Assembly (NCBI RefSeq): GCF_001598915.1
Contig: NZ_BDAP01000007.1
Coordinates: 124,001 to 188,000, forward strand
DNA: 64,000 nt
Direction: 5' to 3'
Origin: Williamsia muralis NBRC 105860
GTDB taxonomy: Bacteria; Actinomycetota; Actinomycetes; Mycobacteriales; Mycobacteriaceae
Part shown: positions 1 through 64,000 of the stretch, in pieces
How the letters are laid out: every line of letters begins with the position of its first letter
How positions within the stretch are numbered: the first letter of the stretch is position 1
The notes under the pieces: model-generated
Databases searched by the model: none
Told to the model about the DNA's origin: nothing
Seen by the model: only the letters and a program-made list of their open reading frames with translations
Position numbers and translations under genes: made by a program

Positions 1-1
1 T

Positions 2-943
2 GACGTCGAGGACGCCACGACGACCAAGGTTTCGGCCGGCAAGTCCGAGCCTGCACCGGTCTCGGTGAAAACCGTTGCAGCTGCGGCTCAGACAAAGACT
101 GTCGACACCAGTGACAGTGATGCCGACGCAACCACGGACGACAAGACGGTAGTGGCTGAAGCTGCCGACCTTAAGTCATCCGATCACCGCGACGCCGTTG
201 CTGAGCGCGATGACAAAGATGCAGACGCAGATCGCGATGATCGGCGCGTCGAGGACGCAGAGCTCGACGATGCTGAGCTCGAAGACGCGGACCATGATGA
301 CGCGGACCATGATGACGCGGAGAACGACGTAGATTACGAGGACGCCGACCACGAGGTCGCCGACCACGAGGACGCGGACTACGACGACGGCGACTACGAA
401 GACGCTGACTACGACGACGATCTCACCGACGAGGACATCAGCGCCGACGAGGCTGCGGATCAGGCGGAGCAGGACGAGGTCGCCCGGCGTGCACGTCGCG
501 GAGGCTTCGACCCCGAGGCCGATCGCGAGCGCAGCGACAAGCGCTACCGGTTCCGCCAGCGTGTGATGGCCGTGCTCGGAGTGCTGGCGCTGCTCGGCAT
601 CGCGGCCGGCTTCTTCCTGGGTTCGGTCGGCTGGATCCTCGCCGCGGCCACGGTTGTCGCGCTGGTCGGTTACCTTGCCTTCCTGCGCCGCGCGGTGCGA
701 AACGAACAGCGCATCCGTCGTCAGCGGATGCAGCGGCTCGCCCGGGCCAAGCGCCAGGAGGAAGAACGCCGCGCGCACCCCGAGGTCGACCCCCGGGCCG
801 AGGTGCCCCGCAGACTCCGTCGGCCAGGCGCGATCGTGCTGGAGATCGACGACGAGGACCCGATCTTCGACCACCTGCCGCGGTTCGAGCACCGCGAAGA
901 GGTTGTCCGTGAACCCTCGTACCGGCGGGTGGTGGGGCAGTAG
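2..943 (+). CDS. GlpR/SepX-like membrane protein, 5' end cut off by window
   Basis: The reading frame is open from base 2 without a stop, so the true start almost certainly lies upstream; the first in-frame GTG is at 65. Counted from that codon, residues about 40-140 are a very acidic Asp/Glu/Ala low-complexity stretch. Two hydrophobic segments follow at about 167-187 and 189-208, then a basic stretch and a tail with the run EIDDEDPIFDHLP. This plan resembles the C-terminal half of the mycobacterial Rv0996 family (GlpR, receptor for the gephyrin-like protein Glp; SepX in Streptomyces), a divisome-associated membrane protein. The expected N-terminal membrane helix is outside the window. The assignment rests on the hairpin helices, the acidic linker and the conserved neighbourhood. 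The tRNA-Ala lies 40 bases downstream. Confidence 0.7.
   Translation, partial: DVEDATTTKVSAGKSEPAPVSVKTVAAAAQTKTVDTSDSDADATTDDKTVVAEAADLKSSDHRDAVAERDDKDADADRDDRRVEDAELDDAELEDADHDDADHDDAENDVDYEDADHEVADHEDADYDDGDYEDADYDDDLTDEDISADEAADQAEQDEVARRARRGGFDPEADRERSDKRYRFRQRVMAVLGVLALLGIAAGFFLGSVGWILAAATVVALVGYLAFLRRAVRNEQRIRRQRMQRLARAKRQEEERRAHPEVDPRAEVPRRLRRPGAIVLEIDDEDPIFDHLPRFEHREEVVREPSYRRVVGQ
286..320 (+). repeat. 15-bp tandem repeat inside the acidic linker
   Basis: Bases 286-300 and 301-315 are two identical copies of the unit CGCGGACCATGATGA, followed by the first five bases of a third copy. Being a multiple of three, the unit adds or removes five residues (Ala-Asp-His-Asp-Asp) without breaking the frame. 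Related degenerate Asp-Ala-Asp units continue to about base 420. Confidence 0.8.
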
Positions 944-983
944 TCCCGCCCTGTTAATCTTGTCGAGTCGCTCACGCGGCAAA

Positions 984-1056
984 GGGGCTATAGCGCAGTT
1001 GGTAGCGCGTCTCGTTCGCATCGAGAAGGTCAGGGGTTCGATTCCCCTTAGCTCCA
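984..1056 (+). tRNA. tRNA-Ala (anticodon CGC)
   Basis: A complete cloverleaf can be drawn. The acceptor arm GGGGCTA (984-990) pairs with TAGCTCC (1049-1055) with one G-U-type pair. The D stem is GCGC/GCGC, the anticodon stem TCTCG/CGAGA encloses the loop TTCGCAT, and the T arm carries GGTTCGATTCC. The anticodon CGC reads the alanine codon GCG, abundant in this GC-rich genome. The discriminator base is A1056 and CCA is not encoded. A strong hairpin 45 bases downstream probably ends the transcript. Confidence 0.96.
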
Positions 1057-1101
1057 CAGAAACACCGAGCCCCACCGAGCCGAATACGCGCCAGTTACCT
1101 C

Positions 1102-1131
1102 GAAACGCTCCACCTACAGGTGGAGCGTTTC
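1102..1131 (+). terminator. Perfect 14-bp hairpin after tRNA-Ala
   Basis: GAAACGCTCCACCT (1102-1115) is followed, after two bases, by its exact reverse complement (1118-1131). The right arm ends in GTTTC. The position just after the tRNA suggests a terminator. The arm sequence GTGGAGCGTTT occurs again at 1139-1149, so a competing partner is present. From here to 1352 no gene is seen, only the idi leader. Confidence 0.65.
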
Positions 1132-1259
1132 TGCGTATGTGGAGCGTTTGGCGCGGATCAGCCGCTGGGCAGGAGTGACCTGGGCTCTTTCGGGGTATCC
1201 GAAGACAAGCAGCGCCGGTCCAGACAGCGTTTTCTCGGTTGTGCGCATGTGGCGAAGGG

Positions 1260-1303
1260 GACCAAAAACTTCTTCTGGTCGTAGTCGTCCGCTCTGTGAG
1301 CGG
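1260..1303 (+). promoter_or_regulatory. Two inverted repeats in the idi-crtB-crtI leader
   Basis: Bases 1260-1280 form an imperfect 21-bp palindrome with GACCA/TGGTC ends and A-rich/T-rich inner arms (7 of 10 pairs match). Bases 1289-1303 form a perfect CCGCTC-TGT-GAGCGG hairpin. Both lie between the tRNA hairpin and the idi start. They could be an operator for a carotenoid repressor and a leader hairpin, but no regulator is encoded next door, so the role is inferred. Confidence 0.35.
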
Positions 1304-1352
1304 TTCCGAATACCAGGAGAGGAACATACACACCCGAAAAGACGAGGTATGC

Positions 1353-1928
1353 ATGACCGACGACTTGGTGGTTTTGGCAAGCGCTGACGGACGTCCGTGT
1401 GGGACGGCTGACCGTGCGACCGTGCACACCTCACACACCCCCTTGCATTTTGCATTCTCGTGCCACGTGGTCGACGAGGGTCGCCTGCTGATGACCCGGC
1501 GTGCACTGAGCAAGCGGACATGGCCCGGCGTGTGGACCAATTCTTTCTGTGGGCATCCGCGGCCCGGTGAATCCGTCGAGGACGCGATTTACCGTTACGC
1601 GCAACGCGAGCTGGGCATCGATGTCGAGGATCTGCGTTGCGTGCTACCCGACTTCCGCTACCGGGCCGTCGATTCCAGCGGCGTGGTGGAGAACGAGATC
1701 TGTCCGGTGTTCGTCGCGAGCCCGGTGGGGACGCTGCGACCGGACCCGGACGAAGTCGCCGAATACGCGTGGTCCGACATCTCCGATGTGTGGGCAGTTG
1801 TCGAACGTGCCCCGTGGGCCCTGAGCCCCTGGCTCGTCGAACAGATCCGGTCGATGCCCGCACCCGACCCCTACGGTCTCGACGCACATCCCAACTGGCT
1901 GCGGGCGCAGATGGAGGTCAACCGATGA
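1353..1928 (+). CDS. idi: Isopentenyl-diphosphate delta-isomerase (type I, Nudix fold)
   Basis: This enzyme interconverts isopentenyl diphosphate and dimethylallyl diphosphate in the cytoplasm and so primes isoprenoid synthesis. The 191-residue protein carries the type I signatures: RRALSKRTWPGVWTNSFCGHP holds the catalytic Cys after TNS, and GESVEDAIYRYAQRELGI is the Nudix-like box. A later Glu pair (ENEICPVF) matches the metal-binding and catalytic region. The ATG at 1353 is chosen over an upstream in-frame GTG because it follows GACGAGG and the N-terminus then fits the family. The TGA overlaps the crtB ATG by four bases, so idi heads a coupled idi-crtB-crtI operon. Confidence 0.95.
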   Translation: MTDDLVVLASADGRPCGTADRATVHTSHTPLHFAFSCHVVDEGRLLMTRRALSKRTWPGVWTNSFCGHPRPGESVEDAIYRYAQRELGIDVEDLRCVLPDFRYRAVDSSGVVENEICPVFVASPVGTLRPDPDEVAEYAWSDISDVWAVVERAPWALSPWLVEQIRSMPAPDPYGLDAHPNWLRAQMEVNR

Positions 1929-2884
1929 CCCTGCGAGCCGGTGGACCGAAAGCGAGGGCGAGTCGAATGGTGCAAACACGTGGGCGCATGGATGCGATGG
2001 CGCCGTACCTGCGGTACGACGCGGCAGCCGACGCCAGCGCGGCGCTGGTGATCCGTTGCTACTCCTCGTCTTTCGGGCTCGCGACCCGAATGCTCGGTGG
2101 GCAGGTGCGGCAAGACGTCCGCAACATCTACGCATTGGTACGGATAGCAGACGAAGTGGTGGACGCCCCCCGGCCCGGCCAGGACGGCGTCGACCGGCTG
2201 GTGGAGCTCGACAAGCTCGAACAGGACACCTTCGCGGCGATCGAAACGGGATCGAGTGCCAATCTTGTTGTTCACGCGTTCGCGAGGACCGCTCGTCGAG
2301 TCGGGATCGACAAGGAACTCGTCGCCCCGTTCTTCCATTCGATGCGCACAGACCTACAGCGCACAAAGCACGACTTCGCCAGCCTCGGGAGCTACATCTA
2401 CGGCTCAGCTGAAGTGATCGGCCTGATGTGCCTGTGCGCATTCGTGGCCGGTGAACCCAACCCCTCCGGTCGTTACGCGGAGCTGGCGCCCGGCGCCCAG
2501 CGCCTCGGTGCCGCATTCCAGAAGATCAACTTCCTCCGGGACTTCGGCGACGACAGCGACGGACTCGGACGGCAATATCTTGTCGGCCTCCAACCCGACG
2601 ACCTCGACGAAGAGATCTGGAGCAGCTGGCTCGACGACATCGAGATGGACCTGGCCGCGGCCGCGGAGGTCATTCCACGGCTACCGCGAGGCTCGCGCGT
2701 GGCAGTGTGTACCGCGCACGACCTGTTCGCCGAACTTACCCGGCGCCTGAGGGCGACGACGGCGGCGCAAGCTCGGCTGACCAGGGTGCGCGTGCCCACG
2801 CCGGAGAAGGCTCGCATCGCGGCCAGAGCAGCCCTGCGCCGTGGGCGACCTCACGACATCGATACGGAGAACAGCTTCAAGTGA
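1925..2884 (+). CDS. crtB: Phytoene synthase
   Basis: Phytoene synthase condenses two geranylgeranyl diphosphates head to head into 15-cis-phytoene. The 319-residue protein has the squalene/phytoene synthase signature CYSSSFGLATRM near residue 45. It also has the two Asp-rich Mg-diphosphate sites, DEVVD at 76-80 and D206-x3-D210 within FLRDFGDDSDGLGRQYL. The start ATG is at 1925, within the overlapping ATGA that ends idi. The first 25 or so residues are a basic, non-conserved extension, so an internal ATG near 1989 cannot be excluded. The TGA at 2882 overlaps the GTG of crtI. Confidence 0.95.
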   Translation: MTLRAGGPKARASRMVQTRGRMDAMAPYLRYDAAADASAALVIRCYSSSFGLATRMLGGQVRQDVRNIYALVRIADEVVDAPRPGQDGVDRLVELDKLEQDTFAAIETGSSANLVVHAFARTARRVGIDKELVAPFFHSMRTDLQRTKHDFASLGSYIYGSAEVIGLMCLCAFVAGEPNPSGRYAELAPGAQRLGAAFQKINFLRDFGDDSDGLGRQYLVGLQPDDLDEEIWSSWLDDIEMDLAAAAEVIPRLPRGSRVAVCTAHDLFAELTRRLRATTAAQARLTRVRVPTPEKARIAARAALRRGRPHDIDTENSFK

Positions 2885-4476
2885 CCGCACCATCGAAAAA
2901 AGTAGTCATCATCGGCGGTGGTGTTGCGGGGCTGGCCACCGCTGCCCTGTTGGCCCATGACGGCCACGACGTCGACTTGGTCGAGAAGAACGATGATCTC
3001 GGTGGCCGTGCCGGCTCCTGGGAGCACGAAGGATTCCGTTTCGACACCGGACCGTCGTGGTGGCTGATGCCCGAGGTGTTCGACCACTTCTTCGATCTGC
3101 TCGGGACGTCCACCGAAGAGCAGGTCGACCTGGTTCGTCTCGAACCGGGCTATCGGGTGTTCTTCGAGGGCGCCGACGAGAAGATCGATGTCGAAGGTGA
3201 CGAGGAACGAAACCGGGCACTGTTCGAGAGCATCGAGCCAGGTGCCGGAGCGGGCTTGGGCGATTACCTCGACTCCGCCCGGCATGCCTACGACATCGCC
3301 GTCAAACGTTTCCTCTACACGAGTTTCGATTCTCCGCGAGCCTTCCTCGGCCGAGACGTGTTGCGCAACGCGCCGAAGCTGGCCGAGCTGCTCACCAGGT
3401 CCTTGCAATCATTTGTCTCGCAACGATTCTCGGATCGACGACTGCAGCAGGTCCTCGGCTACCCGGCGGTGTTCCTCGGTTCTTCTCCGGAACGCACCCC
3501 GGCCATCTACCACCTGATGAGCTGGCTTGATCTCGCTGACGGGGTCCGTTACCCCAACGGGGGTTTCACCACGTTTGTCGACGCGCTGTCCAGGCTGGCC
3601 GCCGACAACGGGGTGCGATTGCACACCGGTACGGCAGCGACCGCAATCCTCACCCGCCCGAGGGCCGACGGCAGGCGGGGTCGCCGGGCAATCGGGCGAC
3701 GCCGCGACGAGGTTGTCGGGGTGCGGGTCGCCGACGGTCATGGGACTCAACGGGATATCGCGGCCGACATCGTCGTGGGCGCCGCCGACCTGCACCACGT
3801 GGAGACCCGGCTGCTGCCGGAGCATCTGCAGACGTTCCCGCAACGGTGGTGGGACAAGGCGACTTCGGGGCCCGGCGCTGTCCTGGCGTATCTGGGTGTG
3901 CAGGGGAGTCTTCCTGAACTGGCTCATCATTCGCTGTTCTTCACCGACGACTGGACAACCAACTTCGACGCGATCTTCGAGTCCCCGACGCACATGCCGG
4001 ATCCCGCATCGCTGTACGTGTGCCGCCCGTCCGCGACGGACGACTCGGTGGCGCCAGCAGATCACGAGAACATCTTCATCTTGGTGCCCTCGCCTCCGGA
4101 TCCCGGTCTGGGACATGGGGGCATCGACGGTGCCGGCGCTCCCGACATCGAGAAGGTCGTGGACCAGGCTGTTGCGACGATCGCCTGGTGGGCGAACATC
4201 CCGGATCTCGCCGAGCGGATCGTCGTCCGGCGGTCGGTGGGGCCGGCCGACTTCGTCGACAACGTCAACTCGTGGTCGGGTGGTGCACTCGGTCCGGCGC
4301 ATACATTGCGGCAGAGTGCGTTTCTGCGCGCCACCAACCGCTCCCACAAGGTCGAGGGCCTGTTTTATGCCGGGTCGAGTACCCGCCCCGGCATCGGTCT
4401 GCCGATGTGTTTGATCAGCGCCGAGCTCATCCGCAAACGCCTCAAGGGAGATCGGACCGTCGGTCCATCACACTGA
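2881..4476 (+). CDS. crtI: Phytoene desaturase (CrtI family)
   Basis: CrtI-type desaturases use FAD to introduce double bonds into phytoene, usually giving lycopene or neurosporene. The 531-residue protein opens with the dinucleotide-binding motif IGGGVAGLATAALLA (about residues 11-25) and the Glu-rich end of the Rossmann unit. RFDTGPSWWLMP follows, and the C-terminal CrtI signature reads GLFYAGSSTRPGIGLPMCLISAEL. Translation starts at a GTG overlapping the crtB stop (GTGA). About 25 Arg/Gly-rich residues near 265-290 are unlike most homologues and look like a surface insertion. The gene faces crtE, whose stop is 41 bases away; the gap holds only two copies of TCACACTGAC. Confidence 0.93.
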   Translation: MTAPSKKVVIIGGGVAGLATAALLAHDGHDVDLVEKNDDLGGRAGSWEHEGFRFDTGPSWWLMPEVFDHFFDLLGTSTEEQVDLVRLEPGYRVFFEGADEKIDVEGDEERNRALFESIEPGAGAGLGDYLDSARHAYDIAVKRFLYTSFDSPRAFLGRDVLRNAPKLAELLTRSLQSFVSQRFSDRRLQQVLGYPAVFLGSSPERTPAIYHLMSWLDLADGVRYPNGGFTTFVDALSRLAADNGVRLHTGTAATAILTRPRADGRRGRRAIGRRRDEVVGVRVADGHGTQRDIAADIVVGAADLHHVETRLLPEHLQTFPQRWWDKATSGPGAVLAYLGVQGSLPELAHHSLFFTDDWTTNFDAIFESPTHMPDPASLYVCRPSATDDSVAPADHENIFILVPSPPDPGLGHGGIDGAGAPDIEKVVDQAVATIAWWANIPDLAERIVVRRSVGPADFVDNVNSWSGGALGPAHTLRQSAFLRATNRSHKVEGLFYAGSSTRPGIGLPMCLISAELIRKRLKGDRTVGPSH

Positions 4477-4517
4477 CATCTGCCCGTCACACTGACGCGC
4501 CTTGCCGAAGAGATCGC

Positions 4518-5633
4518 TCAGGCTTGGCGCCAGACGCACTTCTCGATGAGGGTGGTCAAAGCCTGCCGGGTCACGGCGTCCACCGGTAGTGTGTCCACGA
4601 TTTCTATAGCGTCGCTGGTGAGTTCGCCGATCCGCGCTTCGATGGCCTGATCGGCGCGGGTCTCGGTGAGCACCGAACGCACGGCCTCGAGGTCGGCGTC
4701 GGTCAGTTCGGGATTGCCCAGCGAGCGCCTCAGGATGTCTTTCTGCGCGTTGTCGGCGCGCGATTCGGCGACTGCCATCAGCAGGGTGCGCTTGCCTTCA
4801 CGAACATCGTCGATCGCTGGTTTACCGGTGATCTGAGGGTCGCCGAACACACCCAGGAGATCGTCACGCAGCTGGAAGGCTTCGCCGGCGGTCAGCCCGA
4901 TCTGGTCGTAGAGGTGCAGGAGCGTGTCATCGGCACCGGCGATCGCGCCACCGAGTCGGAGCGGATGGCTGATCGTGTACTTGGCGCTCTTCAATCGCAG
5001 GATGAGGTCGGCGCGGCGGCGGGAGGTGGCGGCCTCGGTCTGGCTGAGCATGTCGAGGTATTGGCCCGCATAGGCCTCGTCGCGCATCTGCGACCAGATC
5101 GCCCGAACCGCGCGGCGTGACCTCGGATCGAGAGCGTCGGTGGCCATCGCGGACAAGTCGTCGGACCACGACAGGCACATGTCGCCGACCAGGATGGCAG
5201 CCGCCGAGCCGTGTTCGTCACCGTCGCCGAGTCGTTGCTGGCGCGCGTGTTCGGCCGTGAAGTGGCGGTGCATCGTGGGCAGGCCGCGCCTGGTGTCGCT
5301 GTTGTCCATCAGGTCGTCGTGCACAAGTGCGGCGAAGTGGAAGAGCTCGATCGCCGCTGCCATCTCGGCGACGCCGGCAGCCAGTTCGCCTCCGGTCACA
5401 CCGTACGAACCCCACATGCAGAACTGAGCGCGCAGCCGTTTCCCGCGGTCCAGGCTGTCGGTGACAGCCGTGGCCAGGGGTGTGACCTCCGCGCTCAGAT
5501 CGCTCATCGCGGCCGAGTGGTCGGAGACATGGGCGGTGAGCACGGCGTTGACAGCAGTGACGATCTCGTGGCTTCGGTCCTGGAGCAGATCGTTCGAGAT
5601 CGGCGCCTCGGTGTGGTGATCTACTGACGTCAT
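4518..5633 (-). CDS. crtE: Polyprenyl diphosphate synthase, probably geranylgeranyl diphosphate synthase
   Basis: The product makes the C20 precursor used by the phytoene synthase. The 371-residue trans-prenyltransferase has the first Asp-rich motif HDDLMDNSDTRRG (D106, D107, D110) and the second, LRDDLLGVFGD, near residue 257. Residues HFAALV in the five positions before the first motif lack a bulky aromatic at the usual stop position, which fits a C20 or longer product. The start is an ATG in MTSVDHHTEAP. Unlike many actinobacterial crt clusters, it is on the strand opposite to crtB/crtI and faces them tail to tail. Chain length cannot be settled from sequence alone. Confidence 0.88.
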   Translation of the reverse strand: MTSVDHHTEAPISNDLLQDRSHEIVTAVNAVLTAHVSDHSAAMSDLSAEVTPLATAVTDSLDRGKRLRAQFCMWGSYGVTGGELAAGVAEMAAAIELFHFAALVHDDLMDNSDTRRGLPTMHRHFTAEHARQQRLGDGDEHGSAAAILVGDMCLSWSDDLSAMATDALDPRSRRAVRAIWSQMRDEAYAGQYLDMLSQTEAATSRRRADLILRLKSAKYTISHPLRLGGAIAGADDTLLHLYDQIGLTAGEAFQLRDDLLGVFGDPQITGKPAIDDVREGKRTLLMAVAESRADNAQKDILRRSLGNPELTDADLEAVRSVLTETRADQAIEARIGELTSDAIEIVDTLPVDAVTRQALTTLIEKCVWRQA

Positions 5634-5776
5634 GTGGCGTTCTCCGTCCCCGAGCGGCGATCAAACTGTTGAGTCGTTGCATTGGTTGCTTCGGAACAGA
5701 ACACGAATCGGATGGGTGGTCGGCGCATCGACTGATGGCCGGTTTACACAGGCAACCGTTCCCGCAGGCGATCAGG

Positions 5777-6562
5777 TCACTGAGCTTCGGGCACGCGGGC
5801 CGTGACGAGCCAGGCCCGCGCGTCGAACCAGACACCGTCTGCACGTTGGTGGCTCGCCAGCATGTCGCGCAAACGCCCCGTCGCCTGTTCCGCCTCGGGC
5901 GGACTCAGCCGTGCCATCGTGCCGGCAACGTTCCCGAAGCCACCGACCCAATCGAGGGCGGCGTGGACATCTCGGCCGTAGAAGACCGGCTCATGGACGC
6001 CGTCGACGACGACGTCGACAAACCCGGCATCACTCATGATCGCCGTGACGGTTGATGGATCGGCGAGTGAGAACGCATCGGGTACCTGACCGGGGCCCGA
6101 CGGGCCGGTCGCGGCGAGGGCACGGGCGATGGCCGAGCTCCATTCGTTGTGCTCGCGTGCCTGCCACACGAGCATGGCCAGTCGCCCGCCCGGCCGTATC
6201 GCGCGTCCGATGTTGGTGAACGCTGCGACCGGGTCGCCGAAGAACATGGTTCCAAAGCGGCTGATCGCCACATCGAAGCCGCCCGGTGTGAACGGGTGGG
6301 TCTGTGCGTCCGCGACCTCGAACGTCACGGTTGAAAGTCGCTCGGCATCAGCGATTTCGCGGGCTCGCTCGATGGCGGATTCGGAGATGTCGATCCCGAA
6401 GGCATTGCCGGCGTGAGCTGTTCGCGCCCCCTGACGCGTGGAGTGTCCGGTTCCACACCCGATGTCGAGAACGCGGTCGCCGGCTCTGATCGCGCAGGCC
6501 CGATGCAGTGGTTCGTCGTAGAGCGACAATTCGGCGTCGTAACCGTCGTAGATGTCTGTCAT
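5777..6562 (-). CDS. Class I SAM-dependent methyltransferase
   Basis: A 261-residue enzyme with the AdoMet-binding motif VLDIGCGTGHSTRQGA near residue 33, an acidic loop (FGIDISESAIERA) and the post-motif run DVAISRFGTMFFGDP. This layout is typical of small-molecule (UbiE/arsM-like) methyltransferases; the substrate is not identifiable. Its ATG overlaps the stop of the hydrolase upstream, so the two are translationally coupled, and crtE lies 143 bases downstream on the same strand. It may act on a carotenoid or another isoprenoid, but that is inferred from position only. Confidence 0.8.
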   Translation of the reverse strand: MTDIYDGYDAELSLYDEPLHRACAIRAGDRVLDIGCGTGHSTRQGARTAHAGNAFGIDISESAIERAREIADAERLSTVTFEVADAQTHPFTPGGFDVAISRFGTMFFGDPVAAFTNIGRAIRPGGRLAMLVWQAREHNEWSSAIARALAATGPSGPGQVPDAFSLADPSTVTAIMSDAGFVDVVVDGVHEPVFYGRDVHAALDWVGGFGNVAGTMARLSPPEAEQATGRLRDMLASHQRADGVWFDARAWLVTARVPEAQ

Positions 6563-7266
6563 GGCAGCACCTGGCCGCTGGTCTCCTGCCCGACGCTCGC
6601 AGGCGCCAGGCCCTGCTCGGCCGCGTAGGTGTGGAGGCGGGCTGCCAAGTCGAGTGGTCGACTGAGCGCGGGGGTGTGTCCGCCGTCCATCTCGTCCGGG
6701 GTGATGCCGAGTCGCTCGGAGACCACCCGGCGTAGGTAGGCAGCAGGGAACACCCGGTCCTCCCGGCAGATCAGCACTCGGGTGGGGACATCAGGCCAGG
6801 CGCGCAGAGGTGTCGGTTCCTCGGCCCGCGCCTCGGACTCATCGCGACCTTTCGCCACGGCCTGCGCGGCCAACTCCGGCGGCACGTCGTGATAGAACAG
6901 CGCGACAACATCGTCGTAGTGCGTGCGCTTTTCGTCGCCGAGGCGGGTGTTGGTGAAGTAATCGCCGGGTGCCTCACCGGCGGTCGGGATCATCGGCGCG
7001 ACCAGAACGAGCAACTCGACGGCGACCCGCTCACAGACGAGGGGAGCGGTGAGTCCGCCCGCCGAATGCGCGACGACAACGATGTCGGACCGATCGCTCA
7101 CCGCAGTGGCAATCGTGTCGGCATACTCGGCGACGCCGGCAGAGCCGTCTCCGCAGGGCAGATCAGGTGCCACGGTGTCGTGTCCCCGCGTGCGTAGATC
7201 GGATTCCACGAGGTGCCAATACCAGCCGACATCCCCGGCCCCGTGGATGAACGCAAAGGTGGCCAC
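6559..7266 (-). CDS. Alpha/beta-hydrolase fold protein
   Basis: A 235-residue single-domain hydrolase. The oxyanion region reads FIHGAGDVGWYWHLVE, the nucleophile elbow is AHSAGG, and a late acidic/His pair is present (CREDRVFPAAYLRR, then MDGGHTPALS). This is the layout of small esterases of the EstA/salicylate-esterase-like group. I start at GTG 7266 because GAGGAAGG precedes it, and the sequence then begins directly at the first beta strand (VATFAFIHGAG). The stop overlaps the methyltransferase start. Whether the pair belongs to the carotenoid pathway is unknown. Confidence 0.8.
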   Translation of the reverse strand: MATFAFIHGAGDVGWYWHLVESDLRTRGHDTVAPDLPCGDGSAGVAEYADTIATAVSDRSDIVVVAHSAGGLTAPLVCERVAVELLVLVAPMIPTAGEAPGDYFTNTRLGDEKRTHYDDVVALFYHDVPPELAAQAVAKGRDESEARAEEPTPLRAWPDVPTRVLICREDRVFPAAYLRRVVSERLGITPDEMDGGHTPALSRPLDLAARLHTYAAEQGLAPASVGQETSGQVLP

Positions 7267-7384
7267 GGCTTCCTTCCTCGGCTCGATCGAAGTGCGTCCC
7301 GGCCCTGCACCCACGTTGCCGGTTCATGGCGTACGCCACGGTGCGGTCGGGTTTGCGAGTCGCAGATCGGAGGTATCAGTACTC

Positions 7385-8086
7385 ATGCGGCCCGTGTTTT
7401 CCCGTGAAGAAGCGTATGCCGGTTGGTCGCGTCTGCATGGCGGTATCGATCCCCGGAGTTCGATGTGGATCAGCGGCTGGGTTCGTATCGCTCACACATG
7501 CGCCACCCCGTTGGTGCGCGCAGGTGTCAGCCCCAGCACGGTCACGGTCGCGGGAGTCGCGGTCATGGCGGCCGTTCCGCTGATCGCCTCGGCCGGTGCC
7601 GCGTGGCCCATGGTGGCCATGCTCGTGATCCTCGTCGGCGCTGTGCTCGACGGTGTTGACGGAGCGATCGCGGTACGCGCAGGCAAGGCGTCGCGGTGGG
7701 GCCGGGTGCTCGACCCGTTCGCCGACCGCTGTTCGGACCTGTTGCTGATCCTCACGCTGGTTGTCCTCGGTGCCCCTGCGTGGCTCGGGGTTTCGCTCGC
7801 TCTGCTCACGTTGCTGCTCGAGTCGGTACGTGCGCACGCGCAGGCCACCGGGATGGAGGGGCCTGGAGTGCTGACGTGGTGGGAGCGTCCATCGCGGGTG
7901 ATAGTCGCATCCTTCGCCACCGCCACCAGCGCGATCGAGTGGGGTGCCAGGCGCTCGGGGATCGACGTGCTGCCGGCCCTCGACGGCGTCACCCTCGTGA
8001 CCATCTACTCCATCATCGCAACCGTGTTGGCGGTTGCGGGCCTTGCGCAGTTACTGGTCGCTGTTCACTCGGAACTCGAGGACTGA
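7385..8086 (+). CDS. CDP-alcohol phosphatidyltransferase family membrane protein
   Basis: The family transfers a phosphatidyl group from CDP-diacylglycerol (or a CDP-linked polyol) to an alcohol at the membrane. The 233-residue protein has about five to six hydrophobic helices and the signature DGVDG-AI-AVR...WGRVLDPFADRCSD. All metal-binding Asp residues of DxxDGxxAR(x8)GxxxDxxxD are present, but the usual Arg after Ala is Val, with an Arg one position later. The ATG at 7385 is preceded by GGAGGTATCAGTACTC. Its last 22 bases overlap, tail to tail, the 3' end of the CrtI-like gene. The substrate is unknown. Confidence 0.85.
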   Translation: MRPVFSREEAYAGWSRLHGGIDPRSSMWISGWVRIAHTCATPLVRAGVSPSTVTVAGVAVMAAVPLIASAGAAWPMVAMLVILVGAVLDGVDGAIAVRAGKASRWGRVLDPFADRCSDLLLILTLVVLGAPAWLGVSLALLTLLLESVRAHAQATGMEGPGVLTWWERPSRVIVASFATATSAIEWGARRSGIDVLPALDGVTLVTIYSIIATVLAVAGLAQLLVAVHSELED

Positions 8087-9588
8087 CTGCCCTCAGCGTC
8101 CCCGATCATGTCGGCGACGATCTTGGCCGACATCATCACCAACGGCAGGCCGCCGCCCGGATGGGCCGAGCCGCCGACGAGGAACAGGCCAGGAACGGGC
8201 GATCTGTTGGCCGGCCGCAAAAATGCCGCCATCGCACCATTGGACGACGTGCCGTAGATGGAGCCGCCCGGTGTCATCGTCCGTCGCTGCAGATCGGCCG
8301 GGCTGATGATCACCCGGTTCGTGACCTCGCCACGTACATCCAGCCCGCGGTCGGCCATCAGGTCCAAGATCTGGTCGGCGTACCGGTCGCCCAGGCCGGG
8401 GGCGTCCCAATCGGTACCCGATTCGGGGTCGTGCGGAGGCGCGTTGACAAGAACGAACCACGCACCCGCGCCCTCGTGCGGAACGATCGCCGGGTCGGGG
8501 GGAGCGCTGACATAAATCGTCGGACGAGGAACCGGACGGGCCCGACCATGACGGCCGAAGACCGCGTCGAACTCGTCGTCGTAGTCTTCGGCAAACATCA
8601 CATGGTGGTGTGGCTGACCGGCAGGGGCGTTCTGCAATGCCAGCAGGATCACGAAGCCGGACAGCGAACGGGTGGTGCGGCGCAGGCGCCATCGCGCCTG
8701 CCGGATCGGCCAACGGCGGGCCGTGAGCAACGTGTTGTAGACCTGGTGTGCATCGGCGTTGGCCACCACCGCATCCGCGGAGATGACCCCGCCGTCGTCG
8801 ACCCGAACACCGGTGACACCTGTTGCGTCCGAGACGATCTCGGTGACCTTCGTACCAAGACGTACGTCGACGCCCAGGGTCAGCGCGCGATCGAGTAGCG
8901 CAGCAGCGATACGCCCCAGACCCCCGGCCACGTACCAGGATCCAAAAGCCTGCTCCGCGTACGGCACGCTCGCCAGCGCGGCCGGGGCACGGCGGGGATC
9001 AGACCCGGTGTACGTCGCGTATCGGTCGAGCAACATCCGTAGGCGGGGATCGGACAGATACGATTTGCCGATCCCGCGCAACGACCGCCACGGTGCCACC
9101 GCCGCGAGCTCATCCAGGTGGCGGGAGAGTCCGAGCATCGTGCGGACGTCGATCGGTGATTCCAGGAACGGGATGCGGGTGACGTCCCAGATCCGTTGGG
9201 CACGCTCGGAGAATGCACTCCACTGTGCGCCTCGGCCATCGCCCAGTGCCGCGTCGAGCGCGGCGGGGATGTCGCGCATCTCTCCGGGGAGATCGAGGAC
9301 GGCGCCATCGGGGAAGGTGTACCGGCAGGCGATGTCGAGGCGTTGCAGTCCGAGTTCGTCGGATGCCGAGCCGCCGCCGGTTGCGGCGAACAGATCGTCG
9401 AGGACCTGGGGGAGAGTCAACAGGGATGGGCCCGTGTCGAACACGAAGTCGTCGATCTTCTCCACACCGAGCTTGCCGCCGACCGTGGCGGCTTGTTCGA
9501 CGAGGGTGACAGCGTGCCCCTGTGCCGCCAGACGTGTTGCTGCGGCCAATCCGCCCACACCCGCTCCGACAACAACGATGTGGCTCAA
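8065..9588 (-). CDS. Second CrtI-family carotenoid desaturase/oxidoreductase
   Basis: A 507-residue FAD amine-oxidoreductase of the phytoene-desaturase family. It has the N-terminal GAGVGGLAAATRLAAQGHAV fold, FDTGPSLLTLP, and the C-terminal signature LFLVGGSAHPGGGLPLVMMS. It is clearly different from the crtI product in this locus and closer in feel to the CrtN/CrtP/CrtO-like oxidases and later-step desaturases, so it may modify the product of CrtI. The start codon is TTG at 9588, inside a TTGA overlap with the YihY stop, so it depends on coupled translation. Exact reaction unknown. Confidence 0.82.
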   Translation of the reverse strand: MSHIVVVGAGVGGLAAATRLAAQGHAVTLVEQAATVGGKLGVEKIDDFVFDTGPSLLTLPQVLDDLFAATGGGSASDELGLQRLDIACRYTFPDGAVLDLPGEMRDIPAALDAALGDGRGAQWSAFSERAQRIWDVTRIPFLESPIDVRTMLGLSRHLDELAAVAPWRSLRGIGKSYLSDPRLRMLLDRYATYTGSDPRRAPAALASVPYAEQAFGSWYVAGGLGRIAAALLDRALTLGVDVRLGTKVTEIVSDATGVTGVRVDDGGVISADAVVANADAHQVYNTLLTARRWPIRQARWRLRRTTRSLSGFVILLALQNAPAGQPHHHVMFAEDYDDEFDAVFGRHGRARPVPRPTIYVSAPPDPAIVPHEGAGAWFVLVNAPPHDPESGTDWDAPGLGDRYADQILDLMADRGLDVRGEVTNRVIISPADLQRRTMTPGGSIYGTSSNGAMAAFLRPANRSPVPGLFLVGGSAHPGGGLPLVMMSAKIVADMIGDAEGSQSSSSE

Positions 9589-10484
9589 GCTTTTTCCTCC
9601 GGATCATTGCTGGTGTGGTCGGGTTCGGCCCCACGCCGGCCGTCCACCACGGTGTCGAGGGATCGTGTCACCGCCCACCCCATGATCACCACCATATGCA
9701 GGATCCAGAGCCACAGACCGACCGCGACCACACCGCCGATGACATCGAGACCCGCGTAGGGGATCCCGACGTCGATGGGCAGCGACAGGAACAACGCGAA
9801 GCCCTGGAGGAATCCGGCCATGAACGACGCGGTGGTGACTGCGCCGACCGCTGCCACCCACCATCTCGGGTTGCCCGGTGTCACAGCGCGATACACCCAG
9901 ACGAGTGCCACCGAGAGCACCAGCCACGTGGCGAGGAAGCCGATCCAGGTGCGGAAGATCAGGTCGCCCGCGCTGCCTGTGCCACCGCCCTCGGGTGCGA
10001 AGGTGACGAGCTGCTCGCCCACGGTCCGGAACACCAGTCCGAAGACCGGTATCGCGATGAGCAAGGCCAAAACGCGGGCCCGGGCTCTCCATCCGGTGAA
10101 CCGGTCGGGTTCGGGCGAGATTGCCAGACACGCGCGCCGCAGACCTTCGCCGTAGAACGATGCCGGGAACAACAGGACAAGTGCTTTGAGTGGGTCCATC
10201 TGTACCCCGGCCTCGACCAGTGCGTCGTACGCCGGTCGTGCCCCCATGTCAGGCGGGATGAGGACCCGCAGCGCCAGCAGCTCCTGCTGTGCCTGCAGGT
10301 CGGGTTCGAACCACGTGGTGCTCCACATCGCGAGCAGGAACCAGGGGACGATGGCGATCGCTGCGAAGTAGGTCAGCGTGGCGGCAGCACCGGCGATGTC
10401 GCCGCCGGCCAGACGTCGTCTCGCTCCGCGGAGAACAACGGCGGTCTCGCCGGTCAGTGTGCGCAGATCGATCACGGCGCCCAC
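9585..10484 (-). CDS. YihY/BrkB family integral membrane protein
   Basis: A 299-residue polytopic membrane protein with about six hydrophobic segments. It shows the family features: an amphipathic N-terminus, GAAATLTYFAAIAIVPWFLLA in the first membrane segment, LFPASFYGEGLRRA, and a Gly-rich last helix pair. The family is widespread; its transport or envelope role is not established. The GTG at 10484 is used; a second GTG three codons in is possible. It lies 37 bases after the phosphoribosyltransferase and overlaps the CrtI-like gene by four bases. Confidence 0.82.
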   Translation of the reverse strand: MGAVIDLRTLTGETAVVLRGARRRLAGGDIAGAAATLTYFAAIAIVPWFLLAMWSTTWFEPDLQAQQELLALRVLIPPDMGARPAYDALVEAGVQMDPLKALVLLFPASFYGEGLRRACLAISPEPDRFTGWRARARVLALLIAIPVFGLVFRTVGEQLVTFAPEGGGTGSAGDLIFRTWIGFLATWLVLSVALVWVYRAVTPGNPRWWVAAVGAVTTASFMAGFLQGFALFLSLPIDVGIPYAGLDVIGGVVAVGLWLWILHMVVIMGWAVTRSLDTVVDGRRGAEPDHTSNDPEEKA

Positions 10485-10521
10485 TGCGCGGCTCGACTGA
10501 ACGGCTGCACATCCACCCTGA

Positions 10522-10995
10522 TCAGCGAGGCGTGATGGGCGGCTCGGTGGACCAGGGGAAGTTGATCCAGCGGTCGGTGTACCGCCAGGTGTAGTCGGCC
10601 TTGATCACCGATGCGGGCTTCTCGTACAACACCGCCGTCCGTACCTCGGAGGCGTGGTTGCGACAGAAGGTGTGTACGAGTTCCAGTGTCTTTCCACTGT
10701 CCGCGACGTCGTCGACGACGAGTACGGTCAGGCCGTCCAGTTCGGTCGCATCGAGGATGGGCGGGAGTATCACCGGTTCGTCGAGCGTGGTGCCCACACC
10801 GGTGTAGAACTCGACGTTCATCGTGAACAGTGATTTGCAGTCGAGCGCGTACGCCAGCGCCCCGGCAGGCACCAGGCCCCCGCGCGCGATACCGAGCACC
10901 ACGTCGGGCGCGAACCCGGAATCGGCGACCGTCTGAGCGAGGTCACGACTCGCCGCCCCGAACAGATCCCAGGTGAGTACTTCGCGTTCGCTCAT
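10522..10995 (-). CDS. Type I phosphoribosyltransferase (xanthine/guanine PRTase-like)
   Basis: The 157-residue protein contains the PRPP-binding loop VLVVDDVADSGKTLEL near residue 95 and the N-terminal substrate-side motif LGIARGGLVPAGALAYAL. This arrangement matches the hypoxanthine/xanthine-guanine PRTase-like group that makes nucleotides from free bases and PRPP in the cytoplasm. The ATG at 10995 starts MSEREVLTWDLFG; the open frame continues upstream, but there it overlaps the LLM gene in another frame. It lies 32 bases after the LLM oxidoreductase on the same strand. Confidence 0.85.
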   Translation of the reverse strand: MSEREVLTWDLFGAASRDLAQTVADSGFAPDVVLGIARGGLVPAGALAYALDCKSLFTMNVEFYTGVGTTLDEPVILPPILDATELDGLTVLVVDDVADSGKTLELVHTFCRNHASEVRTAVLYEKPASVIKADYTWRYTDRWINFPWSTEPPITPR

Positions 10996-11027
10996 CGAGC
11001 CATGGTCGCACGCAGGCGCAGACGATG

Positions 11028-12047
11028 TCAGCGCCAACCGAGGGCGGGGGCGACGTGCGTCAGGATCGATTCGATGACGTGTGCGTTGTAGTCGGCACCG
11101 AGCTGGTTCGGCACGGTGAGAAGGAGGGTGTCCGCTGCAGCGATGGCCTCGTCCTCGCGGAGCTGTTCGATCAACCGGTCTGGTTCGTCGGCATAGCTCC
11201 GGCCGAATCGCGCCGTGGTCCCGTCGATGATGCCCACCTGATCGGCATCTTGTCCGCCACGCCCGAAATAGGCGCGGTCCCGATCGTCGACAAGGGCAAA
11301 GATGCTGCGGCTGACGGACACTCGCGGCTCGCGCTTGTGTCCGGCCGACTTCCAGGTCTCGCGGAAACGCTCGATCTGTTCGGCCTGCAGTTGATGAAAG
11401 GGCACTCCGGTGTCTTCGGTCAGCAGGGTTGAACTCATCAGGTTCATCCCTTGCTCGGCTGTCCACTCCGCGGTGGCCCGTGTACCGGCGCCCCACCAGA
11501 TGCGGTCTCGCAAGCCTGGCGATTGGGGCTCGATGCCCAGCAGGCCAGGGGGATTGGGGAACATCGGCGACGGGTTCGGTTGGGCGAACTTGGCGTTGTC
11601 GATGACCTTGAGGAAGACATCGGTGTGCTGGCGGGCCATGTCCGCGTCCGAGGCGTCCTCATTCGGCGCATAGCCGAAATACCGGTAGCCATCGATCACC
11701 TGCTCGGGCGAACCACGGCTGATCCCGAGCTGCAGTCGGCCGCCCGAGATGAGATCCGCAGAGCCGGCGTCCTCAGCCATGTACATCGGGTTCTCGTAGC
11801 GCATGTCGATGACGCCGGTCCCGATCTCGATGCGGCTGGTCCGCGCGCCGACTGCGGCTAGGAGTGGAAATGGCGACGCCAGCTGCCGAGCGAAGTGATG
11901 CACACGGAAATAGGCGCCATCAGCGCCGAGTTCCTCGGCCGCGACCGCGAGATCGATCGACTGCAGCAAAGTGTCTGCGGCTGACCGGGTCTGCGAACCG
12001 GGTGAATCCGACCAGTGCCCGAACGACAAGAATCCGATGTTCTTCAT
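11028..12047 (-). CDS. LLM-class flavin-dependent oxidoreductase (luciferase-like)
   Basis: A 339-residue TIM-barrel flavoprotein of the bacterial luciferase/F420 superfamily. The sequence begins FLSFGHWSD and contains AEELGADGAYFRVHHFARQ, the RIEIGTGVIDMRYENP strand and GGRLQLGISRGSPEQVIDGY, all characteristic of the single-component LLM group. The cofactor could be FMN or F420 and the substrate is unknown. No Shine-Dalgarno sequence precedes the ATG at 12047, so the message may be near-leaderless. It heads the minus-strand series with the PRTase, YihY and CrtI-like genes. Confidence 0.88.
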   Translation of the reverse strand: MKNIGFLSFGHWSDSPGSQTRSAADTLLQSIDLAVAAEELGADGAYFRVHHFARQLASPFPLLAAVGARTSRIEIGTGVIDMRYENPMYMAEDAGSADLISGGRLQLGISRGSPEQVIDGYRYFGYAPNEDASDADMARQHTDVFLKVIDNAKFAQPNPSPMFPNPPGLLGIEPQSPGLRDRIWWGAGTRATAEWTAEQGMNLMSSTLLTEDTGVPFHQLQAEQIERFRETWKSAGHKREPRVSVSRSIFALVDDRDRAYFGRGGQDADQVGIIDGTTARFGRSYADEPDRLIEQLREDEAIAAADTLLLTVPNQLGADYNAHVIESILTHVAPALGWR

Positions 12048-12119
12048 GACACTGTAAATGAAACCACGGTCCGTTTAATTCCGCGCCATGGCCCCGTACA
12101 GAAGACGCCGACAACAAGA

Positions 12120-12172
12120 CGCCGGCAACGACGGGGCTGATCGGTCTCTTCGACCGCTCGTCGTTGCCGGCG
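12120..12172 (-). terminator. 14-bp perfect inverted repeat downstream of the DJ-1/PfpI gene
   Basis: CGCCGGCAACGACG (12120-12133) and its exact reverse complement (12159-12172) are separated by 25 bases. The structure starts 20 bases after the stop of the minus-strand PfpI gene and lies before the LLM promoter. It probably isolates the two units. There is no long U run, as is common in actinobacterial terminators. Confidence 0.6.
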
Positions 12173-12191
12173 CCCATGCACCAAATGGTGG

Positions 12192-12887
12192 TCAGCCGAG
12201 GTCGCCGAGGATCCTCTGCGCAAGCGGAGCGGACGACGCTGGGTTCTGGCCCGTGTAGAGGTTGCGATCCACGACGACCTTGGGTGCCCAGGGCTCGCCC
12301 TCCTGGTAGTCGACGCCGAGATCGATCAGCCGGTCCTGGAGCAGCCAGAGGGCCTTGTCGGCCAGGCCTGCCTGGGTTTCCTCGGCATTGGAGAAGCCCG
12401 TGGCCTGGTAGCCGGCGAAAGTGAACGACCCGTCATCGCGGGTGGCGGCCAGCAACGCTGCGGGAGCGTGGCACACCACGCCCAGTGGTCGCCCGGAATC
12501 GATGGCGTCGGTCAGCAGTCGACCGGACACCTCGTCGACCGCGAGGTCTTCCATGGGGCCGTGACCACCGGGGTAGAAAACTGCCACGTAGTGGCTCAGG
12601 TCAACGTCGTCGAGAGAGATCGGATGCTTCAGTTCTTCATTCGACTCGAGTTTCGCGGCGATCGCGTCGGCCTTGTCCTGCCCACCGTTGGCGTCGGCGG
12701 CCAAGCTGCCCTGGTCCACCCCAGGCACCTTGCCGCCTGGGGTTGCCACCACCACCTCGTGGCCGGCGTTCGTGAACTCCTCGTAGGGCGCCACGAACTC
12801 CTCGGCCCAGAAACCGGTCGGATGCTTGCTTCCGTCCTTCAGGGTCCAATGATCGGCGGCGGTCATCACGAACAACACCTTTGCCAC
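12192..12887 (-). CDS. DJ-1/PfpI family protein (type 1 glutamine amidotransferase-like, Hsp31 group)
   Basis: A 231-residue protein with the DJ-1/PfpI nucleophile elbow GVVCHAPAALL (catalytic Cys near residue 137), the FYPGGHGPMEDL motif and an upstream Glu (GFWAEEFVAPYEEF) that can form the triad. Close relatives are chaperone/glyoxalase III-type proteins acting on methylglyoxal or glycated substrates. The GTG at 12887 is chosen because AAGGAG lies six bases upstream; the longer frame to 12947 adds 20 polar residues without family similarity. It is apparently monocistronic. Confidence 0.85.
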   Translation of the reverse strand: MAKVLFVMTAADHWTLKDGSKHPTGFWAEEFVAPYEEFTNAGHEVVVATPGGKVPGVDQGSLAADANGGQDKADAIAAKLESNEELKHPISLDDVDLSHYVAVFYPGGHGPMEDLAVDEVSGRLLTDAIDSGRPLGVVCHAPAALLAATRDDGSFTFAGYQATGFSNAEETQAGLADKALWLLQDRLIDLGVDYQEGEPWAPKVVVDRNLYTGQNPASSAPLAQRILGDLG

Positions 12888-12965
12888 AACATGCTCCTTT
12901 GCACTTTTGTCCGGTTCAGCCGTCTGTTCATCGGCCTTGTGGTGCAAGTCCGGACCCCCGGCGGG

Positions 12966-13940
12966 TTATTCCACGGGTACCCGCGCCGCGAGTTGTGAAT
13001 CGCTCTTGAGCCGCCCGCCCATGTTGACCGCCACCAGTCCCGACAGCAGCACAGCCGCGCCCGCCAGCTGGGCGACGGTCATGGTCTGGCCCAGCAGCCA
13101 CCACGACACCACCGCGGACGACAGCACCTCGATGAGCGCCACGAACGAGGCGGGAGTGGCGCCGAGGAGCCGAACGGCATGTACGCCGGTGACGTACGCG
13201 AGGCTGGTGGAGATCCCGGCTATCGCCAGTGCGACCACCCACCAGGGCACCGAGGTGTCGGCGAGCACGGTGGACCCGGTGCCCGCGGCCATGGGCAGCA
13301 GACCCAGCGCGCCGGCGATGCAGATCACCGCTGTACCGAGCAGCAATCCACCGGTGGTCAGGGCCAATGGCTCCACGCTCTGACCCGATTTGCCGAAATC
13401 CTCGGTGGCCAGGATGAAATAGGCCGCGAGCCCGACGCCGGCGATGACGGCCCACACGAATCCGACGGGGTCGATGTCACCGATGTCGCCCCCGCCGACG
13501 ATGACCATCACAAGCCCGGCAAGTGCGATGACACAGCCGATACCGGTCAAGGTCGTCGGCGTGCGTCCTCGGATGAGCCAGTCGTACGCCACGACGAGGA
13601 TCAGCCCCGAGTATTCGATGAGCAGGGCAACCGGCACGTCGAGGTATCGGACCGCGTTGAAGAAGCTGAGTTGGACGACGGCGACGCCGAGGATGCCGTA
13701 GGCGATCACGAGCATCGGCGATCGGGCCCACTGGGCAAACAGGTTGCGGCGCAGCAATATCAGCGGAACGAGGAGTAGGAGCGAGCCGGCGCCCAGCCGT
13801 ACGGCCGTCACCGCGGCCGAGGACCAGCCGCTGTCGATCAGTCCCTTGGCGAGCGGTCCCGAGGTGCCGAACGACACGGCCGACGTCACGCCCATCACCA
13901 AGCCGAACCCGGGCAGGGTGCGCGCATCAACGAACTTCAA
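12966..13940 (-). CDS. EamA/DMT-family transporter
   Basis: The 324-residue protein has ten predicted membrane helices in two repeated EamA halves (for example GFGLVMGVTSAVSFGTSGPLAKG and VGFVWAVIAGVGLAAYFILA). Such proteins move metabolites or drugs across the inner membrane. I place the start at TTG 13940: it follows GGAGG, and the upstream codons back to an ATG at 13985 are AT-rich and contain a palindrome that looks like an operator. If the ATG is real, the protein is 15 residues longer. It is divergent from the CGNR gene, its likely regulator; cargo is unknown. Confidence 0.85.
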   Translation of the reverse strand: MKFVDARTLPGFGLVMGVTSAVSFGTSGPLAKGLIDSGWSSAAVTAVRLGAGSLLLLVPLILLRRNLFAQWARSPMLVIAYGILGVAVVQLSFFNAVRYLDVPVALLIEYSGLILVVAYDWLIRGRTPTTLTGIGCVIALAGLVMVIVGGGDIGDIDPVGFVWAVIAGVGLAAYFILATEDFGKSGQSVEPLALTTGGLLLGTAVICIAGALGLLPMAAGTGSTVLADTSVPWWVVALAIAGISTSLAYVTGVHAVRLLGATPASFVALIEVLSSAVVSWWLLGQTMTVAQLAGAAVLLSGLVAVNMGGRLKSDSQLAARVPVE

Positions 13941-13965
13941 GATTCCTCCGATGAGGGTGACAGGA

Positions 13966-13979
13966 GTAAAACTGTTTAC
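13966..13979. promoter_or_regulatory. Palindrome GTAAA-N4-TTTAC between EamA and CGNR genes
   Basis: GTAAA (13966-13970), ACTG and TTTAC (13975-13979) form a perfect inverted repeat in the short divergent promoter region, in an AT-rich pocket. It probably binds the adjacent CGNR regulator. This site also argues that the transporter starts at 13940 and not at 13985. Confidence 0.45.
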
Positions 13980-14017
13980 ACTCATGACAGCTAAACGGAT
14001 TGCTGGTAAGGAGTCAA

Positions 14018-14563
14018 ATGCTATTTGCTCATGACACCGATGTCGCGTTGGTGGCCACTGCCGCGTTGATCAACACCGGCCGCGACGACGTCGACACGCT
14101 GAGCACCACCGGCGAGCTCCGCGACTTCCTCGACGACCAGGGCTACACGGGCCGCCGGGACGGTGACGCCGCCGAACTCGATGCCGTGCGAGCACTGCGC
14201 ACCCGGCTCGACACCCTCTGGCAACTCGGGATCGATGACGCGGCGCACGAGGTGAACGTGATGCTCCGAGAGGCGGACGCCCGGCCGTACCTCACCCGCC
14301 ACGACGGTTGGGATTGGCATATCCACGTCACCGAACCCGAGGCGCCACTGGCCGACCGGATGGCCGCAGAGAATGCGATGGCGTTGATCGACCTGATCCG
14401 CACCGATCAGCTGAGCCGACTGAAGACATGCGCGGGAGAGGGTTGCCGGCTCGTCTTCATCGACTTGTCCCGCAACCGATCTCGTCGATTCTGCAGTGAT
14501 GGGGGATGTGGCAACAGGGCCCACGTCGCGGCATACCGCAGGCGCCGGGCCGAACAGGACTGA
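14018..14563 (+). CDS. CGNR zinc-finger regulator
   Basis: A 181-residue protein with the N-terminal ABATE-like region of stress-induced regulators and a C-terminal CGNR zinc finger. The finger reads CAGEGC, then FIDLSRNRSRR, FCSDGGCGNR and a basic helix (AAYRRRRAEQD); the four Cys residues are all present. The domain is thought to bind DNA. The ATG at 14018 follows AAGGAG by four bases and is preferred to a TTG at 14000. The divergent EamA transporter is the obvious target. Confidence 0.87.
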   Translation: MLFAHDTDVALVATAALINTGRDDVDTLSTTGELRDFLDDQGYTGRRDGDAAELDAVRALRTRLDTLWQLGIDDAAHEVNVMLREADARPYLTRHDGWDWHIHVTEPEAPLADRMAAENAMALIDLIRTDQLSRLKTCAGEGCRLVFIDLSRNRSRRFCSDGGCGNRAHVAAYRRRRAEQD

Positions 14564-14573
14564 TCGGGGCCGA

Positions 14574-15623
14574 TCAGAGGCGGAACAGCATCGTCTCCGC
14601 AGTCAGGCCGGGCCCGAATGCCATCGCACTACCCATCCCGGTCGGGCCTCCCGCGGCTGCCCGTTTCATCATCTCGGCGAGCACGAACAGCACGGTGGCC
14701 GACGACATGTTGCCGTAGTTGTCGAGCACGTACCGCGACACCTCCAAGGCGGAGGGCTCGAGTTCGAGTGCGTTCTCCACCGCGTCGAGAATGGTGCGGC
14801 CCCCCGGGTGGATCGCCCAGAGATCGATGTCGCCGGGGGTGCGCCCGGCAAGGATGAGTTTGAGGTTCTCCTGGTTCAGTGCGCGGCCCAACTGCCCGGG
14901 GACCTTGCCGGAAAGAACCATGTCGTAGCCGGCGTTGCCGATGCGCCAGGTGATCAGATCCCGCGTATCGGGAACCATGACCTGTTTGAACGAGTCGAGC
15001 TCGATGCCCGATCGATCGGCCGAGATGACGGCGGCGGCACACCCGTCCCCGAAGATCAAGAACGACAACATCGATTCCAGGCTCTTGGGCTGCTGCATGT
15101 GGACCGAGCACAGTTCGACACTCACGAGCAGGACTTTCGCCTGTGGGTTCGCGCGGACGATGTTGTCGGCGGTCTTGAGTCCGGTGATACCGGCGAAACA
15201 GCCCATGAAGCCGATCTGGGTGCGGTCGACGTTGGGGCTGATGCCACAGGTCTTGATGATGTCGTAATCGATTCCCGGAGAATAGAATCCGGTACAGGTG
15301 ACGATCACCAGGTGGGTGATCTCGTCGGCCGCGTCACCGAGATCGAGGCCTTCAACGGCCTTGCGTGCCAGTTTCGGGGCCTTGTCCTCGTACTCGACCA
15401 TGCGTGTCTCGGTGTCGACCGAGCTCGGGTTTCCACCGTAGAAGGTGATCGGGTCCTCCACCGCGGACCACCGATGAGAGATCTGGGCACGCTCTGCCAT
15501 CCGCCGGAACAACAGCATCTTGCGCCGTTCCTCGATCAGTTCGGGCGCGTGGTCGACGAAGATGTTGTGGACATCGAGGTCGGGTACAGCGGTGCTGATC
15601 TGGTTGACAAAGGCAGTAGCCAT
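14574..15623 (-). CDS. Type III polyketide synthase (chalcone/stilbene synthase family)
   Basis: A 349-residue ketosynthase homodimer-type enzyme with the complete catalytic triad: Cys142 in GFMGCFAGITGLKTA, His272 in AIHPGGRT and Asn305 in DNYGNMSSATV. Bacterial members condense malonyl-CoA or methylmalonyl-CoA onto acyl starters to give alkylresorcinols, alkylpyrones or tetrahydroxynaphthalene. I start at ATG 15623 (MATAFVNQIS), which gives the normal family length; the longer frame adds a non-family leader. It is divergent from a glycosyltransferase and an FAD hydroxylase, which suggests a phenolic lipid product that is hydroxylated and glycosylated. Starter and chain length cannot be read from sequence here. 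Confidence 0.92.
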   Translation of the reverse strand: MATAFVNQISTAVPDLDVHNIFVDHAPELIEERRKMLLFRRMAERAQISHRWSAVEDPITFYGGNPSSVDTETRMVEYEDKAPKLARKAVEGLDLGDAADEITHLVIVTCTGFYSPGIDYDIIKTCGISPNVDRTQIGFMGCFAGITGLKTADNIVRANPQAKVLLVSVELCSVHMQQPKSLESMLSFLIFGDGCAAAVISADRSGIELDSFKQVMVPDTRDLITWRIGNAGYDMVLSGKVPGQLGRALNQENLKLILAGRTPGDIDLWAIHPGGRTILDAVENALELEPSALEVSRYVLDNYGNMSSATVLFVLAEMMKRAAAGGPTGMGSAMAFGPGLTAETMLFRL

Positions 15624-15890
15624 GAGATGAAGTCCGAATCTTGTCTCAAAAGAACTGGGGCAGTCGTTTTCTCGCATCCGTGCGAACGTCGTGACTGACG
15701 CAAACGTAGGTCCGATCGGGTGCCACCGCAACCGTGAGGCGCCGGTTCGACCGTGATTTTCAGGAGATCTTCAGGGCGTGTCGTTCAGCCGCTCGACCTT
15801 TGGGCTGCCGATCTGTCGCGGCGACGTCGACGATGGTGCTCTTGTGGCAACATCGGGAGTTCGGTGGGGCTGGAAGGACGAGGTTCGCAG

Positions 15891-17183
15891 GTGCCCGGTG
15901 TCTTGTTGTGCAGTGCGCCGCTGACAGGCCATGTGGCGCCGATGATCGCCATCGGCCGACAACTCCGACTGGACGGCTGGACCGTTGTGGTTCTCACCGG
16001 CAGCCGCTTTCGCCGCCGCATCGAAGAGGCAGGACTGGCACACGTCCCGCTTCCTGCATCGTGTGACTTCGATGACCGCGACCTCGACCGGGTCTTTCCC
16101 GGCCGCCACCGTATGCCCGGCGTCCTGCGGTCGCGTTTTGACCTCGAGCATCTGTTCGCAGCAAAGATCGCCGACCAATACCGAGCGCTGTCGGCGTTCT
16201 TGGACGAGACCGACGTCGATGTGGTGTTGGCCGAAAACCTGTTCCTGGGCGTTCTCCCACTGCTACGGCGGGCCGGCCGGCGGCCGAGAGTCGGTTCGGT
16301 CTGTACGTCGCCGTTGATGGTGAACAGCCAGGACACGGGTCCGTTCGGGCCAGGGATCCCGCCGTCGACCACACGCCTGGGCATGATGCGCAACCGAATG
16401 CTGACCGTGGGCGCCGAACACCTCGTGCTGCGCCGGGTGCAACACCTCGCCGACACCGCGGTGCGTGAATGCGTCGGGCACGGTGCCGGCGCGTTCATCC
16501 TGGATTGGCCACTGCTGGCAGACGACATCTTTGTGCTCACCACGCCATCGTTCGAATACCCGCGACGGGACCTGGCCGGCCGACTCGATTTCGTCGGACC
16601 GGTTCTCGATCCGGTTGGCAGCCAGCATGATCCGCCGGAATGGTGGCCTGAGGTGACCGGCTCGAGGCGAGTCGTGGTGGTGACGCAGGGCACCCTCGAC
16701 AACGGTGACCTGAGCAAGCTGGTGGAACCGACCCTGGCCGGTCTGGCGGACATGGATGCCGTGGTGGTCGCTGCAACAGGTGGCAAGTCGCAATCCTCGG
16801 TGCGGGTTCGAACGGCCAATTCGATCGTCACGGAGTTCGTTCCGTTCGATCTCATGCTGCCGAAGGCAGACGTGCTGGTCACCAACGGCGGCTGGGGCGG
16901 GGTGCACTACGCCTTGAGGCACGGCGTTCCGATGGTGGTTGCCGGGACAACCGAGGACAAGAACGAGGTCGCCGCCCGAATAGTCCGGTCCGGGTGTGGG
17001 ATTCGGCTCCGATCGGCGCGACCGCGAGCGATTCGTCGCGCGGTCGAGACGGTGCTCTGCGATCCGGGGTACCGTCGGCGTGCTCGTGAACTGGGTGATG
17101 AGATCGCGCAGCTCGACGGGCCGGCCAACATCAGCCGGGCGCTCACCCGGCCGCCTCGGGGACAAGCGCGGTCGGCCGGATGA
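15891..17183 (+). CDS. GT1-family glycosyltransferase (UGT/MGT type)
   Basis: The 430-residue protein has the GT-B plan. The N-terminus LLCSAPLTGHVAPMIAIGRQL contains the His expected for acceptor activation. The C-terminal nucleotide-sugar region VLVTNGGWGGVHYALRHGVP, followed by GTTEDKNEVAARI, corresponds to the THGG...GVP...DQ..NA box of macrolide-type transferases, with Asn for His in the first position. The GTG at 15891 is chosen because the fold begins there; an earlier GTG at 15864 is possible. The TGA overlaps the next ATG by four bases. The likely acceptor is the type III polyketide made by the divergent gene. Confidence 0.85.
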   Translation: MPGVLLCSAPLTGHVAPMIAIGRQLRLDGWTVVVLTGSRFRRRIEEAGLAHVPLPASCDFDDRDLDRVFPGRHRMPGVLRSRFDLEHLFAAKIADQYRALSAFLDETDVDVVLAENLFLGVLPLLRRAGRRPRVGSVCTSPLMVNSQDTGPFGPGIPPSTTRLGMMRNRMLTVGAEHLVLRRVQHLADTAVRECVGHGAGAFILDWPLLADDIFVLTTPSFEYPRRDLAGRLDFVGPVLDPVGSQHDPPEWWPEVTGSRRVVVVTQGTLDNGDLSKLVEPTLAGLADMDAVVVAATGGKSQSSVRVRTANSIVTEFVPFDLMLPKADVLVTNGGWGGVHYALRHGVPMVVAGTTEDKNEVAARIVRSGCGIRLRSARPRAIRRAVETVLCDPGYRRRARELGDEIAQLDGPANISRALTRPPRGQARSAG

Positions 17184-18709
17184 CAACGGTGCCGGTGGTG
17201 GTGGTCGGGGCCGGACCGACGGGTCTGACCGCGGCCTGCCTGCTGGCCGCACACGGCGTTGATTGTGTGGTCGTCGAACGACGGCGGGGTGTGCATCCGT
17301 TGCCTCGCGCTGTCCACCTCGACGACGAGGTCTACCGGATACTGCAAAGTGCCGGCGCCGCAACCGAGTTCGCGTCCAGCGGGCGAGCCGCACATGGCTT
17401 GCGCTTGGTGAATCCGCAGGGCCGGGTGTTGATGGAGTTCGCACGTGATCGCACCGTGGGTCACAGCGGCTGGCGTGAGACCACGATGTTCGATCAGCCG
17501 GACCTGGAACGGGCACTGCGCTGCGCCCTGGCCGAACACCCGGGAACCCAGGTGATGGAAGGCTCCGTCGTAGAGGCGATCACACCCGGAACCGACGGGG
17601 CGGTGGTGAGCGTCCGACGGGACTCTGGTGCCCGCGCCACGCTGCACGCACGCTATGTCCTCGGTTGCGATGGCGCTTCGAGTGCGGTGGCGCAAGCCAT
17701 CGGAGGGGCATGGCGCGACCTGCGATTCACCCAGGAGTGGCTGGTCGTCGATGTCCGTACCTCCCACGAGGTGACGATGTGGCCGGGCGTGCACCAGGTC
17801 TGCGCCGGGTCTGGAGCATCGACGTTCATGCGAATCGGAGCTGACCGGTACCGGTGGGAGTTTCGGCTCCCGACCGATCTGGACCGCGAACCGGACGCGC
17901 TCTGGGCACTCGGTGAGATTCGGAGGTCGCTGCCCGACAGCTGCGACATCGAGGTGGTCCGGACGGCGCGATACCGGCACGCCGCGCGGGTGGCACGGCG
18001 TTGGCGCGCAGGCCCACTGTTCATCCTGGGCGATGCCGCACATCTCACCCCGCCCTTCATCGGTCAGGGACTCGGCGCAGGACAACGCGATGCGATGAAC
18101 CTCACCTGGAAGCTCGCTGCCGTACTCGACGGCCGCGCGGACGACCGTCTGTTGGACAGCTACCAGACCGAACGCGCACCGCATGTCCTGCGGTCGGTGG
18201 TCGCGGCAACAGCGATCGGCAGGGCCATGTCCATCGAGCCCGGACCGGGCAGAGCGGCCGTGGACGCGGTGTTGCGTGGGCTCGGCGGTGCGCCAGGTGC
18301 CGCGACCATCGGGCCGCGGCTGATCTATCCGCGGGTCGGCAGAGGAGGCGTGCCCGCACGGGAGCGCATCCGACGGGGGAGTGGTCGACTCGGTGCGTTG
18401 TTCCCCCAATTCGTCCTGCGCTCCGGCCCCGGCGGTGAGATGGTGGCCGGCTCCGACGACGTGCTGGGGCTCGGCCCGGTGCTGGTGCACCACGGTCGGT
18501 TCACCGACGAGCTGGCCGACCACACGGATGCCGTTGGCGCACGCAGAGTGGCGGTCGGCGAATTCGGCCCGGCCGCACCCCAACTCACCGAGTGGCTTCG
18601 CAGCGGCCAGCTCAACGCCGTTCTCGTTCGACCCGACCGGGTGATCGCTGCCGTGGAGTCGACGTCCGGCCGGGTCACCGCGTTCAGGACATGCGCGTTC
18701 GGGACATGA
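17180..18709 (+). CDS. FAD-dependent aromatic monooxygenase (PHBH/MhpA type)
   Basis: A 509-residue group A flavoprotein hydroxylase. It has the N-terminal GAGPTGLTAACLLAAHG dinucleotide motif, the DG motif VLGCDGASSAV near residue 160 and the GD motif ILGDAAHLTPPFIGQGLGAG near residue 280. A C-terminal thioredoxin-like tail carries GRVTAFRTC. Such enzymes hydroxylate phenols with NAD(P)H and O2. Its ATG lies inside the glycosyltransferase stop (ATGA). Beside a type III PKS it parallels SrsC of the Streptomyces srs phenolic-lipid operon, which oxidises resorcinols towards quinones; that function is inferred. Confidence 0.88.
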   Translation: MTTVPVVVVGAGPTGLTAACLLAAHGVDCVVVERRRGVHPLPRAVHLDDEVYRILQSAGAATEFASSGRAAHGLRLVNPQGRVLMEFARDRTVGHSGWRETTMFDQPDLERALRCALAEHPGTQVMEGSVVEAITPGTDGAVVSVRRDSGARATLHARYVLGCDGASSAVAQAIGGAWRDLRFTQEWLVVDVRTSHEVTMWPGVHQVCAGSGASTFMRIGADRYRWEFRLPTDLDREPDALWALGEIRRSLPDSCDIEVVRTARYRHAARVARRWRAGPLFILGDAAHLTPPFIGQGLGAGQRDAMNLTWKLAAVLDGRADDRLLDSYQTERAPHVLRSVVAATAIGRAMSIEPGPGRAAVDAVLRGLGGAPGAATIGPRLIYPRVGRGGVPARERIRRGSGRLGALFPQFVLRSGPGGEMVAGSDDVLGLGPVLVHHGRFTDELADHTDAVGARRVAVGEFGPAAPQLTEWLRSGQLNAVLVRPDRVIAAVESTSGRVTAFRTCAFGT

Positions 18710-18771
18710 TCGTGAATGTCGCAGCCCGCGGCGTGCACTGCGCCCATGGGTGCCGCTGGTAAGTTCCTGCC

Positions 18772-19962
18772 GTGGGTCTGACGAGGCGAGCGGTTGCACT
18801 CGCCGCACTGGTTGTGGCCCTTGTGCTCGCCGGCTGCGGCGGCGATGCCATCTCGACATCGAACGGCGAGGAGACGAGCTGGACCAACCCGGCGCATCTA
18901 CCGTTCCCGGGCCCAGGTGACGTGGTCGAGGTGACGGACTGGGTGTCCGGTGGCGCCGAGGCTACGCAGGTGTCCGGCAAGCGGATCCTGTACCGATCCA
19001 CCGACATCGAGAACCGGCCGATCGTCGTCTCGGGAACCGTGTTCGTGCCGTCGGGGGAGGCGCCGGAGGGCGGTTGGCCGATTCTTGCGATCGGACATGG
19101 GTCCACCGGGATCAACGTTGACTGCGCACCTTCACTCACCCCGGACCTGTATGGCCTGCTCCGGTTGGTCCGCAACTACCTGCGTGCGGGGATGGCCGTC
19201 ACCTTCGCCGACTACTCCGGGCTCGGCACGCCGAGTGGACCCCACCCCTATCTCGACCCGTATGCGGCGGCCCGAACGGTGATCGACTCCGTACGCGCCA
19301 TCCGACACGTCTTCCCCAGCATGTCGTCGACATGGGCGACCTACGGCATCTCTCAGGGTGGAGCAGCCAGCTGGGCGGCCGACGAGCTCGCGGCGGACTA
19401 TGCGCCGGAACTCCGCCTTGTCGGAGCTGTTGCACAGGTTCCGTCGACGGACAAGACCCCGATGGTGGATCTGGCCGCTGCCGGCACCTTGACCCTCGAA
19501 CAACAGGGCATCCTCCAATGGCTGGAGGAGTCGTTGGCGCGCAGGCATGCCGATTTCGACCTGAACAACTACCGTCAGGGTGGCCTTGCGGAGCGGTGGA
19601 CCGATCTCAGTGGCTGCGGGCGGTCGAACGCGCGCGAGCGGGCGCTACGGCAGATCTCTGCCTCCGAGTTCACGCCGTCGAGTCCTGCCGCCGCCGAACG
19701 CTTGCGCACGTTGCTGCAGTCGATGGCGTTGCCGCGCACACGGTTGTCGGCCCCGCTGTACGTCTTGTACGGCGGCGCCGACCGGTTCAATGCCCCCGAG
19801 TGGATCACCGCCGGAATCCGGAAGGCGTGCGAACTCGGTGGCCCGATCACCATCACCTACAGCCCCGGGGCCGGGCACGGCAATGTGGACACGAGCGGCA
19901 TCGCGCGGTACCTGGCCGACCGGGTCGCCGGCGGGCCGGTGCGCGATGACTGTCGTCGATGA
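18772..19962 (+). CDS. Secreted lipase-family lipoprotein
   Basis: A 396-residue alpha/beta hydrolase of the secretory lipase (LIP) family. The N-terminus is a lipoprotein signal (RRAVALAALVVALVLAGC, lipobox LAGC), so the mature protein is probably anchored outside the membrane. The nucleophile elbow is YGISQGG, and late Asp (GGADRFN) and His (GAGHGN) residues complete a triad. The GTG at 18772 has only a weak ribosome site. Its stop overlaps the first SMR gene by four bases, an unusual pairing. A role in hydrolysing exported lipid esters is plausible but unproven. Confidence 0.85.
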   Translation: MGLTRRAVALAALVVALVLAGCGGDAISTSNGEETSWTNPAHLPFPGPGDVVEVTDWVSGGAEATQVSGKRILYRSTDIENRPIVVSGTVFVPSGEAPEGGWPILAIGHGSTGINVDCAPSLTPDLYGLLRLVRNYLRAGMAVTFADYSGLGTPSGPHPYLDPYAAARTVIDSVRAIRHVFPSMSSTWATYGISQGGAASWAADELAADYAPELRLVGAVAQVPSTDKTPMVDLAAAGTLTLEQQGILQWLEESLARRHADFDLNNYRQGGLAERWTDLSGCGRSNARERALRQISASEFTPSSPAAAERLRTLLQSMALPRTRLSAPLYVLYGGADRFNAPEWITAGIRKACELGGPITITYSPGAGHGNVDTSGIARYLADRVAGGPVRDDCRR

Positions 19963-20339
19963 CCACCCTCTCGAACATCGCGACGAACAAGTGGCTTGTC
20001 CTCGGCTGCGCCATCGTCAGCGAGGTCAGTGCCACCCTTGCCCTGCGGGCGTCGGTGGACGACGCGCGGTGGCTGGTTCTGGTGGTCGCCGGATACCTCG
20101 GAGGGTTCGCCTTCCTCGCGCTTGTCCTGCGGGCCGGGATGCCGGTGGGGGTTGCCTACGGGATCTGGGCGGCCGTGGGGGTTGCACTCACCGCGGTGCT
20201 GGCCGCTCTCATCTTCGGTGATGCGTTCACCGTGGGCATCGGAGTGGGTATCGCGATCGTGATCGGTGGAGTCCTCCTGGTCGAATTGGGCTCGCACGGC
20301 GGCCATGAGACGGCGGACGAACCCAAGGCGCCCGAATGA
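19959..20339 (+). CDS. SMR-family efflux subunit 1
   Basis: The 126-residue protein has four hydrophobic helices and the SMR hallmarks: the essential Glu of helix 1 (AIVSEVSATLALRAS), the helix 2-3 region LRAGMPVGVAYGIWAAVGVAL, and a terminal Gly-rich helix. It carries a charged C-terminal tail of about 20 residues. SMR proteins exchange cationic compounds for protons as dimers. The gene starts inside the lipase stop codon and its own stop overlaps the next SMR gene, so the two are probably made in equal amounts as a heterodimeric pump. Confidence 0.92.
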   Translation: MTTLSNIATNKWLVLGCAIVSEVSATLALRASVDDARWLVLVVAGYLGGFAFLALVLRAGMPVGVAYGIWAAVGVALTAVLAALIFGDAFTVGIGVGIAIVIGGVLLVELGSHGGHETADEPKAPE

Positions 20340-20662
20340 CGTGGACGTACCTGATGATCGCGATCGTCTTCGAGGTCGCGGGCACGCTCTCACTGCGAGC
20401 GTCGGACGGCTTCCGCAAGATGATCTGGCTGATTCCGACCGTCGTCGGTTATCTGGTTGCGTTCGGCGCCCTGTCGCTGACCTTGGCCGGCGGCATGCCC
20501 GTCGGTGTGGCCTACGGGATCTGGGCCGCGTGCGGCGTCGCGTTGACCGCGGTCGTGGCGAGGTTGGTCTTCAAGGACCCGCTGACCTGGGTGATGGGTG
20601 CAGGCATCGTCCTGATTGCCTGTGGCGTCCTGGTCATCGAACTGAGTTCGTCGCACCACTGA
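20336..20662 (+). CDS. SMR-family efflux subunit 2
   Basis: A 108-residue four-helix SMR protein with the catalytic Glu in IVFEVAGTLSLRAS and the conserved GGMPVGVAYGIWAACGVALT. It starts in a 4-base overlap (ATGA) with subunit 1, to which it is clearly paralogous. Such tandem coupled pairs (EbrAB/YkkCD-like) usually work as heterodimers of opposite membrane orientation. About 100 bases downstream the convergent dioxygenase ends; no clear terminator is seen. Confidence 0.92.
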   Translation: MTWTYLMIAIVFEVAGTLSLRASDGFRKMIWLIPTVVGYLVAFGALSLTLAGGMPVGVAYGIWAACGVALTAVVARLVFKDPLTWVMGAGIVLIACGVLVIELSSSHH

Positions 20663-20765
20663 CGGTTCGCAGGCCTTGCGCCGCCGGACAATTCGTCGAG
20701 GACGCGGCCCCGGGTACCGAACCCGGAGCCGCGCTGTGACCACGCGCTGGAACCACGCGCTCGAA

Positions 20766-21734
20766 CTATTTCGCGAAGTTCGCACTGATCCGCTGGTGCA
20801 GATAGTCCTTCGCGGTGATCGGCGGGTACTTACCGCTGGGCCCCTCGATGACAACCTCGCTGTTGGCCTGGGCGAAGAAGGCGATGGAATACCGCGCACC
20901 ACGGTCGTCCCCGGCCCCGGGGCTGCGCACCCGATGAAAGTTGGACGGTAGTACGTCGTCGCTCCACCGCATCAGCATGTCCCCGATGTTGCAGGTGATC
21001 GCATCGTCGGAGGGTTCAACCGACGTCCATTCCTGTGAATCCATCTCCTTGCCCGGGCACACCTGCAATCCGCCTTGGCCGTTTCGCTGGAAAAGCAGTG
21101 TGAGGCAGTCGAAATCGGTGTGCGCTCCCGCTCGCCACATCCCGGTCAGTTCGGCGTCCTGCGGGACCGCGAAGTAGTGCAGCAGACGCAGGGTGCTCTG
21201 GTAGGTGGCCGATGTCGGGTCGTGGGCCGCCGCGAAGAAGTCACGGTGGAAACCCATCTTCTCGGCGAACAGCGACAGCAGATCCATCGCCAGGCGCCAG
21301 CATCTGGCTTCGAAAGCCTTGATGGTGTCGGTGAACCCGACGAGTTCGTCGTCGGACGGCCAGAGTCCATCCATATTCGAGAGGGTGACCTGGTAGGACT
21401 CCTTCTGGTCCGGGGTTCCCACCGACGGCCGAACCTGGGTCATGCTCTCCCATCCGGAGTTGAATCGTTTCGGATAGCGGGCCTTGACCTCGGCCGGCAG
21501 TGCGAAGAATGCTTCTGCCATCGCGAAGGCCCGGCGTACCTCGGTCAGGTCGATACCGTGGTCGACCACCTGAAAGAAGCCGATGTCGGTTGCTGCCGAC
21601 CACAATTCATCGGCGATCTCGGCGCGTCTGGTGCTGAGGTCGGCCAACGAGATGCGCCGCACCTCGCGTGCGCTTTCGGTGCCGATTGCGCCCATTCGGC
21701 GTTCGCGCTGCAATTCGGTCATGTCGTACGTCAT
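20766..21734 (-). CDS. Isopenicillin-N-synthase-like Fe(II)/2-oxoglutarate dioxygenase (copy 1)
   Basis: A 322-residue non-heme iron oxygenase. The DIOX_N region ends at FFQVVDHGID; the iron triad is His205 and Asp207 in GAHTDFDCLTLLFQ and His267 in NFHRV. Arg281 in RYSIAFF is the usual 2-oxoglutarate anchor. It is a paralogue of the enzyme at 25049. It lies just downstream of the substrate-binding-protein gene on the same strand, with 111 bases between them that include a G-rich heptad repeat. With the importer and the deaminase-like protein it probably belongs to a catabolic cassette for a nitrogen heterocycle; the substrate is not known. Confidence 0.88.
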   Translation of the reverse strand: MTYDMTELQRERRMGAIGTESAREVRRISLADLSTRRAEIADELWSAATDIGFFQVVDHGIDLTEVRRAFAMAEAFFALPAEVKARYPKRFNSGWESMTQVRPSVGTPDQKESYQVTLSNMDGLWPSDDELVGFTDTIKAFEARCWRLAMDLLSLFAEKMGFHRDFFAAAHDPTSATYQSTLRLLHYFAVPQDAELTGMWRAGAHTDFDCLTLLFQRNGQGGLQVCPGKEMDSQEWTSVEPSDDAITCNIGDMLMRWSDDVLPSNFHRVRSPGAGDDRGARYSIAFFAQANSEVVIEGPSGKYPPITAKDYLHQRISANFAK

Positions 21735-21764
21735 GAGCTGAGGACTTTCCGTTCTGAGGTCTGT

Positions 21765-21796
21765 GGGTCTTGGGGGCTTGGGTCTTGGGTCCGGGG
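21765..21796 (+). repeat. G-rich heptad repeat, predicted G-quadruplex
   Basis: Five G runs (21765-21767, 21772-21776, 21780-21782, 21787-21789, 21793-21796) are separated by loops of four, three, four and three bases. They arise from about four copies of a GGGTCTT-like unit. The tract lies in the leader between the substrate-binding-protein stop and the dioxygenase start; the transcribed RNA would carry the C-rich strand. Confidence 0.6.
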
Positions 21797-21845
21797 TTTT
21801 GGATGTCCGGGAGAGAACGCGCGGTGTTCGCGAGAGTGCTGCTGG

Positions 21846-23012
21846 TCAGGGAATGGAGATGGCGGGGACGGTGAACTGATTGGTGAACATCTGCTGCGCG
21901 GTCATCGACGCGGGCACACTATTTCCCCCTGCGGCCAGTACCGGTGTCAGTTCTGCGACGTTGCGGCTGGTGCGGGCGTCGTCGTAAACACCGAACGCGC
22001 CGTTGTCCTCGTTCGCGAGCAGACCCTTCTCCTGCAAGAGATCAGCACTGAAAGCGGCTTCGCCCTCGCTGTAGGGCGAGTAGGTCTGGTCTTGCGACAC
22101 CACGTCGACGATGACCTTGTTCGTAGCCTCGGGAGAGGTGATGTAGTCGACGCCCGCTTGCTGGATGATGGGCACCAGCTTCTCGAGGCACGGCGAGAAC
22201 TCGGCGAGTTTGTCAGCTCGCACAGAGACATTCGAGGCGTAGATGTCGTAGCCGGCATCCTTGATCAGGCCGTAGGACACCGGTTTGTCCCACGCGGGCG
22301 TCTCCTCCTCGTACGTGTACGGCTCCGAGTTCGCGAACCCCTGCTGGGCGATCGCCGGGTCACCGACGAACCTCGATGGTGCGCCGTCGTAGCTGGTGTC
22401 GATCTGGGACGGCTTCAACAGACCTTTCGCCACCATCCACTGCGGGAAGATCTGGTCCTTGGAAACCACCACGGTGGCATCGCCGGTGCCCACATCGCCG
22501 ACGGATTTCCATTCGGGATGCGTCTGCGGATCCCACATCAGAATCGCCGGGCTGTATTTGAGCAGTGGGGTCACCCCGACCACAGGTTGGTCGGCGGCCG
22601 CCGACACCAGCTGATCTCCGTGCACCACACCGAGCATCGCCGAGTCGTCCACATACAGCTGCGAGGTGACGGACTGGAACCCGATCGCCGGTCCGCCGGA
22701 CTTCAGTGTGATGTCCACTCCCGTGTCCTTGCCTCCCGCCACCAGCGGGCCGGTGACCGATTTGTCGTCGGTGTTCACCTGGTAGCCCGGGCCGAGCATG
22801 GCAAAGAGAGCGCCCATGTCGGACTGTGGCTGCCACTGCAACTGCACGCCGACGTTTGCCGGACACACATCAGCGAGGCTTTGCTCCGCTGCCGCCGGTT
22901 CGATCGAGACCGTTTCTGCCGCGTCGTCGGACCCGAATGCGCAGGCGGACAAGGTCAACGTGGTGAGCGCTACGGCAGTGATGCCGAAACGCCGACGGTG
23001 CGAGAACGTCAT
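21846..23012 (-). CDS. ABC transporter substrate-binding lipoprotein
   Basis: A 388-residue exported solute-binding protein. The N-terminus RRRFGITAVALTTLTLSAC is a lipoprotein signal with lipobox LSAC, and the body resembles the NMT1/nitrate-taurine-nucleobase-precursor group (NVGVQLQWQPQSDMG, then IIQQAGVDYITSP). It would deliver its ligand to the permease encoded divergently at 24111. The ATG at 23012 follows GAGGAG. The divergent promoter region of 319 bases holds three copies of a TTACATG site. The ligand is not evident; the cassette suggests a nucleobase-like or other N-heterocyclic compound. Confidence 0.85.
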   Translation of the reverse strand: MTFSHRRRFGITAVALTTLTLSACAFGSDDAAETVSIEPAAAEQSLADVCPANVGVQLQWQPQSDMGALFAMLGPGYQVNTDDKSVTGPLVAGGKDTGVDITLKSGGPAIGFQSVTSQLYVDDSAMLGVVHGDQLVSAAADQPVVGVTPLLKYSPAILMWDPQTHPEWKSVGDVGTGDATVVVSKDQIFPQWMVAKGLLKPSQIDTSYDGAPSRFVGDPAIAQQGFANSEPYTYEEETPAWDKPVSYGLIKDAGYDIYASNVSVRADKLAEFSPCLEKLVPIIQQAGVDYITSPEATNKVIVDVVSQDQTYSPYSEGEAAFSADLLQEKGLLANEDNGAFGVYDDARTSRNVAELTPVLAAGGNSVPASMTAQQMFTNQFTVPAISIP

Positions 23013-23112
23013 GGTTTCTCCTCGAAAGATGGTTGGGGGTGGTCGCGGACGCTCACCTGGATTGCGATCGAGCATGTGCTCGCGCCGCCCGGTCGCCTCG
23101 TGCGCCGGAACA

Positions 23113-23124
23113 ATTACATGCAAT
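23113..23124 (+). promoter_or_regulatory. TTACATG operator, copy 1
   Basis: ATTACATGCAAT is a near-perfect palindrome (only one base pair departs from symmetry). It shares the core TTACATG with copies at 23257 and 23298. Palindromes of this type are typical FCD-GntR operators, and a GntR gene sits in this cassette at 26119. This copy lies about 100 bases upstream of the binding-protein gene. Confidence 0.6.
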
Positions 23125-23256
23125 CAGTAGTGTGTTGCGGCGTTGTTACCGCCTGTTAAAACCGTAGGCAGCATCCAAGGACACTTCAAAAAGCCAGTTA
23201 GACAGCCCGCAAAGGAACCGATGTCACGAGAACGTAACTGCGTGCAACTCGATCGT

Positions 23257-23268
23257 CATGCATGTAAT
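23257..23268 (-). promoter_or_regulatory. TTACATG operator, copy 2 (reverse orientation)
   Basis: Read on the minus strand the site is ATTACATGCATG, matching copy 1 in the first ten bases. It lies in the middle of the divergent region, 30 bases from copy 3. Confidence 0.55.
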
Positions 23269-23297
23269 CCACCATGATGAGGAACGGACAGCCCACT

Positions 23298-23309
23298 GTT
23301 ACATGTACA
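23298..23309 (+). promoter_or_regulatory. TTACATG operator, copy 3
   Basis: GTTACATGTACA repeats the TTACATG core and ends about 22 bases before the ATP-binding-subunit start. A repressor bound here would cover the plus-strand promoter. Confidence 0.55.
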
Positions 23310-23331
23310 AGCCGATCGTATGGAGGTCGAG

Positions 23332-24114
23332 ATGAGACTCGCGGACACAGTGCGGGACGCAGACGCGCGCAGGCTCACAAAGAACACGCAGATCGTCTTC
23401 GCCGATGTCGGCAAGCAGTTCGACACCGGGACGGTTGCCGTGGAGGGAGTCGACCTCGAGGTGCGCCGCGGAGACTTTGTTGCGGTTGTCGGGCCGTCGG
23501 GTTGCGGGAAGTCCACGCTTTTGCGGATGGCAGCCGGTCTCGAGGAGCCGACCGCGGGATCGGTCGCAGTGGCTGACGATTCGGTCGGCTTCATCTTCCA
23601 AGAACCCACGTTGCTGCCGTGGCGAAGTGTTCGGGCGAATGTCGAGTTGTCGGCCGAGTTGCGTCGCGAGAATCGTGCCGCCGTCAAACGTCGTGCCGCG
23701 GAGTCGATCTCCGCGGTGGGCTTGGAGCAATTCGCGGATCAACTACCCAAAGCACTTTCTGGTGGCATGAAGATGCGTGTGTCGTTGGCGCGGGCGCTGA
23801 CGCTGTCGCCGGCCACGATGCTGCTCGACGAACCGTTCGGCGCACTCGACGAGATGACCCGGCTGGACATGCAGGTCGAACTCCAAAGGCTCTACGCCGA
23901 AAGGCATTTCACCGCGATGTTCATCACGCATTCGGTGTCCGAGGCGGTCTACCTCGCCAATCGGGTGGTGGTGATGACCGCACGACCGGGACGCATAGCC
24001 GCTCAGTTCGACATCGACTTTCCTTATCCGCGCAGCCCCGAGCTGCGATTCGACACCCGCTTCACCGACCACGTCTCCGAGATCTCGGCGACCCTGCACA
24101 GGAGCAACCGATGA
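23332..24114 (+). CDS. ABC importer ATP-binding subunit (nitrate/taurine type)
   Basis: A 260-residue ATPase with Walker A GPSGCGKST, Q-loop FIFQEPTLLPW, signature LSGGMKMRVSLARAL, Walker B MLLDEPFGALD and the switch His (MFITHSVSEAVYLANR). This is the SsuB/TauB-like class. Of two in-frame ATGs (23320 and 23332) the second is preferred because GGAGG lies five bases before it. The stop overlaps the permease ATG by four bases. Confidence 0.93.
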   Translation: MRLADTVRDADARRLTKNTQIVFADVGKQFDTGTVAVEGVDLEVRRGDFVAVVGPSGCGKSTLLRMAAGLEEPTAGSVAVADDSVGFIFQEPTLLPWRSVRANVELSAELRRENRAAVKRRAAESISAVGLEQFADQLPKALSGGMKMRVSLARALTLSPATMLLDEPFGALDEMTRLDMQVELQRLYAERHFTAMFITHSVSEAVYLANRVVVMTARPGRIAAQFDIDFPYPRSPELRFDTRFTDHVSEISATLHRSNR

Positions 24115-24995
24115 CCCAGCTCGATGCCACGCTCGCCCGGCCAGGGAGGACATATACGGCGACGGCACGGCCGGGCGCGCCGTCCGGTCGACTGTCCAAG
24201 CGGCGGATCCGCACGGCGACAGCCGTTGTGCTCGGGCCCCTGCTGTCGCTGCTCGGCGCTCTGGTGTTGTGGTCGATGGTCAGCTACTGGGTGCTGTCAC
24301 CGGAGCGGAGATTCCTGTTACCGCCGCCGGGCGATGTGCTGAGGAACTCCCTGATGGACTGGACGCACCTGCGGCCCATGCTCGAAGCGCTGGCGGTGAC
24401 GGCGCAGGTGGCGATGGTCGGATTCCTGGTGGCGGTTGTGGTGGGTGTCGGCACCGGAGTGCTGATGAGTCAGGCCAAGTGGATCGAGCGCATCATCTAC
24501 CCCTACGCCGTGGTGATCCAGGTGATCCCCATCCTCGCCATCGTTCCGCTCATCGGTTTGTGGTTCGGATACGGGATGATGTCGCGCACCCTGGTCTGTG
24601 TGCTGATCGCCGCCTTCCCGATCATCACCAACACCCACTTCGGGATAAGGTCGGTCGACCGCGGACTGCACGAGCTCTTTGCGCTCTCTCGTGCGTCACG
24701 TTGGGACCGGTTGGTCAAACTCGAACTGCGGGCCGCACTTCCGGCCATTCTCACCGGTGTGCGCACCGCGTCGGGACTGGTCGTGGTCGGCGCGATCATC
24801 GGGGACATGTTCTTCGCCAAGGGACAGCCGGGAATCGGCACACTGCTCGACGTCTACCGCGGCCGTCTGCAGTCCGATGACCTGATCGCAGCCATCGTGC
24901 TCGCGTCGATCTTCGGAGTCGCGGTGTTCGGTGTCATGGGGATCGTGTCGAAGCTCGCAGTCGGCAGCTGGCACGAGTCCGGGCGTGACTCGTGA
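24111..24995 (+). CDS. ABC importer permease (nitrate/taurine type)
   Basis: A 294-residue membrane subunit with about six helices and the EAA loop (GLHELFALSRASRWDRLVKLELRAALPAI read across two turns), which docks the ATPase. It is the only permease in the cassette, so a homodimeric pore is likely. The ATG overlaps the ATPase stop. The dioxygenase gene follows, starting either at an overlapping GTG or 53 bases later. Confidence 0.92.
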   Translation: MTQLDATLARPGRTYTATARPGAPSGRLSKRRIRTATAVVLGPLLSLLGALVLWSMVSYWVLSPERRFLLPPPGDVLRNSLMDWTHLRPMLEALAVTAQVAMVGFLVAVVVGVGTGVLMSQAKWIERIIYPYAVVIQVIPILAIVPLIGLWFGYGMMSRTLVCVLIAAFPIITNTHFGIRSVDRGLHELFALSRASRWDRLVKLELRAALPAILTGVRTASGLVVVGAIIGDMFFAKGQPGIGTLLDVYRGRLQSDDLIAAIVLASIFGVAVFGVMGIVSKLAVGSWHESGRDS

Positions 24996-25048
24996 ACGAT
25001 CCGTATCCCGAGACCACAGAGAATCGATCATCGACAAGGGAGCATTCT

Positions 25049-26104
25049 GTGCCCGGCACACCGTTTGAGGTACCCACCATCGACATCAGCCCGTACCGCG
25101 ACGACAAGCGCCGCTCGGATCCGTCGGCGCGGGCAGAGGTCGCGTCCGCCCTCGACCGTGCGTGCCGCGACGTCGGTTTCGTCCAGATCGTCGGTCACGG
25201 TATCGACACCCACACCATTGCGGGACTCGCCGGCGCGCTCGATGAGTTCTTTGCCCTGCCCCTGGCGGTGAAGAAGCAGTACCGACGGGACCCGGCGACC
25301 AATCGTGGCTACTCTCCGCCCAAGTCGGAGTCGCTCAGCATGAGCCTGGGCATCCCGACAGCAGGACAGATGAACGACTTCTACGAGGCATACACGGTGG
25401 GCACCGAAGCGGCGGACTTCATGCCGCTCGAACTACCCGAGACCAGCTACGCGCCGAACAACTGGCCCGACGCCGCGCCGGGGTTCGCTCCCGCGATCCA
25501 GGCTTACTTCGCTGCAGCACAGGTACTCTCGCGCATTCTGATGGGCGCCTTCACCGATGCGCTGGGTCTGCGACCGGGGTACTTCGAGAATCTGATCGAC
25601 CACTCGATCGAAGCGCTGAAGATGAACAACTACGCCCTGCCGGAAGGCGACACCGAGTTCACCGGTGACCTGACGGGGATGGGGGCCCACACCGACTTCG
25701 GGATCCTGACCATTCTGTGGGCCGACCGCGTTCCCGGTCTCCAGGTACTCGACCGCGAGGGACACTGGCACGATGTCCAGCCGGCCGAAGGTGCGCTGCT
25801 GATCAATCTGGGAGATGCGATGTCGCGCTGGACCAACGACCGCTGGATGTCGACCATCCATCGCGTCGACCCTCCGGTGGTCGACGGTCAGATCACGCGG
25901 CGTCGTTCGGCGGCATTCTTCTTCGACGGCAATCACGACGCGGTCATCGAAGCTCTTCCCGGGACGTTGGCAGAGGGCGAGACGGGCTACCCTCCGATTA
26001 CGATTGCCGAGAACATCGCCATGAAGGTTGCCGGCCTGCGCACCGGTGTGGCACCTGCGACGCAACTTCGAGAGGCCGCGCGTGTTGCCGCGGCCGAGAA
26101 GTAG
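25049..26104 (+). CDS. Isopenicillin-N-synthase-like Fe(II)/2-oxoglutarate dioxygenase (copy 2)
   Basis: A 351-residue oxygenase with VGFVQIVGHGID in the DIOX_N domain. The iron triad is His214 and Asp216 (MGAHTDFGILTIL) and His271 (TIHRVDPP), with Arg285 near the RRSAAFFF strand for 2-oxoglutarate. A GTG at 24992 overlaps the permease stop. I prefer GTG 25049 because GGGAG precedes it and the 19 codons between have poor G/C third-position bias. Family relatives hydroxylate nucleobases, amino acids or alcohols; together with the transporter and amidohydrolase this suggests oxidative attack on an imported heterocycle. Confidence 0.87.
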   Translation: MPGTPFEVPTIDISPYRDDKRRSDPSARAEVASALDRACRDVGFVQIVGHGIDTHTIAGLAGALDEFFALPLAVKKQYRRDPATNRGYSPPKSESLSMSLGIPTAGQMNDFYEAYTVGTEAADFMPLELPETSYAPNNWPDAAPGFAPAIQAYFAAAQVLSRILMGAFTDALGLRPGYFENLIDHSIEALKMNNYALPEGDTEFTGDLTGMGAHTDFGILTILWADRVPGLQVLDREGHWHDVQPAEGALLINLGDAMSRWTNDRWMSTIHRVDPPVVDGQITRRRSAAFFFDGNHDAVIEALPGTLAEGETGYPPITIAENIAMKVAGLRTGVAPATQLREAARVAAAEK

Positions 26105-26118
26105 GGAGGGGAGCAGAG

Positions 26119-26763
26119 GTGACGGCATCTGAGCGTGCCCTGCTCACCGACTCGGTGCACGACGCGCTGCAGGAGATGATCTTCTCCGGCGAACTGCAGT
26201 CGGGGAGCCCGTTGAGTGTGCCCGCGTTGGCCGCTCGGCTGAAGGTGAGTCGGACTCCGGTCCGAGAAGCGGTGCAGCAGCTCATCTACGAAGGTCTTGC
26301 ATCCCATACGCGCAACGCCGGCGCCCGGGTGGCCTCACTCGATGCCCAGACGCTCAAGTCCGTGTTCGAGGTCCGGGAGGTTCTGGACGGGCTGGCGGCG
26401 TACAACGCCACTCTCACTGCCACGCATGAGACAGTGGCCCACCTGCGCAAGATGGTCGAGGTGCAGCGTGAATTGCTCGAGGATCCGGCCGACTCCCGGC
26501 GGGACGCCACCCTAGACCTCCAGTTCCATACCCTCATCCGTGAGACGGCGAACAATCGTCCACTGGGCGAAGCGCTTTCGCGGCTCGATGGCCAGTCGCA
26601 CCTGTTCCGGTCCGACGTGTGGACCGCCGACCTCAATCGCCGTCTCGCGGTGATCGAGCACGAACGGATCGTCGCCGCGATCGAAGCAGGAGACGCCGAA
26701 GGTGCGCGCACCGCCGCGTGCGCCCATGTGGCCGGGGTGTTCGTGCGTACCCAGCGGGTGTGA
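26119..26763 (+). CDS. GntR-family regulator with FCD ligand domain
   Basis: A 214-residue regulator: the winged helix SVPALAARLKVSRTPVREAVQQLIYEGL occupies residues about 35-62, and an all-helical FCD domain follows with the metal-binding His set (LDLQFHTLI, HERIVAAIEAGD, AHVAGVF). The GTG at 26119 follows a purine-rich GGGAGGGGAGCAGAG. It lies between the second dioxygenase and the amidohydrolase in one direction, so it probably controls this cassette through the three TTACATG sites at 23113-23309. Confidence 0.9.
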   Translation: MTASERALLTDSVHDALQEMIFSGELQSGSPLSVPALAARLKVSRTPVREAVQQLIYEGLASHTRNAGARVASLDAQTLKSVFEVREVLDGLAAYNATLTATHETVAHLRKMVEVQRELLEDPADSRRDATLDLQFHTLIRETANNRPLGEALSRLDGQSHLFRSDVWTADLNRRLAVIEHERIVAAIEAGDAEGARTAACAHVAGVFVRTQRV

Positions 26764-26815
26764 CAGGCGCCCCCGCATCACTTCTCGCCCCATGTGCAGA
26801 TCAGAAGGTTGAACA

Positions 26816-28066
26816 ATGAATCTCTCTTTGCCGCAATCGCTCTCGCAGCTGCGCGGCGCCGTGCTCGCCGACGGATCCGTGGTCGACCTCGACATCTCGA
26901 GGGTCGATGGTCACGCGGTCGTGACGGCTGTGCGGCCCACAGACGAGCGCGCGGTTGCTCCGGACCGAGCCGACGTACTCGACCTGCGTGGGTACGTTCT
27001 GCTCACCGCACCTGCCGAGCCTCATGCGCATCTGGACAAGGCACTGTCGTGGGATGTGTTGCGGCCGCCCCTCGGCGACCTGCACGATGCGATCGCGAAC
27101 TGGAAGGAAGGCAGCGCCGGTCTCGACGAGGAGTCATTCCGGACACGCGCGCGAACGGCCGCCCTGGCCTTGCTGCGCAACGGCACCACCGCCGTCCGGT
27201 CGCATGTCGACATCCTGCTCGGCCCCGACCCCCTCCGGGGTATCCGGGCCATCGACCGGGTTCGAAGGGAACTCGAGGGGGTGATGGACATCGAGATCGT
27301 AGCGCTGAGCAAGGTGTACGCCACCGACGAACTGGTGCATCAGGCACTCGACGCAGGCGCCGACCTCGTGGGCGGCTCACCGCACAGTGCGCCGGACCCG
27401 CTGGGCGACCTGGACCGCCTGCTGACGATCGCCGAGGCCAGGGGAGTGGGCGTGGACCTGCACACCGACGAGTTCCTGGAGGGCGATCACCACACCATCG
27501 GGGCATTCGCCGAACGCGTGGCGACATGGCCGGCGGGCCGGATCCGCACCGCCGGACACTGCACCCGGCTCGGCACGATGAGCAGAACAGAACTCGCAGG
27601 ACTGTTGCCGGTCATCGCCTCGAGCGGCATCGGGGTGGTGGCCAACCCGATCACCAACCTCTATCTGCAGGGCAGAGGTCACCCGGTCTCGACTCCGCGG
27701 GGCATCACCGCCATCGAATCGCTCCGAGAAGCGGGCATCCGGGTGGCGGCCGGTGCCGACAACGTGCGGGACGCGTTCAACCCGGTCGGGCGCAGCGACG
27801 CACTCGAGACCGCGATGCTGGCCATCACGGCAGCGCACGTACACCCGGACATCGCCATGGCGATGGTCACCGAAGACGCGCGGGCAGTGATGGGGCTGCC
27901 CGACGCAGGCCCACGTGTGGGTGCACGCGCAGAGTTCCTGGCCGTCCGAGGAACGAGTGTGCTCGACGTCATCGCCAACGCCCCCGCGGATCGGGTGGTG
28001 ATCCACGACGGCAAGCTGGTGTCGGTGAGTGAAACCCGAACCCAGATGGCCGTTTCCGCACACTGA
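26816..28066 (+). CDS. Cytosine-deaminase-like amidohydrolase
   Basis: A 416-residue metal-dependent hydrolase. The first metal site is PHAHLDK, with later ligands in LHTDEF and AGHC and a catalytic Asp in GADNVRDAF; this order fits the CodA/N-isopropylammelide-type subgroup that removes amino groups from pyrimidine- or triazine-like rings. The ATG at 26816 follows AGAAGG. It is the last gene of the dioxygenase/ABC cassette and the best clue that the substrate is a nitrogen heterocycle. Confidence 0.85.
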   Translation: MNLSLPQSLSQLRGAVLADGSVVDLDISRVDGHAVVTAVRPTDERAVAPDRADVLDLRGYVLLTAPAEPHAHLDKALSWDVLRPPLGDLHDAIANWKEGSAGLDEESFRTRARTAALALLRNGTTAVRSHVDILLGPDPLRGIRAIDRVRRELEGVMDIEIVALSKVYATDELVHQALDAGADLVGGSPHSAPDPLGDLDRLLTIAEARGVGVDLHTDEFLEGDHHTIGAFAERVATWPAGRIRTAGHCTRLGTMSRTELAGLLPVIASSGIGVVANPITNLYLQGRGHPVSTPRGITAIESLREAGIRVAAGADNVRDAFNPVGRSDALETAMLAITAAHVHPDIAMAMVTEDARAVMGLPDAGPRVGARAEFLAVRGTSVLDVIANAPADRVVIHDGKLVSVSETRTQMAVSAH

Positions 28067-28171
28067 CTCGGACATTCCGGGGTCATCCGGCCCCCGCGGA
28101 AGATCGTGAGCGTTGCTGACGTTGAGGTGCCCGTGCGTACCCGCGAGACTCACCAACCGAAAGGCTCTGCC

Positions 28172-29401
28172 ATGACTGCTGCTGGTGCCGGAGTCGACAC
28201 CCACACCGGGCAGCCGGCGCCGGGCCGAGGACTACGGCTGATCGCCTTCCCCGCGGCGGTGTACGCGTTCGCGGTGGTGATGATGGGCACCACGTTGCCG
28301 ACCCCGCTCTACCCCGAATACCAGCGGGAGTTCGGCTTCGGCAGCCTGATGACCACCGTCATCTTCGCGACGTATGCGGTCGGGGTCATTGCCGCGCTCA
28401 TCGGGGTGGGTCAGTTCTCGGACACGATCGGCCGCCGCCCGATGCTGTTTGCAGGCGTGGCCCTGTCACTGGCCAGCGCGGTCTTGTTCCTGATCGGTGG
28501 CAGTGTCGAGATCTTGTTCGTCGGGCGCCTGGTCTCGGGATTCTCCGCGGGCATCTTCACCAGCACGGCAACCGTCGCGGTCATCGAGGCCGCACCTGCG
28601 GCTCGCCGCCGGATGGCACCGGCGATCGCCACCGCCGCCAACATCGGCGGCTTGGGCCTGGGTCCGCTGGTCGCCGGCGTGGTCACCGAGTTCGCGCCGT
28701 ATCCGACGCGGACGGTTTTTGTTGTGCATGCCCTCCTGCTCGTGATCGCCGGTGCCGGCCTCCTCACCGTTCCCGAGACGGTGAAGGTGCGCAAAGGGGC
28801 TCGGCCGACACTGCAGCGGATCAGTGTGCCGCCCTCGGTTCGCGGGATCTTCCCGCAGGCGGTGGTCGGTGCGGTAGCCGGATTTGCGGTGTGCGGTCTG
28901 TTCACCGCGGTCGCCCCCAATTTCATGACCAAGGTCCTGGACATCTCGTCGCCCACGATCACGGGGCTGGTGGTCTTTGTCCTCTTCGCGGCCTCGGCTG
29001 CCACGCAGATCGTCTTGTCGAATGCACCGGTTCGCCCATCGCTTGTCGCCGGATACATCTCACTCACCGTGGGTATGGCCGTGTTGATCGTCAGTCTGGA
29101 GGCTGCGTCGTTGGCGGGATTGATCGTCGGCGCCGTGATCTCCGGGGCGAGTCAAGGCCTGCTGTTCAGCAAGGGGATCTCCGCCATCGCCGCCCGGGTG
29201 GAGCCCGAGCGCAAGGCCGATGCCACATCCGCCTACTTTGTTGTTGCCTATCTTGCCATCTCGGTGCCGATCATCGCGGATGGCTTCGCCGCGCAGGCGT
29301 GGACGCTGACCACCGCCGGCGTGGTGTTCGCCTCGGTCATCGCCGTGATGGCTGTGGGCGGGCTGATCGCCCTGCTGATGCGTCCGTGTGACGCGATCTG
29401 A
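28172..29401 (+). CDS. MFS transporter
   Basis: A 409-residue, twelve-helix major facilitator with the loop 2-3 signature GQFSDTIGRRPM and the helix 5 motif NIGGLGLGPLVAGVV typical of drug/proton antiporters. I use ATG 28172, which follows GAAAGG; a GTG at 28106 would add 22 residues. It follows the amidohydrolase by about 105 bases and may export or import a compound of that pathway. It ends only six bases from the convergent PLP-enzyme gene. Confidence 0.88.
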   Translation: MTAAGAGVDTHTGQPAPGRGLRLIAFPAAVYAFAVVMMGTTLPTPLYPEYQREFGFGSLMTTVIFATYAVGVIAALIGVGQFSDTIGRRPMLFAGVALSLASAVLFLIGGSVEILFVGRLVSGFSAGIFTSTATVAVIEAAPAARRRMAPAIATAANIGGLGLGPLVAGVVTEFAPYPTRTVFVVHALLLVIAGAGLLTVPETVKVRKGARPTLQRISVPPSVRGIFPQAVVGAVAGFAVCGLFTAVAPNFMTKVLDISSPTITGLVVFVLFAASAATQIVLSNAPVRPSLVAGYISLTVGMAVLIVSLEAASLAGLIVGAVISGASQGLLFSKGISAIAARVEPERKADATSAYFVVAYLAISVPIIADGFAAQAWTLTTAGVVFASVIAVMAVGGLIALLMRPCDAI

Positions 29402-29407
29402 CGGGCG

Positions 29408-30610
29408 TCAGCTGAACGTGTCGTCCAGAGCCGCGGACAGATCGGCGATGATGTCGGCGGGATCCTCGAGCCCGATGGACAAACGCAGATGCCCCCACTC
29501 GCGGAACTCGTTCGGGTAGTTCGCGACTCGCGCGCCTTCGGTGCCGACGTGCACGATGAGTGATTCGTCGTGTCCGAGCGAGACCGCCGAGGTGATCATC
29601 CTCAGGTTCGCGACAAACCGGTTCTGGGTGTCGGAGTCCCCACGGACGGCAAACGCCATCATCGCTCCGTGACCTCGACCGCCGAATTGGCGAGAGGCGA
29701 ACTCGTGCTGGGGATGTGAGGCCAGTCCCGGATAGGCGACGTAGGCCACCCGATCGTCGGCCTCGAGGAACTGCGCCACCTGCTCGGCCGAGGTGAGATG
29801 TCGGGACAGCCTCAGCGGCAGCGTGATCGAACCGCGGCTGATCAACCACGCATTGAAGGGCGAGATCACTCCTCCCACATCGACCATGGCATGAGATTTG
29901 ATGGGATCGATCAGGCTGCGTGCGCCCACCACGGCACCGCCCATCGCGTCCCCGTGCCCGTTGTAGTACTTCGTCAGTGAATGCACCACCAGGTCGGCCC
30001 CGTCGGCGAGGGGCCGATACAGCGGGGGCGGGGTGAATGTGGAGTCGACGACGAGCAACGCTCCGCCTTCGTGCGAGATGGCGGCGACCGCGGCGATGTC
30101 GGTGACCTTGGTGGTCGGGTTCGCGATGGCCTCGACATGCACCAGACGAGTGGTCGGGCGCATGGCCTCTTCGACCGCCTGCGGATCGGATGCGTCGACG
30201 AAGGTCGCCTCGATGCCGTATTTGACCGGGAGTAGTTCGGTGAACAGTTTCCACGTGGCCTCGTAGGTGACGTCGGCGACCACCACATGGTCACCGGTGT
30301 TGAGATACGTGAAGAAGACCGCGTGCAGTGCGGCCACCCCCGAGGCCAGGGCGACTGCGTCTTCCGCCTCTTCGAGCGCCGCCAACTTCTTCTGCAACGC
30401 AATCTGATTGGCGCCCGAGTTGCGTGTGTACAGCGGGATGTCGGTCCCGGACCAGCTGACGTTCGACGGGTCATCGGGCAGGGCGTACGAGTTCGCCATC
30501 ACGATCGGCGTGCGTACGGCGCCGGAGCCCTTGTCCACCGAGTTGCCCGCGTGCACCGCGCGGCTGTCGAAGGACAGGGTGGACGGGTCGTCGTTGTCGG
30601 GGCGGCTCAT
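29408..30610 (-). CDS. PLP-dependent trans-sulfuration-type lyase (Cys/Met metabolism family)
   Basis: A 400-residue fold-type I enzyme of the cystathionine gamma-synthase/gamma-lyase/methionine gamma-lyase family. The PLP Lys is K214 in HSLTKYYNGHGDAMGG, the cofactor-stacking Tyr lies in PLYTRNSG, and the phosphate-binding SGVAALHAV is near residue 90. The specificity-determining residues do not allow a firm choice between gamma-lyase and synthase. It follows the TetR gene by 29 bases on the same strand, so it shares the regulator's transcript, opposite a multidrug-type ABC exporter. Confidence 0.87.
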   Translation of the reverse strand: MSRPDNDDPSTLSFDSRAVHAGNSVDKGSGAVRTPIVMANSYALPDDPSNVSWSGTDIPLYTRNSGANQIALQKKLAALEEAEDAVALASGVAALHAVFFTYLNTGDHVVVADVTYEATWKLFTELLPVKYGIEATFVDASDPQAVEEAMRPTTRLVHVEAIANPTTKVTDIAAVAAISHEGGALLVVDSTFTPPPLYRPLADGADLVVHSLTKYYNGHGDAMGGAVVGARSLIDPIKSHAMVDVGGVISPFNAWLISRGSITLPLRLSRHLTSAEQVAQFLEADDRVAYVAYPGLASHPQHEFASRQFGGRGHGAMMAFAVRGDSDTQNRFVANLRMITSAVSLGHDESLIVHVGTEGARVANYPNEFREWGHLRLSIGLEDPADIIADLSAALDDTFS

Positions 30611-30639
30611 CAGCTCAGATTACGACGCGGGCACCGGTG

Positions 30640-31215
30640 TCACGCGGGCACCGATGTCGCGGAAATGGCTTTGCGTAGGCTCCGCAGTGTCATCGTCTGC
30701 ACCTTCATGCGGGTGCCGGATGCACGATTGACGTGGTCGACGCTGGCATAGAGCAGTGCCCACATCATGTTCACGATCCACTCCGCTTCGAGTTCGGCAT
30801 CGATCGAGCCGTCGGATCGTCCGCGTTCGACGGCTTCTATGACTGTGCCGTCCGTGAAGGCGATGTCCTGATCATTCACCCCGGAAGCGAAGAACAAGAC
30901 GGCGAGCACATCGGTGAGTTCGAAGTACTCCTCGCATAATCGCAAGATCGCTTCCAGACCCGTGCCCCGTGCGAGGTCGGCGCGCTCGCCGGCGTCCGCG
31001 ACGGACTGCTCGGCGAACCGCGCAACCGCACCGAGCAGATCGGAACGTTCCGGGAAATAGCGGTGCAACGTGGTGCGGCCGACTCTCGCGCGATCTGCGA
31101 TTTCCGCGAGCGGCGCAGTGGGGGACTTGGCGAGTGCGGCCACAGCCGCGTCGAGAATTGCCCGGCGAGTACGCTCACGCGCTCCGGACTCCTCGGCGGT
31201 TGAGGTCGCGACCAT
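30640..31215 (-). CDS. TetR-family regulator
   Basis: A 191-residue protein with an N-terminal HTH (RRAILDAAVAAL, then LAEIADRARVGRTTLHRYFPERSDLL) and a C-terminal ligand domain. It is divergent from an ABC exporter, with a palindrome TGGAAC-N6-GTTCCA between them, and precedes the PLP enzyme on its own strand. It most likely represses both directions; the inducer is unknown. Confidence 0.9.
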   Translation of the reverse strand: MVATSTAEESGARERTRRAILDAAVAALAKSPTAPLAEIADRARVGRTTLHRYFPERSDLLGAVARFAEQSVADAGERADLARGTGLEAILRLCEEYFELTDVLAVLFFASGVNDQDIAFTDGTVIEAVERGRSDGSIDAELEAEWIVNMMWALLYASVDHVNRASGTRMKVQTMTLRSLRKAISATSVPA

Positions 31216-31288
31216 GACGTGAGCATAGTCGCGCTGTCATCAACGACGGAATGTCGCCGTACCGCGCCGAACAAGTGAGTTTCCAAAA

Positions 31289-31306
31289 TGGAACATGTGT
31301 GTTCCA
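31289..31306. promoter_or_regulatory. TetR operator candidate TGGAAC-N6-GTTCCA
   Basis: Perfect 6-bp arms at 31289-31294 and 31301-31306 sit between the divergent tetR and exporter genes. The repeat ends only seven bases before the exporter ATG, leaving no room for a ribosome site. The exporter message may therefore be leaderless, or translation starts at the upstream ATG 31251. Confidence 0.6.
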
Positions 31307-31313
31307 CTTGGGC

Positions 31314-33125
31314 ATGGACACTTCGATCGCAGAGAACAGCCCTCCCGCGGCGGCATCCGGTGATCTGAAGAACATCAAGGTTCTCGCCGGGTTCGCGCGT
31401 CCTCACCTCAGATCGATCGTCCTGGGCCTCGTGCTGGCGCTCAGCGGTTCGGTCACCGTCCTCGCGACGCCGATGGTGACCAAGTGGATCCTCGATTCGC
31501 TGGGGAGCGATTCCTCGATCGTCACCCCGGTCCTGGTGCTCGTGATCTTCCTGGTGGTCGGGGCGGTACTCGGCTGCGCACAGTGGATCGTACTGGGAAC
31601 CGCTGCGGAGTCGATCGTCTACGACGCTCGTTCGTCACTGGTGCGCCGGTTGCTCGGAGCCACCGTCCCGTCGGTCCAGGCCCGGCCGGTGGGCGAGTTG
31701 GTCACTCGCGTCACCTCCGACACGGTGTTGCTGCGCGAGGCCGCGTCGAGCGCGGTGGTCGGGGTCATCAACGCGACCTGCGTCGCCGTCGGGACCATTG
31801 TGCTGATGGGTGTGCTGGATCTGGTGTTGCTCGGGGTCACCATGGTCGCGATCATCTGTGTCGCGGCGGTGTTCACGGTGCTGATGCCACGAATTGCCAA
31901 GGCGGAAGCGCGCACCCAGGAAGCGCTAGGCCATCTCGGCGGTGTCCTGGAAGGCAGTCTGCGCTCGGTGCGAACAGTGAAGGCGGCCGGAGCGGAGGAC
32001 CGGGTGGGCGCGGTCATCGGCGACAACGCCGCTCGTGCCCGCGCGCATGCAGTGGCCGCGGTGCGTGTCTCTGCCGGCGCCATGACGGCCGGGTGGACCG
32101 GCGTGCAGGGCGCGATCATCGCCATCCTCGCACTGGGGGCGTGGCGTGTGGAAGCCGGCTCGATGGATGTGTCGACACTGATCGCTTTTCTGTTGTACGC
32201 CTTCACCTTGATGGGGCCCGTGTCGGAGTTGACGCAGAACATCACCGCACTGCAGTCCGGGATCGCCGCAGCAATCCGCATCCGGGAGATGGAGAGCCTG
32301 GAGTCGGAGGTCTCGGCTCCGGCGGTGAAAGTCCCACTGCCCCAGCATGGTGGTGCAGACAGCGGGGGAATCGTCTTCGACGACGTCACATTCCGGTACG
32401 GCGACGACCTGCTGCCCGCGCTCGACCGGGTGTCGGTCGAGATCCCCGCCATCGGGCACACTGCCATCGTCGGACCGTCCGGTGCAGGCAAGACCTCGCT
32501 CTTCTCGGCGATCCTCCGCTTCATCGAACCCGACAGCGGCGTTCTGCGACTCGGGGGCGTCGGGTATCCGGAGATGACGGTGGCAGAGGTGCGAGAGCAG
32601 ATCGCCTACGTCGAACAGGAATCGCCGCTCGTACCGGGCACGGTGGGTGAGAACCTGAGATTCATCCACCCCGATGCCGATGACAACGAACTCGCAGAGG
32701 TGCTCACCTTGCTCAAACTCGACTCGACCATTGCCGCTCTGCCGGCGGGTGTGGACACGCCGATCCGTGACACGGACCTGTCGGGCGGACAACGCCAACG
32801 GATAGCGATGGCGCGCGCGATGATTCGTCCCTCGCCCATCTTGTTGCTCGACGAGGCGACATCACAGGTCGACACCCTCACCGAGGCGGTGATCGTGGAC
32901 TCGATCAGACGACGCGCCCAGACCGGCGCCGTGATCACCATCGCCCATCGCTTGTCGACGGTGCGACATGCCGACATGATCATCGTCATGGACGAGGGGC
33001 GGGTGAGCGCGGTGGGCAGTCACGACGCATTGATGAAAACCGATGATCTGTATGGGCGAATGGTGCGAGCCGGAGGATTCGAACTCAGGCACGACGTGCA
33101 ACCGATCCGTCCCGCAGTGACGTGA
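31314..33125 (+). CDS. ABC exporter, fused permease and ATPase (multidrug/lipid type)
   Basis: A 603-residue half-transporter with six N-terminal membrane helices. A C-terminal ATPase carries Walker A GPSGAGKTS at about 385, signature LSGGQRQRIAMARAM at about 488, Walker B ILLLDEATSQVD at about 509 and switch His (ITIAHRLSTV). It would act as a homodimer exporting a lipophilic compound. The start is uncertain: ATG 31314 gives the usual N-terminus but lacks a ribosome site; ATG 31251 would place the operator palindrome inside the gene. The divergent TetR is the likely repressor. Confidence 0.92.
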   Translation: MDTSIAENSPPAAASGDLKNIKVLAGFARPHLRSIVLGLVLALSGSVTVLATPMVTKWILDSLGSDSSIVTPVLVLVIFLVVGAVLGCAQWIVLGTAAESIVYDARSSLVRRLLGATVPSVQARPVGELVTRVTSDTVLLREAASSAVVGVINATCVAVGTIVLMGVLDLVLLGVTMVAIICVAAVFTVLMPRIAKAEARTQEALGHLGGVLEGSLRSVRTVKAAGAEDRVGAVIGDNAARARAHAVAAVRVSAGAMTAGWTGVQGAIIAILALGAWRVEAGSMDVSTLIAFLLYAFTLMGPVSELTQNITALQSGIAAAIRIREMESLESEVSAPAVKVPLPQHGGADSGGIVFDDVTFRYGDDLLPALDRVSVEIPAIGHTAIVGPSGAGKTSLFSAILRFIEPDSGVLRLGGVGYPEMTVAEVREQIAYVEQESPLVPGTVGENLRFIHPDADDNELAEVLTLLKLDSTIAALPAGVDTPIRDTDLSGGQRQRIAMARAMIRPSPILLLDEATSQVDTLTEAVIVDSIRRRAQTGAVITIAHRLSTVRHADMIIVMDEGRVSAVGSHDALMKTDDLYGRMVRAGGFELRHDVQPIRPAVT

Positions 33126-33160
33126 TCCGAGTCCGCGTCGACGGGTCGCCGAACTGACGC

Positions 33161-34018
33161 TCAGGGGAGTAGGTTCATCCGTCGCGCCGCGACCACCGCT
33201 TCGTGCCGGTTGTGGGCATCCAGTTTGCGCATGGCACTACGCAGGTAGCTCTTCACCGTCTCGGGACGTAACGACAGTCGCTTGGCCACATCGATGTTGG
33301 AACCGCCGAGCGATATCGCGGAGAGGACGTCGATCTCACGGGGGGCGAGTGCCACATCGCCCGGGGTGTCCATGTCAGAGTTGATGATTCGGGCGAGGCG
33401 TTCGGACATGTCTCGCAGCCGGGTGCCCGCGCGGTTGTCGAGTGTTGCGCCCAACTGGCGCAACTCGGCATGGATACTCCGGAGTTCTTCTGTGGCAACA
33501 GGATCGGTGTGTTGCGGGATGGCGGCGACCGCGGTCATCATCGACACACGTCGATCCACCTCGTCTCGGATTGCGATCTCTGCCGCCAGTCGTCGGCAGG
33601 CCTCGACCACCGCGTCCGCGGTGCGCCCTCCAATGGGTGCGGCGTCGCGCCGAGCTGCGTACAGGACGGCGCGCGGACGGTTGTCCACCACCACGGGCAC
33701 GGCCAGCACCGATCGCAGGCCTTCGCCCAGAACCGGCCGGTCGTAGTGGTGGGTGATGGCGGAGGCGTTGCGGTAGTCCGAGACCGACGCCGGACGCAGT
33801 CGGTCGACCACACGGCCGCCCAGCCCCGACGACGAACTCACGGCCAGACCCCGCAGTCCGTTGGTTCGGGTGCCGACGAACTCGCTGAGGATCAGGGTGC
33901 CCGCGTGGACCTCACCGCCGAACAGCACCGGCGTCTCCGACCGCGTCGCCACCTGACGCATCTCGCTGCGTAGAGCGTCGGTGTCGCGTGGACGGAGTAC
34001 GGGGGACGAGCTGGTCAT
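33161..34018 (-). CDS. LuxR-family regulator with GAF domain
   Basis: A 285-residue protein: residues about 30-160 form a GAF-like sensor (GLRGLAVSSSSGLGGRVVDRL, then YDRPVLGEGLRSVLAVPV), and residues about 215-280 form the LuxR HTH (LAPREIDVLSAISLGGSNIDVAKRL, ETVKSYLRSAMRKL). Relatives sit beside acyl-CoA or steroid catabolic genes. It is divergent from an acyl-CoA synthetase gene 91 bases away and probably regulates it. The effector is unknown. Confidence 0.88.
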   Translation of the reverse strand: MTSSSPVLRPRDTDALRSEMRQVATRSETPVLFGGEVHAGTLILSEFVGTRTNGLRGLAVSSSSGLGGRVVDRLRPASVSDYRNASAITHHYDRPVLGEGLRSVLAVPVVVDNRPRAVLYAARRDAAPIGGRTADAVVEACRRLAAEIAIRDEVDRRVSMMTAVAAIPQHTDPVATEELRSIHAELRQLGATLDNRAGTRLRDMSERLARIINSDMDTPGDVALAPREIDVLSAISLGGSNIDVAKRLSLRPETVKSYLRSAMRKLDAHNRHEAVVAARRMNLLP

Positions 34019-34109
34019 GTGTCACCCCTTTTCGGGGGTAGCGGGCGGACAAGTGTGACCTGGATCCTACTCGTGTGTGGAACGAGCGAGCGAGACGAGG
34101 ACTCCGCAG

Positions 34110-35738
34110 ATGAATGCCATCGATGACCGAGTGGCCGAGTTGCTGGCCCAGTACGACAATCCGCAGGCGTGTGCTGCCGACCTGCTGTGTGATCGGCACC
34201 CGGGTGATGCGATCGCGTTCACCGTCATCGACTCCGCAGGCGCCGGAAACGTGACGTCGGTGGACCTCACCTATGGCCACCTTCGAGAACAGTCCTCGAG
34301 ATTCGCGGCGGCCCTTGCCGACCTCGGGGTGGAGCCGGGGGACCGGGTCGCGACGCTCATGGGGAAGTCCGCCGATCTCATCGTTGCGGCACTGGGTATC
34401 TGGCGTCGCGGAGCGGTGTATGTCCCGCTGTTCACGGCCTTTGCTCCCCCCGCGATCGCGTACCGACTGCAGTCCAGCGGTGCCAAGATCGTCATCTCCG
34501 ACCTCGACCAGCTGACCAAGCTCGCGCCCGGCGAGGACATGCCGGCCGACGCGCCGTGGCAGGTGATCGCGGCGGGCGACACCTCCGACGACCGACTCCA
34601 ACTGTCTGCGCTGATCGACGCGCACGCGTCTGACGAACCGGGTGCGTCCGCGGTGACAGTCGGCGGCGACGGCCTGCTGGTCGAACTCTTCACCAGCGGC
34701 ACCACCGGCACACCGAAGGGCGTCCCGGTTCCGGTGCGTGCACTGGCGTCGTTCCACGCCTACCAGGAGTTCGGCCTGGACGTGCGGCCGGAGGACGTGT
34801 TCTGGAACGCCGCCGACCCGGGCTGGGCCTACGGGCTGTACTACGCACTTCTCGGGCCGATGGCGTCCGGCACCCGAAGCCTGCTGCTGCACTCGGGATT
34901 CTCGCCTGCCTTGACGTGGCAGGTACTCCGAGAGTTCGGGGTGACCAACTTCGCCGCGGCGCCGACCGTCTACCGCGCACTGCGAGCGGGGGATGCGCCG
35001 CCGGAGAAGATCACGCTGCGCCGGGCGTCTTCGGCCGGTGAGCCGCTGACCCCGGACGTCGTCGGTTGGTCCAGCGATGCTCTGGGTGTGGCGGTGCGAG
35101 ATCACTACGGGCAGACCGAGCATGGCATGTTCATTGTCAACGCCTGGCACGATTCGCTGCGCACCGATGTACCGGCCGGCTCGATGGGACGGGCACTGCC
35201 GGGCTGGTCATGTGCCGTGCTGCAAGAGGATTCGGACGATGTGGCCCCCGCCGGAACGCTCGGGCGGGTGTCGATCGACACCTCATCCAGTCAATTGCTC
35301 TGGTTCAACGGCTATGTGAACGCGCCGGAGAAGACGGCGAGCCGCTACACCGGCGACGGCCGGTGGTACCTGACCGGGGACTCGGGGGCGGTGGACGGTG
35401 ACGGCTTCTACTTCTTCTCCTCGCGCGACGACGACGTGATCATCATGGCCGGTTACCGGATCGGGCCGTTCGATGTGGAGAGTGTGCTTGTCATGCATGA
35501 CGCGGTCATGGAGGCGGCAGTGGTCGGAAAGTCCGACGAATTGCGCGGCGAGGTACTCGAAGCGTATGTGGTGCTGCATGATTCGGCCGAGCCCTCGCCG
35601 GAGCTCGAGGCAGACCTGCAGCAACTGGTGAAGAGGAAGTTCGCGGCCCACGCCTATCCGCGCAAGGTTCATTTCATCGATGCTCTGCCCAAGACTCCGA
35701 GCGGAAAGGTCCAGCGATTCGTGCTGCGGAAGCGGTGA
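34110..35738 (+). CDS. AMP-forming acyl-CoA synthetase
   Basis: A 542-residue ANL-superfamily ligase with the phosphate loop LFTSGTTGTPKGVP near 200, the ASSAGEPLTP and DHYGQTEHGM (A5) motifs and the hinge SSRDDDVIIMAGYRIG. The terminal catalytic Lys lies in LPKTPSGKVQRF. The pattern is closest to acetyl/propionyl or medium-chain ligases. ATG 34110 is preferred to GTG 34077 because GACGAGG precedes it. It likely activates an organic acid for beta-oxidation, under the divergent GAF-LuxR regulator. Confidence 0.9.
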   Translation: MNAIDDRVAELLAQYDNPQACAADLLCDRHPGDAIAFTVIDSAGAGNVTSVDLTYGHLREQSSRFAAALADLGVEPGDRVATLMGKSADLIVAALGIWRRGAVYVPLFTAFAPPAIAYRLQSSGAKIVISDLDQLTKLAPGEDMPADAPWQVIAAGDTSDDRLQLSALIDAHASDEPGASAVTVGGDGLLVELFTSGTTGTPKGVPVPVRALASFHAYQEFGLDVRPEDVFWNAADPGWAYGLYYALLGPMASGTRSLLLHSGFSPALTWQVLREFGVTNFAAAPTVYRALRAGDAPPEKITLRRASSAGEPLTPDVVGWSSDALGVAVRDHYGQTEHGMFIVNAWHDSLRTDVPAGSMGRALPGWSCAVLQEDSDDVAPAGTLGRVSIDTSSSQLLWFNGYVNAPEKTASRYTGDGRWYLTGDSGAVDGDGFYFFSSRDDDVIIMAGYRIGPFDVESVLVMHDAVMEAAVVGKSDELRGEVLEAYVVLHDSAEPSPELEADLQQLVKRKFAAHAYPRKVHFIDALPKTPSGKVQRFVLRKR

Positions 35739-35755
35739 GAAACGGTCGGAGCCGA

Positions 35756-36256
35756 TCAGGCCTCTGAGCGCGCTCCTCCGCGCGGTTTGGCCGCGGGTGT
35801 CTTGGCGATTGGCAGGGCGCCGTGGATCTGCTTGGTCGCCTCGCGGACGATCCGTCTGGCCGAAACCCGCGCCTTGGCCGATGCATTGCCCGCGGAGGCG
35901 ATGCCTGCGGACTCACCGAGAATTGCCACGGCCAATGCGGACGACGTCCGGTAAGGGATGACCAACAACGTCGCGGTGCGTTTGAGGCCGGTCAGGCAGA
36001 TGATTCGTTGGGCGACCGGGATCAGCGAGTTCCTGATGCCGTCGTAGTCGACAGCGTCGAGATCCGGGAACGAGTCGGAACGCGACCAGTTCACCGACAC
36101 ATCCCGGACCACTCCGAGCAGCGGATTGAGGGCACTGACCAACAACGGCAGTTCGTTGCCGACGCGGGCGGTCTCGGGCCACCAGGCTCCGTCGATGTTG
36201 GCGCCGCGCTCGCGGGCGAGCGTGAAGCGGATCGGCGCCGACATCGGTTTGCTCAT
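35756..36256 (-). CDS. DUF5994-family protein
   Basis: A 166-residue protein with the run NIDGAWWPETARVGNELPLL near the N-terminus, then SVNWSRSDSFPDLDAVDYDG and a strand-rich core (RTATLLVIPYRTSS). This matches the actinobacterial family of unknown function DUF5994, recognised by the GAWWP motif. The last 40 residues are Ala/Lys/Arg-rich and probably disordered. It converges on the acyl-CoA synthetase; the region upstream of its start holds no gene for about 670 bases. Confidence 0.8.
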   Translation of the reverse strand: MSKPMSAPIRFTLARERGANIDGAWWPETARVGNELPLLVSALNPLLGVVRDVSVNWSRSDSFPDLDAVDYDGIRNSLIPVAQRIICLTGLKRTATLLVIPYRTSSALAVAILGESAGIASAGNASAKARVSARRIVREATKQIHGALPIAKTPAAKPRGGARSEA

Positions 36257-36925
36257 GGTCAGCCACGGTCCGATACGAATGTGGATTGCGCTTCTTGGCG
36301 TTTTGCCTTCGGGTCGATCACGAGGTCGGAGAACACCGGTTGAGGGATGTCACCCGACGGGGCTGCTTTGTGCGAATCATCAGAATGGCTCAATTCGCGG
36401 TGCGAGAAAAGGTCTCGATCCTGCATGTTTGTCTTCTTTCTGGTGTGAGAGCCGATTGTGTGGCGCTCGAGTTTGTGGGCCGCGGCGAGGGGAATGGATC
36501 CAGCGGTCGCCGTCGGCGGTGGAGCATGAACACGATCTGCGAGACGAGCCGGGCATCCGGCTGCGATCTAGGGAGTGAACGAGCGGTGTATCGGTTTCAG
36601 GTCTGCTACCCGACACCGCAGCGGTATGGATCGGCCTTTCGTAGCCGCTAGCCATTTCATGCCGCTCACCTGGGCTGATGGCCCATTCCGACGCCTTCTC
36701 AGGCCAGGTGGGAGAGACGGCGGCCGGTGGATGTTCGAGCACGAACAGCGTTCGTAATGTGTCCGACGTCTCTAGTGTACGGGTACCCCGGCCACAAACG
36801 CGGTTGTGGGGCCCGCCTGTCGGCCCGAGCAGTTCACCTGCATGTGTCGCAGTAGACGCGCGCCGCGCGTTGACGATGAACAAAAGGAGAGAAGGATGGT
36901 CGGGGGACGCGAAAAAGGAGGTTCA
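36257..36925. other. Long non-coding region before the universal stress gene
   Basis: No convincing gene is seen in these 669 bases. The open frames present (for example 36286-36651 plus and 36380-36883 minus) lack codon bias, ribosome sites and any recognisable motif. The stretch is less G/C-rich than its surroundings. It ends in a strong ribosome site (AAGGAGG) for the universal stress gene and contains the interlocked GTTCG/CGAAC repeats listed separately. It probably holds promoters for DUF5994 and the stress protein, or a small RNA. Confidence 0.4.
36733..36755. promoter_or_regulatory. Interlocked GTTCG-CGAAC-GTTCG half-sites
   Basis: GTTCG (36733-36737), four bases, CGAAC (36742-36746), three bases and GTTCG (36750-36754) form two overlapping inverted repeats; the second extends to ACGAAC-AGC-GTTCGT. 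They lie about 170 bases before the universal stress gene, next to TAGTGT, a possible -10 box. The N3 spacing does not fit a mycobacterial LexA box, and the binder is unknown. Confidence 0.4.
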
Positions 36926-37801
36926 ATGGTGAGCTCGACAATTGTTGTCGGAATCGATGGATCGGAGTCTGCCCTCGAGGCAGCGGTATGGGCGGCACAA
37001 GCTGCCGAGCGGCAGGGAAAGTCGTTGACGATCCTGGCCGCCTACGAGACACAGGCCGCGGCATACGCGCCGGCGTTGGTCATCCCGCAGGACGTCATCG
37101 ACATCATTCGCAAGGAAGCCGAAGAGAACGTACACAAGGCAGCAGCGAAGGCGCGCGAAATCGCTCCGTCTGTCGACGTGACCGGAAAGGTCGTGGAGGG
37201 CCGGCCCAGCCCGGTGTTGATCGACGCCTCGCATGACGCGGCTCTGGTGGTTGTGGGCAGCCGCGGCCTCGGTGGCGTTCGTGGCCTGTTCCTCGGATCG
37301 GTCGGTGTGGATGTCGCGGCTCACGCGACGAGCCCGGTTGTGGTCTACGCGGGCCCGGGTGGCCCCGGCCCGGTGGTGGTCGGAATCGACGGCTCGGAGT
37401 TGAGCGAGGCCGCACTGTCTGCCGCCTTCGAACAGGCATCTCAGCTCGGGACGAAGCTCAAGGTGGTGCACACCTGGACAGACCTGGCCTCGGACGCGCT
37501 GAACGGTTACGGACTCGACGCGGACCAGTTGCAGCGGCTCGCGGACGAAGCCCACGAAGTCGTCGCCGAGCGCATCGCCGGATTCGGCAGCGATTACCCG
37601 GACGTCGAGATCGAACGCGTCGTGGTGCCGGACGGCCCGGCGAACCAACTGATCGAACATGCCACCGACGCTCAGTTGCTCGTGGTGGGTAGCCGCGGCC
37701 GAGGCGGGTTCCGCGGGCTGCTGCTCGGTTCGACCAGTCAGGCCGTGTTGCACAAGGCCACGTGCCCGGTTCTGGTGGTCAAGCCGGCGCGAACGAAGTA
37801 G
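36926..37801 (+). CDS. Tandem-domain universal stress protein
   Basis: A 291-residue protein made of two UspA domains. Each begins VVVGIDGSE-like (residues about 6 and 150) and ends with the ATP-binding G2xG9xG(S/T) pattern, VVGSRGLGGVRGLFLGSVG and VVGSRGRGGFRGLLLGSTS. Mycobacterial relatives bind ATP and respond to hypoxia or stationary phase. The ATG at 36926 follows a near-ideal AAGGAGG, so high expression is likely. No DosR-type box was recognised upstream. Confidence 0.93.
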   Translation: MVSSTIVVGIDGSESALEAAVWAAQAAERQGKSLTILAAYETQAAAYAPALVIPQDVIDIIRKEAEENVHKAAAKAREIAPSVDVTGKVVEGRPSPVLIDASHDAALVVVGSRGLGGVRGLFLGSVGVDVAAHATSPVVVYAGPGGPGPVVVGIDGSELSEAALSAAFEQASQLGTKLKVVHTWTDLASDALNGYGLDADQLQRLADEAHEVVAERIAGFGSDYPDVEIERVVVPDGPANQLIEHATDAQLLVVGSRGRGGFRGLLLGSTSQAVLHKATCPVLVVKPARTK

Positions 37802-37901
37802 TCCTCACCCGGCGGCCGGACTCCGAGGTTCATCGTCCCTTTGCCGCGCGGTGGCGAAAACCCGTGGCAGATGTGGTGTTCTGGGCCTAACGTATGCAGC
37901 T

Positions 37902-38432
37902 GTGCAGGTCATCTTCCGTAGAACAGGTCAGCGGCAATACGCCGTGGAAGCGCGTCGTCAACACGCCGACGATGTGGTCATGAAGCCGGCCCCCGGGTAC
38001 GACGACCATCTGCCCCATGACCTCATCCACCTTCTGGTGGAACGTCATTGGCGGATCCAGGACGGCATCTTCGGACAATTGGCAGCCGGCGGCGACGCGC
38101 ACACCTTCGTGCCCCTCGATGCCCAGCGTGACAAACGATGGGCGAAGCGAAGTTCGAAACGGAACGTGACCGCAGGACACGGTGTTCAGCGTTCGGAGTC
38201 GCTGGCTTTTGTCATACATGTGAGGTGGCACCAGCGTCATGACGGACATCTGGTGCCACCGCGGCTGGATGATCGGATCGAGATCGCCGGCGCCACCGCG
38301 CGCCAGATCGACGACTGCCTCACCGAAGCTGATGGCCTGGCCCGCCGCTGGCGGCAGCTCGGCGTCGGCGGCGAACTGCAGTTCGATTGGCCGTGGCCCG
38401 AGCGCGGTCGTGTGAGGCGTGTCGTCGCCTAG
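37902..38432 (+). CDS. Hypothetical protein with HDxxHxxVE-like motif
   Basis: A 176-residue protein of unknown function. It starts at GTG 37902 (VQVIFRRTGQRQYAVE) and has a notable cluster HDLIHLLVERHWRIQDG near residue 40, followed by GQLAAGGDAHTF; a conserved His/Glu set of this kind suggests a metal site. It has no signal or membrane segment. The neighbourhood (stress protein on one side, SoxR-linked exporter on the other) is not informative. Codon bias supports a real gene. Confidence 0.65.
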   Translation: MQVIFRRTGQRQYAVEARRQHADDVVMKPAPGYDDHLPHDLIHLLVERHWRIQDGIFGQLAAGGDAHTFVPLDAQRDKRWAKRSSKRNVTAGHGVQRSESLAFVIHVRWHQRHDGHLVPPRLDDRIEIAGATARQIDDCLTEADGLARRWRQLGVGGELQFDWPWPERGRVRRVVA

Positions 38433-38438
38433 CGGTGT

Positions 38439-39926
38439 TCAGCCCGTTTCCGCGGCGAGTTCGGTTCGTTCGGCGGGCTCGGCCGTTCTGAGCGGGACTG
38501 CTGTCCGCGGGAGAAGGAACGACGCCACAAGTGCCGCGACGAGCAGGCCCAATGTCAGCAGGTAGGTGTCGGCCACGGCGTCGGCGAGTGCCGGCCCTGC
38601 GTCCGATCGTTCGGCTCCCGAGAGCCCGAGCGCCGCGGCCATACCGCCGTCGTCGAGCAGGGGCACCCGATTGTTGAGGTGAGTCGTGAGCACGGTCGCG
38701 GCCGCCGCCGCGCCGATCGCGGCGGCGAACTGGTTGCCGGTCGTCAATATCGTTGTACCCGAAGGCATGTGCTCGGCCGAGACGCCACGTAGGGCGGCAG
38801 TCATCACGGGCATCAACGTGGAACCGATGCCGATACCCATCACCACGCCGATCAGGGCGACCACGACGTACGAGGTGTTGTCGTCGAGGATCGTTGTCAT
38901 CAACGACATGGCGACCACCGTGGCCGAGATCCCGAACCACACCACCATTCGCGGGTCCACACGATCGACCAGACGGGTGGCGATCTGCACCACCACGCCG
39001 GTGGTGAGTGCCTGGCCGATCATCAGTAGGCCGGCAGTGGTCGCGGTGTCTCCCCGAACTGCCTGGACGTAGATGGGCAGAATCATCATCGAACCGAAAT
39101 ACGCCCCGGCCACCAGCAGCATGGTCAGCGCGCCCGTCGACAACGACCGCTCGCGAAGCAACCGGAGGTCGAGCAAGGGACGTTCGGTGTTCAGTGTCCG
39201 CCGCGCGAAAAGCGCCAGCAGCAGTGCCCCGGCCCCGGCAGGGGCGATGACAGCGAGCGTGAGAGGGTCCCCGTGGTCGCCGGCCTTGGCCAGGCCGAAC
39301 ACGAGCAGTGCGCCACCGGGTGCCAGCATCAGCAGGCCCGCCCAGTCGAGGGGGCGTATCTCTGTTCCCTTTGTTCGCGGGAACACCTTGATGGCCAGGA
39401 TGATTGCCGCGATCCCGATCGGAACGTTGATCAGGAAAAGCGATCGCCAGCCCACGCTGTCGACGAGGAACCCACCCGCAGTGGGGCCGAGGACCGGCCC
39501 GATGAGCAACGGGAGGCCGAGCCAGCCCATCATCTTCCCTCGGTGCCGTTCATCGACGAGCTGAAGAGCTATCGTCATGCCGACCGGTTGCAGGAAACCT
39601 CCGCCGAATCCCTGAACCGCCCGAAAGGCGATGAGGCTCTCCACATTCCAGGCCAGACCTGCTAGGGCCGATCCTGCCACGAAGATGGTCAGTGCGCAGA
39701 TGTACACGCGTGCGGCACCGAATCGTCCGATCATCCATGCCGCTGTCGGCATCACGGCGACAAGTGCGAGAGCGTATGCGGTGGTGACCCATTGCACGGT
39801 TGCGAGATTTGTGTCGAACGATTCGGCGAGCCCGGGGATCGCGACAACGGTCACCGTGACGTCCAGCATCACCATCAGGGTGCCCAGCGCGAGAATCGCT
39901 GCCACCTTCTTTGCTCGAGCATCCAT
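38439..39926 (-). CDS. DHA2-type MFS exporter, SoxR-linked
   Basis: A 495-residue transporter with fourteen predicted helices. It contains LDVTVTVVAIPGLAESF in helix 1 (motif D1), WMIGRFGAARVYI after helix 2 (motif A) and GPVLGPTAGGFLVDSVGWRSLF (motif C) of the EmrB/QacA drug-proton antiporters. The ATG at 39926 is two bases after the FMN reductase stop, so the two form an operon reading away from soxR. Export of redox-active compounds is likely. It converges with the hypothetical gene, leaving six bases between stops. Confidence 0.92.
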   Translation of the reverse strand: MDARAKKVAAILALGTLMVMLDVTVTVVAIPGLAESFDTNLATVQWVTTAYALALVAVMPTAAWMIGRFGAARVYICALTIFVAGSALAGLAWNVESLIAFRAVQGFGGGFLQPVGMTIALQLVDERHRGKMMGWLGLPLLIGPVLGPTAGGFLVDSVGWRSLFLINVPIGIAAIILAIKVFPRTKGTEIRPLDWAGLLMLAPGGALLVFGLAKAGDHGDPLTLAVIAPAGAGALLLALFARRTLNTERPLLDLRLLRERSLSTGALTMLLVAGAYFGSMMILPIYVQAVRGDTATTAGLLMIGQALTTGVVVQIATRLVDRVDPRMVVWFGISATVVAMSLMTTILDDNTSYVVVALIGVVMGIGIGSTLMPVMTAALRGVSAEHMPSGTTILTTGNQFAAAIGAAAAATVLTTHLNNRVPLLDDGGMAAALGLSGAERSDAGPALADAVADTYLLTLGLLVAALVASFLLPRTAVPLRTAEPAERTELAAETG

Positions 39927-39928
39927 GA

Positions 39929-40459
39929 TCACGCCGCCCCTTGATCCGCCACGCGTGCCGATTTCAACAACTCGGCCCACCAGGTCAATTCGTCCATCGC
40001 CGCCCGGGCGGAGGCGACGGCGGCATCGTCGAGTTCGAGCGTTCCGTCGACCAGGTGGTCCCACGGCGAGTGGATCACCACGCCATTGCGGGTGCCGACC
40101 GAATAGAGTTCGGCGAACACGGCGCGAAGATGTTCCACGGCACGAAGACCGCCCGACATCCCGCCGTAGGACACGAAAGTGACGGGCTTTTTCTTCCACT
40201 CCTCACGGTGGGCATCGATGAGGATCTTGAGCTCGCCGGGGTAGGAGTGGTTGTACTCGGGGGTGACCACGACGAAGCCGTCGGCGGATGCCAAGACGTC
40301 GCTCGTCCGGGTGTCGCTGGGGTGGGCGAGGTCCACCACCTCGAAATCGGCGTCACGAGAACGCATGTGCTGCAGGAACCACTCCGCGACCTTGAGGCCG
40401 ATCCGGCCCGGACGGACCGAACCGATGATGAGAACGAACTTTGGCTGTGTGTGCGTCAT
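39929..40459 (-). CDS. NADPH-dependent FMN reductase-like flavodoxin-fold protein
   Basis: A 176-residue flavoprotein. The FMN-phosphate loop is IGSVRPGRIGLKVAEW, and the NADPH-dependent reductase signature VVVTPEYNHSYPGELKILID lies near residue 70, followed by SYGGMSGGLRAVEHLR. Such enzymes reduce quinones, azo compounds or chromate. The start is ATG 40459; the frame continues upstream but through the SoxR palindrome. It is the first gene of the SoxR-controlled operon with the DHA2 exporter. Confidence 0.92.
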   Translation of the reverse strand: MTHTQPKFVLIIGSVRPGRIGLKVAEWFLQHMRSRDADFEVVDLAHPSDTRTSDVLASADGFVVVTPEYNHSYPGELKILIDAHREEWKKKPVTFVSYGGMSGGLRAVEHLRAVFAELYSVGTRNGVVIHSPWDHLVDGTLELDDAAVASARAAMDELTWWAELLKSARVADQGAA

Positions 40460-40471
40460 GGAAAACGAGTA

Positions 40472-40493
40472 TTCAAGTTCAAGTGAACTTGAA
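40472..40493. promoter_or_regulatory. SoxR box
   Basis: TTCAAGTTCA (40472-40481), two bases and its exact complement TGAACTTGAA (40484-40493) form a perfect 22-bp palindrome, resembling the known SoxR site core CAAGTT-AACTTG. It occupies the spacer between the -35 and -10 elements of the divergent reductase promoter. Confidence 0.9.
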
Positions 40494-40498
40494 GTCAA
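40474..40498 (-). promoter_or_regulatory. SoxR-activated promoter of the FMN reductase-exporter operon
   Basis: On the minus strand, TTGACT (40498-40493) is separated by 19 bases from AATACT (40473-40468). The overlong 19-bp spacer is the hallmark of promoters untwisted by MerR-family activators, and the palindrome fills it. The transcription start would lie close to the ATG at 40459. Confidence 0.8.
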
Positions 40499-40512
40499 GC
40501 TACGATGTGGTC

Positions 40513-40989
40513 ATGCCACCGAAGAAATTGGAGATGACGGTCGGGGAGCTGGCCATCCGAGCAGGGGTCGCGCCATCGGCGGTTCGATACTACGAGGATC
40601 GCGGATTGATATTCAGCAGGCGCACGACAGGTAATCAGCGCCGCTACCACCGGGCGATGTTGCGCAGGGTCGCGTTCATCCGCGCGTCGCAGGCGGCAGG
40701 CATTCCGCTCGCCACCATCGGCTCGGTACTCGAAGCTCTCGGGGAGCACGAGTCGCCGACCAAGTCGATGTGGCACCGCGCGTCACAACGATGGGTCGAC
40801 GACCTCGACGAGCGAATTGCTCTGCTGCAACGTATGAGAGACCTGATGGACTCGTGCGTGGGGTGCGGCTGCTTGTCGATGAAGGCATGCATGCTGCTCA
40901 ATCCCGGAGATGCCTATGCGCAACAGGGGTTGGGCAACAACCGGCTGATCACCGACTCCTGCGAACGCAAACTCGAGGCGACCGACTAG
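40513..40989 (+). CDS. soxR: Redox-sensing transcriptional activator SoxR
   Basis: A 158-residue MerR-family protein. The HTH is MTVGELAIRAGVAPSAVRYYEDRGL, the dimer helix lies at about 85-115, and the [2Fe-2S] cluster loop CVGCGCLSMKAC has Cys115, 118, 120 and 126 in the CX2CXCX5C spacing of SoxR. Actinobacterial SoxR senses redox-cycling metabolites directly. ATG 40513 has no ribosome site; TACGAT at 40501-40506 would place the transcription start at about the ATG, so the message is probably leaderless. It is divergent from its likely targets. Confidence 0.95.
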   Translation: MPPKKLEMTVGELAIRAGVAPSAVRYYEDRGLIFSRRTTGNQRRYHRAMLRRVAFIRASQAAGIPLATIGSVLEALGEHESPTKSMWHRASQRWVDDLDERIALLQRMRDLMDSCVGCGCLSMKACMLLNPGDAYAQQGLGNNRLITDSCERKLEATD

Positions 40990-41045
40990 CGGCAGCCGGC
41001 CCACGGCGTCGCCGGGCGCGTTCGGCTGGCCGTCCTTGTTGCGGT

Positions 41046-41066
41046 GTGCGCAGCGGTGTTGCGCAC
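41046..41066. promoter_or_regulatory. Inverted repeat GTGCGCA-N7-TGCGCAC before the VioC-like gene
   Basis: Perfect 7-bp arms at 41046-41052 and 41060-41066, immediately followed by TACGCT (41067-41072), a possible -10 box. A protein bound here would cover the -35 area. The TetR encoded at 42119 is one candidate, but its own region has a different palindrome. Confidence 0.5.
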
Positions 41067-41110
41067 TACGCTGTTGTTACCGCAACGAGCATGGACCGGA
41101 GGGCGGACTC

Positions 41111-42118
41111 ATGATGAGTGCACAAACGCACGCCGATTGGACACCTCGAACCCCGTGGCCGACCGTCCGGCGCAAGTCGGCCGCCGGCAGTCGCGAGGTC
41201 GTCGAGTTGATTGCCCAGAACATCACCGCCGACTCCCTGGCCGACCCCCACGCGTTCGCACGCCAGAGCCGTCTCGCGACGGCGCTGCTACCGGCCGAAC
41301 TGAGGGAGTTGCTGTTCGACTTCCTCGTCGAGGGCGACGGGGGGCTGTTGCTCAGCGGGCTCGAGGTCGGCCCGATTCCGCCGACTCCCGACAATGCGGT
41401 GGGTGCGAACACACGCCACACGCTGATGGCCAGGCAATCGGCCCTGCTGCTGTCGAGCATCGTGCATCTCGTGGGTTACCGGCCGGAATGTCGCGGAGAA
41501 CTGGTCCAGACGCTGGTCCCGGTGCGTCGCCACCTGCGTCGGCAGACGTCCACCGGGAGTGCCGTGGACCTCGAGAGCCACACCGAGCAGTGTCACAACC
41601 TGCGCACCCGCCCGGACTTCATCGCGTTGGGCTGCCTGCGCGGCGACCCCAACGCCTCGACGTACCTGCTCTCCGCGCGAGAGTTGCAGCGCAGACTGCC
41701 CGCAGAGACCTCGCGACTACTGCGCGATCCGGTCTATTTCACGCGCGTCGACAGCTCGTTCATCGATGGTGGCGTCCCTGACGAGGTGCGTGGTCCCATC
41801 CCGGTGCTGAGTGGATCCTGGGACGACCCGGTGCTCACGTACGACGAGGACCTGATGTCGACGGCCAGTACGGAACATCGGAGTGCGCTTGCGGCCGTTC
41901 GTGACGTGTGGATGGCCCACCGCAGTGAGGTGGTGCTGCATCCGGGTGAACTCTTCATCCTCGACAACAGTCGAGCAATCCACGGCCGCAGCGCATTCAC
42001 CGCACAGTGGGACGGCGGCGATCGATGGCTGTGCAGGACTCAGGGGCTGTGCAACCTGGCGACATCTCGCTTCGCCCGGCGTGAGGGATCGCCGATCATC
42101 GAGATCGAGGGTTGCTGA
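41111..42118 (+). CDS. VioC/AsnO-like Fe(II)/2-oxoglutarate amino-acid hydroxylase
   Basis: A 335-residue oxygenase of the clavaminate-synthase-like group. The iron ligands are His157 and Glu159 in LESHTEQCHNLRTRPDF (HxE rather than HxD, typical of VioC and AsnO) and His291 in AIHGRSAF; an Arg in GGDRWLCRT binds 2-oxoglutarate. These relatives hydroxylate free or peptide-bound arginine or asparagine, often for peptide antibiotics, yet no NRPS lies nearby. ATG 41111 follows GGAGGG; ATG 41114 is equally possible. Its stop abuts the convergent tetR. Confidence 0.85.
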   Translation: MMSAQTHADWTPRTPWPTVRRKSAAGSREVVELIAQNITADSLADPHAFARQSRLATALLPAELRELLFDFLVEGDGGLLLSGLEVGPIPPTPDNAVGANTRHTLMARQSALLLSSIVHLVGYRPECRGELVQTLVPVRRHLRRQTSTGSAVDLESHTEQCHNLRTRPDFIALGCLRGDPNASTYLLSARELQRRLPAETSRLLRDPVYFTRVDSSFIDGGVPDEVRGPIPVLSGSWDDPVLTYDEDLMSTASTEHRSALAAVRDVWMAHRSEVVLHPGELFILDNSRAIHGRSAFTAQWDGGDRWLCRTQGLCNLATSRFARREGSPIIEIEGC

Positions 42119-42703
42119 TCAGTTCGGCGCCGGACTGAAGATCCGGCGCGCGGACTCGCGAACGATCGATCTGCGGTGATCGACGACAACGGGGGAGACA
42201 TCGACGTGGCCGTCTGACCCCGGGGTGGTGACCCAGCTCGACACCAGCCCGAAGATGATCGTCAGCACGTCTTCCGGATCCCAGTGCGGCTCGATCTGCC
42301 CCGCTTGCTGTGCGGCACGGATGGCGTCGATGCGGATGCGCCATCGCGGATCGGACGTCGCGAGCTCACGCAGTCGCGGCGCGCGGCCCTCGAGTTGGCC
42401 CCACAACAGCAACCGCTGGGTCTGGGGTCTGGCGACGAGGTCGTCGAAAAGGGCCACCACATAGGCGGGCACATCCTCGGCGTCGAACGGGACCGCTTCG
42501 AGGAAGCGATCAAAATCGGCGTCGAGGATCGCGTGGAACAAGGCCACTTTGTCGCCGAAGTACGCGTAGAGACGCTCCTTGCTGGCACTGGCATTCGAGG
42601 CGATGCGATCGATTCTGGCGCCGGCCAGTCCATGGACCGCGAACTCGTCTCGCGCTGCGTCGAGAATTCGCTGCTTTGTCGCCGTCACATCGGTGGGGGC
42701 CAT
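42119..42703 (-). CDS. TetR-family regulator of the MFS gene
   Basis: A 194-residue regulator with HTH TKQRILDAARDEF, then ARIDRIASNASASKERLYAYFGDKVALFHAI, and a C-terminal TetR_C domain (Trp in LLLWGQLEG). It is divergent from a DHA2 exporter, with CGAACTAGTTCG in the shared promoter. It probably represses the exporter and itself. Confidence 0.92.
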   Translation of the reverse strand: MAPTDVTATKQRILDAARDEFAVHGLAGARIDRIASNASASKERLYAYFGDKVALFHAILDADFDRFLEAVPFDAEDVPAYVVALFDDLVARPQTQRLLLWGQLEGRAPRLRELATSDPRWRIRIDAIRAAQQAGQIEPHWDPEDVLTIIFGLVSSWVTTPGSDGHVDVSPVVVDHRRSIVRESARRIFSPAPN

Positions 42704-42721
42704 CGATCAAGCATAGTCAGT

Positions 42722-42733
42722 CGAACTAGTTCG
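42722..42733. promoter_or_regulatory. TetR operator CGAACTAGTTCG
   Basis: A perfect 12-bp palindrome in the 68-base gap between tetR and the divergent exporter, centred 25 bases from the regulator's start. Its form is common for this TetR subgroup, and the location leaves little doubt about its partners. Confidence 0.75.
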
Positions 42734-42771
42734 TTTGATTTTGGGGAGAAACAGGATTACCGTCGCTTCTC

Positions 42772-44283
42772 ATGACCACATCCCCTGTGGGTACAAACGT
42801 GCCCGAAACCGGTTCCGCCGCGATCGACCCCGGACCCGCCAATCCCAATCACCAACGCCGCTGGCTGGTGCTGGCGATCGTGGCCCTGGCCCAGCTCATG
42901 GTGGTCCTCGACAGCACGATCGTCTCGATAGCTTTGCCGGACGCCCAGGCCGATCTGGGCATCACCGACGGCGACCGCGCGTGGGTGGTCACCTCGTATG
43001 CGCTGGCCTTCGGCGCGTTGCTCCTACTCGGTGGACGCATCGCGGACTACTGGGGGCGCAAGCGCTCGTTTGTCGTGGGCATGGTCGGTTTCGCGGTGAT
43101 GTCCGGCGTCGGTGGCATCGCGCAGAACGGCATCGAGCTGTTCATCGCCCGCGCCGGTCAAGGTGTGTTCGCGGCGCTGGTCGCACCGGCCGCGCTTGCG
43201 ATCCTCACCACCACATTCACCCGAGATGAAGAGCGCGCCAAGGCATTTGCTGTCTACGGTGCGATCTCCGGAGGTGGCGCGGCCATCGGACTTCTCCTGG
43301 GTGGCGCTCTGACCCAGTATGTCGACTGGCGCTGGTGCCTGCTGGTGAACATCCCGATCGCGATGGTCGCCATTGCCGCCGCCGTTCCGGTGGTCAAGGA
43401 GACCAAGGCGCACGGCGACACCAGCTATGACCTGCCCGGGGCGATCCTGGTCGCCGTGGGACTGGGTTCCCTCGTCTACGGTTTCACCCGCGCCGAGCAC
43501 GGTTGGCTGGAACCCGACGCCATCGGGTTCATCGTCGGCGGACTCGTTGTGCTCGCGTTGTTCGCGGTGGTGGAACACCGGTCGGCCAATCCGCTGCTGC
43601 CCCTGTCGGTTCCGTGGCACCGCAACCGTGGTTCGGCACTCATCGGTATCGCACTCGCCGGCGTCGCGCTCGTCGGGAGCACGCTGTATCTGGCCATCTA
43701 CCTGCAAGCGGTTCTGGGTTTCAGTCCGATGATCGCCGGTGTCGCCTGTCTGCCGATCACGGCGTTCATCGTGCTCGCGTCGGGCATCGCCGCGAAACTG
43801 GCTGTGGCGGCGGGGCCCAAGGTCCCCATGGCCATCGGCCCGGTGGTCGCCGCCGCGGGTCTGCTGTTGCTCGCCCAGGTCGACGTGGACAGTTCGTACT
43901 GGACCGGTGTCTTCCCGGCCCTGGCCGTCTTCGGATTCGGTATGGGACTGCTGATGGTGCCGGTGCAGAACGTGGCCCTGATCGGTGTACGTGATCACGA
44001 CGCCGGCGCCGCCAGTGCACTCTCGAGCGCGGGCCTGCAGGTCGGCGCGGCACTGGGTACCGCTCTGCTGACCACGGTGTACACCTCGGCCAAAACAGAT
44101 GCACTGCCGTCGAATCCGGCCACATCCGATGCGACAGCGTTCCTCGCCGCCGAGGTGTCGGGTTACACGTCCGCGTTCGCGTGGGCCGCGGGTCTGCTGG
44201 TCCTGGTGACACCGGTGGTGCTGATCCTGGCCCGGGTCAAGAAGCACGACCTGCCTGCCCAGGGCGCGGTCCACATGGGCTGA
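42772..44283 (+). CDS. DHA2-type MFS drug exporter
   Basis: A 503-residue, fourteen-helix transporter with motif D1 (LMVVLDSTIVSIALPDAQADL), motif A (GGRIADYWGRKRSF) and motif C (GGGAAIGLLLGGALTQYVDWRW). It is close to actinobacterial EmrB/QacA-type pumps. The divergent TetR and the palindrome 40 bases upstream indicate inducible export of a toxic compound. The ATG at 42772 has only a weak ribosome site. It converges on the molybdopterin enzyme with 13 bases between. Confidence 0.93.
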   Translation: MTTSPVGTNVPETGSAAIDPGPANPNHQRRWLVLAIVALAQLMVVLDSTIVSIALPDAQADLGITDGDRAWVVTSYALAFGALLLLGGRIADYWGRKRSFVVGMVGFAVMSGVGGIAQNGIELFIARAGQGVFAALVAPAALAILTTTFTRDEERAKAFAVYGAISGGGAAIGLLLGGALTQYVDWRWCLLVNIPIAMVAIAAAVPVVKETKAHGDTSYDLPGAILVAVGLGSLVYGFTRAEHGWLEPDAIGFIVGGLVVLALFAVVEHRSANPLLPLSVPWHRNRGSALIGIALAGVALVGSTLYLAIYLQAVLGFSPMIAGVACLPITAFIVLASGIAAKLAVAAGPKVPMAIGPVVAAAGLLLLAQVDVDSSYWTGVFPALAVFGFGMGLLMVPVQNVALIGVRDHDAGAASALSSAGLQVGAALGTALLTTVYTSAKTDALPSNPATSDATAFLAAEVSGYTSAFAWAAGLLVLVTPVVLILARVKKHDLPAQGAVHMG

Positions 44284-44296
44284 CGCCCGGGCCTCG

Positions 44297-46444
44297 TCAG
44301 ACGGCGGAGACGGTCACGGGCACGCCATTGAGTACGGCGTTGCCCGAGACCGCATCCAGCAACTGCGGGTCGGTCACGTCGTTGGCGCTCGGTGCGTCGA
44401 TGAGACCGGCCACCGCCAGTTGGACGCCGCTGCGGTTCTGACCGAAGCCGTGGGGCAGGCTGACCACACCCGGCATGATGTCCTCGGTCTCGGCGACCGT
44501 GACCGTGGTGCTGCCGGCGCGTGAGCGCAGCACAGCCTTGTCGCCGGCACACAGTCCGCTGTGCGCCAGGTCTTTGGGGTGCATCAGAAGATGATGACGC
44601 TCTTGGCCTTTGGACAGTCTCTCGGAATTGTGCATCCAGGAGTTGTTCGATCGGAGATGCCGCCGTCCGATCAGCAGCAGCTCGCCGTCGTGTGTACCCA
44701 CGAGGTCGCTGTGGACCCGCTCGAGATCGTCCACGATCAGCGAAGGAGCGACGTTCACCGTTTTGGACTTCGCAACCAGTTTGCGTCGGAGGCCGGGCCG
44801 CAACGGCCCGAGGTCACGACCCGACGGCGACCTCAGGAGATCGCGCATCGTGAGATCACCGGGCCCGGTTCGCAGCAGCAACGCGATCAACATCTTCGGG
44901 GTCGCATGGATTCGAGCTGACGATGTGGCCGAGGCGGGGGCGGCACGAAGCCGCTCACGCAGGCTTTGCTTGGTGGTGCGTGCCCGCCCGAGCGCCAGGG
45001 TCAGGTCACGGAAGATCTCCCAATCATGCTTGGCGCCAGCACGTTTCTTGACCACCGCGGGTGAGAATCGGGCGGTGTTGCGGACCGCGAGCTGATGGAA
45101 CACAAGGTCGTAGTGGTCTCGTTCGAGGATCATCGTCGGCGGCAGGATGATGTCGGCATGCCGCGTGGTCTCGTTGACGTAGAAGTCCAGCGAGACCATG
45201 AAGTCGAGGTTCTCGAGGGCGTGGTCGAGGCGGCTTCCGCCGGGGGTGGATGACACCGGATTGCCGGCGAGGGTGATGAGCGTCTTGATCTGCCCGGTGC
45301 CAGGGGTGAGTATCTCGTCGGCGAGGGTGGCCACCGGCAGTTCGCCGCCGAACTCGGGCAGGTCTCGGACGCGGCTGCGCCACTTGTCGAAATGCCCACG
45401 ACCGCTCAGCTTCCGGGCCACGAGGTCGATCTCGGGATCGGTCAAAAGAGACCCGCCCACGCGGTCGAGGTTGCCGGTGACAGCGTTGATCGCCTGGATC
45501 GCCCACTGGCACACGGTGCCGAACTGCTGGGTCGACACACCCATCCTGCCGTACGCCACGGCACGATCTGCCTCGGCAAAATCACCGGCGATGCGACGGA
45601 TCTCGCCAGGATCGATCCCGGTGATCGGTCCGGCCCACTCCGGTGTGGTGGTGGCGCACGCATCGCGCACGCCGTCCATGCCCGACAACGGGAGATGTTC
45701 GATGCGTGCGTTGTCCACGCCCCGCTCATGCACCAGCACATGCAGGATCGCCAGCAGCAGCGCCGCATCGGTGCCGGGCCGGACGAAGTGGTGCTCGTCG
45801 GCGATGGCGGCGGTCTCGGTGCGGCGAGGGTCGATCACCACCAGCCGACCGCCGCGACGGCGCAGGTCGCGCATGCGGTTCCGGAAGTCGGGTGCGGTCA
45901 TCATCGAGCCGTTGGACACCACCGGGTTTGCGCCGAAGACCAAGAAATGATCGGTGTTGTCGAGGTCGGGAATGGGGATCTGGAGCTGATGTCCGTACAT
46001 CAGGTGCGCCACCAGCTGGATGGGCAGCTGGTCGGCCGATGTCGCGGAGAACATGTTCTTCGAACCCAAGGCGCCGAGGAAAGACAGACCGTGGGTCGCG
46101 AATCCGAGGCTGTGCACACTCGGATTGCCGAGGTATAGGCCCACCGCGTCGCGGCCGTGGTCACGTTGTGTTGCCGAGATGCGTTCGGCCACCAGCGTTG
46201 TCGCGTCTTTCCAGCTGATCGGTTCCCACCCGCCGTCGGCGGTCTTTCGAACCGGGGTGCGGAGCCTGTCGGGATCGGCGTGCAGATCGGTCAGTGCTGT
46301 CGCCTTGGGGCAGATGTGCCCGCGCGACAGTGGGTCGTCGCGGTCGCCGCGGATGTCGGTGACGCGGTTGTCTTCCACGGTGACCTGCAGTCCGCAGATG
46401 GCTTCGCAGAGGTTGCACACGCCGTGCGTGGTGAGGGGCAGCAT
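44297..46444 (-). CDS. Molybdopterin-dependent oxidoreductase (DMSO-reductase family)
   Basis: A 715-residue enzyme. The N-terminal [4Fe-4S] ligands are Cys10, 13, 17 and 45 (GVCNLCEAICGL, then HICPKA). The Mo-bis-MGD body includes FLVFGANPVVSNGSM and GRLVVIDPRRTETA, and the MopB-CT region has GQNRSGVQLAVA at the end. The segment that normally bears the Mo ligand reads FSATSADQLPIQ, with no Cys or Sec. There is no Tat signal, so it is cytoplasmic, and no partner subunit gene is adjacent. Start ATG 46444; electron partner and substrate unknown. Confidence 0.9.
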   Translation of the reverse strand: MLPLTTHGVCNLCEAICGLQVTVEDNRVTDIRGDRDDPLSRGHICPKATALTDLHADPDRLRTPVRKTADGGWEPISWKDATTLVAERISATQRDHGRDAVGLYLGNPSVHSLGFATHGLSFLGALGSKNMFSATSADQLPIQLVAHLMYGHQLQIPIPDLDNTDHFLVFGANPVVSNGSMMTAPDFRNRMRDLRRRGGRLVVIDPRRTETAAIADEHHFVRPGTDAALLLAILHVLVHERGVDNARIEHLPLSGMDGVRDACATTTPEWAGPITGIDPGEIRRIAGDFAEADRAVAYGRMGVSTQQFGTVCQWAIQAINAVTGNLDRVGGSLLTDPEIDLVARKLSGRGHFDKWRSRVRDLPEFGGELPVATLADEILTPGTGQIKTLITLAGNPVSSTPGGSRLDHALENLDFMVSLDFYVNETTRHADIILPPTMILERDHYDLVFHQLAVRNTARFSPAVVKKRAGAKHDWEIFRDLTLALGRARTTKQSLRERLRAAPASATSSARIHATPKMLIALLLRTGPGDLTMRDLLRSPSGRDLGPLRPGLRRKLVAKSKTVNVAPSLIVDDLERVHSDLVGTHDGELLLIGRRHLRSNNSWMHNSERLSKGQERHHLLMHPKDLAHSGLCAGDKAVLRSRAGSTTVTVAETEDIMPGVVSLPHGFGQNRSGVQLAVAGLIDAPSANDVTDPQLLDAVSGNAVLNGVPVTVSAV

Positions 46445-46499
46445 GCGTGCCGAGCCTAGCCCCCGACCACCGGCTCGCGGCTCCGTTCGGGACAACTGG

Positions 46500-47360
46500 T
46501 CAGAAGACACGGATACCCAGTTTCCGGCGCACGCGCAGGCCCGCCAGCATCAGTTGGTTGTAGCCCTTGAGCATGCCGGGATTGACCCGGTCGAAGCGGC
46601 GGTGCATGGCGATGGCCTTGCGGTAGCGGCGGTCGTCGTCCGCTGTCCAGGTGAAGCCCATCGCATCGCGGAACTCGGGCGGCAGGGCGCCCTTGGTCAT
46701 GAACAAAGTGCGTTGACCGAGGGCCCGCTGCATCACCACTCCGGTCCGTCCGAGGGGCCCCGGCAAAAAGCTGAGGTCGGCCAGTGACGCAAGCATCTCC
46801 CGCACCGGCGGGTCGATGGAGATCTTCTGCATCTGTTCGGCCCAGTAGGCCTCGAAGGCACCTCGGTCGGCGGGCCACATGTCGGGTCGAACGTTGAGTG
46901 TGGTGCCGAGCCTGGCGGCATCGGCGTAGATCGCGTCGGCGGATGCGTCGCTGAGCCTGCCGTACATGAACTCGTACTGGTCGACGAAGTAGCGGAAGAG
47001 GCAGGCGGCCACCCACAGCTGCAGGCTGGGGTTGTTCGCGCTGTAGCCGACCGGGCTCTGCGGTGTCGAGGTGACCTGAGAATGGATCGCCTGGATCGCC
47101 GTGCGGACGTACTCGGCATCGTCGTCGGTGCCCTGGATGGCCACCGCGAGGTACTGCCCGGTCGTGCGCGCTCGTTTGAACGGGTGCTTGAAGGTGCTGC
47201 CGCTGTCCACCCGGCTCTCGAGCACCCCATAGCCCACCCCTGGCAACGACAGCTGCATGATGACGTTCGCCACACCCATGGTGGAGCCGAGTGTGGTCAT
47301 GAGATCGGCCGTGCGGGTTGGGTTCTTGTGCATCGTGGTTTGGCTCCAGGGCTGTGGCAT
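46500..47360 (-). CDS. MpaB-family oxygenase (DUF2236)
   Basis: A 286-residue protein of the MpaB/latex-clearing-protein-related family of b-type heme oxygenases. It contains GSTFKHPFKRARTTGQYLAVA (with a His), LQLWVAACLFRYFVDQYEFMYG, WAEQ and the terminal GLRVRRKLGI. Family members oxidise terpenoid or rubber-like substrates, but most actinobacterial copies are uncharacterised. ATG 47360 is used; ATG 47333 is an alternative. It precedes the molybdopterin gene by 55 bases on the same strand. Confidence 0.85.
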   Translation of the reverse strand: MPQPWSQTTMHKNPTRTADLMTTLGSTMGVANVIMQLSLPGVGYGVLESRVDSGSTFKHPFKRARTTGQYLAVAIQGTDDDAEYVRTAIQAIHSQVTSTPQSPVGYSANNPSLQLWVAACLFRYFVDQYEFMYGRLSDASADAIYADAARLGTTLNVRPDMWPADRGAFEAYWAEQMQKISIDPPVREMLASLADLSFLPGPLGRTGVVMQRALGQRTLFMTKGALPPEFRDAMGFTWTADDDRRYRKAIAMHRRFDRVNPGMLKGYNQLMLAGLRVRRKLGIRVF

Positions 47361-47482
47361 TGTGGTTACGCGTGTGATCAGATCGTAGACCTTCAGGCCG
47401 ACTGCCGGCGCAGAACGGGGCCCGGCTCGTTCGCCGGGGCGCGGTTGGGGTCCGGTCAGGCGTCGGCGGTAACTTGGGCAGT

Positions 47483-48694
47483 GTGAAGCAGATACCCCGC
47501 GAGATCTGGGTACTGCTCAGCTCGAACTTCGTCATCGCTCTGGGTTTCGGACTCATCGCCCCGGCCCTGCCGACATTCGCCCGCAGCTTCAACGTTGGCA
47601 TCACCGCTGCGTCGATCATCATCTCGGCATTCGCATTCATGCGTCTGGCCTTCGCCCCGGTGAGCGGCCGGTTGGTGCGGGTGCTGGGGGAGCGGCGGAT
47701 CTACCTGGCGGGCCTGCTGATCGTCGCAGCGTCCACCCTCGCGTGTGCATTCGCGCAGACCTACTGGCAACTACTCGTCTTCCGCGGTCTCGGCGGTATC
47801 GGCTCGACCATGTTCTCGGTGTCGGCGACCGCACTGATGATCCGGCTGGCGCCACCCGACATCCGCGGACGTGTGTCCGGCTACTTCAGTGCCGGATTCC
47901 TCGTCGGCAACATCACCGGCCCTCTTGTGGGGAGCGCGCTGATCGGCTTCGGGCTGCGGATGCCGTTTGTCGTCTACGCCATCGCGCTGCTCGTCGCCTC
48001 TGCAGTGGTGGCCACCCAGTTGCGCGGCGTCGGCGGCCGACCACAGCCGGGTGCGGCCGCCCAGGCGGCGATGCCGTTGCGAGAAGCGTTGCGCGACTCG
48101 GCCTACCGGGCGATCCTCGCGTCCAGTTTCACGCAGGGGTGGGCGTCGATGGGTGTGCGGGTGGCGTTGGTGCCCCTCCTCATCGTCGACGAGCTGGGTG
48201 AATCGGCGGCGATGTCCGGTGTGGTGCTGGCCATCTACTCGGCGGGCAACGTACTCGCGATCATGGTGGCCGGGAGGCTGTCGGATTCATGGGGTCGCCG
48301 GCCGATCATGTTGCCGGGCCTGGCTCTGATGGGCGGGGCCACCGTGGTGCTCGGCTACAGCGGGAACATCTGGATCGTGGGCGGACTCACTTTCGTCGCG
48401 GGCATCGGCTCCGGACTCTTCGCGCCCACCCACCAGGCCGCGCTCGCGGATGTGCTGGCAGGCAGGGGCCAGGGCGGGCCTGCGTTGGCGACCTTCCAGA
48501 TGACCACCGATCTGGGATCCATCAGTGGGCCGGTCATCGCCGGGGCCATCGCCCAAACCTGGGGTTTCGGGCCGGCGTTCGCCATGACCGGGGCGATCGC
48601 CTTCGCCGCGTTGATCGTCTGGGGCTTTGCCCGGGAGACCGCGCCCGCGCGCACCGGTGTACAGATACCGGCGAAAGAGCCGCGACCGAACTAA
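47483..48694 (+). CDS. MFS transporter
   Basis: A 403-residue, twelve-helix facilitator with motif A as [19 protein letters not shown] and motif C as [21 protein letters not shown], closest to drug or sugar-efflux types. GTG 47483 is chosen; the TTG nine bases earlier cannot be excluded, and neither has a good ribosome site. It is divergent from the MpaB gene (122-base gap) and ends 10 bases before arcA in the same direction, so read-through into arcA is likely. Confidence 0.88.
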
Positions 48695-48704
48695 CGTTGA
48701 CGGC

Positions 48705-49955
48705 ATGTCTGAGGAGTCCGGTCCCGAGCGGCCCGAGTCGGGTGAAGGACCAGCATTGGGTGCCAATTCCGAGGTTGGCCGACTCCGCGCCGTCATGCTG
48801 CATCGCCCTGGCGACGAATTGCGGCGACTGACCCCGCGCAACAGTGACCAACTCTTGTTCGACGGCTTGCCGTGGGTGGACCGCGCGCAGGAAGAACACG
48901 ATGCCTTCGCCGAGGTGTTGCGTGGGCGTGGCGTCGAAGTGCTGCTGCTCGGTGACCTGCTCACCGAGACGATCGCGAACAGCGGCGCCGCCAGGATGCA
49001 GGGGATCGCCGCTGCGGTCAGCCCCCGCCGCCTCGGTCACCATCTGGCCCATGACCTCGCGACCGAGTTGCGCACATTGTCGCCGACGGACCTGGCGGGA
49101 GTCCTGATGGCGGGGATGACCTTCGACGAGATGCCCGAGTCGGCGGCCTCGGCCCGGTCATCGCTGGTCTGGCGGATGCACCACGGGACCGAGTTCGCCA
49201 TCGACCCACTGCCCAATCTGCTGTTCACCCGCGACAGCTCGTTCTGGATCGGTGACCGTTTTGCCATCACCTCACTCGCCTTGCCGGCCCGTGTCCGCGA
49301 GACGTCGCTGACCGACCTGATCTACGCCCACCATCCCCGGTTCCTCGGCGTCCGGCGTGCCTATGAATCGCACACCGCGCCGGTCGAAGGTGGTGACGTA
49401 CTGCTGCTCGCTCCCGGGGTGGTCGCCGTCGGTGTCGGTGAGCGCACCACTCCAGCAGGTGCGGAAGCGTTGGCGCGCAGCCTGTTCGAGGATGGTCTGG
49501 CGCACACGGTACTCGCCGTCCCGATCGAGCAGCGCCGCGCGTCGATGCATCTGGACACGGTCTGCACCATGGTCGACACCGACGCGGTGGTGATGTACCC
49601 GGTGATCCAGGACTCCCTGTCGGCGTTCACGATCGCGATGACAGACGGCTCGGTCTCGGTGACGGGTCCCGACCCGTTCGTCGAGGCGGCGGCCGACGCC
49701 ATGGGAATCGAGAAGTTACGGGTGATCGACACCGGTCTGGATGCGGTGACCGCCGAGCGTGAACAGTGGGACGACGGTAACAACACCCTGGCCCTCGCCC
49801 CGGGTGTTGTCGTTGCGTACGACCGGAACGTGGAGACCAATCGCAGACTCGAGGATTCGGGCGTGGAGGTACTCACCATCGCGGGCAGTGAACTCGGCTC
49901 GGGACGCGGCGGTCCGCGTTGCATGTCGTGCCCGGTGTCGAGGGATCCGCTGTGA
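48705..49955 (+). CDS. arcA: Arginine deiminase
   Basis: The enzyme hydrolyses L-arginine to citrulline and ammonia. The 416-residue protein shows the guanidine-modifying fold: [14 protein letters not shown] near the N-terminus, [14 protein letters not shown], the catalytic His in [12 protein letters not shown] and the nucleophile Cys in [12 protein letters not shown] at the end. No ornithine carbamoyltransferase or carbamate kinase gene is adjacent, so it is not a full ADI operon here. In M. tuberculosis the orthologue (Rv1001) also stands just before pmt. Confidence 0.95.
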
Positions 49956-49977
49956 CACACACAGGCGCGGTGCCGGG

Positions 49978-50337
49978 ATGATCGAACTGTCCATCGATCC
50001 GGAATCCGACGTCGCACCCTACGAGCAGGTGCGCCGGGGCATCATCGAACTGGTCAGTTCGGGCAGGCTGCTCGCCGGCAGCCGGATCCCCACCGTCCGC
50101 GCATTGGCAGCAGAGCTCGATCTGGCCCCCAACACCGTTGCCCGGTCATACCGTGAACTCGAGGCCGAGGACGTCATCGAGACCAGAGGGCGACAGGGGT
50201 CGTTCGTGAAGGCGCACGCCGATTCCTCGGTTCAGCGGGCCGCGCAGTTGACCGTGGAGCATGTTGCCGCCCTGAGACAATTGCGTGTCGACGACACACA
50301 GATCGAGGCGCTGCTCAAGCAGGCATTGCGCAGCTAG
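49978..50337 (+). CDS. GntR-family regulator (YhcF/YtrA type)
   Basis: A 119-residue regulator holding little more than the winged helix (YEQVRRGIIELVSSGRL, IPTVRALAAELDLAPNTVARSYRELEAEDVIETRGRQGSFV) and a short C-terminal dimerisation helix. This small YtrA/YhcF class commonly controls transport genes. It lies 22 bases after arcA and about 105 bases before a BCCT transporter on the same strand, so either could be the target. Confidence 0.9.
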   Translation: MIELSIDPESDVAPYEQVRRGIIELVSSGRLLAGSRIPTVRALAAELDLAPNTVARSYRELEAEDVIETRGRQGSFVKAHADSSVQRAAQLTVEHVAALRQLRVDDTQIEALLKQALRS

Positions 50338-50443
50338 GGGCCATTTAGGCCGGTTGCGCAGGGTGAATCCGGTGGTTACGACCAGGTAGCAAATCGGTTG
50401 TGAAAGTTGAACAATCGAGGTGAATCCTGTTCTAGTTAGGTTC

Positions 50444-52144
50444 ATGGCATTGACCACTGAAACCACCGATGCGGTTCCGACTCCGGATGTTCGGGGTCCC
50501 AAACCGCGGATCGACCTAGTTGTCTTCGGGGTCACCGCTGCTGCAGTGATCGCGTTTGTCATCTGGGGTCTGGTCGACAAAGAGAGCCTGAACACCAGGA
50601 CGCAGGACCTGCTGGCCTGGATCACCGACAACCTCGGTTGGGTGTTCATCCTGTCGGCCACCTTCTTCGTACTGTTCGCCATCTTCCTGGCGGTCAGCAA
50701 ATACGGCAAGATCCCGCTGGGCCGTGACGGGGAGAAACCCGAGTACAACACCGTCAGCTGGGTCGCGATGATGTTCAGCGCCGGTATGGGTATCGGCCTG
50801 ATGTTCTACGGGGCGAACGAGCCCCTCACCCACTTCGTGACCGCACCTCCCGGAACGTCGCAGAACGACGTGGGTATCGCCATGGCAACCACGATGTTCC
50901 ACTGGGGTTTCCACCCATGGGCGATGTACGCCGTGGTCGGACTGGCCATCGCCTACAGCACCTACCGATGTGGCCGAGGACAATTGGTCAGTGCAGTCTT
51001 CGCTCCCATCCTCGGCCACCGTGCCAACGGCTGGGGTGGCAAGGTCATCGACATCCTCGCGATCTTCGCGACCCTGTTCGGTACGGTCGCTTCCCTGGGA
51101 CTCGGTGCCGCGCAGATCGGTTCGGGCTTCGTGGAGGTCGGCTGGATCAACGACCCGTCGAAGTTGTTGCTGGTGGCCATCATCGCGGTGCTGACCGCGG
51201 CATTCGTCGCATCAGCGGTGTCGGGCGTCGCGAAGGGCATCCAGTGGCTGTCCAACACCAACATGGTCTTGGCGATCGTGTTGGCGCTGTTCATCTTCGT
51301 CGTCGGGCCCACGGTCTTCATCCTGAACGTGCTGCCCACCAGCATCGGCACCTACCTCAACGACATCACCTCGTTCTCGGCTCGATCAGGCGCCACCGTC
51401 GACAGCGAGGGTGAGACCTGGCTTGCCGGCTGGACCATCTTCTACTGGGCCTGGTGGGTGTCCTGGACACCTTTTGTCGGCATGTTCCTGGCCAAGATCA
51501 GCCGTGGCCGCACCATCCGCCAGTTCGTGATCGGCGTGCTGCTGGTGCCGACGATCGTGTCGCTGCTGTGGTTCTCCATCTTCGGTGGGACGGCGATACG
51601 ACAACAACAGGACGGCAAGGGGCTGGCCGACGCGAGTTCGGCGGAGAGTCAGCTCTTCGACATGCTCGGCAACCTGCCAATGACCGGCATCGCATCGGTG
51701 CTCGTGATGGTGCTCGTCGCGATCTTCTTCGTGTCCGGTGCGGACGCGGCCTCGCTGGTGATGGGCACCTTGTCCGAACGGGGAGCGCACGAACCGAGCA
51801 AGGGCGTCACCATCTTCTGGGGCGTATTGACCGGAGCTGTTGCCGCACTGCTGTTGTGGGCCAGTGGCGACGACGCGCTCAACGGCATCAAGACGATGGC
51901 CATCATCGCCGCGCTGCCGTTTGTCATCGTGATGATCTTCATGTGCGTGTCTCTGTACATGGACCTGCGGCGCGATCCGCTCATCGTCGCCCAGCGCAAC
52001 TACGACACCCAGGTCGACCACACGTTGCGTACGCACGCGAACATCTTGGCCGGCGACGACGAGGCCAATGACGTGCTGCCCTCGGATCAGTTCCCGGCGA
52101 TCACACCTGAGCAGTTGCGGAAGTCGCCCGACGAACCGAAGTGA
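50444..52144 (+). CDS. BCCT-family osmolyte transporter (betaine/choline/carnitine)
   Basis: A 566-residue, twelve-helix sodium-coupled transporter. The helix region around residue 330-355 carries the family signature FYWAWWVSWTPFVGMFLAKI, and FSAGMGIGLMFYGANEP supplies the Gly-rich helix 3. Both tails are long and charged, as in osmosensing BetP-like carriers. ATG 50444 is preferred to GTG 50420 because the eight extra codons are AT-rich. A strong terminator follows at once. Confidence 0.92.
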   Translation: MALTTETTDAVPTPDVRGPKPRIDLVVFGVTAAAVIAFVIWGLVDKESLNTRTQDLLAWITDNLGWVFILSATFFVLFAIFLAVSKYGKIPLGRDGEKPEYNTVSWVAMMFSAGMGIGLMFYGANEPLTHFVTAPPGTSQNDVGIAMATTMFHWGFHPWAMYAVVGLAIAYSTYRCGRGQLVSAVFAPILGHRANGWGGKVIDILAIFATLFGTVASLGLGAAQIGSGFVEVGWINDPSKLLLVAIIAVLTAAFVASAVSGVAKGIQWLSNTNMVLAIVLALFIFVVGPTVFILNVLPTSIGTYLNDITSFSARSGATVDSEGETWLAGWTIFYWAWWVSWTPFVGMFLAKISRGRTIRQFVIGVLLVPTIVSLLWFSIFGGTAIRQQQDGKGLADASSAESQLFDMLGNLPMTGIASVLVMVLVAIFFVSGADAASLVMGTLSERGAHEPSKGVTIFWGVLTGAVAALLLWASGDDALNGIKTMAIIAALPFVIVMIFMCVSLYMDLRRDPLIVAQRNYDTQVDHTLRTHANILAGDDEANDVLPSDQFPAITPEQLRKSPDEPK

Positions 52145-52163
52145 CCAACAAGATTCAGATGTG

Positions 52164-52192
52164 AACGGGCCCCCTCTCGAGGGGGCCCGTTT
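52164..52192 (+). terminator. Rho-independent terminator after the BCCT gene
   Basis: A 13-bp stem from AACGGGCCCCCTC (52164-52176) pairs with its complement at 52179-52191 across two bases, followed by TTT. It starts 19 bases after the stop codon. It can serve the convergent mannosyltransferase gene as well. Confidence 0.85.
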
Positions 52193-52234
52193 GCGTCCGG
52201 GGGCAGTAGCAACGCGTTGCCATTGCAGGTTCGA

Positions 52235-53875
52235 TCATGTCCAGCTGGGCAACCACATCTGCATGTTCCACATTTCGCGGGAGATGGGTTCGCCGGTGAG
52301 GATCGGCCACATCCACATGAAGTTGGCCACGGCAAGACCCAGATAGATGCTGACCGCGACCGCGCCGACCAGCCGCTTCTCGTACGCGTACTTCTTGGCG
52401 CGGCGGCTCGCGGCCAGCACGTCTCCGACGCAGAGGGCCAGACCCATGATGAGGAACGGCGCCATCGCGGTGGCGTAGAAGAAGTACATCTGGCGGTCGA
52501 GATTGGTGAACCAGGGCAGATAAGCGGCGCCGTAGCCCACCAGTACCACCGCGTAGCGCCAGTCACGCCGGATGAACATGCGCCACAGTGCCCATGCGAG
52601 CATCGGTAACGCCAGCCACCACATGATCGGGGTGCCGATGAACATCATGGCCTTGACGCACTCGGACTCGCCGCACTTCTCCGGGCCGTACTCGATGTAG
52701 TACAGCATCGGGCGCAGGCCCATGGGCCACGTCCACGGCTTCGATTCCCACGGGTGGTGGTTGCCTGCCGAGTTGGTGAGGTTGGCGTGAAACGAGAGCA
52801 CGCCCGACTCGTAGTACCAGAGTGAACGCCAGGCGTCGGGAATCCACGCGAAGGGCCCACCGGTGCCGATCTGCCTGCCCACCTCGTACCGGTAAACCGC
52901 TGTCTCGGAACTGAACCACGGAGCGAACGTTGCCAGGTAGATCAGCACGGGGGTGACGCCGAGGGAGAAACCGGTGGGGATCACATCGCGGAGCAGCACA
53001 CCCCGCCACGGACGCTGCACCAGATAGGCCTTGCGTGCCGCCACGTCGAAACCGAGTGAGAGCACGATGAAGAAGATGACGAAGTAGATGCCCGACCACT
53101 TGGTGCCGCAGGCGAGGCCCAACGCGATGGCAGCAGCAAAACGCCACCACCGAAAACCCAGCCGCGGTCCGTACGGCGAGTCGTGGATCCGGCCCTCGGA
53201 GTAGACCTTGTGCATCCGGGCCCGCATCTGGTCGCGGTCGCAGACGATCGCGGCGAGCGCAGCCAGGATGAAGAAGATCTGGAAGATGTCGAGCAAGCCC
53301 GTCCGCGAGGCCACGAAGGTGACCCCGTCGACGATCATGAGCACCCCGGCGATCGCGCCGACCAGCGTCGAGCGGGTCAGTCGACGGACCAGTCGCACGA
53401 CGATGAGGATCATCAGCGTGCCGCACACCGCCGACATGAACCGCCAACCCCAGGCGTCGTAGCCGAACAGCCACTCGCCGATGGCGATCATCCACTTGCC
53501 GACGGGCGGGTGGACAACCAGACCGTAGGCCGGGTTGTCCTCGAGCCAGTTGTCGCCGGTGAGCACCTGCCAGGCCTGCGGCACGTAATGCTTCTCGTCG
53601 AAGACGGGTGTGCCCTTGTCGGTGGGGCTGCCCAGGTTCGCGAAACGGGTGATCGCGCCGATCGCGGTGATGATCAGAGCGACGATCCAGCCGCGTCGGC
53701 GATCGGTGGGGCCGAAGACAGGCGCGGGGACCTTACGCGCCGCGCCAGGGCTGGTGCCCAGGTCCTCGGCGTGGACGCCGGGTAATTCGTCCGAGGATTG
53801 CCACCCGGGCAGGGACCGTCGAGCGTTGTCCGAGGCCTCCGGAACGGAGTTCTCGAGCGGCGGGGCGAACGTCAC
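52235..53875 (-). CDS. pmt: Protein O-mannosyltransferase
   Basis: This polyprenyl-phosphate-mannose-dependent enzyme attaches mannose to Ser/Thr of exported proteins. The 546-residue protein (from GTG 53875) has about eleven helices. The first periplasmic loop holds the catalytic Asp-Glu pair in VFDEKHYVPQAW and the HPPVGKW motif; the C-terminal PMT_4TMC region starts near WALPML-like helices. It is the counterpart of Rv1002c. Its start lies only 25 bases from the divergent rsmI start, and neither has a clear ribosome site. Confidence 0.93.
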   Translation of the reverse strand: MTFAPPLENSVPEASDNARRSLPGWQSSDELPGVHAEDLGTSPGAARKVPAPVFGPTDRRRGWIVALIITAIGAITRFANLGSPTDKGTPVFDEKHYVPQAWQVLTGDNWLEDNPAYGLVVHPPVGKWMIAIGEWLFGYDAWGWRFMSAVCGTLMILIVVRLVRRLTRSTLVGAIAGVLMIVDGVTFVASRTGLLDIFQIFFILAALAAIVCDRDQMRARMHKVYSEGRIHDSPYGPRLGFRWWRFAAAIALGLACGTKWSGIYFVIFFIVLSLGFDVAARKAYLVQRPWRGVLLRDVIPTGFSLGVTPVLIYLATFAPWFSSETAVYRYEVGRQIGTGGPFAWIPDAWRSLWYYESGVLSFHANLTNSAGNHHPWESKPWTWPMGLRPMLYYIEYGPEKCGESECVKAMMFIGTPIMWWLALPMLAWALWRMFIRRDWRYAVVLVGYGAAYLPWFTNLDRQMYFFYATAMAPFLIMGLALCVGDVLAASRRAKKYAYEKRLVGAVAVSIYLGLAVANFMWMWPILTGEPISREMWNMQMWLPSWT

Positions 53876-53900
53876 CTTGCCAATCGTAGGCTGTGCGGTG

Positions 53901-54749
53901 ATGAACTCTCCGCAGCCACAAGGCCAACTCGTACTCGCCGCGACCCCGATGGGACGCATCGACGACGCGTCCCCCCGACTCCGGGAGGCACTGGCCGCTG
54001 CTGACGTGGTGGCCGCGGAAGACACCCGCCGCGCGAAGGCGCTGGCTGCGGGACTGGGCGTGACCATCGGCGGCCGGGTGGTGAGCTATTACGACCAGGT
54101 CGAGGTGAAGCGAACCCCGGCCCTGGTGGACGAGGTGCGGTCGGGCGCCACCGTCCTGGTGATCACCGATGCCGGCATGCCGTCGGTCTCCGACCCGGGC
54201 TATCGGCTGGTGGTCGCGTGTATCGAGGCGGATCTACCCGTCACGTGCCTGCCTGGACCGTCCGCGGTGACCACCGCGCTGGCCGTGTCGGGTCTGCCGG
54301 TGGAGCGCTTCTGCTTCGACGGCTTCGCTCCCCGCAAGTCAGGGCAACGTCGATCGTGGTTCACCGAGTACATCGACGAGGCGCGCACGGTTGTCTTCTT
54401 CGAGGCACCACACCGGCTCGCGGACTGTCTGCTCGACGCGGTGGCAGTGCTGGGGCCCGACCGTCGCGCCGCGGTGTGCCGCGAGCTGACCAAGACGTAC
54501 GAAGAGGTGCGTCGTGGGTCGCTCGGCGAGCTCGCGGAGTGGGCGGCCCAGGGTGTCCGCGGCGAGATCACCGTGGTTCTCGATGGCGCGGTCGCGGGCG
54601 AACCGGACATCGAAGCGCTTGTGGCGCGCGTCGAAAAAGTTGTCGCCGGGGGAGTGCGCCTCAAAGATGCCTGCGCCCAGTTCGCGGCGAAGACAGGTGC
54701 CTCGCGCCGCGAACTGTACGAGGCGGTGCTTGCGAGCCGCGAGAGCTGA
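53901..54749 (+). CDS. rsmI: 16S rRNA 2'-O-ribose C1402 methyltransferase
   Basis: RsmI methylates the ribose of C1402 in 16S rRNA. The 282-residue SpoU-independent, tetrapyrrole-methylase-fold protein has LVLAATPMGRIDDASPRL, VVAAEDTRRAKAL, VITDAGMPSVSDPGYRLV and LPGPSAVTTALAVSGLP, all diagnostic. ATG 53901 is used; a GTG immediately before it is also in frame. It is divergent from pmt, as in mycobacteria (Rv1003/Rv1002c). Confidence 0.95.
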   Translation: MNSPQPQGQLVLAATPMGRIDDASPRLREALAAADVVAAEDTRRAKALAAGLGVTIGGRVVSYYDQVEVKRTPALVDEVRSGATVLVITDAGMPSVSDPGYRLVVACIEADLPVTCLPGPSAVTTALAVSGLPVERFCFDGFAPRKSGQRRSWFTEYIDEARTVVFFEAPHRLADCLLDAVAVLGPDRRAAVCRELTKTYEEVRRGSLGELAEWAAQGVRGEITVVLDGAVAGEPDIEALVARVEKVVAGGVRLKDACAQFAAKTGASRRELYEAVLASRES

Positions 54750-54779
54750 TGTCGGCCCTCGCGCGCGGATCGCGGTCTC

Positions 54780-54803
54780 GCGCACCGGAACGAACCGGTG
54801 CGC
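54780..54803. terminator. Stem-loop between convergent rsmI and pabB
   Basis: GCGCACCGG (54780-54788), a six-base loop and its exact complement CCGGTGCGC (54795-54803) form a perfect 9-bp stem midway between the two stop codons. It is a candidate bidirectional terminator, without a U run. Confidence 0.6.
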
Positions 54804-54821
54804 CGTGCACCGGAAAGTGCG

Positions 54822-56000
54822 TCAGGCGGGCTGGATACCGAGGATGGCCGCGGCTTTGTCCAGGCACTCCTGCCATTCGCCGTCGGGGTCGGAGTCGATG
54901 GTGATCCCCCCGCCGACGCCCAGGAACGCCGCGCCATCCGGGGCGATCTCCACGGTGCGGATCGCCACGTTCAGGTCGAGTCCGGAAATGGGGGAGACCA
55001 CTCCGACTGCCCCGCAGTACAACCCGCGGGAGTTCTGCTCCCATTCCGAAAGCAACTCGCGAGCACGGGCTTTCGGCGTACCCGTCACCGAGGCGGGTGG
55101 AAACGTGGCGTCGATCAGCGCCGAGTTCGACACCGATGGCGGCACCGTTGCCTGCACCGTGGACACCAGATGCCACACGCCGGGCGCGGGATGCACGTCG
55201 AGCAACTCGGTCACTGCGACGGTGCCGGTGAGGGCCACTCTCCCCAAGTCGTTGCGGACGAGATCGACGATCATGATGTTCTCGGCGACATCCTTGGCGG
55301 AGTCGAGCAACAGCTGCGGGTCGAGGTCGATGGGCAGGGTGCCCTTGATGGGACTCGAGGTCACCACCGATCCTCGTCGATGAAGAAAGGTCTCGGGTGA
55401 GAACGAGACGACAGATCCCCAATCGCCATGCAGCAGAGCTGCTTTGCGAGGGCGGGTGAAGTGCACGCCGTCGGCGAAGTAGTTGGCCGCCGAACCTGCG
55501 AACCGGCCGGCGAAACGGGTGCAGATACAGGCTTGATAGACCTCACCGGCACGGATGGCCTCGAGGCACTGCGCAATGGCCTCCACGTGTGGTCGCTGCG
55601 CGGGCGGCTGCCAGGTGACCGACCATGTCCGGCTGTGATGCTCGCCGAGACTGGCGCGTACCCAGTCCGGACACTCCTGACCGTTCAGCGACGTCCACCA
55701 CCAGCTGCCCGTCCGGTCGAGTTCGAGCACATTGTCGGTCTCACCGCCGGCAGCGGGAGGCAACGGATTCTCGCTGACGCGATCCGGGAAACCCTGGTAG
55801 CCGAACCAGAACCCTTGCGGGTCATCGGGTATCGGGACTCCGGCCCGAAGGTCGATCGACGGAGCGATGACGGCATCGGAGTCGAGCCAATCGCCGATCA
55901 GCGCCGCCGGACCGGGTATCCCGAGCCGCCGGGTGTGGAAGTCCAGGGCGCGCACCACATCAGACGCCGAACCCGGACCGAGTTCAACGCTTCGCAACAC
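54822..56000 (-). CDS. pabB: Aminodeoxychorismate synthase component I
   Basis: PabB, with the amidotransferase PabA, converts chorismate to 4-amino-4-deoxychorismate for folate. The 392-residue chorismate-binding protein has SSPIKGTLPIDLDPQ near residue 205, ENIMIVDLVRNDLGRVA, and ASVTGTPKARARELLSEWE; the PIKGT Lys is the marker of PabB/TrpE-type aminating enzymes. GTG 56000 is inferred from family length; TTG 55997 is the next codon. It follows metG by 20 bases on the same strand. The short N-terminal region is typical of actinobacterial copies. Confidence 0.92.
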   Translation of the reverse strand: MLRSVELGPGSASDVVRALDFHTRRLGIPGPAALIGDWLDSDAVIAPSIDLRAGVPIPDDPQGFWFGYQGFPDRVSENPLPPAAGGETDNVLELDRTGSWWWTSLNGQECPDWVRASLGEHHSRTWSVTWQPPAQRPHVEAIAQCLEAIRAGEVYQACICTRFAGRFAGSAANYFADGVHFTRPRKAALLHGDWGSVVSFSPETFLHRRGSVVTSSPIKGTLPIDLDPQLLLDSAKDVAENIMIVDLVRNDLGRVALTGTVAVTELLDVHPAPGVWHLVSTVQATVPPSVSNSALIDATFPPASVTGTPKARARELLSEWEQNSRGLYCGAVGVVSPISGLDLNVAIRTVEIAPDGAAFLGVGGGITIDSDPDGEWQECLDKAAAILGIQPA

Positions 56001-56020
56001 CAGTCCGCGCCCTGATCTCG

Positions 56021-57574
56021 TCAGCTCTTGGGGAGTTCGTACCGGGGGAAGACGGGCGTCGGTTTCGGAAGCGCCGTTCCGGCGGTCAACCGCTCTCCGA
56101 TGGACTCGAAAGTGCGCGAATCCTGCTTCACGGCAAGGAGATCGAGAAGCGTGCCGGTTGATTCCGGCATGGCCGGCTGTGCCAGCAGCGTGGTGATCCG
56201 AACTACCTCCGCGCAGACGTACAGCACGGTGCCGGTGCGTTCGAGGTCTGTCTTCGCGAGCTTCCACGGCTGTTCGACGGAGATGTACTTGTTGGTGTCG
56301 CCCAGCACCTCCCAGATCACCTCGAGCGCGGTGTGGATGGCTTGCTGATCCATTTCCGTGCGCACGCGAGCGAGCAGGCCGTCGGCCTTGTCCAGCAACG
56401 TGGTGTCGGCGTCGGTGAGGGCGGCGGGTGCCGGCAGGACACCATCGAAGTACTTGCCGACCATGGACAGTGTCCGCTGGGCGAGGTTGCCGAGCTCGTT
56501 CGCCAGGTCGGCGTTGACCCGCGCGATGATGGCCTCGTGACTGTAGGACCCGTCCTGTCCGAACGGCACCTCGCGCAGGCAGAAGAAGCGGATGGGGTCG
56601 AGACCGAACTCGTTCACCAGCACGTACGGGTCGACGACATTGCCGATCGATTTGCTCATCTTCTCGCCGCTGTTGAGCAGGAATCCGTGCGCGTACACAC
56701 GTTTGGGCAGTTCGATGCCGGCGCTCATCAGAAAAGCAGGCCAGTACACACAGTGGAACCGGATGATGTCCTTGCCGATGATGTGCAGATCGGCGGGCCA
56801 GAACTTCTTCCATCGCTCCGAGTCGGTGTCGGGGTAGCCCGCAGCGGTGATGTAGTTGGTCAGCGCGTCGACCCAGACGTACATGACGTGGTCGTCGTGA
56901 CCGGGGACCTGCACGCCCCAGTCGAAGGTGGTGCGCGACACCGACAGATCGCGCAGACCGCCGCGGACAAAGCTCGACACCTCGTTACGGCGGGTTCCGG
57001 GACCGATGAATTCCGGGTGCTTCTCGTAGAGTTCGAGCAGTTTGTCCTGGTAGGCGGACAGCCGGAAGAAGTACGCCTCTTCTTCGGTCCACTCCACCGG
57101 CGTCTGGGTTTCGGTCGAGACCCTCGTACCGTCGTCGTTCACGGTGGTGTCCGACTCGGAGTAGAAGGCCTCATCCCGGATCGAGTACCAACCCGAGTAC
57201 TTGTCGAGGTAGATGTCGCCATTGGCGACCATTCGTTCCCAGATGGCCTGCGACGCGACATGGTGGTCGGTGTCCGTGGTCCGGATGAACCGGTCGAAGC
57301 TGCTACCGAGGGTTTCCTGCAAGGTGCGGAACGCTGCGGAGTTCCGATCGGCGAGGGCCCGGGTCTCGATGCCTTCTTTCTCGGCGGTCTGCTGCATCTT
57401 CTGGCCGTGCTCGTCGGTGCCGGTGACGAACAGCACGTCGTAGCCGTCGAGTCGTTTGAATCGGGCGATGGCGTCCGCAGCGATGTACTCGTACGCGTGC
57501 CCGATGTGTGGTGCCCCGTTGGGGTAAGCGATGGCCGTGGTGATGTAAAACGGCGGTTTCGATGCAGAAGCCAT
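56021..57574 (-). CDS. metG: Methionyl-tRNA synthetase
   Basis: A 517-residue class I synthetase: the HIGH motif is PHIGHAYEY (residues 22-30) and the KMSKS motif EKMSKSIGN lies at about 305. The zinc-knuckle region is short and lacks the four-Cys set of E. coli MetG (an [12 protein letters not shown] run is seen), as in the mycobacterial type. The anticodon-binding helices follow, and no C-terminal tRNA-binding extension is present. ATG 57574 is clear. It is the first gene of a metG-pabB transcript. Confidence 0.96.
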
Positions 57575-57644
57575 GGTGGGTGACAGCTTATCGCCGATGT
57601 GTACAGGCCATCACCGGGCCTAACCGGCTCATCTCACTGCTCGG

Positions 57645-59021
57645 TCAGCGCGACTGTGGCGTCTGGTAGACGTCCGGGATGCCGTCGTGGTTGTCATCGA
57701 CGCTTTCTTCAGCACAGATGGCTCGGTAGTGCCGATTGCGGATGCGCAGCAGGACGGCCGCGAGTACAGCGGCCAGCAGTGACCCGGTGAGCACGCCGAT
57801 CTTCACGTGTTCGTCGCGTTCGGAGCCGATGCCGTAGGCCAGGTCGCCGATGAGCAGGGACACGGTGAATCCGATACCGGCCAGCATCGCGATGCCGAGG
57901 ACATCGATCCAGCGAATCGCCGTGTCGAGGCTCGCGCGGGTGAAGGCCGACAGCAGTCGGGTGGTGCCGAAGATCCCCAGCGGCTTACCCAGGACAAGTC
58001 CGGCGATGATGCCCAGTGCGATCGGATCTCGCAGGGCGTCGGTGAACCCGGACAGACCGCCGATGGCGACGCCCGCGGCGAAGAACGCGAACACTGGGAC
58101 CGCGAAGCCGGCGGAGATGGGCCTGATCCGGTGCTCGAAGTGTTCGGCGAGGCCGGGCCCTGCGTCGGGGCCTCCGGCTGCCTTGCTGCGGATCACCGGA
58201 ACGGTGAACCCGAGGAGCACGCCGGCCACGGTTGCGTGGATGCCCGATTCGTGTACAAACGCCCACGTCAACGCGGCGAGTGGGAGGAGGACCCACCAGG
58301 ACCGGATGCGTCGCTGAACACAGACCGCGAACAAGGCGAGCGGCAGCACCGCGAGCGCAAGCGCTCCCACGTTGACGTCCTCGGTGTAGAACACCGCGAT
58401 GACGGTGATCGCGAGTAGGTCGTCGACAACGGCGAGGGTCAACAGGAACGTGCGTAGCGCGGAAGGCAGATGGGTGGAGATGACGGCCAGCACCGCGACA
58501 GCGAAGGCGATGTCGGTGGCCGTGGGGATGGCCCACCCTTCGACGGCGCCGTCGCCGGCCGGCAGGGTGATGGCCACGAAGATCGCTGCGGGCACCACCA
58601 TCCCGCCGACGGCCGCGGCGATCGGGAGCGCGGCACGCGCAGGATTGCGGAGATCGCCGGCGACGAACTCCCGTTTGAGTTCGAGGCCCACGACGAAGAA
58701 GAAGATGGCGAGCAGCCCGTCGGCCGCCCAGGTCGCCAGACTGAGGTCGAGATGCAGCCCAAGCGCGTCCGACCCGACGGTCGTCTCACCCAGCGAGGTG
58801 TAGGCATCGGACCACGGGGAGTTCGCCCACACCAGCGCTATCACCGTGGCGACCAGTAGCAAGGCCCCGCCGACGGTCTCTTTTCGGAGAATCGACGAGA
58901 CCCGTGATACCTCCGACCACGATCCCCGGGCGAACATGGGGAGGGCGGGTCCCCGCGAGGGTGGCCCGGCCGAACCTGGCGGTGTCGGGCCGGTGGGCTC
59001 GGGAGCTTGGTTGTCAGACAA
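57645..59021 (-). CDS. nhaA: Na+/H+ antiporter NhaA
   Basis: A 458-residue NhaA-family antiporter with the hallmark Asp pair in [35 protein letters not shown] (unwound helix 4) and [13 protein letters not shown]. It expels Na+ in exchange for protons. A Pro/Gly-rich N-terminal 40 residues precede the first helix, and an acidic [12 protein letters not shown] tail follows the last. The start is TTG 59021, which follows AGAGG by about seven bases; no ATG or GTG fits as well. Confidence 0.92.
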
Positions 59022-59203
59022 CGGGATACCTCTAATCTGTCGGTGATGACATGACACGGCACGCAGATGTCTTACGCGTTGCACGTGGCCGACCAGACTT
59101 CCCGGCACTCCTGGGGAATCACCTTACAAGGTCTGTACAGGCTCTGCTGACAGCTCAGTGCGCATCGCCGTCCCCGTCCCCGCTCCGCGATCTAGGGTGA
59201 GTC

Positions 59204-59611
59204 GTGGCCGTCTCCGACCCGAAACAGTTGTTCGCCAGTGCACCCGTCGCCCGACTGGGTACGGTGTCCGCCGACCACCGACCCCATGTGGTCCCGGTGG
59301 TGTTCGCCGTGGCCGGCGATGTGATCTATACCGCGGTCGACGGCAAGCCGAAGTCCGGTAGACCCTTGCGGCGCTTGTCGAACATCGCCGAATGCCCGGA
59401 GGTCAGTCTGGTGGTGGATCACTACGAGGACGACTGGAGCCGACTGTGGTGGGTGCGGGCCGACGGGTGTGCCCGCGTTCACGAAAGCGGCCCCGAAGTT
59501 CAGCACGCATTGCTGATGCTGCGTGCCAAATACCCGCAGTATCAGACTGTTTCGCTCGACGGTCCGGTGATCGCCGTCACCGTGCGGCGTTGGAGTTCGT
59601 GGACCGGCTGA
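59204..59611 (+). CDS. PPOX-class F420-dependent enzyme (Rv0121-like, TIGR03668 type)
   Basis: A 135-residue split-barrel flavin/deazaflavin-binding protein. It starts [41 protein letters not shown], read here in parts, and contains [29 protein letters not shown], characteristic of the small PPOX group with probable F420 binding. Its reaction is unknown. GTG 59204 begins the protein. Its last 35 bases overlap, tail to tail, the hydrolase gene. Confidence 0.88.
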
Positions 59612-60509
59612 AGTTGGCCACCAACTCGGAGATGAACTGAGGCCAGAGCGGTTCGGGCAGATCATGGCCCATGCCGTCGATCAACACGAGCTTGGAACCC
59701 TTGATCGCCCGCGCGATGGCCTTGCCGCCTGACGGGCGCATCAGCCCGTCTGCCTTACCGTGGATCACCACGGTTGGTGCCGTGATCGCGGTGGTGTACT
59801 TCTTCAGGCTTCCGGTTCCCATCACCGCGCAGGTCTGACGCACCACGCCGGCGGGGTCGTGCGCGCGGTCGTACGCTGCGGTCGACCGTCGCAGGGCCTC
59901 GTCCCAGCTGAGTTCGTACTTCGGGCTGCCGATGGCCCGGATCGCCTTGGCTGCGTTCTCGATGTAGGCCTCGCGGGTGGCGCCTTTTCCGGGTCCGGAC
60001 AGCAGCGCCCACAATTTGCGAGGATCCGGAGGTGGCAGGAAGGCTTCGTTGGTGCTGGAGAAGAAGATCGCCAGCGAGAGCACCCGCTCGGGGTGTCGGC
60101 CCGCGAGGACCTGGGCGATCATGCCACCCATCGATCCGCCGACCACGTGCGCCTTATCGATCTCGAGGGTGTCGAGCAGTCCCACGGCGTCCTGCGCCAT
60201 GTCCACGAGGGTGTAGGGGACATCGCTGGGAAGACCGAGTTGGTGGCGGGCCATCCTGGTGAGCATCGAACCGCCGACGCGTACGCCGTCGAGATGCGTC
60301 GAGAGGCCGATGTCCCGGTTGTCGAAGCGGATCACCCGGTAACCCCTGGCGGCGATGGACTCACAGAAAGCGGTCTGCCAGAACGTCAACTGCGCGCTGA
60401 GACCCATGATCAGCAGTACGGCCGGATCGTTCGGGTCACCCATGTCCTCGTAAGCGATCGTGATGTCGCCGACCTGCGCCGTGCCTACCCGGTTCTCGAT
60501 CTCACTCAT
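59577..60509 (-). CDS. Alpha/beta hydrolase
   Basis: A 310-residue hydrolase with [13 protein letters not shown] (oxyanion region), nucleophile elbow [12 protein letters not shown] (Ser near 118), acid in [10 protein letters not shown] and His in [11 protein letters not shown]. The sequence resembles haloperoxidase/esterase-type proteins common in actinobacteria. ATG 60509 follows AAGG at eight bases; the GTG two codons earlier is possible. It follows the GNAT gene by 10 bases, so the two are cotranscribed. Confidence 0.9.
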
Positions 60510-60519
60510 CGTCACGACC

Positions 60520-61035
60520 TTAGTACCCGGCCCCGCGGGCGGAGGGTGAAGTCTCGCTGTCGGACCGCAAGGATTTCGCGTAGCAGCGGCTCAACGGGCT
60601 GCCCGCGTAGTGGCCGTAGTTTTCGATGAGGGAGTACCCCAACGACTCGTACAGCGCCATCGCCTCCGGCTGGCGGGTGCCGGTCTCGAGCCGGACCACG
60701 TCTGTCCCACGTGTGTTCGCCCGATGCTCGAGTGCGTTCATCAGTGACCGCGCCACGCCTCGCCCGCGCTGCCCGGGCTCGACGTACAGCCGCTTGACCT
60801 CGTCGAGTCCAGGGCGCACACCGATCAAGACGACCACACCAACCGCTACTCCGTCGACAACGGCCACGAAGTGGTCGCCGGTCGTGGGAAGGGGTTCGAG
60901 CTCCACGTCACCGGGGTAGCGGACATTCAGCTCGGCGACGGCAACGGCGACCAAGCGCTGCACATCGAAGTCGTCGGCCGGCCGGGTCTCGATGTCCGTC
61001 CGGGTCCCGCCATTGCGGCCCATGTCCATATCCAT
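60520..61035 (-). CDS. GNAT-family N-acetyltransferase
   Basis: A 171-residue acetyltransferase: the acetyl-CoA pyrophosphate loop is EPGQRGRGVARSLMNALEHRA, preceded by the strand DEVKRLYV and followed by LETGTRQPEAMALYESLGY. The substrate is not predictable. Start ambiguity: three ATGs (61035, 61029, 61023) and an upstream GTG are in frame; I use 61035. It is divergent from the PhzF gene across 36 bases. Confidence 0.88.
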   Translation of the reverse strand: MDMDMGRNGGTRTDIETRPADDFDVQRLVAVAVAELNVRYPGDVELEPLPTTGDHFVAVVDGVAVGVVVLIGVRPGLDEVKRLYVEPGQRGRGVARSLMNALEHRANTRGTDVVRLETGTRQPEAMALYESLGYSLIENYGHYAGSPLSRCYAKSLRSDSETSPSARGAGY

Positions 61036-61071
61036 TGGAAAACGGTAAATCGACCAGGGCACAATTCACAC

Positions 61072-61920
61072 ATGCCCCTGCGCCCCTTCCAGCAAGTCGA
61101 CGTCTTCGTGTCCGGATCCCTCTCGGGGAACGCTGTCGCCGTCGTCTTCGACGCCGACGGCTTGACCGATGCGTCGATGGCGGCCTTCGCGAACTGGACG
61201 AATCTGGCGGAGACGACGTTCTTCCAGACCCCCGACGACCCGGCGGCGGACTACAAGCTGCGCATCTTCACCACCGCCGAAGAGCTACCGTTTGCCGGCC
61301 ACCCCACCCTCGGGTCAGCCCACGCCTGGATGCGTGCGGGTGGAGTCCCCAAGGGCGACAACATCGTTCAGGAGTGCGGCGCCGGGCTGGTCACGATCAG
61401 GTCCGACGGTGACCGCCTGGCTTTCGCGAGTCCTCCGCTGGTCCGGTCGGGGGCTGTCGACAACTCGGATCTGGCCACGATCCACAAAGCCCTGGACCTC
61501 GCGCCGTCCGATGTGGTCGCCTCGAACTGGGTGGACAACGGGCCACGGTGGATCGGCCTGATGCTCACCTCCGCGCAGCGAGTACTCGATGTCCGACCGA
61601 ATTTTGATGCACTCGGGTCGCTCAACGTCGGTGTGATCGGCCCGTATCGGGGAGATGTGCCCATGCCCGCCGATCGGCCGGATTTCGAGGTCCGGGCGTT
61701 CATCCCGGGGGTCGCCGCGCCTGAGGATCCGGTGACGGGGAGCCTCAATGCCGGCCTCGCGACGTGGCTGCGCGGTGAGCAACAGGTACCGGCGTCGTAC
61801 GTGGCCTCGCAGGGGACCGTCCTCGGCCGGGCGGGCCGGGTCTACATCGACGATGACGGCACCGACATCTGGGTCGGTGGCCGCAGTGCCACCGTCATCA
61901 GCGGCGAGGTGGACCTGTAG
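61072..61920 (+). CDS. PhzF-family isomerase
   Basis: A 282-residue diaminopimelate-epimerase-fold protein with QQVDVFVSGSLSGNAVAVV (the first catalytic region), the ELPFAGHPTLGSAHAW motif and the C-terminal PEDPVTGSLNAGLATWL. The family includes trans-2,3-dihydro-3-hydroxyanthranilate isomerase, but without phenazine genes here the substrate is unknown. ATG 61072 lacks a good ribosome site. Its stop is two bases before tatD, so the two are co-transcribed. Confidence 0.92.
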   Translation: MPLRPFQQVDVFVSGSLSGNAVAVVFDADGLTDASMAAFANWTNLAETTFFQTPDDPAADYKLRIFTTAEELPFAGHPTLGSAHAWMRAGGVPKGDNIVQECGAGLVTIRSDGDRLAFASPPLVRSGAVDNSDLATIHKALDLAPSDVVASNWVDNGPRWIGLMLTSAQRVLDVRPNFDALGSLNVGVIGPYRGDVPMPADRPDFEVRAFIPGVAAPEDPVTGSLNAGLATWLRGEQQVPASYVASQGTVLGRAGRVYIDDDGTDIWVGGRSATVISGEVDL

Positions 61921-61922
61921 CG

Positions 61923-64000
<2,078 letters not shown>

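Follow-up and report, generated by a model that had tools for sequence, protein, structure and literature searches.

What two iron-dependent oxygenases do beside an ABC importer, a GntR regulator and a cytosine-deaminase-like hydrolase is the question raised by a short region of the genome of a soil Williamsia (Actinomycetota). The region lies in a 64,000-nucleotide stretch of DNA, referred to here as the window. A preliminary description proposed a single pathway in which a modified or plant-derived heterocycle is first hydroxylated. The explanation preferred here, with a probability of about two in three, is that the cluster is a locally regulated scavenging module for a purine-type nucleobase, with import and oxidation into the xanthine/urate trunk.

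Gene layout and the divergent promoter

All seven genes named in the preliminary description are ORFs within positions 20766–28066. Their order is oxA<sbp<|atp>perm>oxB>gntR>amh, in two arms around a divergent promoter. The minus-strand arm contains oxA (20766..21734), encoding an Fe(II)/2-oxoglutarate (2OG) dioxygenase, and sbp (21846..23012), encoding an NMT1-like lipoprotein substrate-binding protein, the start of which was revised to the ATG at 23012. The plus-strand arm contains atp (23320..24114), an ABC ATPase of the sulfonate/nitrate/taurine type (ABC_tran); perm (24111..24995), an ABC permease (BPD_transp_1); oxB (24992..26104), a second Fe(II)/2OG dioxygenase; gntR (26119..26763), an FCD-type GntR regulator (GntR and FCD in Pfam); and amh (26816..28066), an amidohydrolase of the CDA/AtzC superfamily (Amidohydro_1). 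The atp and perm genes overlap at 24111–24114, and perm and oxB at 24992–24995. The start of atp is perhaps the ATG at 23332, because a GGAGG directly precedes it.

The seven-gene order is kept in all seven near-relative loci (L037–L043) and in a locus of another genus (L080). This conserved order, together with the overlaps, exceeds chance. Two genes beyond amh were excluded from the module: an MFS gene (28106–29401), present in six of the seven near-relative loci, and a PLP gamma-lyase-like gene (29408–30610), present in all seven; neither occurs in L080–L087. The amh gene was not found near the cluster in L081–L087, so its role is optional.

Within the divergent promoter is the palindrome ATTRCATGYAAT; the proposed GntR operator (23113..23124) reads ATTACATGCAAT. 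The 5.54-Mb genome contains no other exact ATTRCATGYAAT, and six one-mismatch ATTRCATGYAAT sites elsewhere in it look like background. Two more operator-like sites lie at 23258..23308, with 10-base cores at 23258 and 23299 containing one mismatch each; none of the three sites is assigned a strand. Inspection of 13 loci by eye gave the operator definition; L085–L087 and L096 were scanned later, and L150 and the whole genome are independent checks. Of the 18 gntR-bearing loci, 17 have its core with no more than one mismatch, although L080, L084, and L096 have no exact core. The core is absent in L151, in the scanned stretches that precede oxA in L095 and L099, and in L154, where the promoter may be missing because the contig ends 216 bp above sbp. 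In a related genome (G369), two exact cores precede an oxA that is unlinked to the cluster. We infer that GntR binds at the palindrome and represses. The operator-like palindrome common to the loci supports the view that the genes form one regulated unit.

Oxygenases, hydrolase and importer

OxA and OxB each contain the Pfam domains DIOX_N (PF14226) and 2OG-FeII_Oxy (PF03171); only these two were found in OxA, with no TauD domain. The facial triad and the 2OG anchors are present in both proteins (H205, D207, H267, R281, and S283 in OxA; H233, D235, H290, R304, and S306 in OxB). A single active-site pattern holds in 21 of 21 OxA rows aligned, and its 12 residues are the same in the three proteobacterial members aligned. 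In all 21 rows this pattern retains the base-stacking Phe and O2-binding Asn of thymine-7-hydroxylase. In the thymine pocket, OxA retains the equivalents of Asn87, Arg190, and Phe292; Glu122, Tyr217, and Asn294 are replaced by Gln115, Phe208, and Gln289. OxB retains only an Asn and the Phe of these six positions. A structure prediction for OxA from seven close sequences had a mean pLDDT of 32.9 and was unusable.

Plasmid records and other Actinomycetota contain OxA relatives of 52–82% identity, and the enzymes of Klebsiella, Pantoea, Cupriavidus, Rhizobium, and others are 52–66% identical. By sequence, OxA is an orthologue of the 2OG dioxygenases that are associated with xanthine riboswitches in Proteobacteria. 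OxB is 54% identical to a Rhodococcus enzyme encoded by a gene that overlaps one for an NCS2 symporter of the xanthine-permease type.

The metal and catalytic residues of the amh product (H70, H72, H216, E219, H248, and D315) match those of CodA (H61, H63, H214, E217, H246, and D313). CodA residues Thr66, Gln156, Asp314, and Trp319, the last three of which belong to the cytosine site, are replaced by K75, K166, N316, and F321. Lys and Asn of this kind are presumably the AtzC residues. Of 44 distant amh relatives, 43 have other residues in place of Asp314 and Trp319 and 40 in place of Gln156, which the remaining four retain. Scores against the NCBIfam cytosine deaminase models are 127–170 bits, with cut-offs of 403–483. 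Cytosine deaminase as the function of this hydrolase was rejected on residues K166, N316, and F321. K75, N316, and F321 recur in hydrolases at the oxA loci of Klebsiella, Rahnella, Rhizobium, and Agrobacterium. Among the 30 listed of 330 matching plasmid records, all are about 30% identical to amh.

The sbp translation shows a lipobox (LSAC) and has no Pfam match. Its family profile is homologous to NMT1-type binding proteins (hhalign probability 99.5%, E 1.1e-22, 292 columns), and the protein matches SBP2 of Klebsiella (E 9e-10). The ATPase and permease are 45% and 39% identical, respectively, to those of the Klebsiella oxA locus. For both, the highest-scoring NCBIfam models are those of sulfonate, nitrate, and SaoP-type transporters; a sulfonate or nitrate importer was rejected, all scores shown being far under the cut-offs. 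The nine genomes with the top binding-protein scores (at least 424 bits) all hold oxA, compared with 12 of 394 in the class. In the two genomes just under these nine (G020 and G034), oxA is absent from the 20-kb loci.

Purine features of orthologous loci

The xanthine riboswitch RF03054 was present at all 12 proteobacterial oxA loci read, which come from 59 proteobacterial plasmid records with a match. It lies directly before oxA in eight of the 12 loci, and its distance to the CDS, or to the first base aligned, is 19–145 bp. In five whole records (10.1 Mb), scanned with stricter filters for large records, all seven RF03054 matches found sit at oxA loci. The riboswitch was not found in the window between 17000 and 34000 at E values up to 5, nor at a Streptomyces oxA locus. 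Yu and Breaker (2020, PMC7373994) report this class from Proteobacteria only; its RNA turns expression off and binds xanthine with a KD of about 3.7 µM and urate at about 25 µM. The same paper links 2OG dioxygenases of the OxA group to purine oxidation and leaves their function open; no direct report of an OxA-family reaction was found in the open-licence literature.

Purine genes also adjoin several orthologues. In Streptomyces, oxA is followed by an NCS2 symporter gene scoring above the pbuX cut-off, and in Qingshengfaniella another NCS2 symporter gene lies 2.7 kb from oxA. These NCS2 partners of the oxygenases classify as xanthine permeases. The unlinked oxA of G369 is 4 kb from xanthine-dehydrogenase-like genes and 7.6 kb from a gene for 8-oxoguanine deaminase; the xanthine-dehydrogenase-like gene scores under its NCBIfam cut-offs. 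One-carbon genes (MTHFR and FolD) occur at only some oxA loci, and eight oxA loci of one family (f32; L152, L153, and L155–L160) contain no purine gene among the families compared.

Elsewhere in the Williamsia genomes, MoCoBD_1 and uricase genes are present in nine of nine, on one contig and within 30 kb in eight. The source genome (G000) has a xanthine-dehydrogenase-like gene, an 8-oxoguanine deaminase gene, an OHCU decarboxylase gene, and a uricase gene together in one stretch. In the Klebsiella genome, about 390 kb separate oxA from a locus encoding HpxO and HpxD, the latter annotated as 'molybdenum cofactor-independent xanthine hydroxylase subunit'; no riboswitch was found at that locus. 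The deaminase adjoining oxA in this genome matches 2PAJ (E 2e-201, 673 bits), an isoxanthopterin deaminase.

Substrate, rival explanations and known systems

Both the transport specificity and every reaction of the scavenging module are what we infer as follows. The ABC importer would take up a purine-type base, which OxA would oxidize with Fe(II), O2, and 2-oxoglutarate, and the product would enter the ordinary xanthine/urate trunk encoded elsewhere. OxB may oxidize a related base in a second or alternative step, and the amidohydrolase may cleave an exocyclic amine or ring C–N bond of the substrate or an intermediate. GntR would repress both arms through the palindromes until the base or its product relieves repression. 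Xanthine-dehydrogenase-like and uricase genes also occur elsewhere in the genome, which makes a modified purine or a route free of molybdenum likely. The favoured substrates are purines poorly handled by xanthine dehydrogenase, N-methylated or otherwise modified, a methyl group being lost as formaldehyde. Also favoured is molybdenum-free ring hydroxylation, from hypoxanthine to xanthine or from guanine to 8-oxoguanine, the latter feeding 8-oxoguanine deaminase. Tentatively, and with the odds against it, OxA may represent a family of 2OG-dependent bacterial purine oxidases that spans phyla and accepts modified purines, by N7-demethylation (7-methylguanine or 7-methylxanthine) or C8 hydroxylation. 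With the pyrimidinedione ring held by Asn and Phe as in thymine-7-hydroxylase, purine N7/C8 would come to lie at the iron. If so, metabolism through this chemistry would supply substrate to 8-oxoguanine and PRK12393-type deaminases, and the xanthine riboswitch guarding oxA genes would be explained.

The narrowest form of the preferred explanation, with which it overlaps, is that OxA stands in for xanthine dehydrogenase as a bacterial analogue of fungal XanA. The pairing with riboswitches and xanthine permeases agrees with this, and coexistence with xanthine dehydrogenase is no disproof, since fungi hold both enzymes. A simple replacement is nevertheless rather unlikely, being weakened by the purine genes of Williamsia and by the riboswitch-free HpxD and HpxO of Klebsiella. 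An OFF switch sensing the enzyme's own substrate would also be odd, and OxA is of the DIOX_N type, whereas XanA is of the TauD type. Pterin catabolism, in which an imported folate breakdown product is hydroxylated on the ring by OxA (for example, to isoxanthopterin) and loses its amino group to a PRK12393-type deaminase or amh, is suggested by the 2PAJ match in Klebsiella and by the La6 record, where a neighbour of oxA is labelled 'Isoxanthopterin deaminase' and genes for FolD and MTHFR are close by. It is quite unlikely: the single G000 relative of the Klebsiella deaminase (E 1e-15, outside the window) is named 8-oxoguanine deaminase by NCBIfam, the NCS2 partners classify as xanthine permeases, and the riboswitch is reported as selective for xanthine and urate (PMC7373994).

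That the oxygenases act on an unrelated compound, such as an amino acid or sulfonate, with incidental linkage to base genes, is decidedly unlikely. The best transporter models and an OxB paralogue locus (L120), where no nucleobase gene was seen by eye, speak for it; the scores far under cut-offs and the recurrence of the purine linkage in two phyla speak against it. Pyrimidine hydroxylation would make OxA and OxB bacterial thymine-7-hydroxylases or 5-methylcytosine enzymes and amh a cytosine-type deaminase. Thymine dioxygenase is the best PDB match of OxA, three of its pocket residues are retained, and another oxygenase pair of the source genome adjoins a RutG/UraA-like symporter and a dihydropyrimidinase. 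With the other three pocket residues changed in 21 of 21 OxA rows, xanthine switches and purine neighbours at the orthologues, and amh lacking Gln156, Asp314, and Trp319, this explanation is highly improbable.

The oxygenase-first base pathway is supported in part. A nucleobase-type substrate is likely from the riboswitch and the xanthine-permease-type and purine-gene neighbours of the orthologues; a plant-derived heterocycle found no support. The premise that known bacterial routes use amidohydrolases or flavin oxygenases was incomplete, as oxygenase entry is already known (Rieske HpxDE) and the 2OG group was linked to purines in 2020. The Williamsia cluster adds a compact actinobacterial version, equipped with a binding protein, two oxygenases, and an operator-like palindrome of its own, and narrows the candidate substrates to a few purines. 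If this is true, bacteria can start purine degradation with iron/2-oxoglutarate enzymes as well as with molybdenum and Rieske enzymes.

The closest known systems are the proteobacterial RF03054 (NMT1 motif) operons with pcbC-annotated 2OG dioxygenases (PMC7373994), which share an orthologous OxA, a homologous NMT1-type ABC importer, and nearby amidohydrolases. The Williamsia cluster differs in having GntR and a conserved palindrome where no riboswitch was found, a second oxygenase, and a CodA/AtzC-type hydrolase but no PRK12393-type deaminase. Klebsiella HpxDE, a Rieske hypoxanthine/xanthine hydroxylase, is similar as a molybdenum-free oxygenase route into urate, and a PDR/VanB-type reductase occurs at some relatives; HpxDE differs in its Rieske chemistry and its separate locus from oxA in the same genome. 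Fungal thymine-7-hydroxylase (5C3P) shares with OxA the fold family, the Fe and 2OG ligands, the base-stacking Phe, and the O2-binding Asn, but the match is just E 2.9e-29, with three substrate-pocket residues changed in every row. E. coli CodA and AtzC resemble amh in the metal and catalytic residues, and CodA differs from it at Thr66, Gln156, Asp314, and Trp319, where amh has Lys, Lys, Asn, and Phe.

Gene cluster and importer

All seven genes that the preliminary description had assigned to positions 20766-28066 are present in the window. The Fe(II)/2-oxoglutarate (2OG) dioxygenase gene oxA and the binding protein gene sbp are on the minus strand, while atp (ATPase), perm (permease), oxB (a second 2OG dioxygenase), gntR, and amh (CodA-like amidohydrolase) are on the plus strand. 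Four-base overlaps exist between atp and perm and between perm and oxB. The seven genes are one unit. In tblastn searches with the window proteins, the complete order was found in seven of seven near-relative loci (L037-L043) and in L080 from another genus. The remaining loci retain sbp/atp-perm-oxB-gntR (L081 and L084; the slash marks the sbp-atp gap), oxA-sbp/atp-perm-gntR (L082), or atp-perm-sbp-oxA-gntR (L085-L087), and L083 is missing amh. Either oxygenase can thus be missing from a cluster that retains the importer and regulator. In genomes G369 and G337, oxA (68-69% identity) is outside the cluster, elsewhere in the genome.

The binding protein (SBP) matched 43 of 397 genomes, and oxA is present in all nine with the top scores (at least 424 bits); in a draw of 394 genomes from the class, by comparison, 12 have it (E 1e-80). 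The next two by SBP score (G020 and G034) have no oxA within their 20-kb loci. The oxB gene is present in all nine genomes searched of the window's genus, Williamsia (75-100% identity).

The SBP family aligns with the binding proteins of proteobacterial oxA loci (profile match 99.5%, E 1.1e-22), and identity to the Klebsiella oxA-locus counterparts is 45% for the ATPase and 39% for the permease. Most of the distant SBP loci (L088-L119) keep the amh, ATPase, and permease genes. The 43 SBP loci compared contain genes for a FAD_binding_4 oxidase (21), PDR/VanB reductase (13), creatininase (12), MTHFR-like protein (8), and Rieske protein (7). The Klebsiella and Rahnella loci likewise contain FAD oxidase, creatininase, PDR/VanB reductase, and CodA-like genes.

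Downstream of the cluster, an MFS transporter gene and a methionine gamma-lyase-like PLP gene (28106-30610) occur in near relatives only. The record for locus L037 carries the name Kitasatospora arboriphila NRRL B-24581, which looks wrong; its cluster matches that of the window at 95-100% identity.

A proposed GntR-binding palindrome

The sbp-atp gap contains the palindrome ATTACATGCAAT at position 23113 and two weaker copies at 23258 and 23299. Eighteen loci with a GntR at least 49% identical were compared (the window, L037-L043, L080-L087, L096, and L154). In 17 of the 18, the control region contains the core TTRCATGYAA with no more than one mismatch, and in 14 the core is exact; L080, L084, and L096 contain only an inexact core. 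L154, which is cut by a contig end, has no core in its control region. Outside control regions the core occurs four times in approximately 428 kb. The core was originally spotted in 13 of the 18 loci, and two checks are independent of these. The sequence ATTRCATGYAAT has its sole exact match in 5.54 Mb at the cluster site, and G369 has two exact cores within 180 bp before oxA, on a different contig from gntR. We infer that GntR binds the palindrome.

Xanthine riboswitch and purine-gene neighbours

OxA matches were found in 60 plasmid records (tblastn, 52-68% identity), 59 of them covering at least 80% of its length, in genera including Rhizobium, Pantoea, Agrobacterium, Cupriavidus, Klebsiella, and Streptomyces. 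Twelve of 59 proteobacterial records (L123, L125-L128, and L131-L137), chosen for genus spread and including two from Klebsiella pneumoniae, were read with Rfam. Each of the 12 oxA loci carries one or more xanthine riboswitches (RF03054) above the gathering score. In eight the riboswitch is immediately before oxA, 19-145 bp from the coding sequence or the start of the alignment, and in the other four it is before the upstream SBP gene. Whole-record searches of five of these records (10.1 Mb, with stricter filters for large records) returned seven RF03054 copies, each at an oxA locus, and another Klebsiella record has RF03054 at its oxA locus only. RF03054 was found in none of 14 control genomes, nor at Streptomyces locus L124 or in positions 17000-34000 of the window.

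According to PMC7373994, the riboswitch binds xanthine (~3.7 uM) and urate (~25 uM), rejects N-methylated analogues, and switches genes off. It precedes pcbC-type dioxygenases, NMT1-type and tauA transporters, and PRK12393-type amidohydrolases, and the authors of that paper state that the precise dioxygenase functions are not established. By orthology, OxA belongs to this riboswitch-associated 2OG family, with no cis-RNA in the window.

Several oxygenase genes have purine-related genes in their vicinity. In Streptomyces sp. NBC_01324, oxA is followed after 13 bases by an NCS2 symporter above the pbuX (xanthine permease) cut-off, and Qingshengfaniella has another NCS2 symporter 2.7 kb from oxA. 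A plasmid of Rhodococcus qingshengii RL1 carries an OxB-like gene (54% identical) that overlaps an NCS2 gene of pbuX type (417 bits, barely above the cut-off of 414) and is followed by a further 2OG oxygenase gene. In G369, oxA is followed by a MobA-like gene and lies 4 kb past a set of xanthine-dehydrogenase-like genes, the large subunit scoring 520 bits (under the cut-off of 780); these in turn come after a gene for 8-oxoguanine deaminase that scores 676 bits against a cut-off of 532. In G337, oxA adjoins an amidohydrolase whose top NCBIfam match, 8-oxoguanine deaminase, is under cut-off. Pantoea At-9b groups 8-oxoguanine deaminase, SBP, oxA, and a PRK12393-type hydrolase, so called by identity to the Klebsiella hydrolase. 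Counting against the purine link, the family comparison turned up no purine gene at eight oxA loci of family f32 (L152, L153, and L155-L160, with L158 spanning only 3.7 kb). Pfam matches of f32 neighbours, read at L152 and L159 only, were LysR and mycothiol-isomerase-like (L152) and SpoIIE-like (L159).

The Klebsiella locus L131 (6800-19316) contains FAD oxidase, ABC importer, creatininase, RidA, CodA-like hydrolase, and PDR/VanB reductase genes, followed by a riboswitch, the SBP gene, a PRK12393-type deaminase gene, and oxA. The reductase has no Rieske partner among the genes listed there.

Three of the four other PF03171 genes of the window's genome are located with nucleobase genes, at L121 and L122. 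L121 (C7:3572-13237) has two tandem DIOX_N oxygenases adjoining a 91-aa protein (ferredoxin-like by eye, no Pfam match), along with VOC-like, RutG/UraA-like NCS2 symporter, D-hydantoinase/dihydropyrimidinase (above cut-off), carbamoylase, and aminotransferase genes. It is a pyrimidine-type cluster with oxygenases. At L122 (C2, 9649-14064), a DIOX_N oxygenase gene overlaps a CMP/dCMP-type deaminase gene, with PucR and an NCS1 permease adjoining. L120 (C1, ~9550-10626) is an OxB paralogue with 55-57% identical copies in all nine genus genomes and no nucleobase gene by eye in its vicinity. It is nonetheless 62% identical to the OxB-like enzyme of the Rhodococcus RL1 plasmid, which is encoded in overlap with a pbuX-type symporter.

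Proposed function and comparison with known enzymes

The cluster probably imports a purine-type base, which would be oxidised by OxA (and OxB) and hydrolysed by the amh product before entering the xanthine/urate trunk. MoCoBD_1, which by itself is not specific to xanthine dehydrogenase, and uricase genes are present in all nine Williamsia genomes, on one contig and within 30 kb in eight. In the window's genome, stretch L138 contains a xanthine-dehydrogenase-like gene, 8-oxoguanine deaminase (above cut-off), OHCU decarboxylase, and uricase. The Klebsiella genome has HpxD and HpxO ~390 kb from oxA, with no riboswitch there. With these genes present, OxA is unlikely to be the sole enzyme hydroxylating xanthine, and a better fit is a modified purine or a molybdenum-free bypass. 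Since the riboswitch is an OFF switch on xanthine, xanthine fits as a product rather than a substrate. One-carbon genes, present at some loci but not general, would fit demethylation.

Residues of fungal thymine-7-hydroxylase (T7H) were taken from PMC4787775. The pattern N-Q-R-Y-H-D-F-H-R-S-F-Q is present in 21 of 21 OxA rows, compared to N-E-R-Y-H-D-Y-H-R-S-F-N in T7H. In OxA the residues that bind iron and 2OG are retained, as are the O2-binding Asn and stacking Phe, but three pocket residues are changed. The window OxB retains the same iron and 2OG residues, Asn, and Phe, with Lys replacing Arg190.

The amh product retains the metal and catalytic residues of CodA, with K75, K166, N316, and F321 replacing T66, Q156, D314, and W319. 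Judged by these residues, it is not a cytosine deaminase. Leaving out the E. coli enzyme, 44 of the 45 aligned rows were compared, including CodA-like proteins at Klebsiella, Rahnella, Rhizobium, and Agrobacterium oxA loci. Lys is found in 43 of 43 readable rows, and Asn and Phe each in 43 of 44; Gln156 of CodA is kept in four of 44. This common pattern places amh in a subfamily found alongside oxA in two phyla.

No report of an OxA-type reaction was found in the open-licence literature. As far as seen, the new features are the actinobacterial form with its GntR palindrome, the OxB partner, the amidohydrolase subfamily, and the finding that OxA-type and OxB-type genes are each linked to symporters of the xanthine-permease type.
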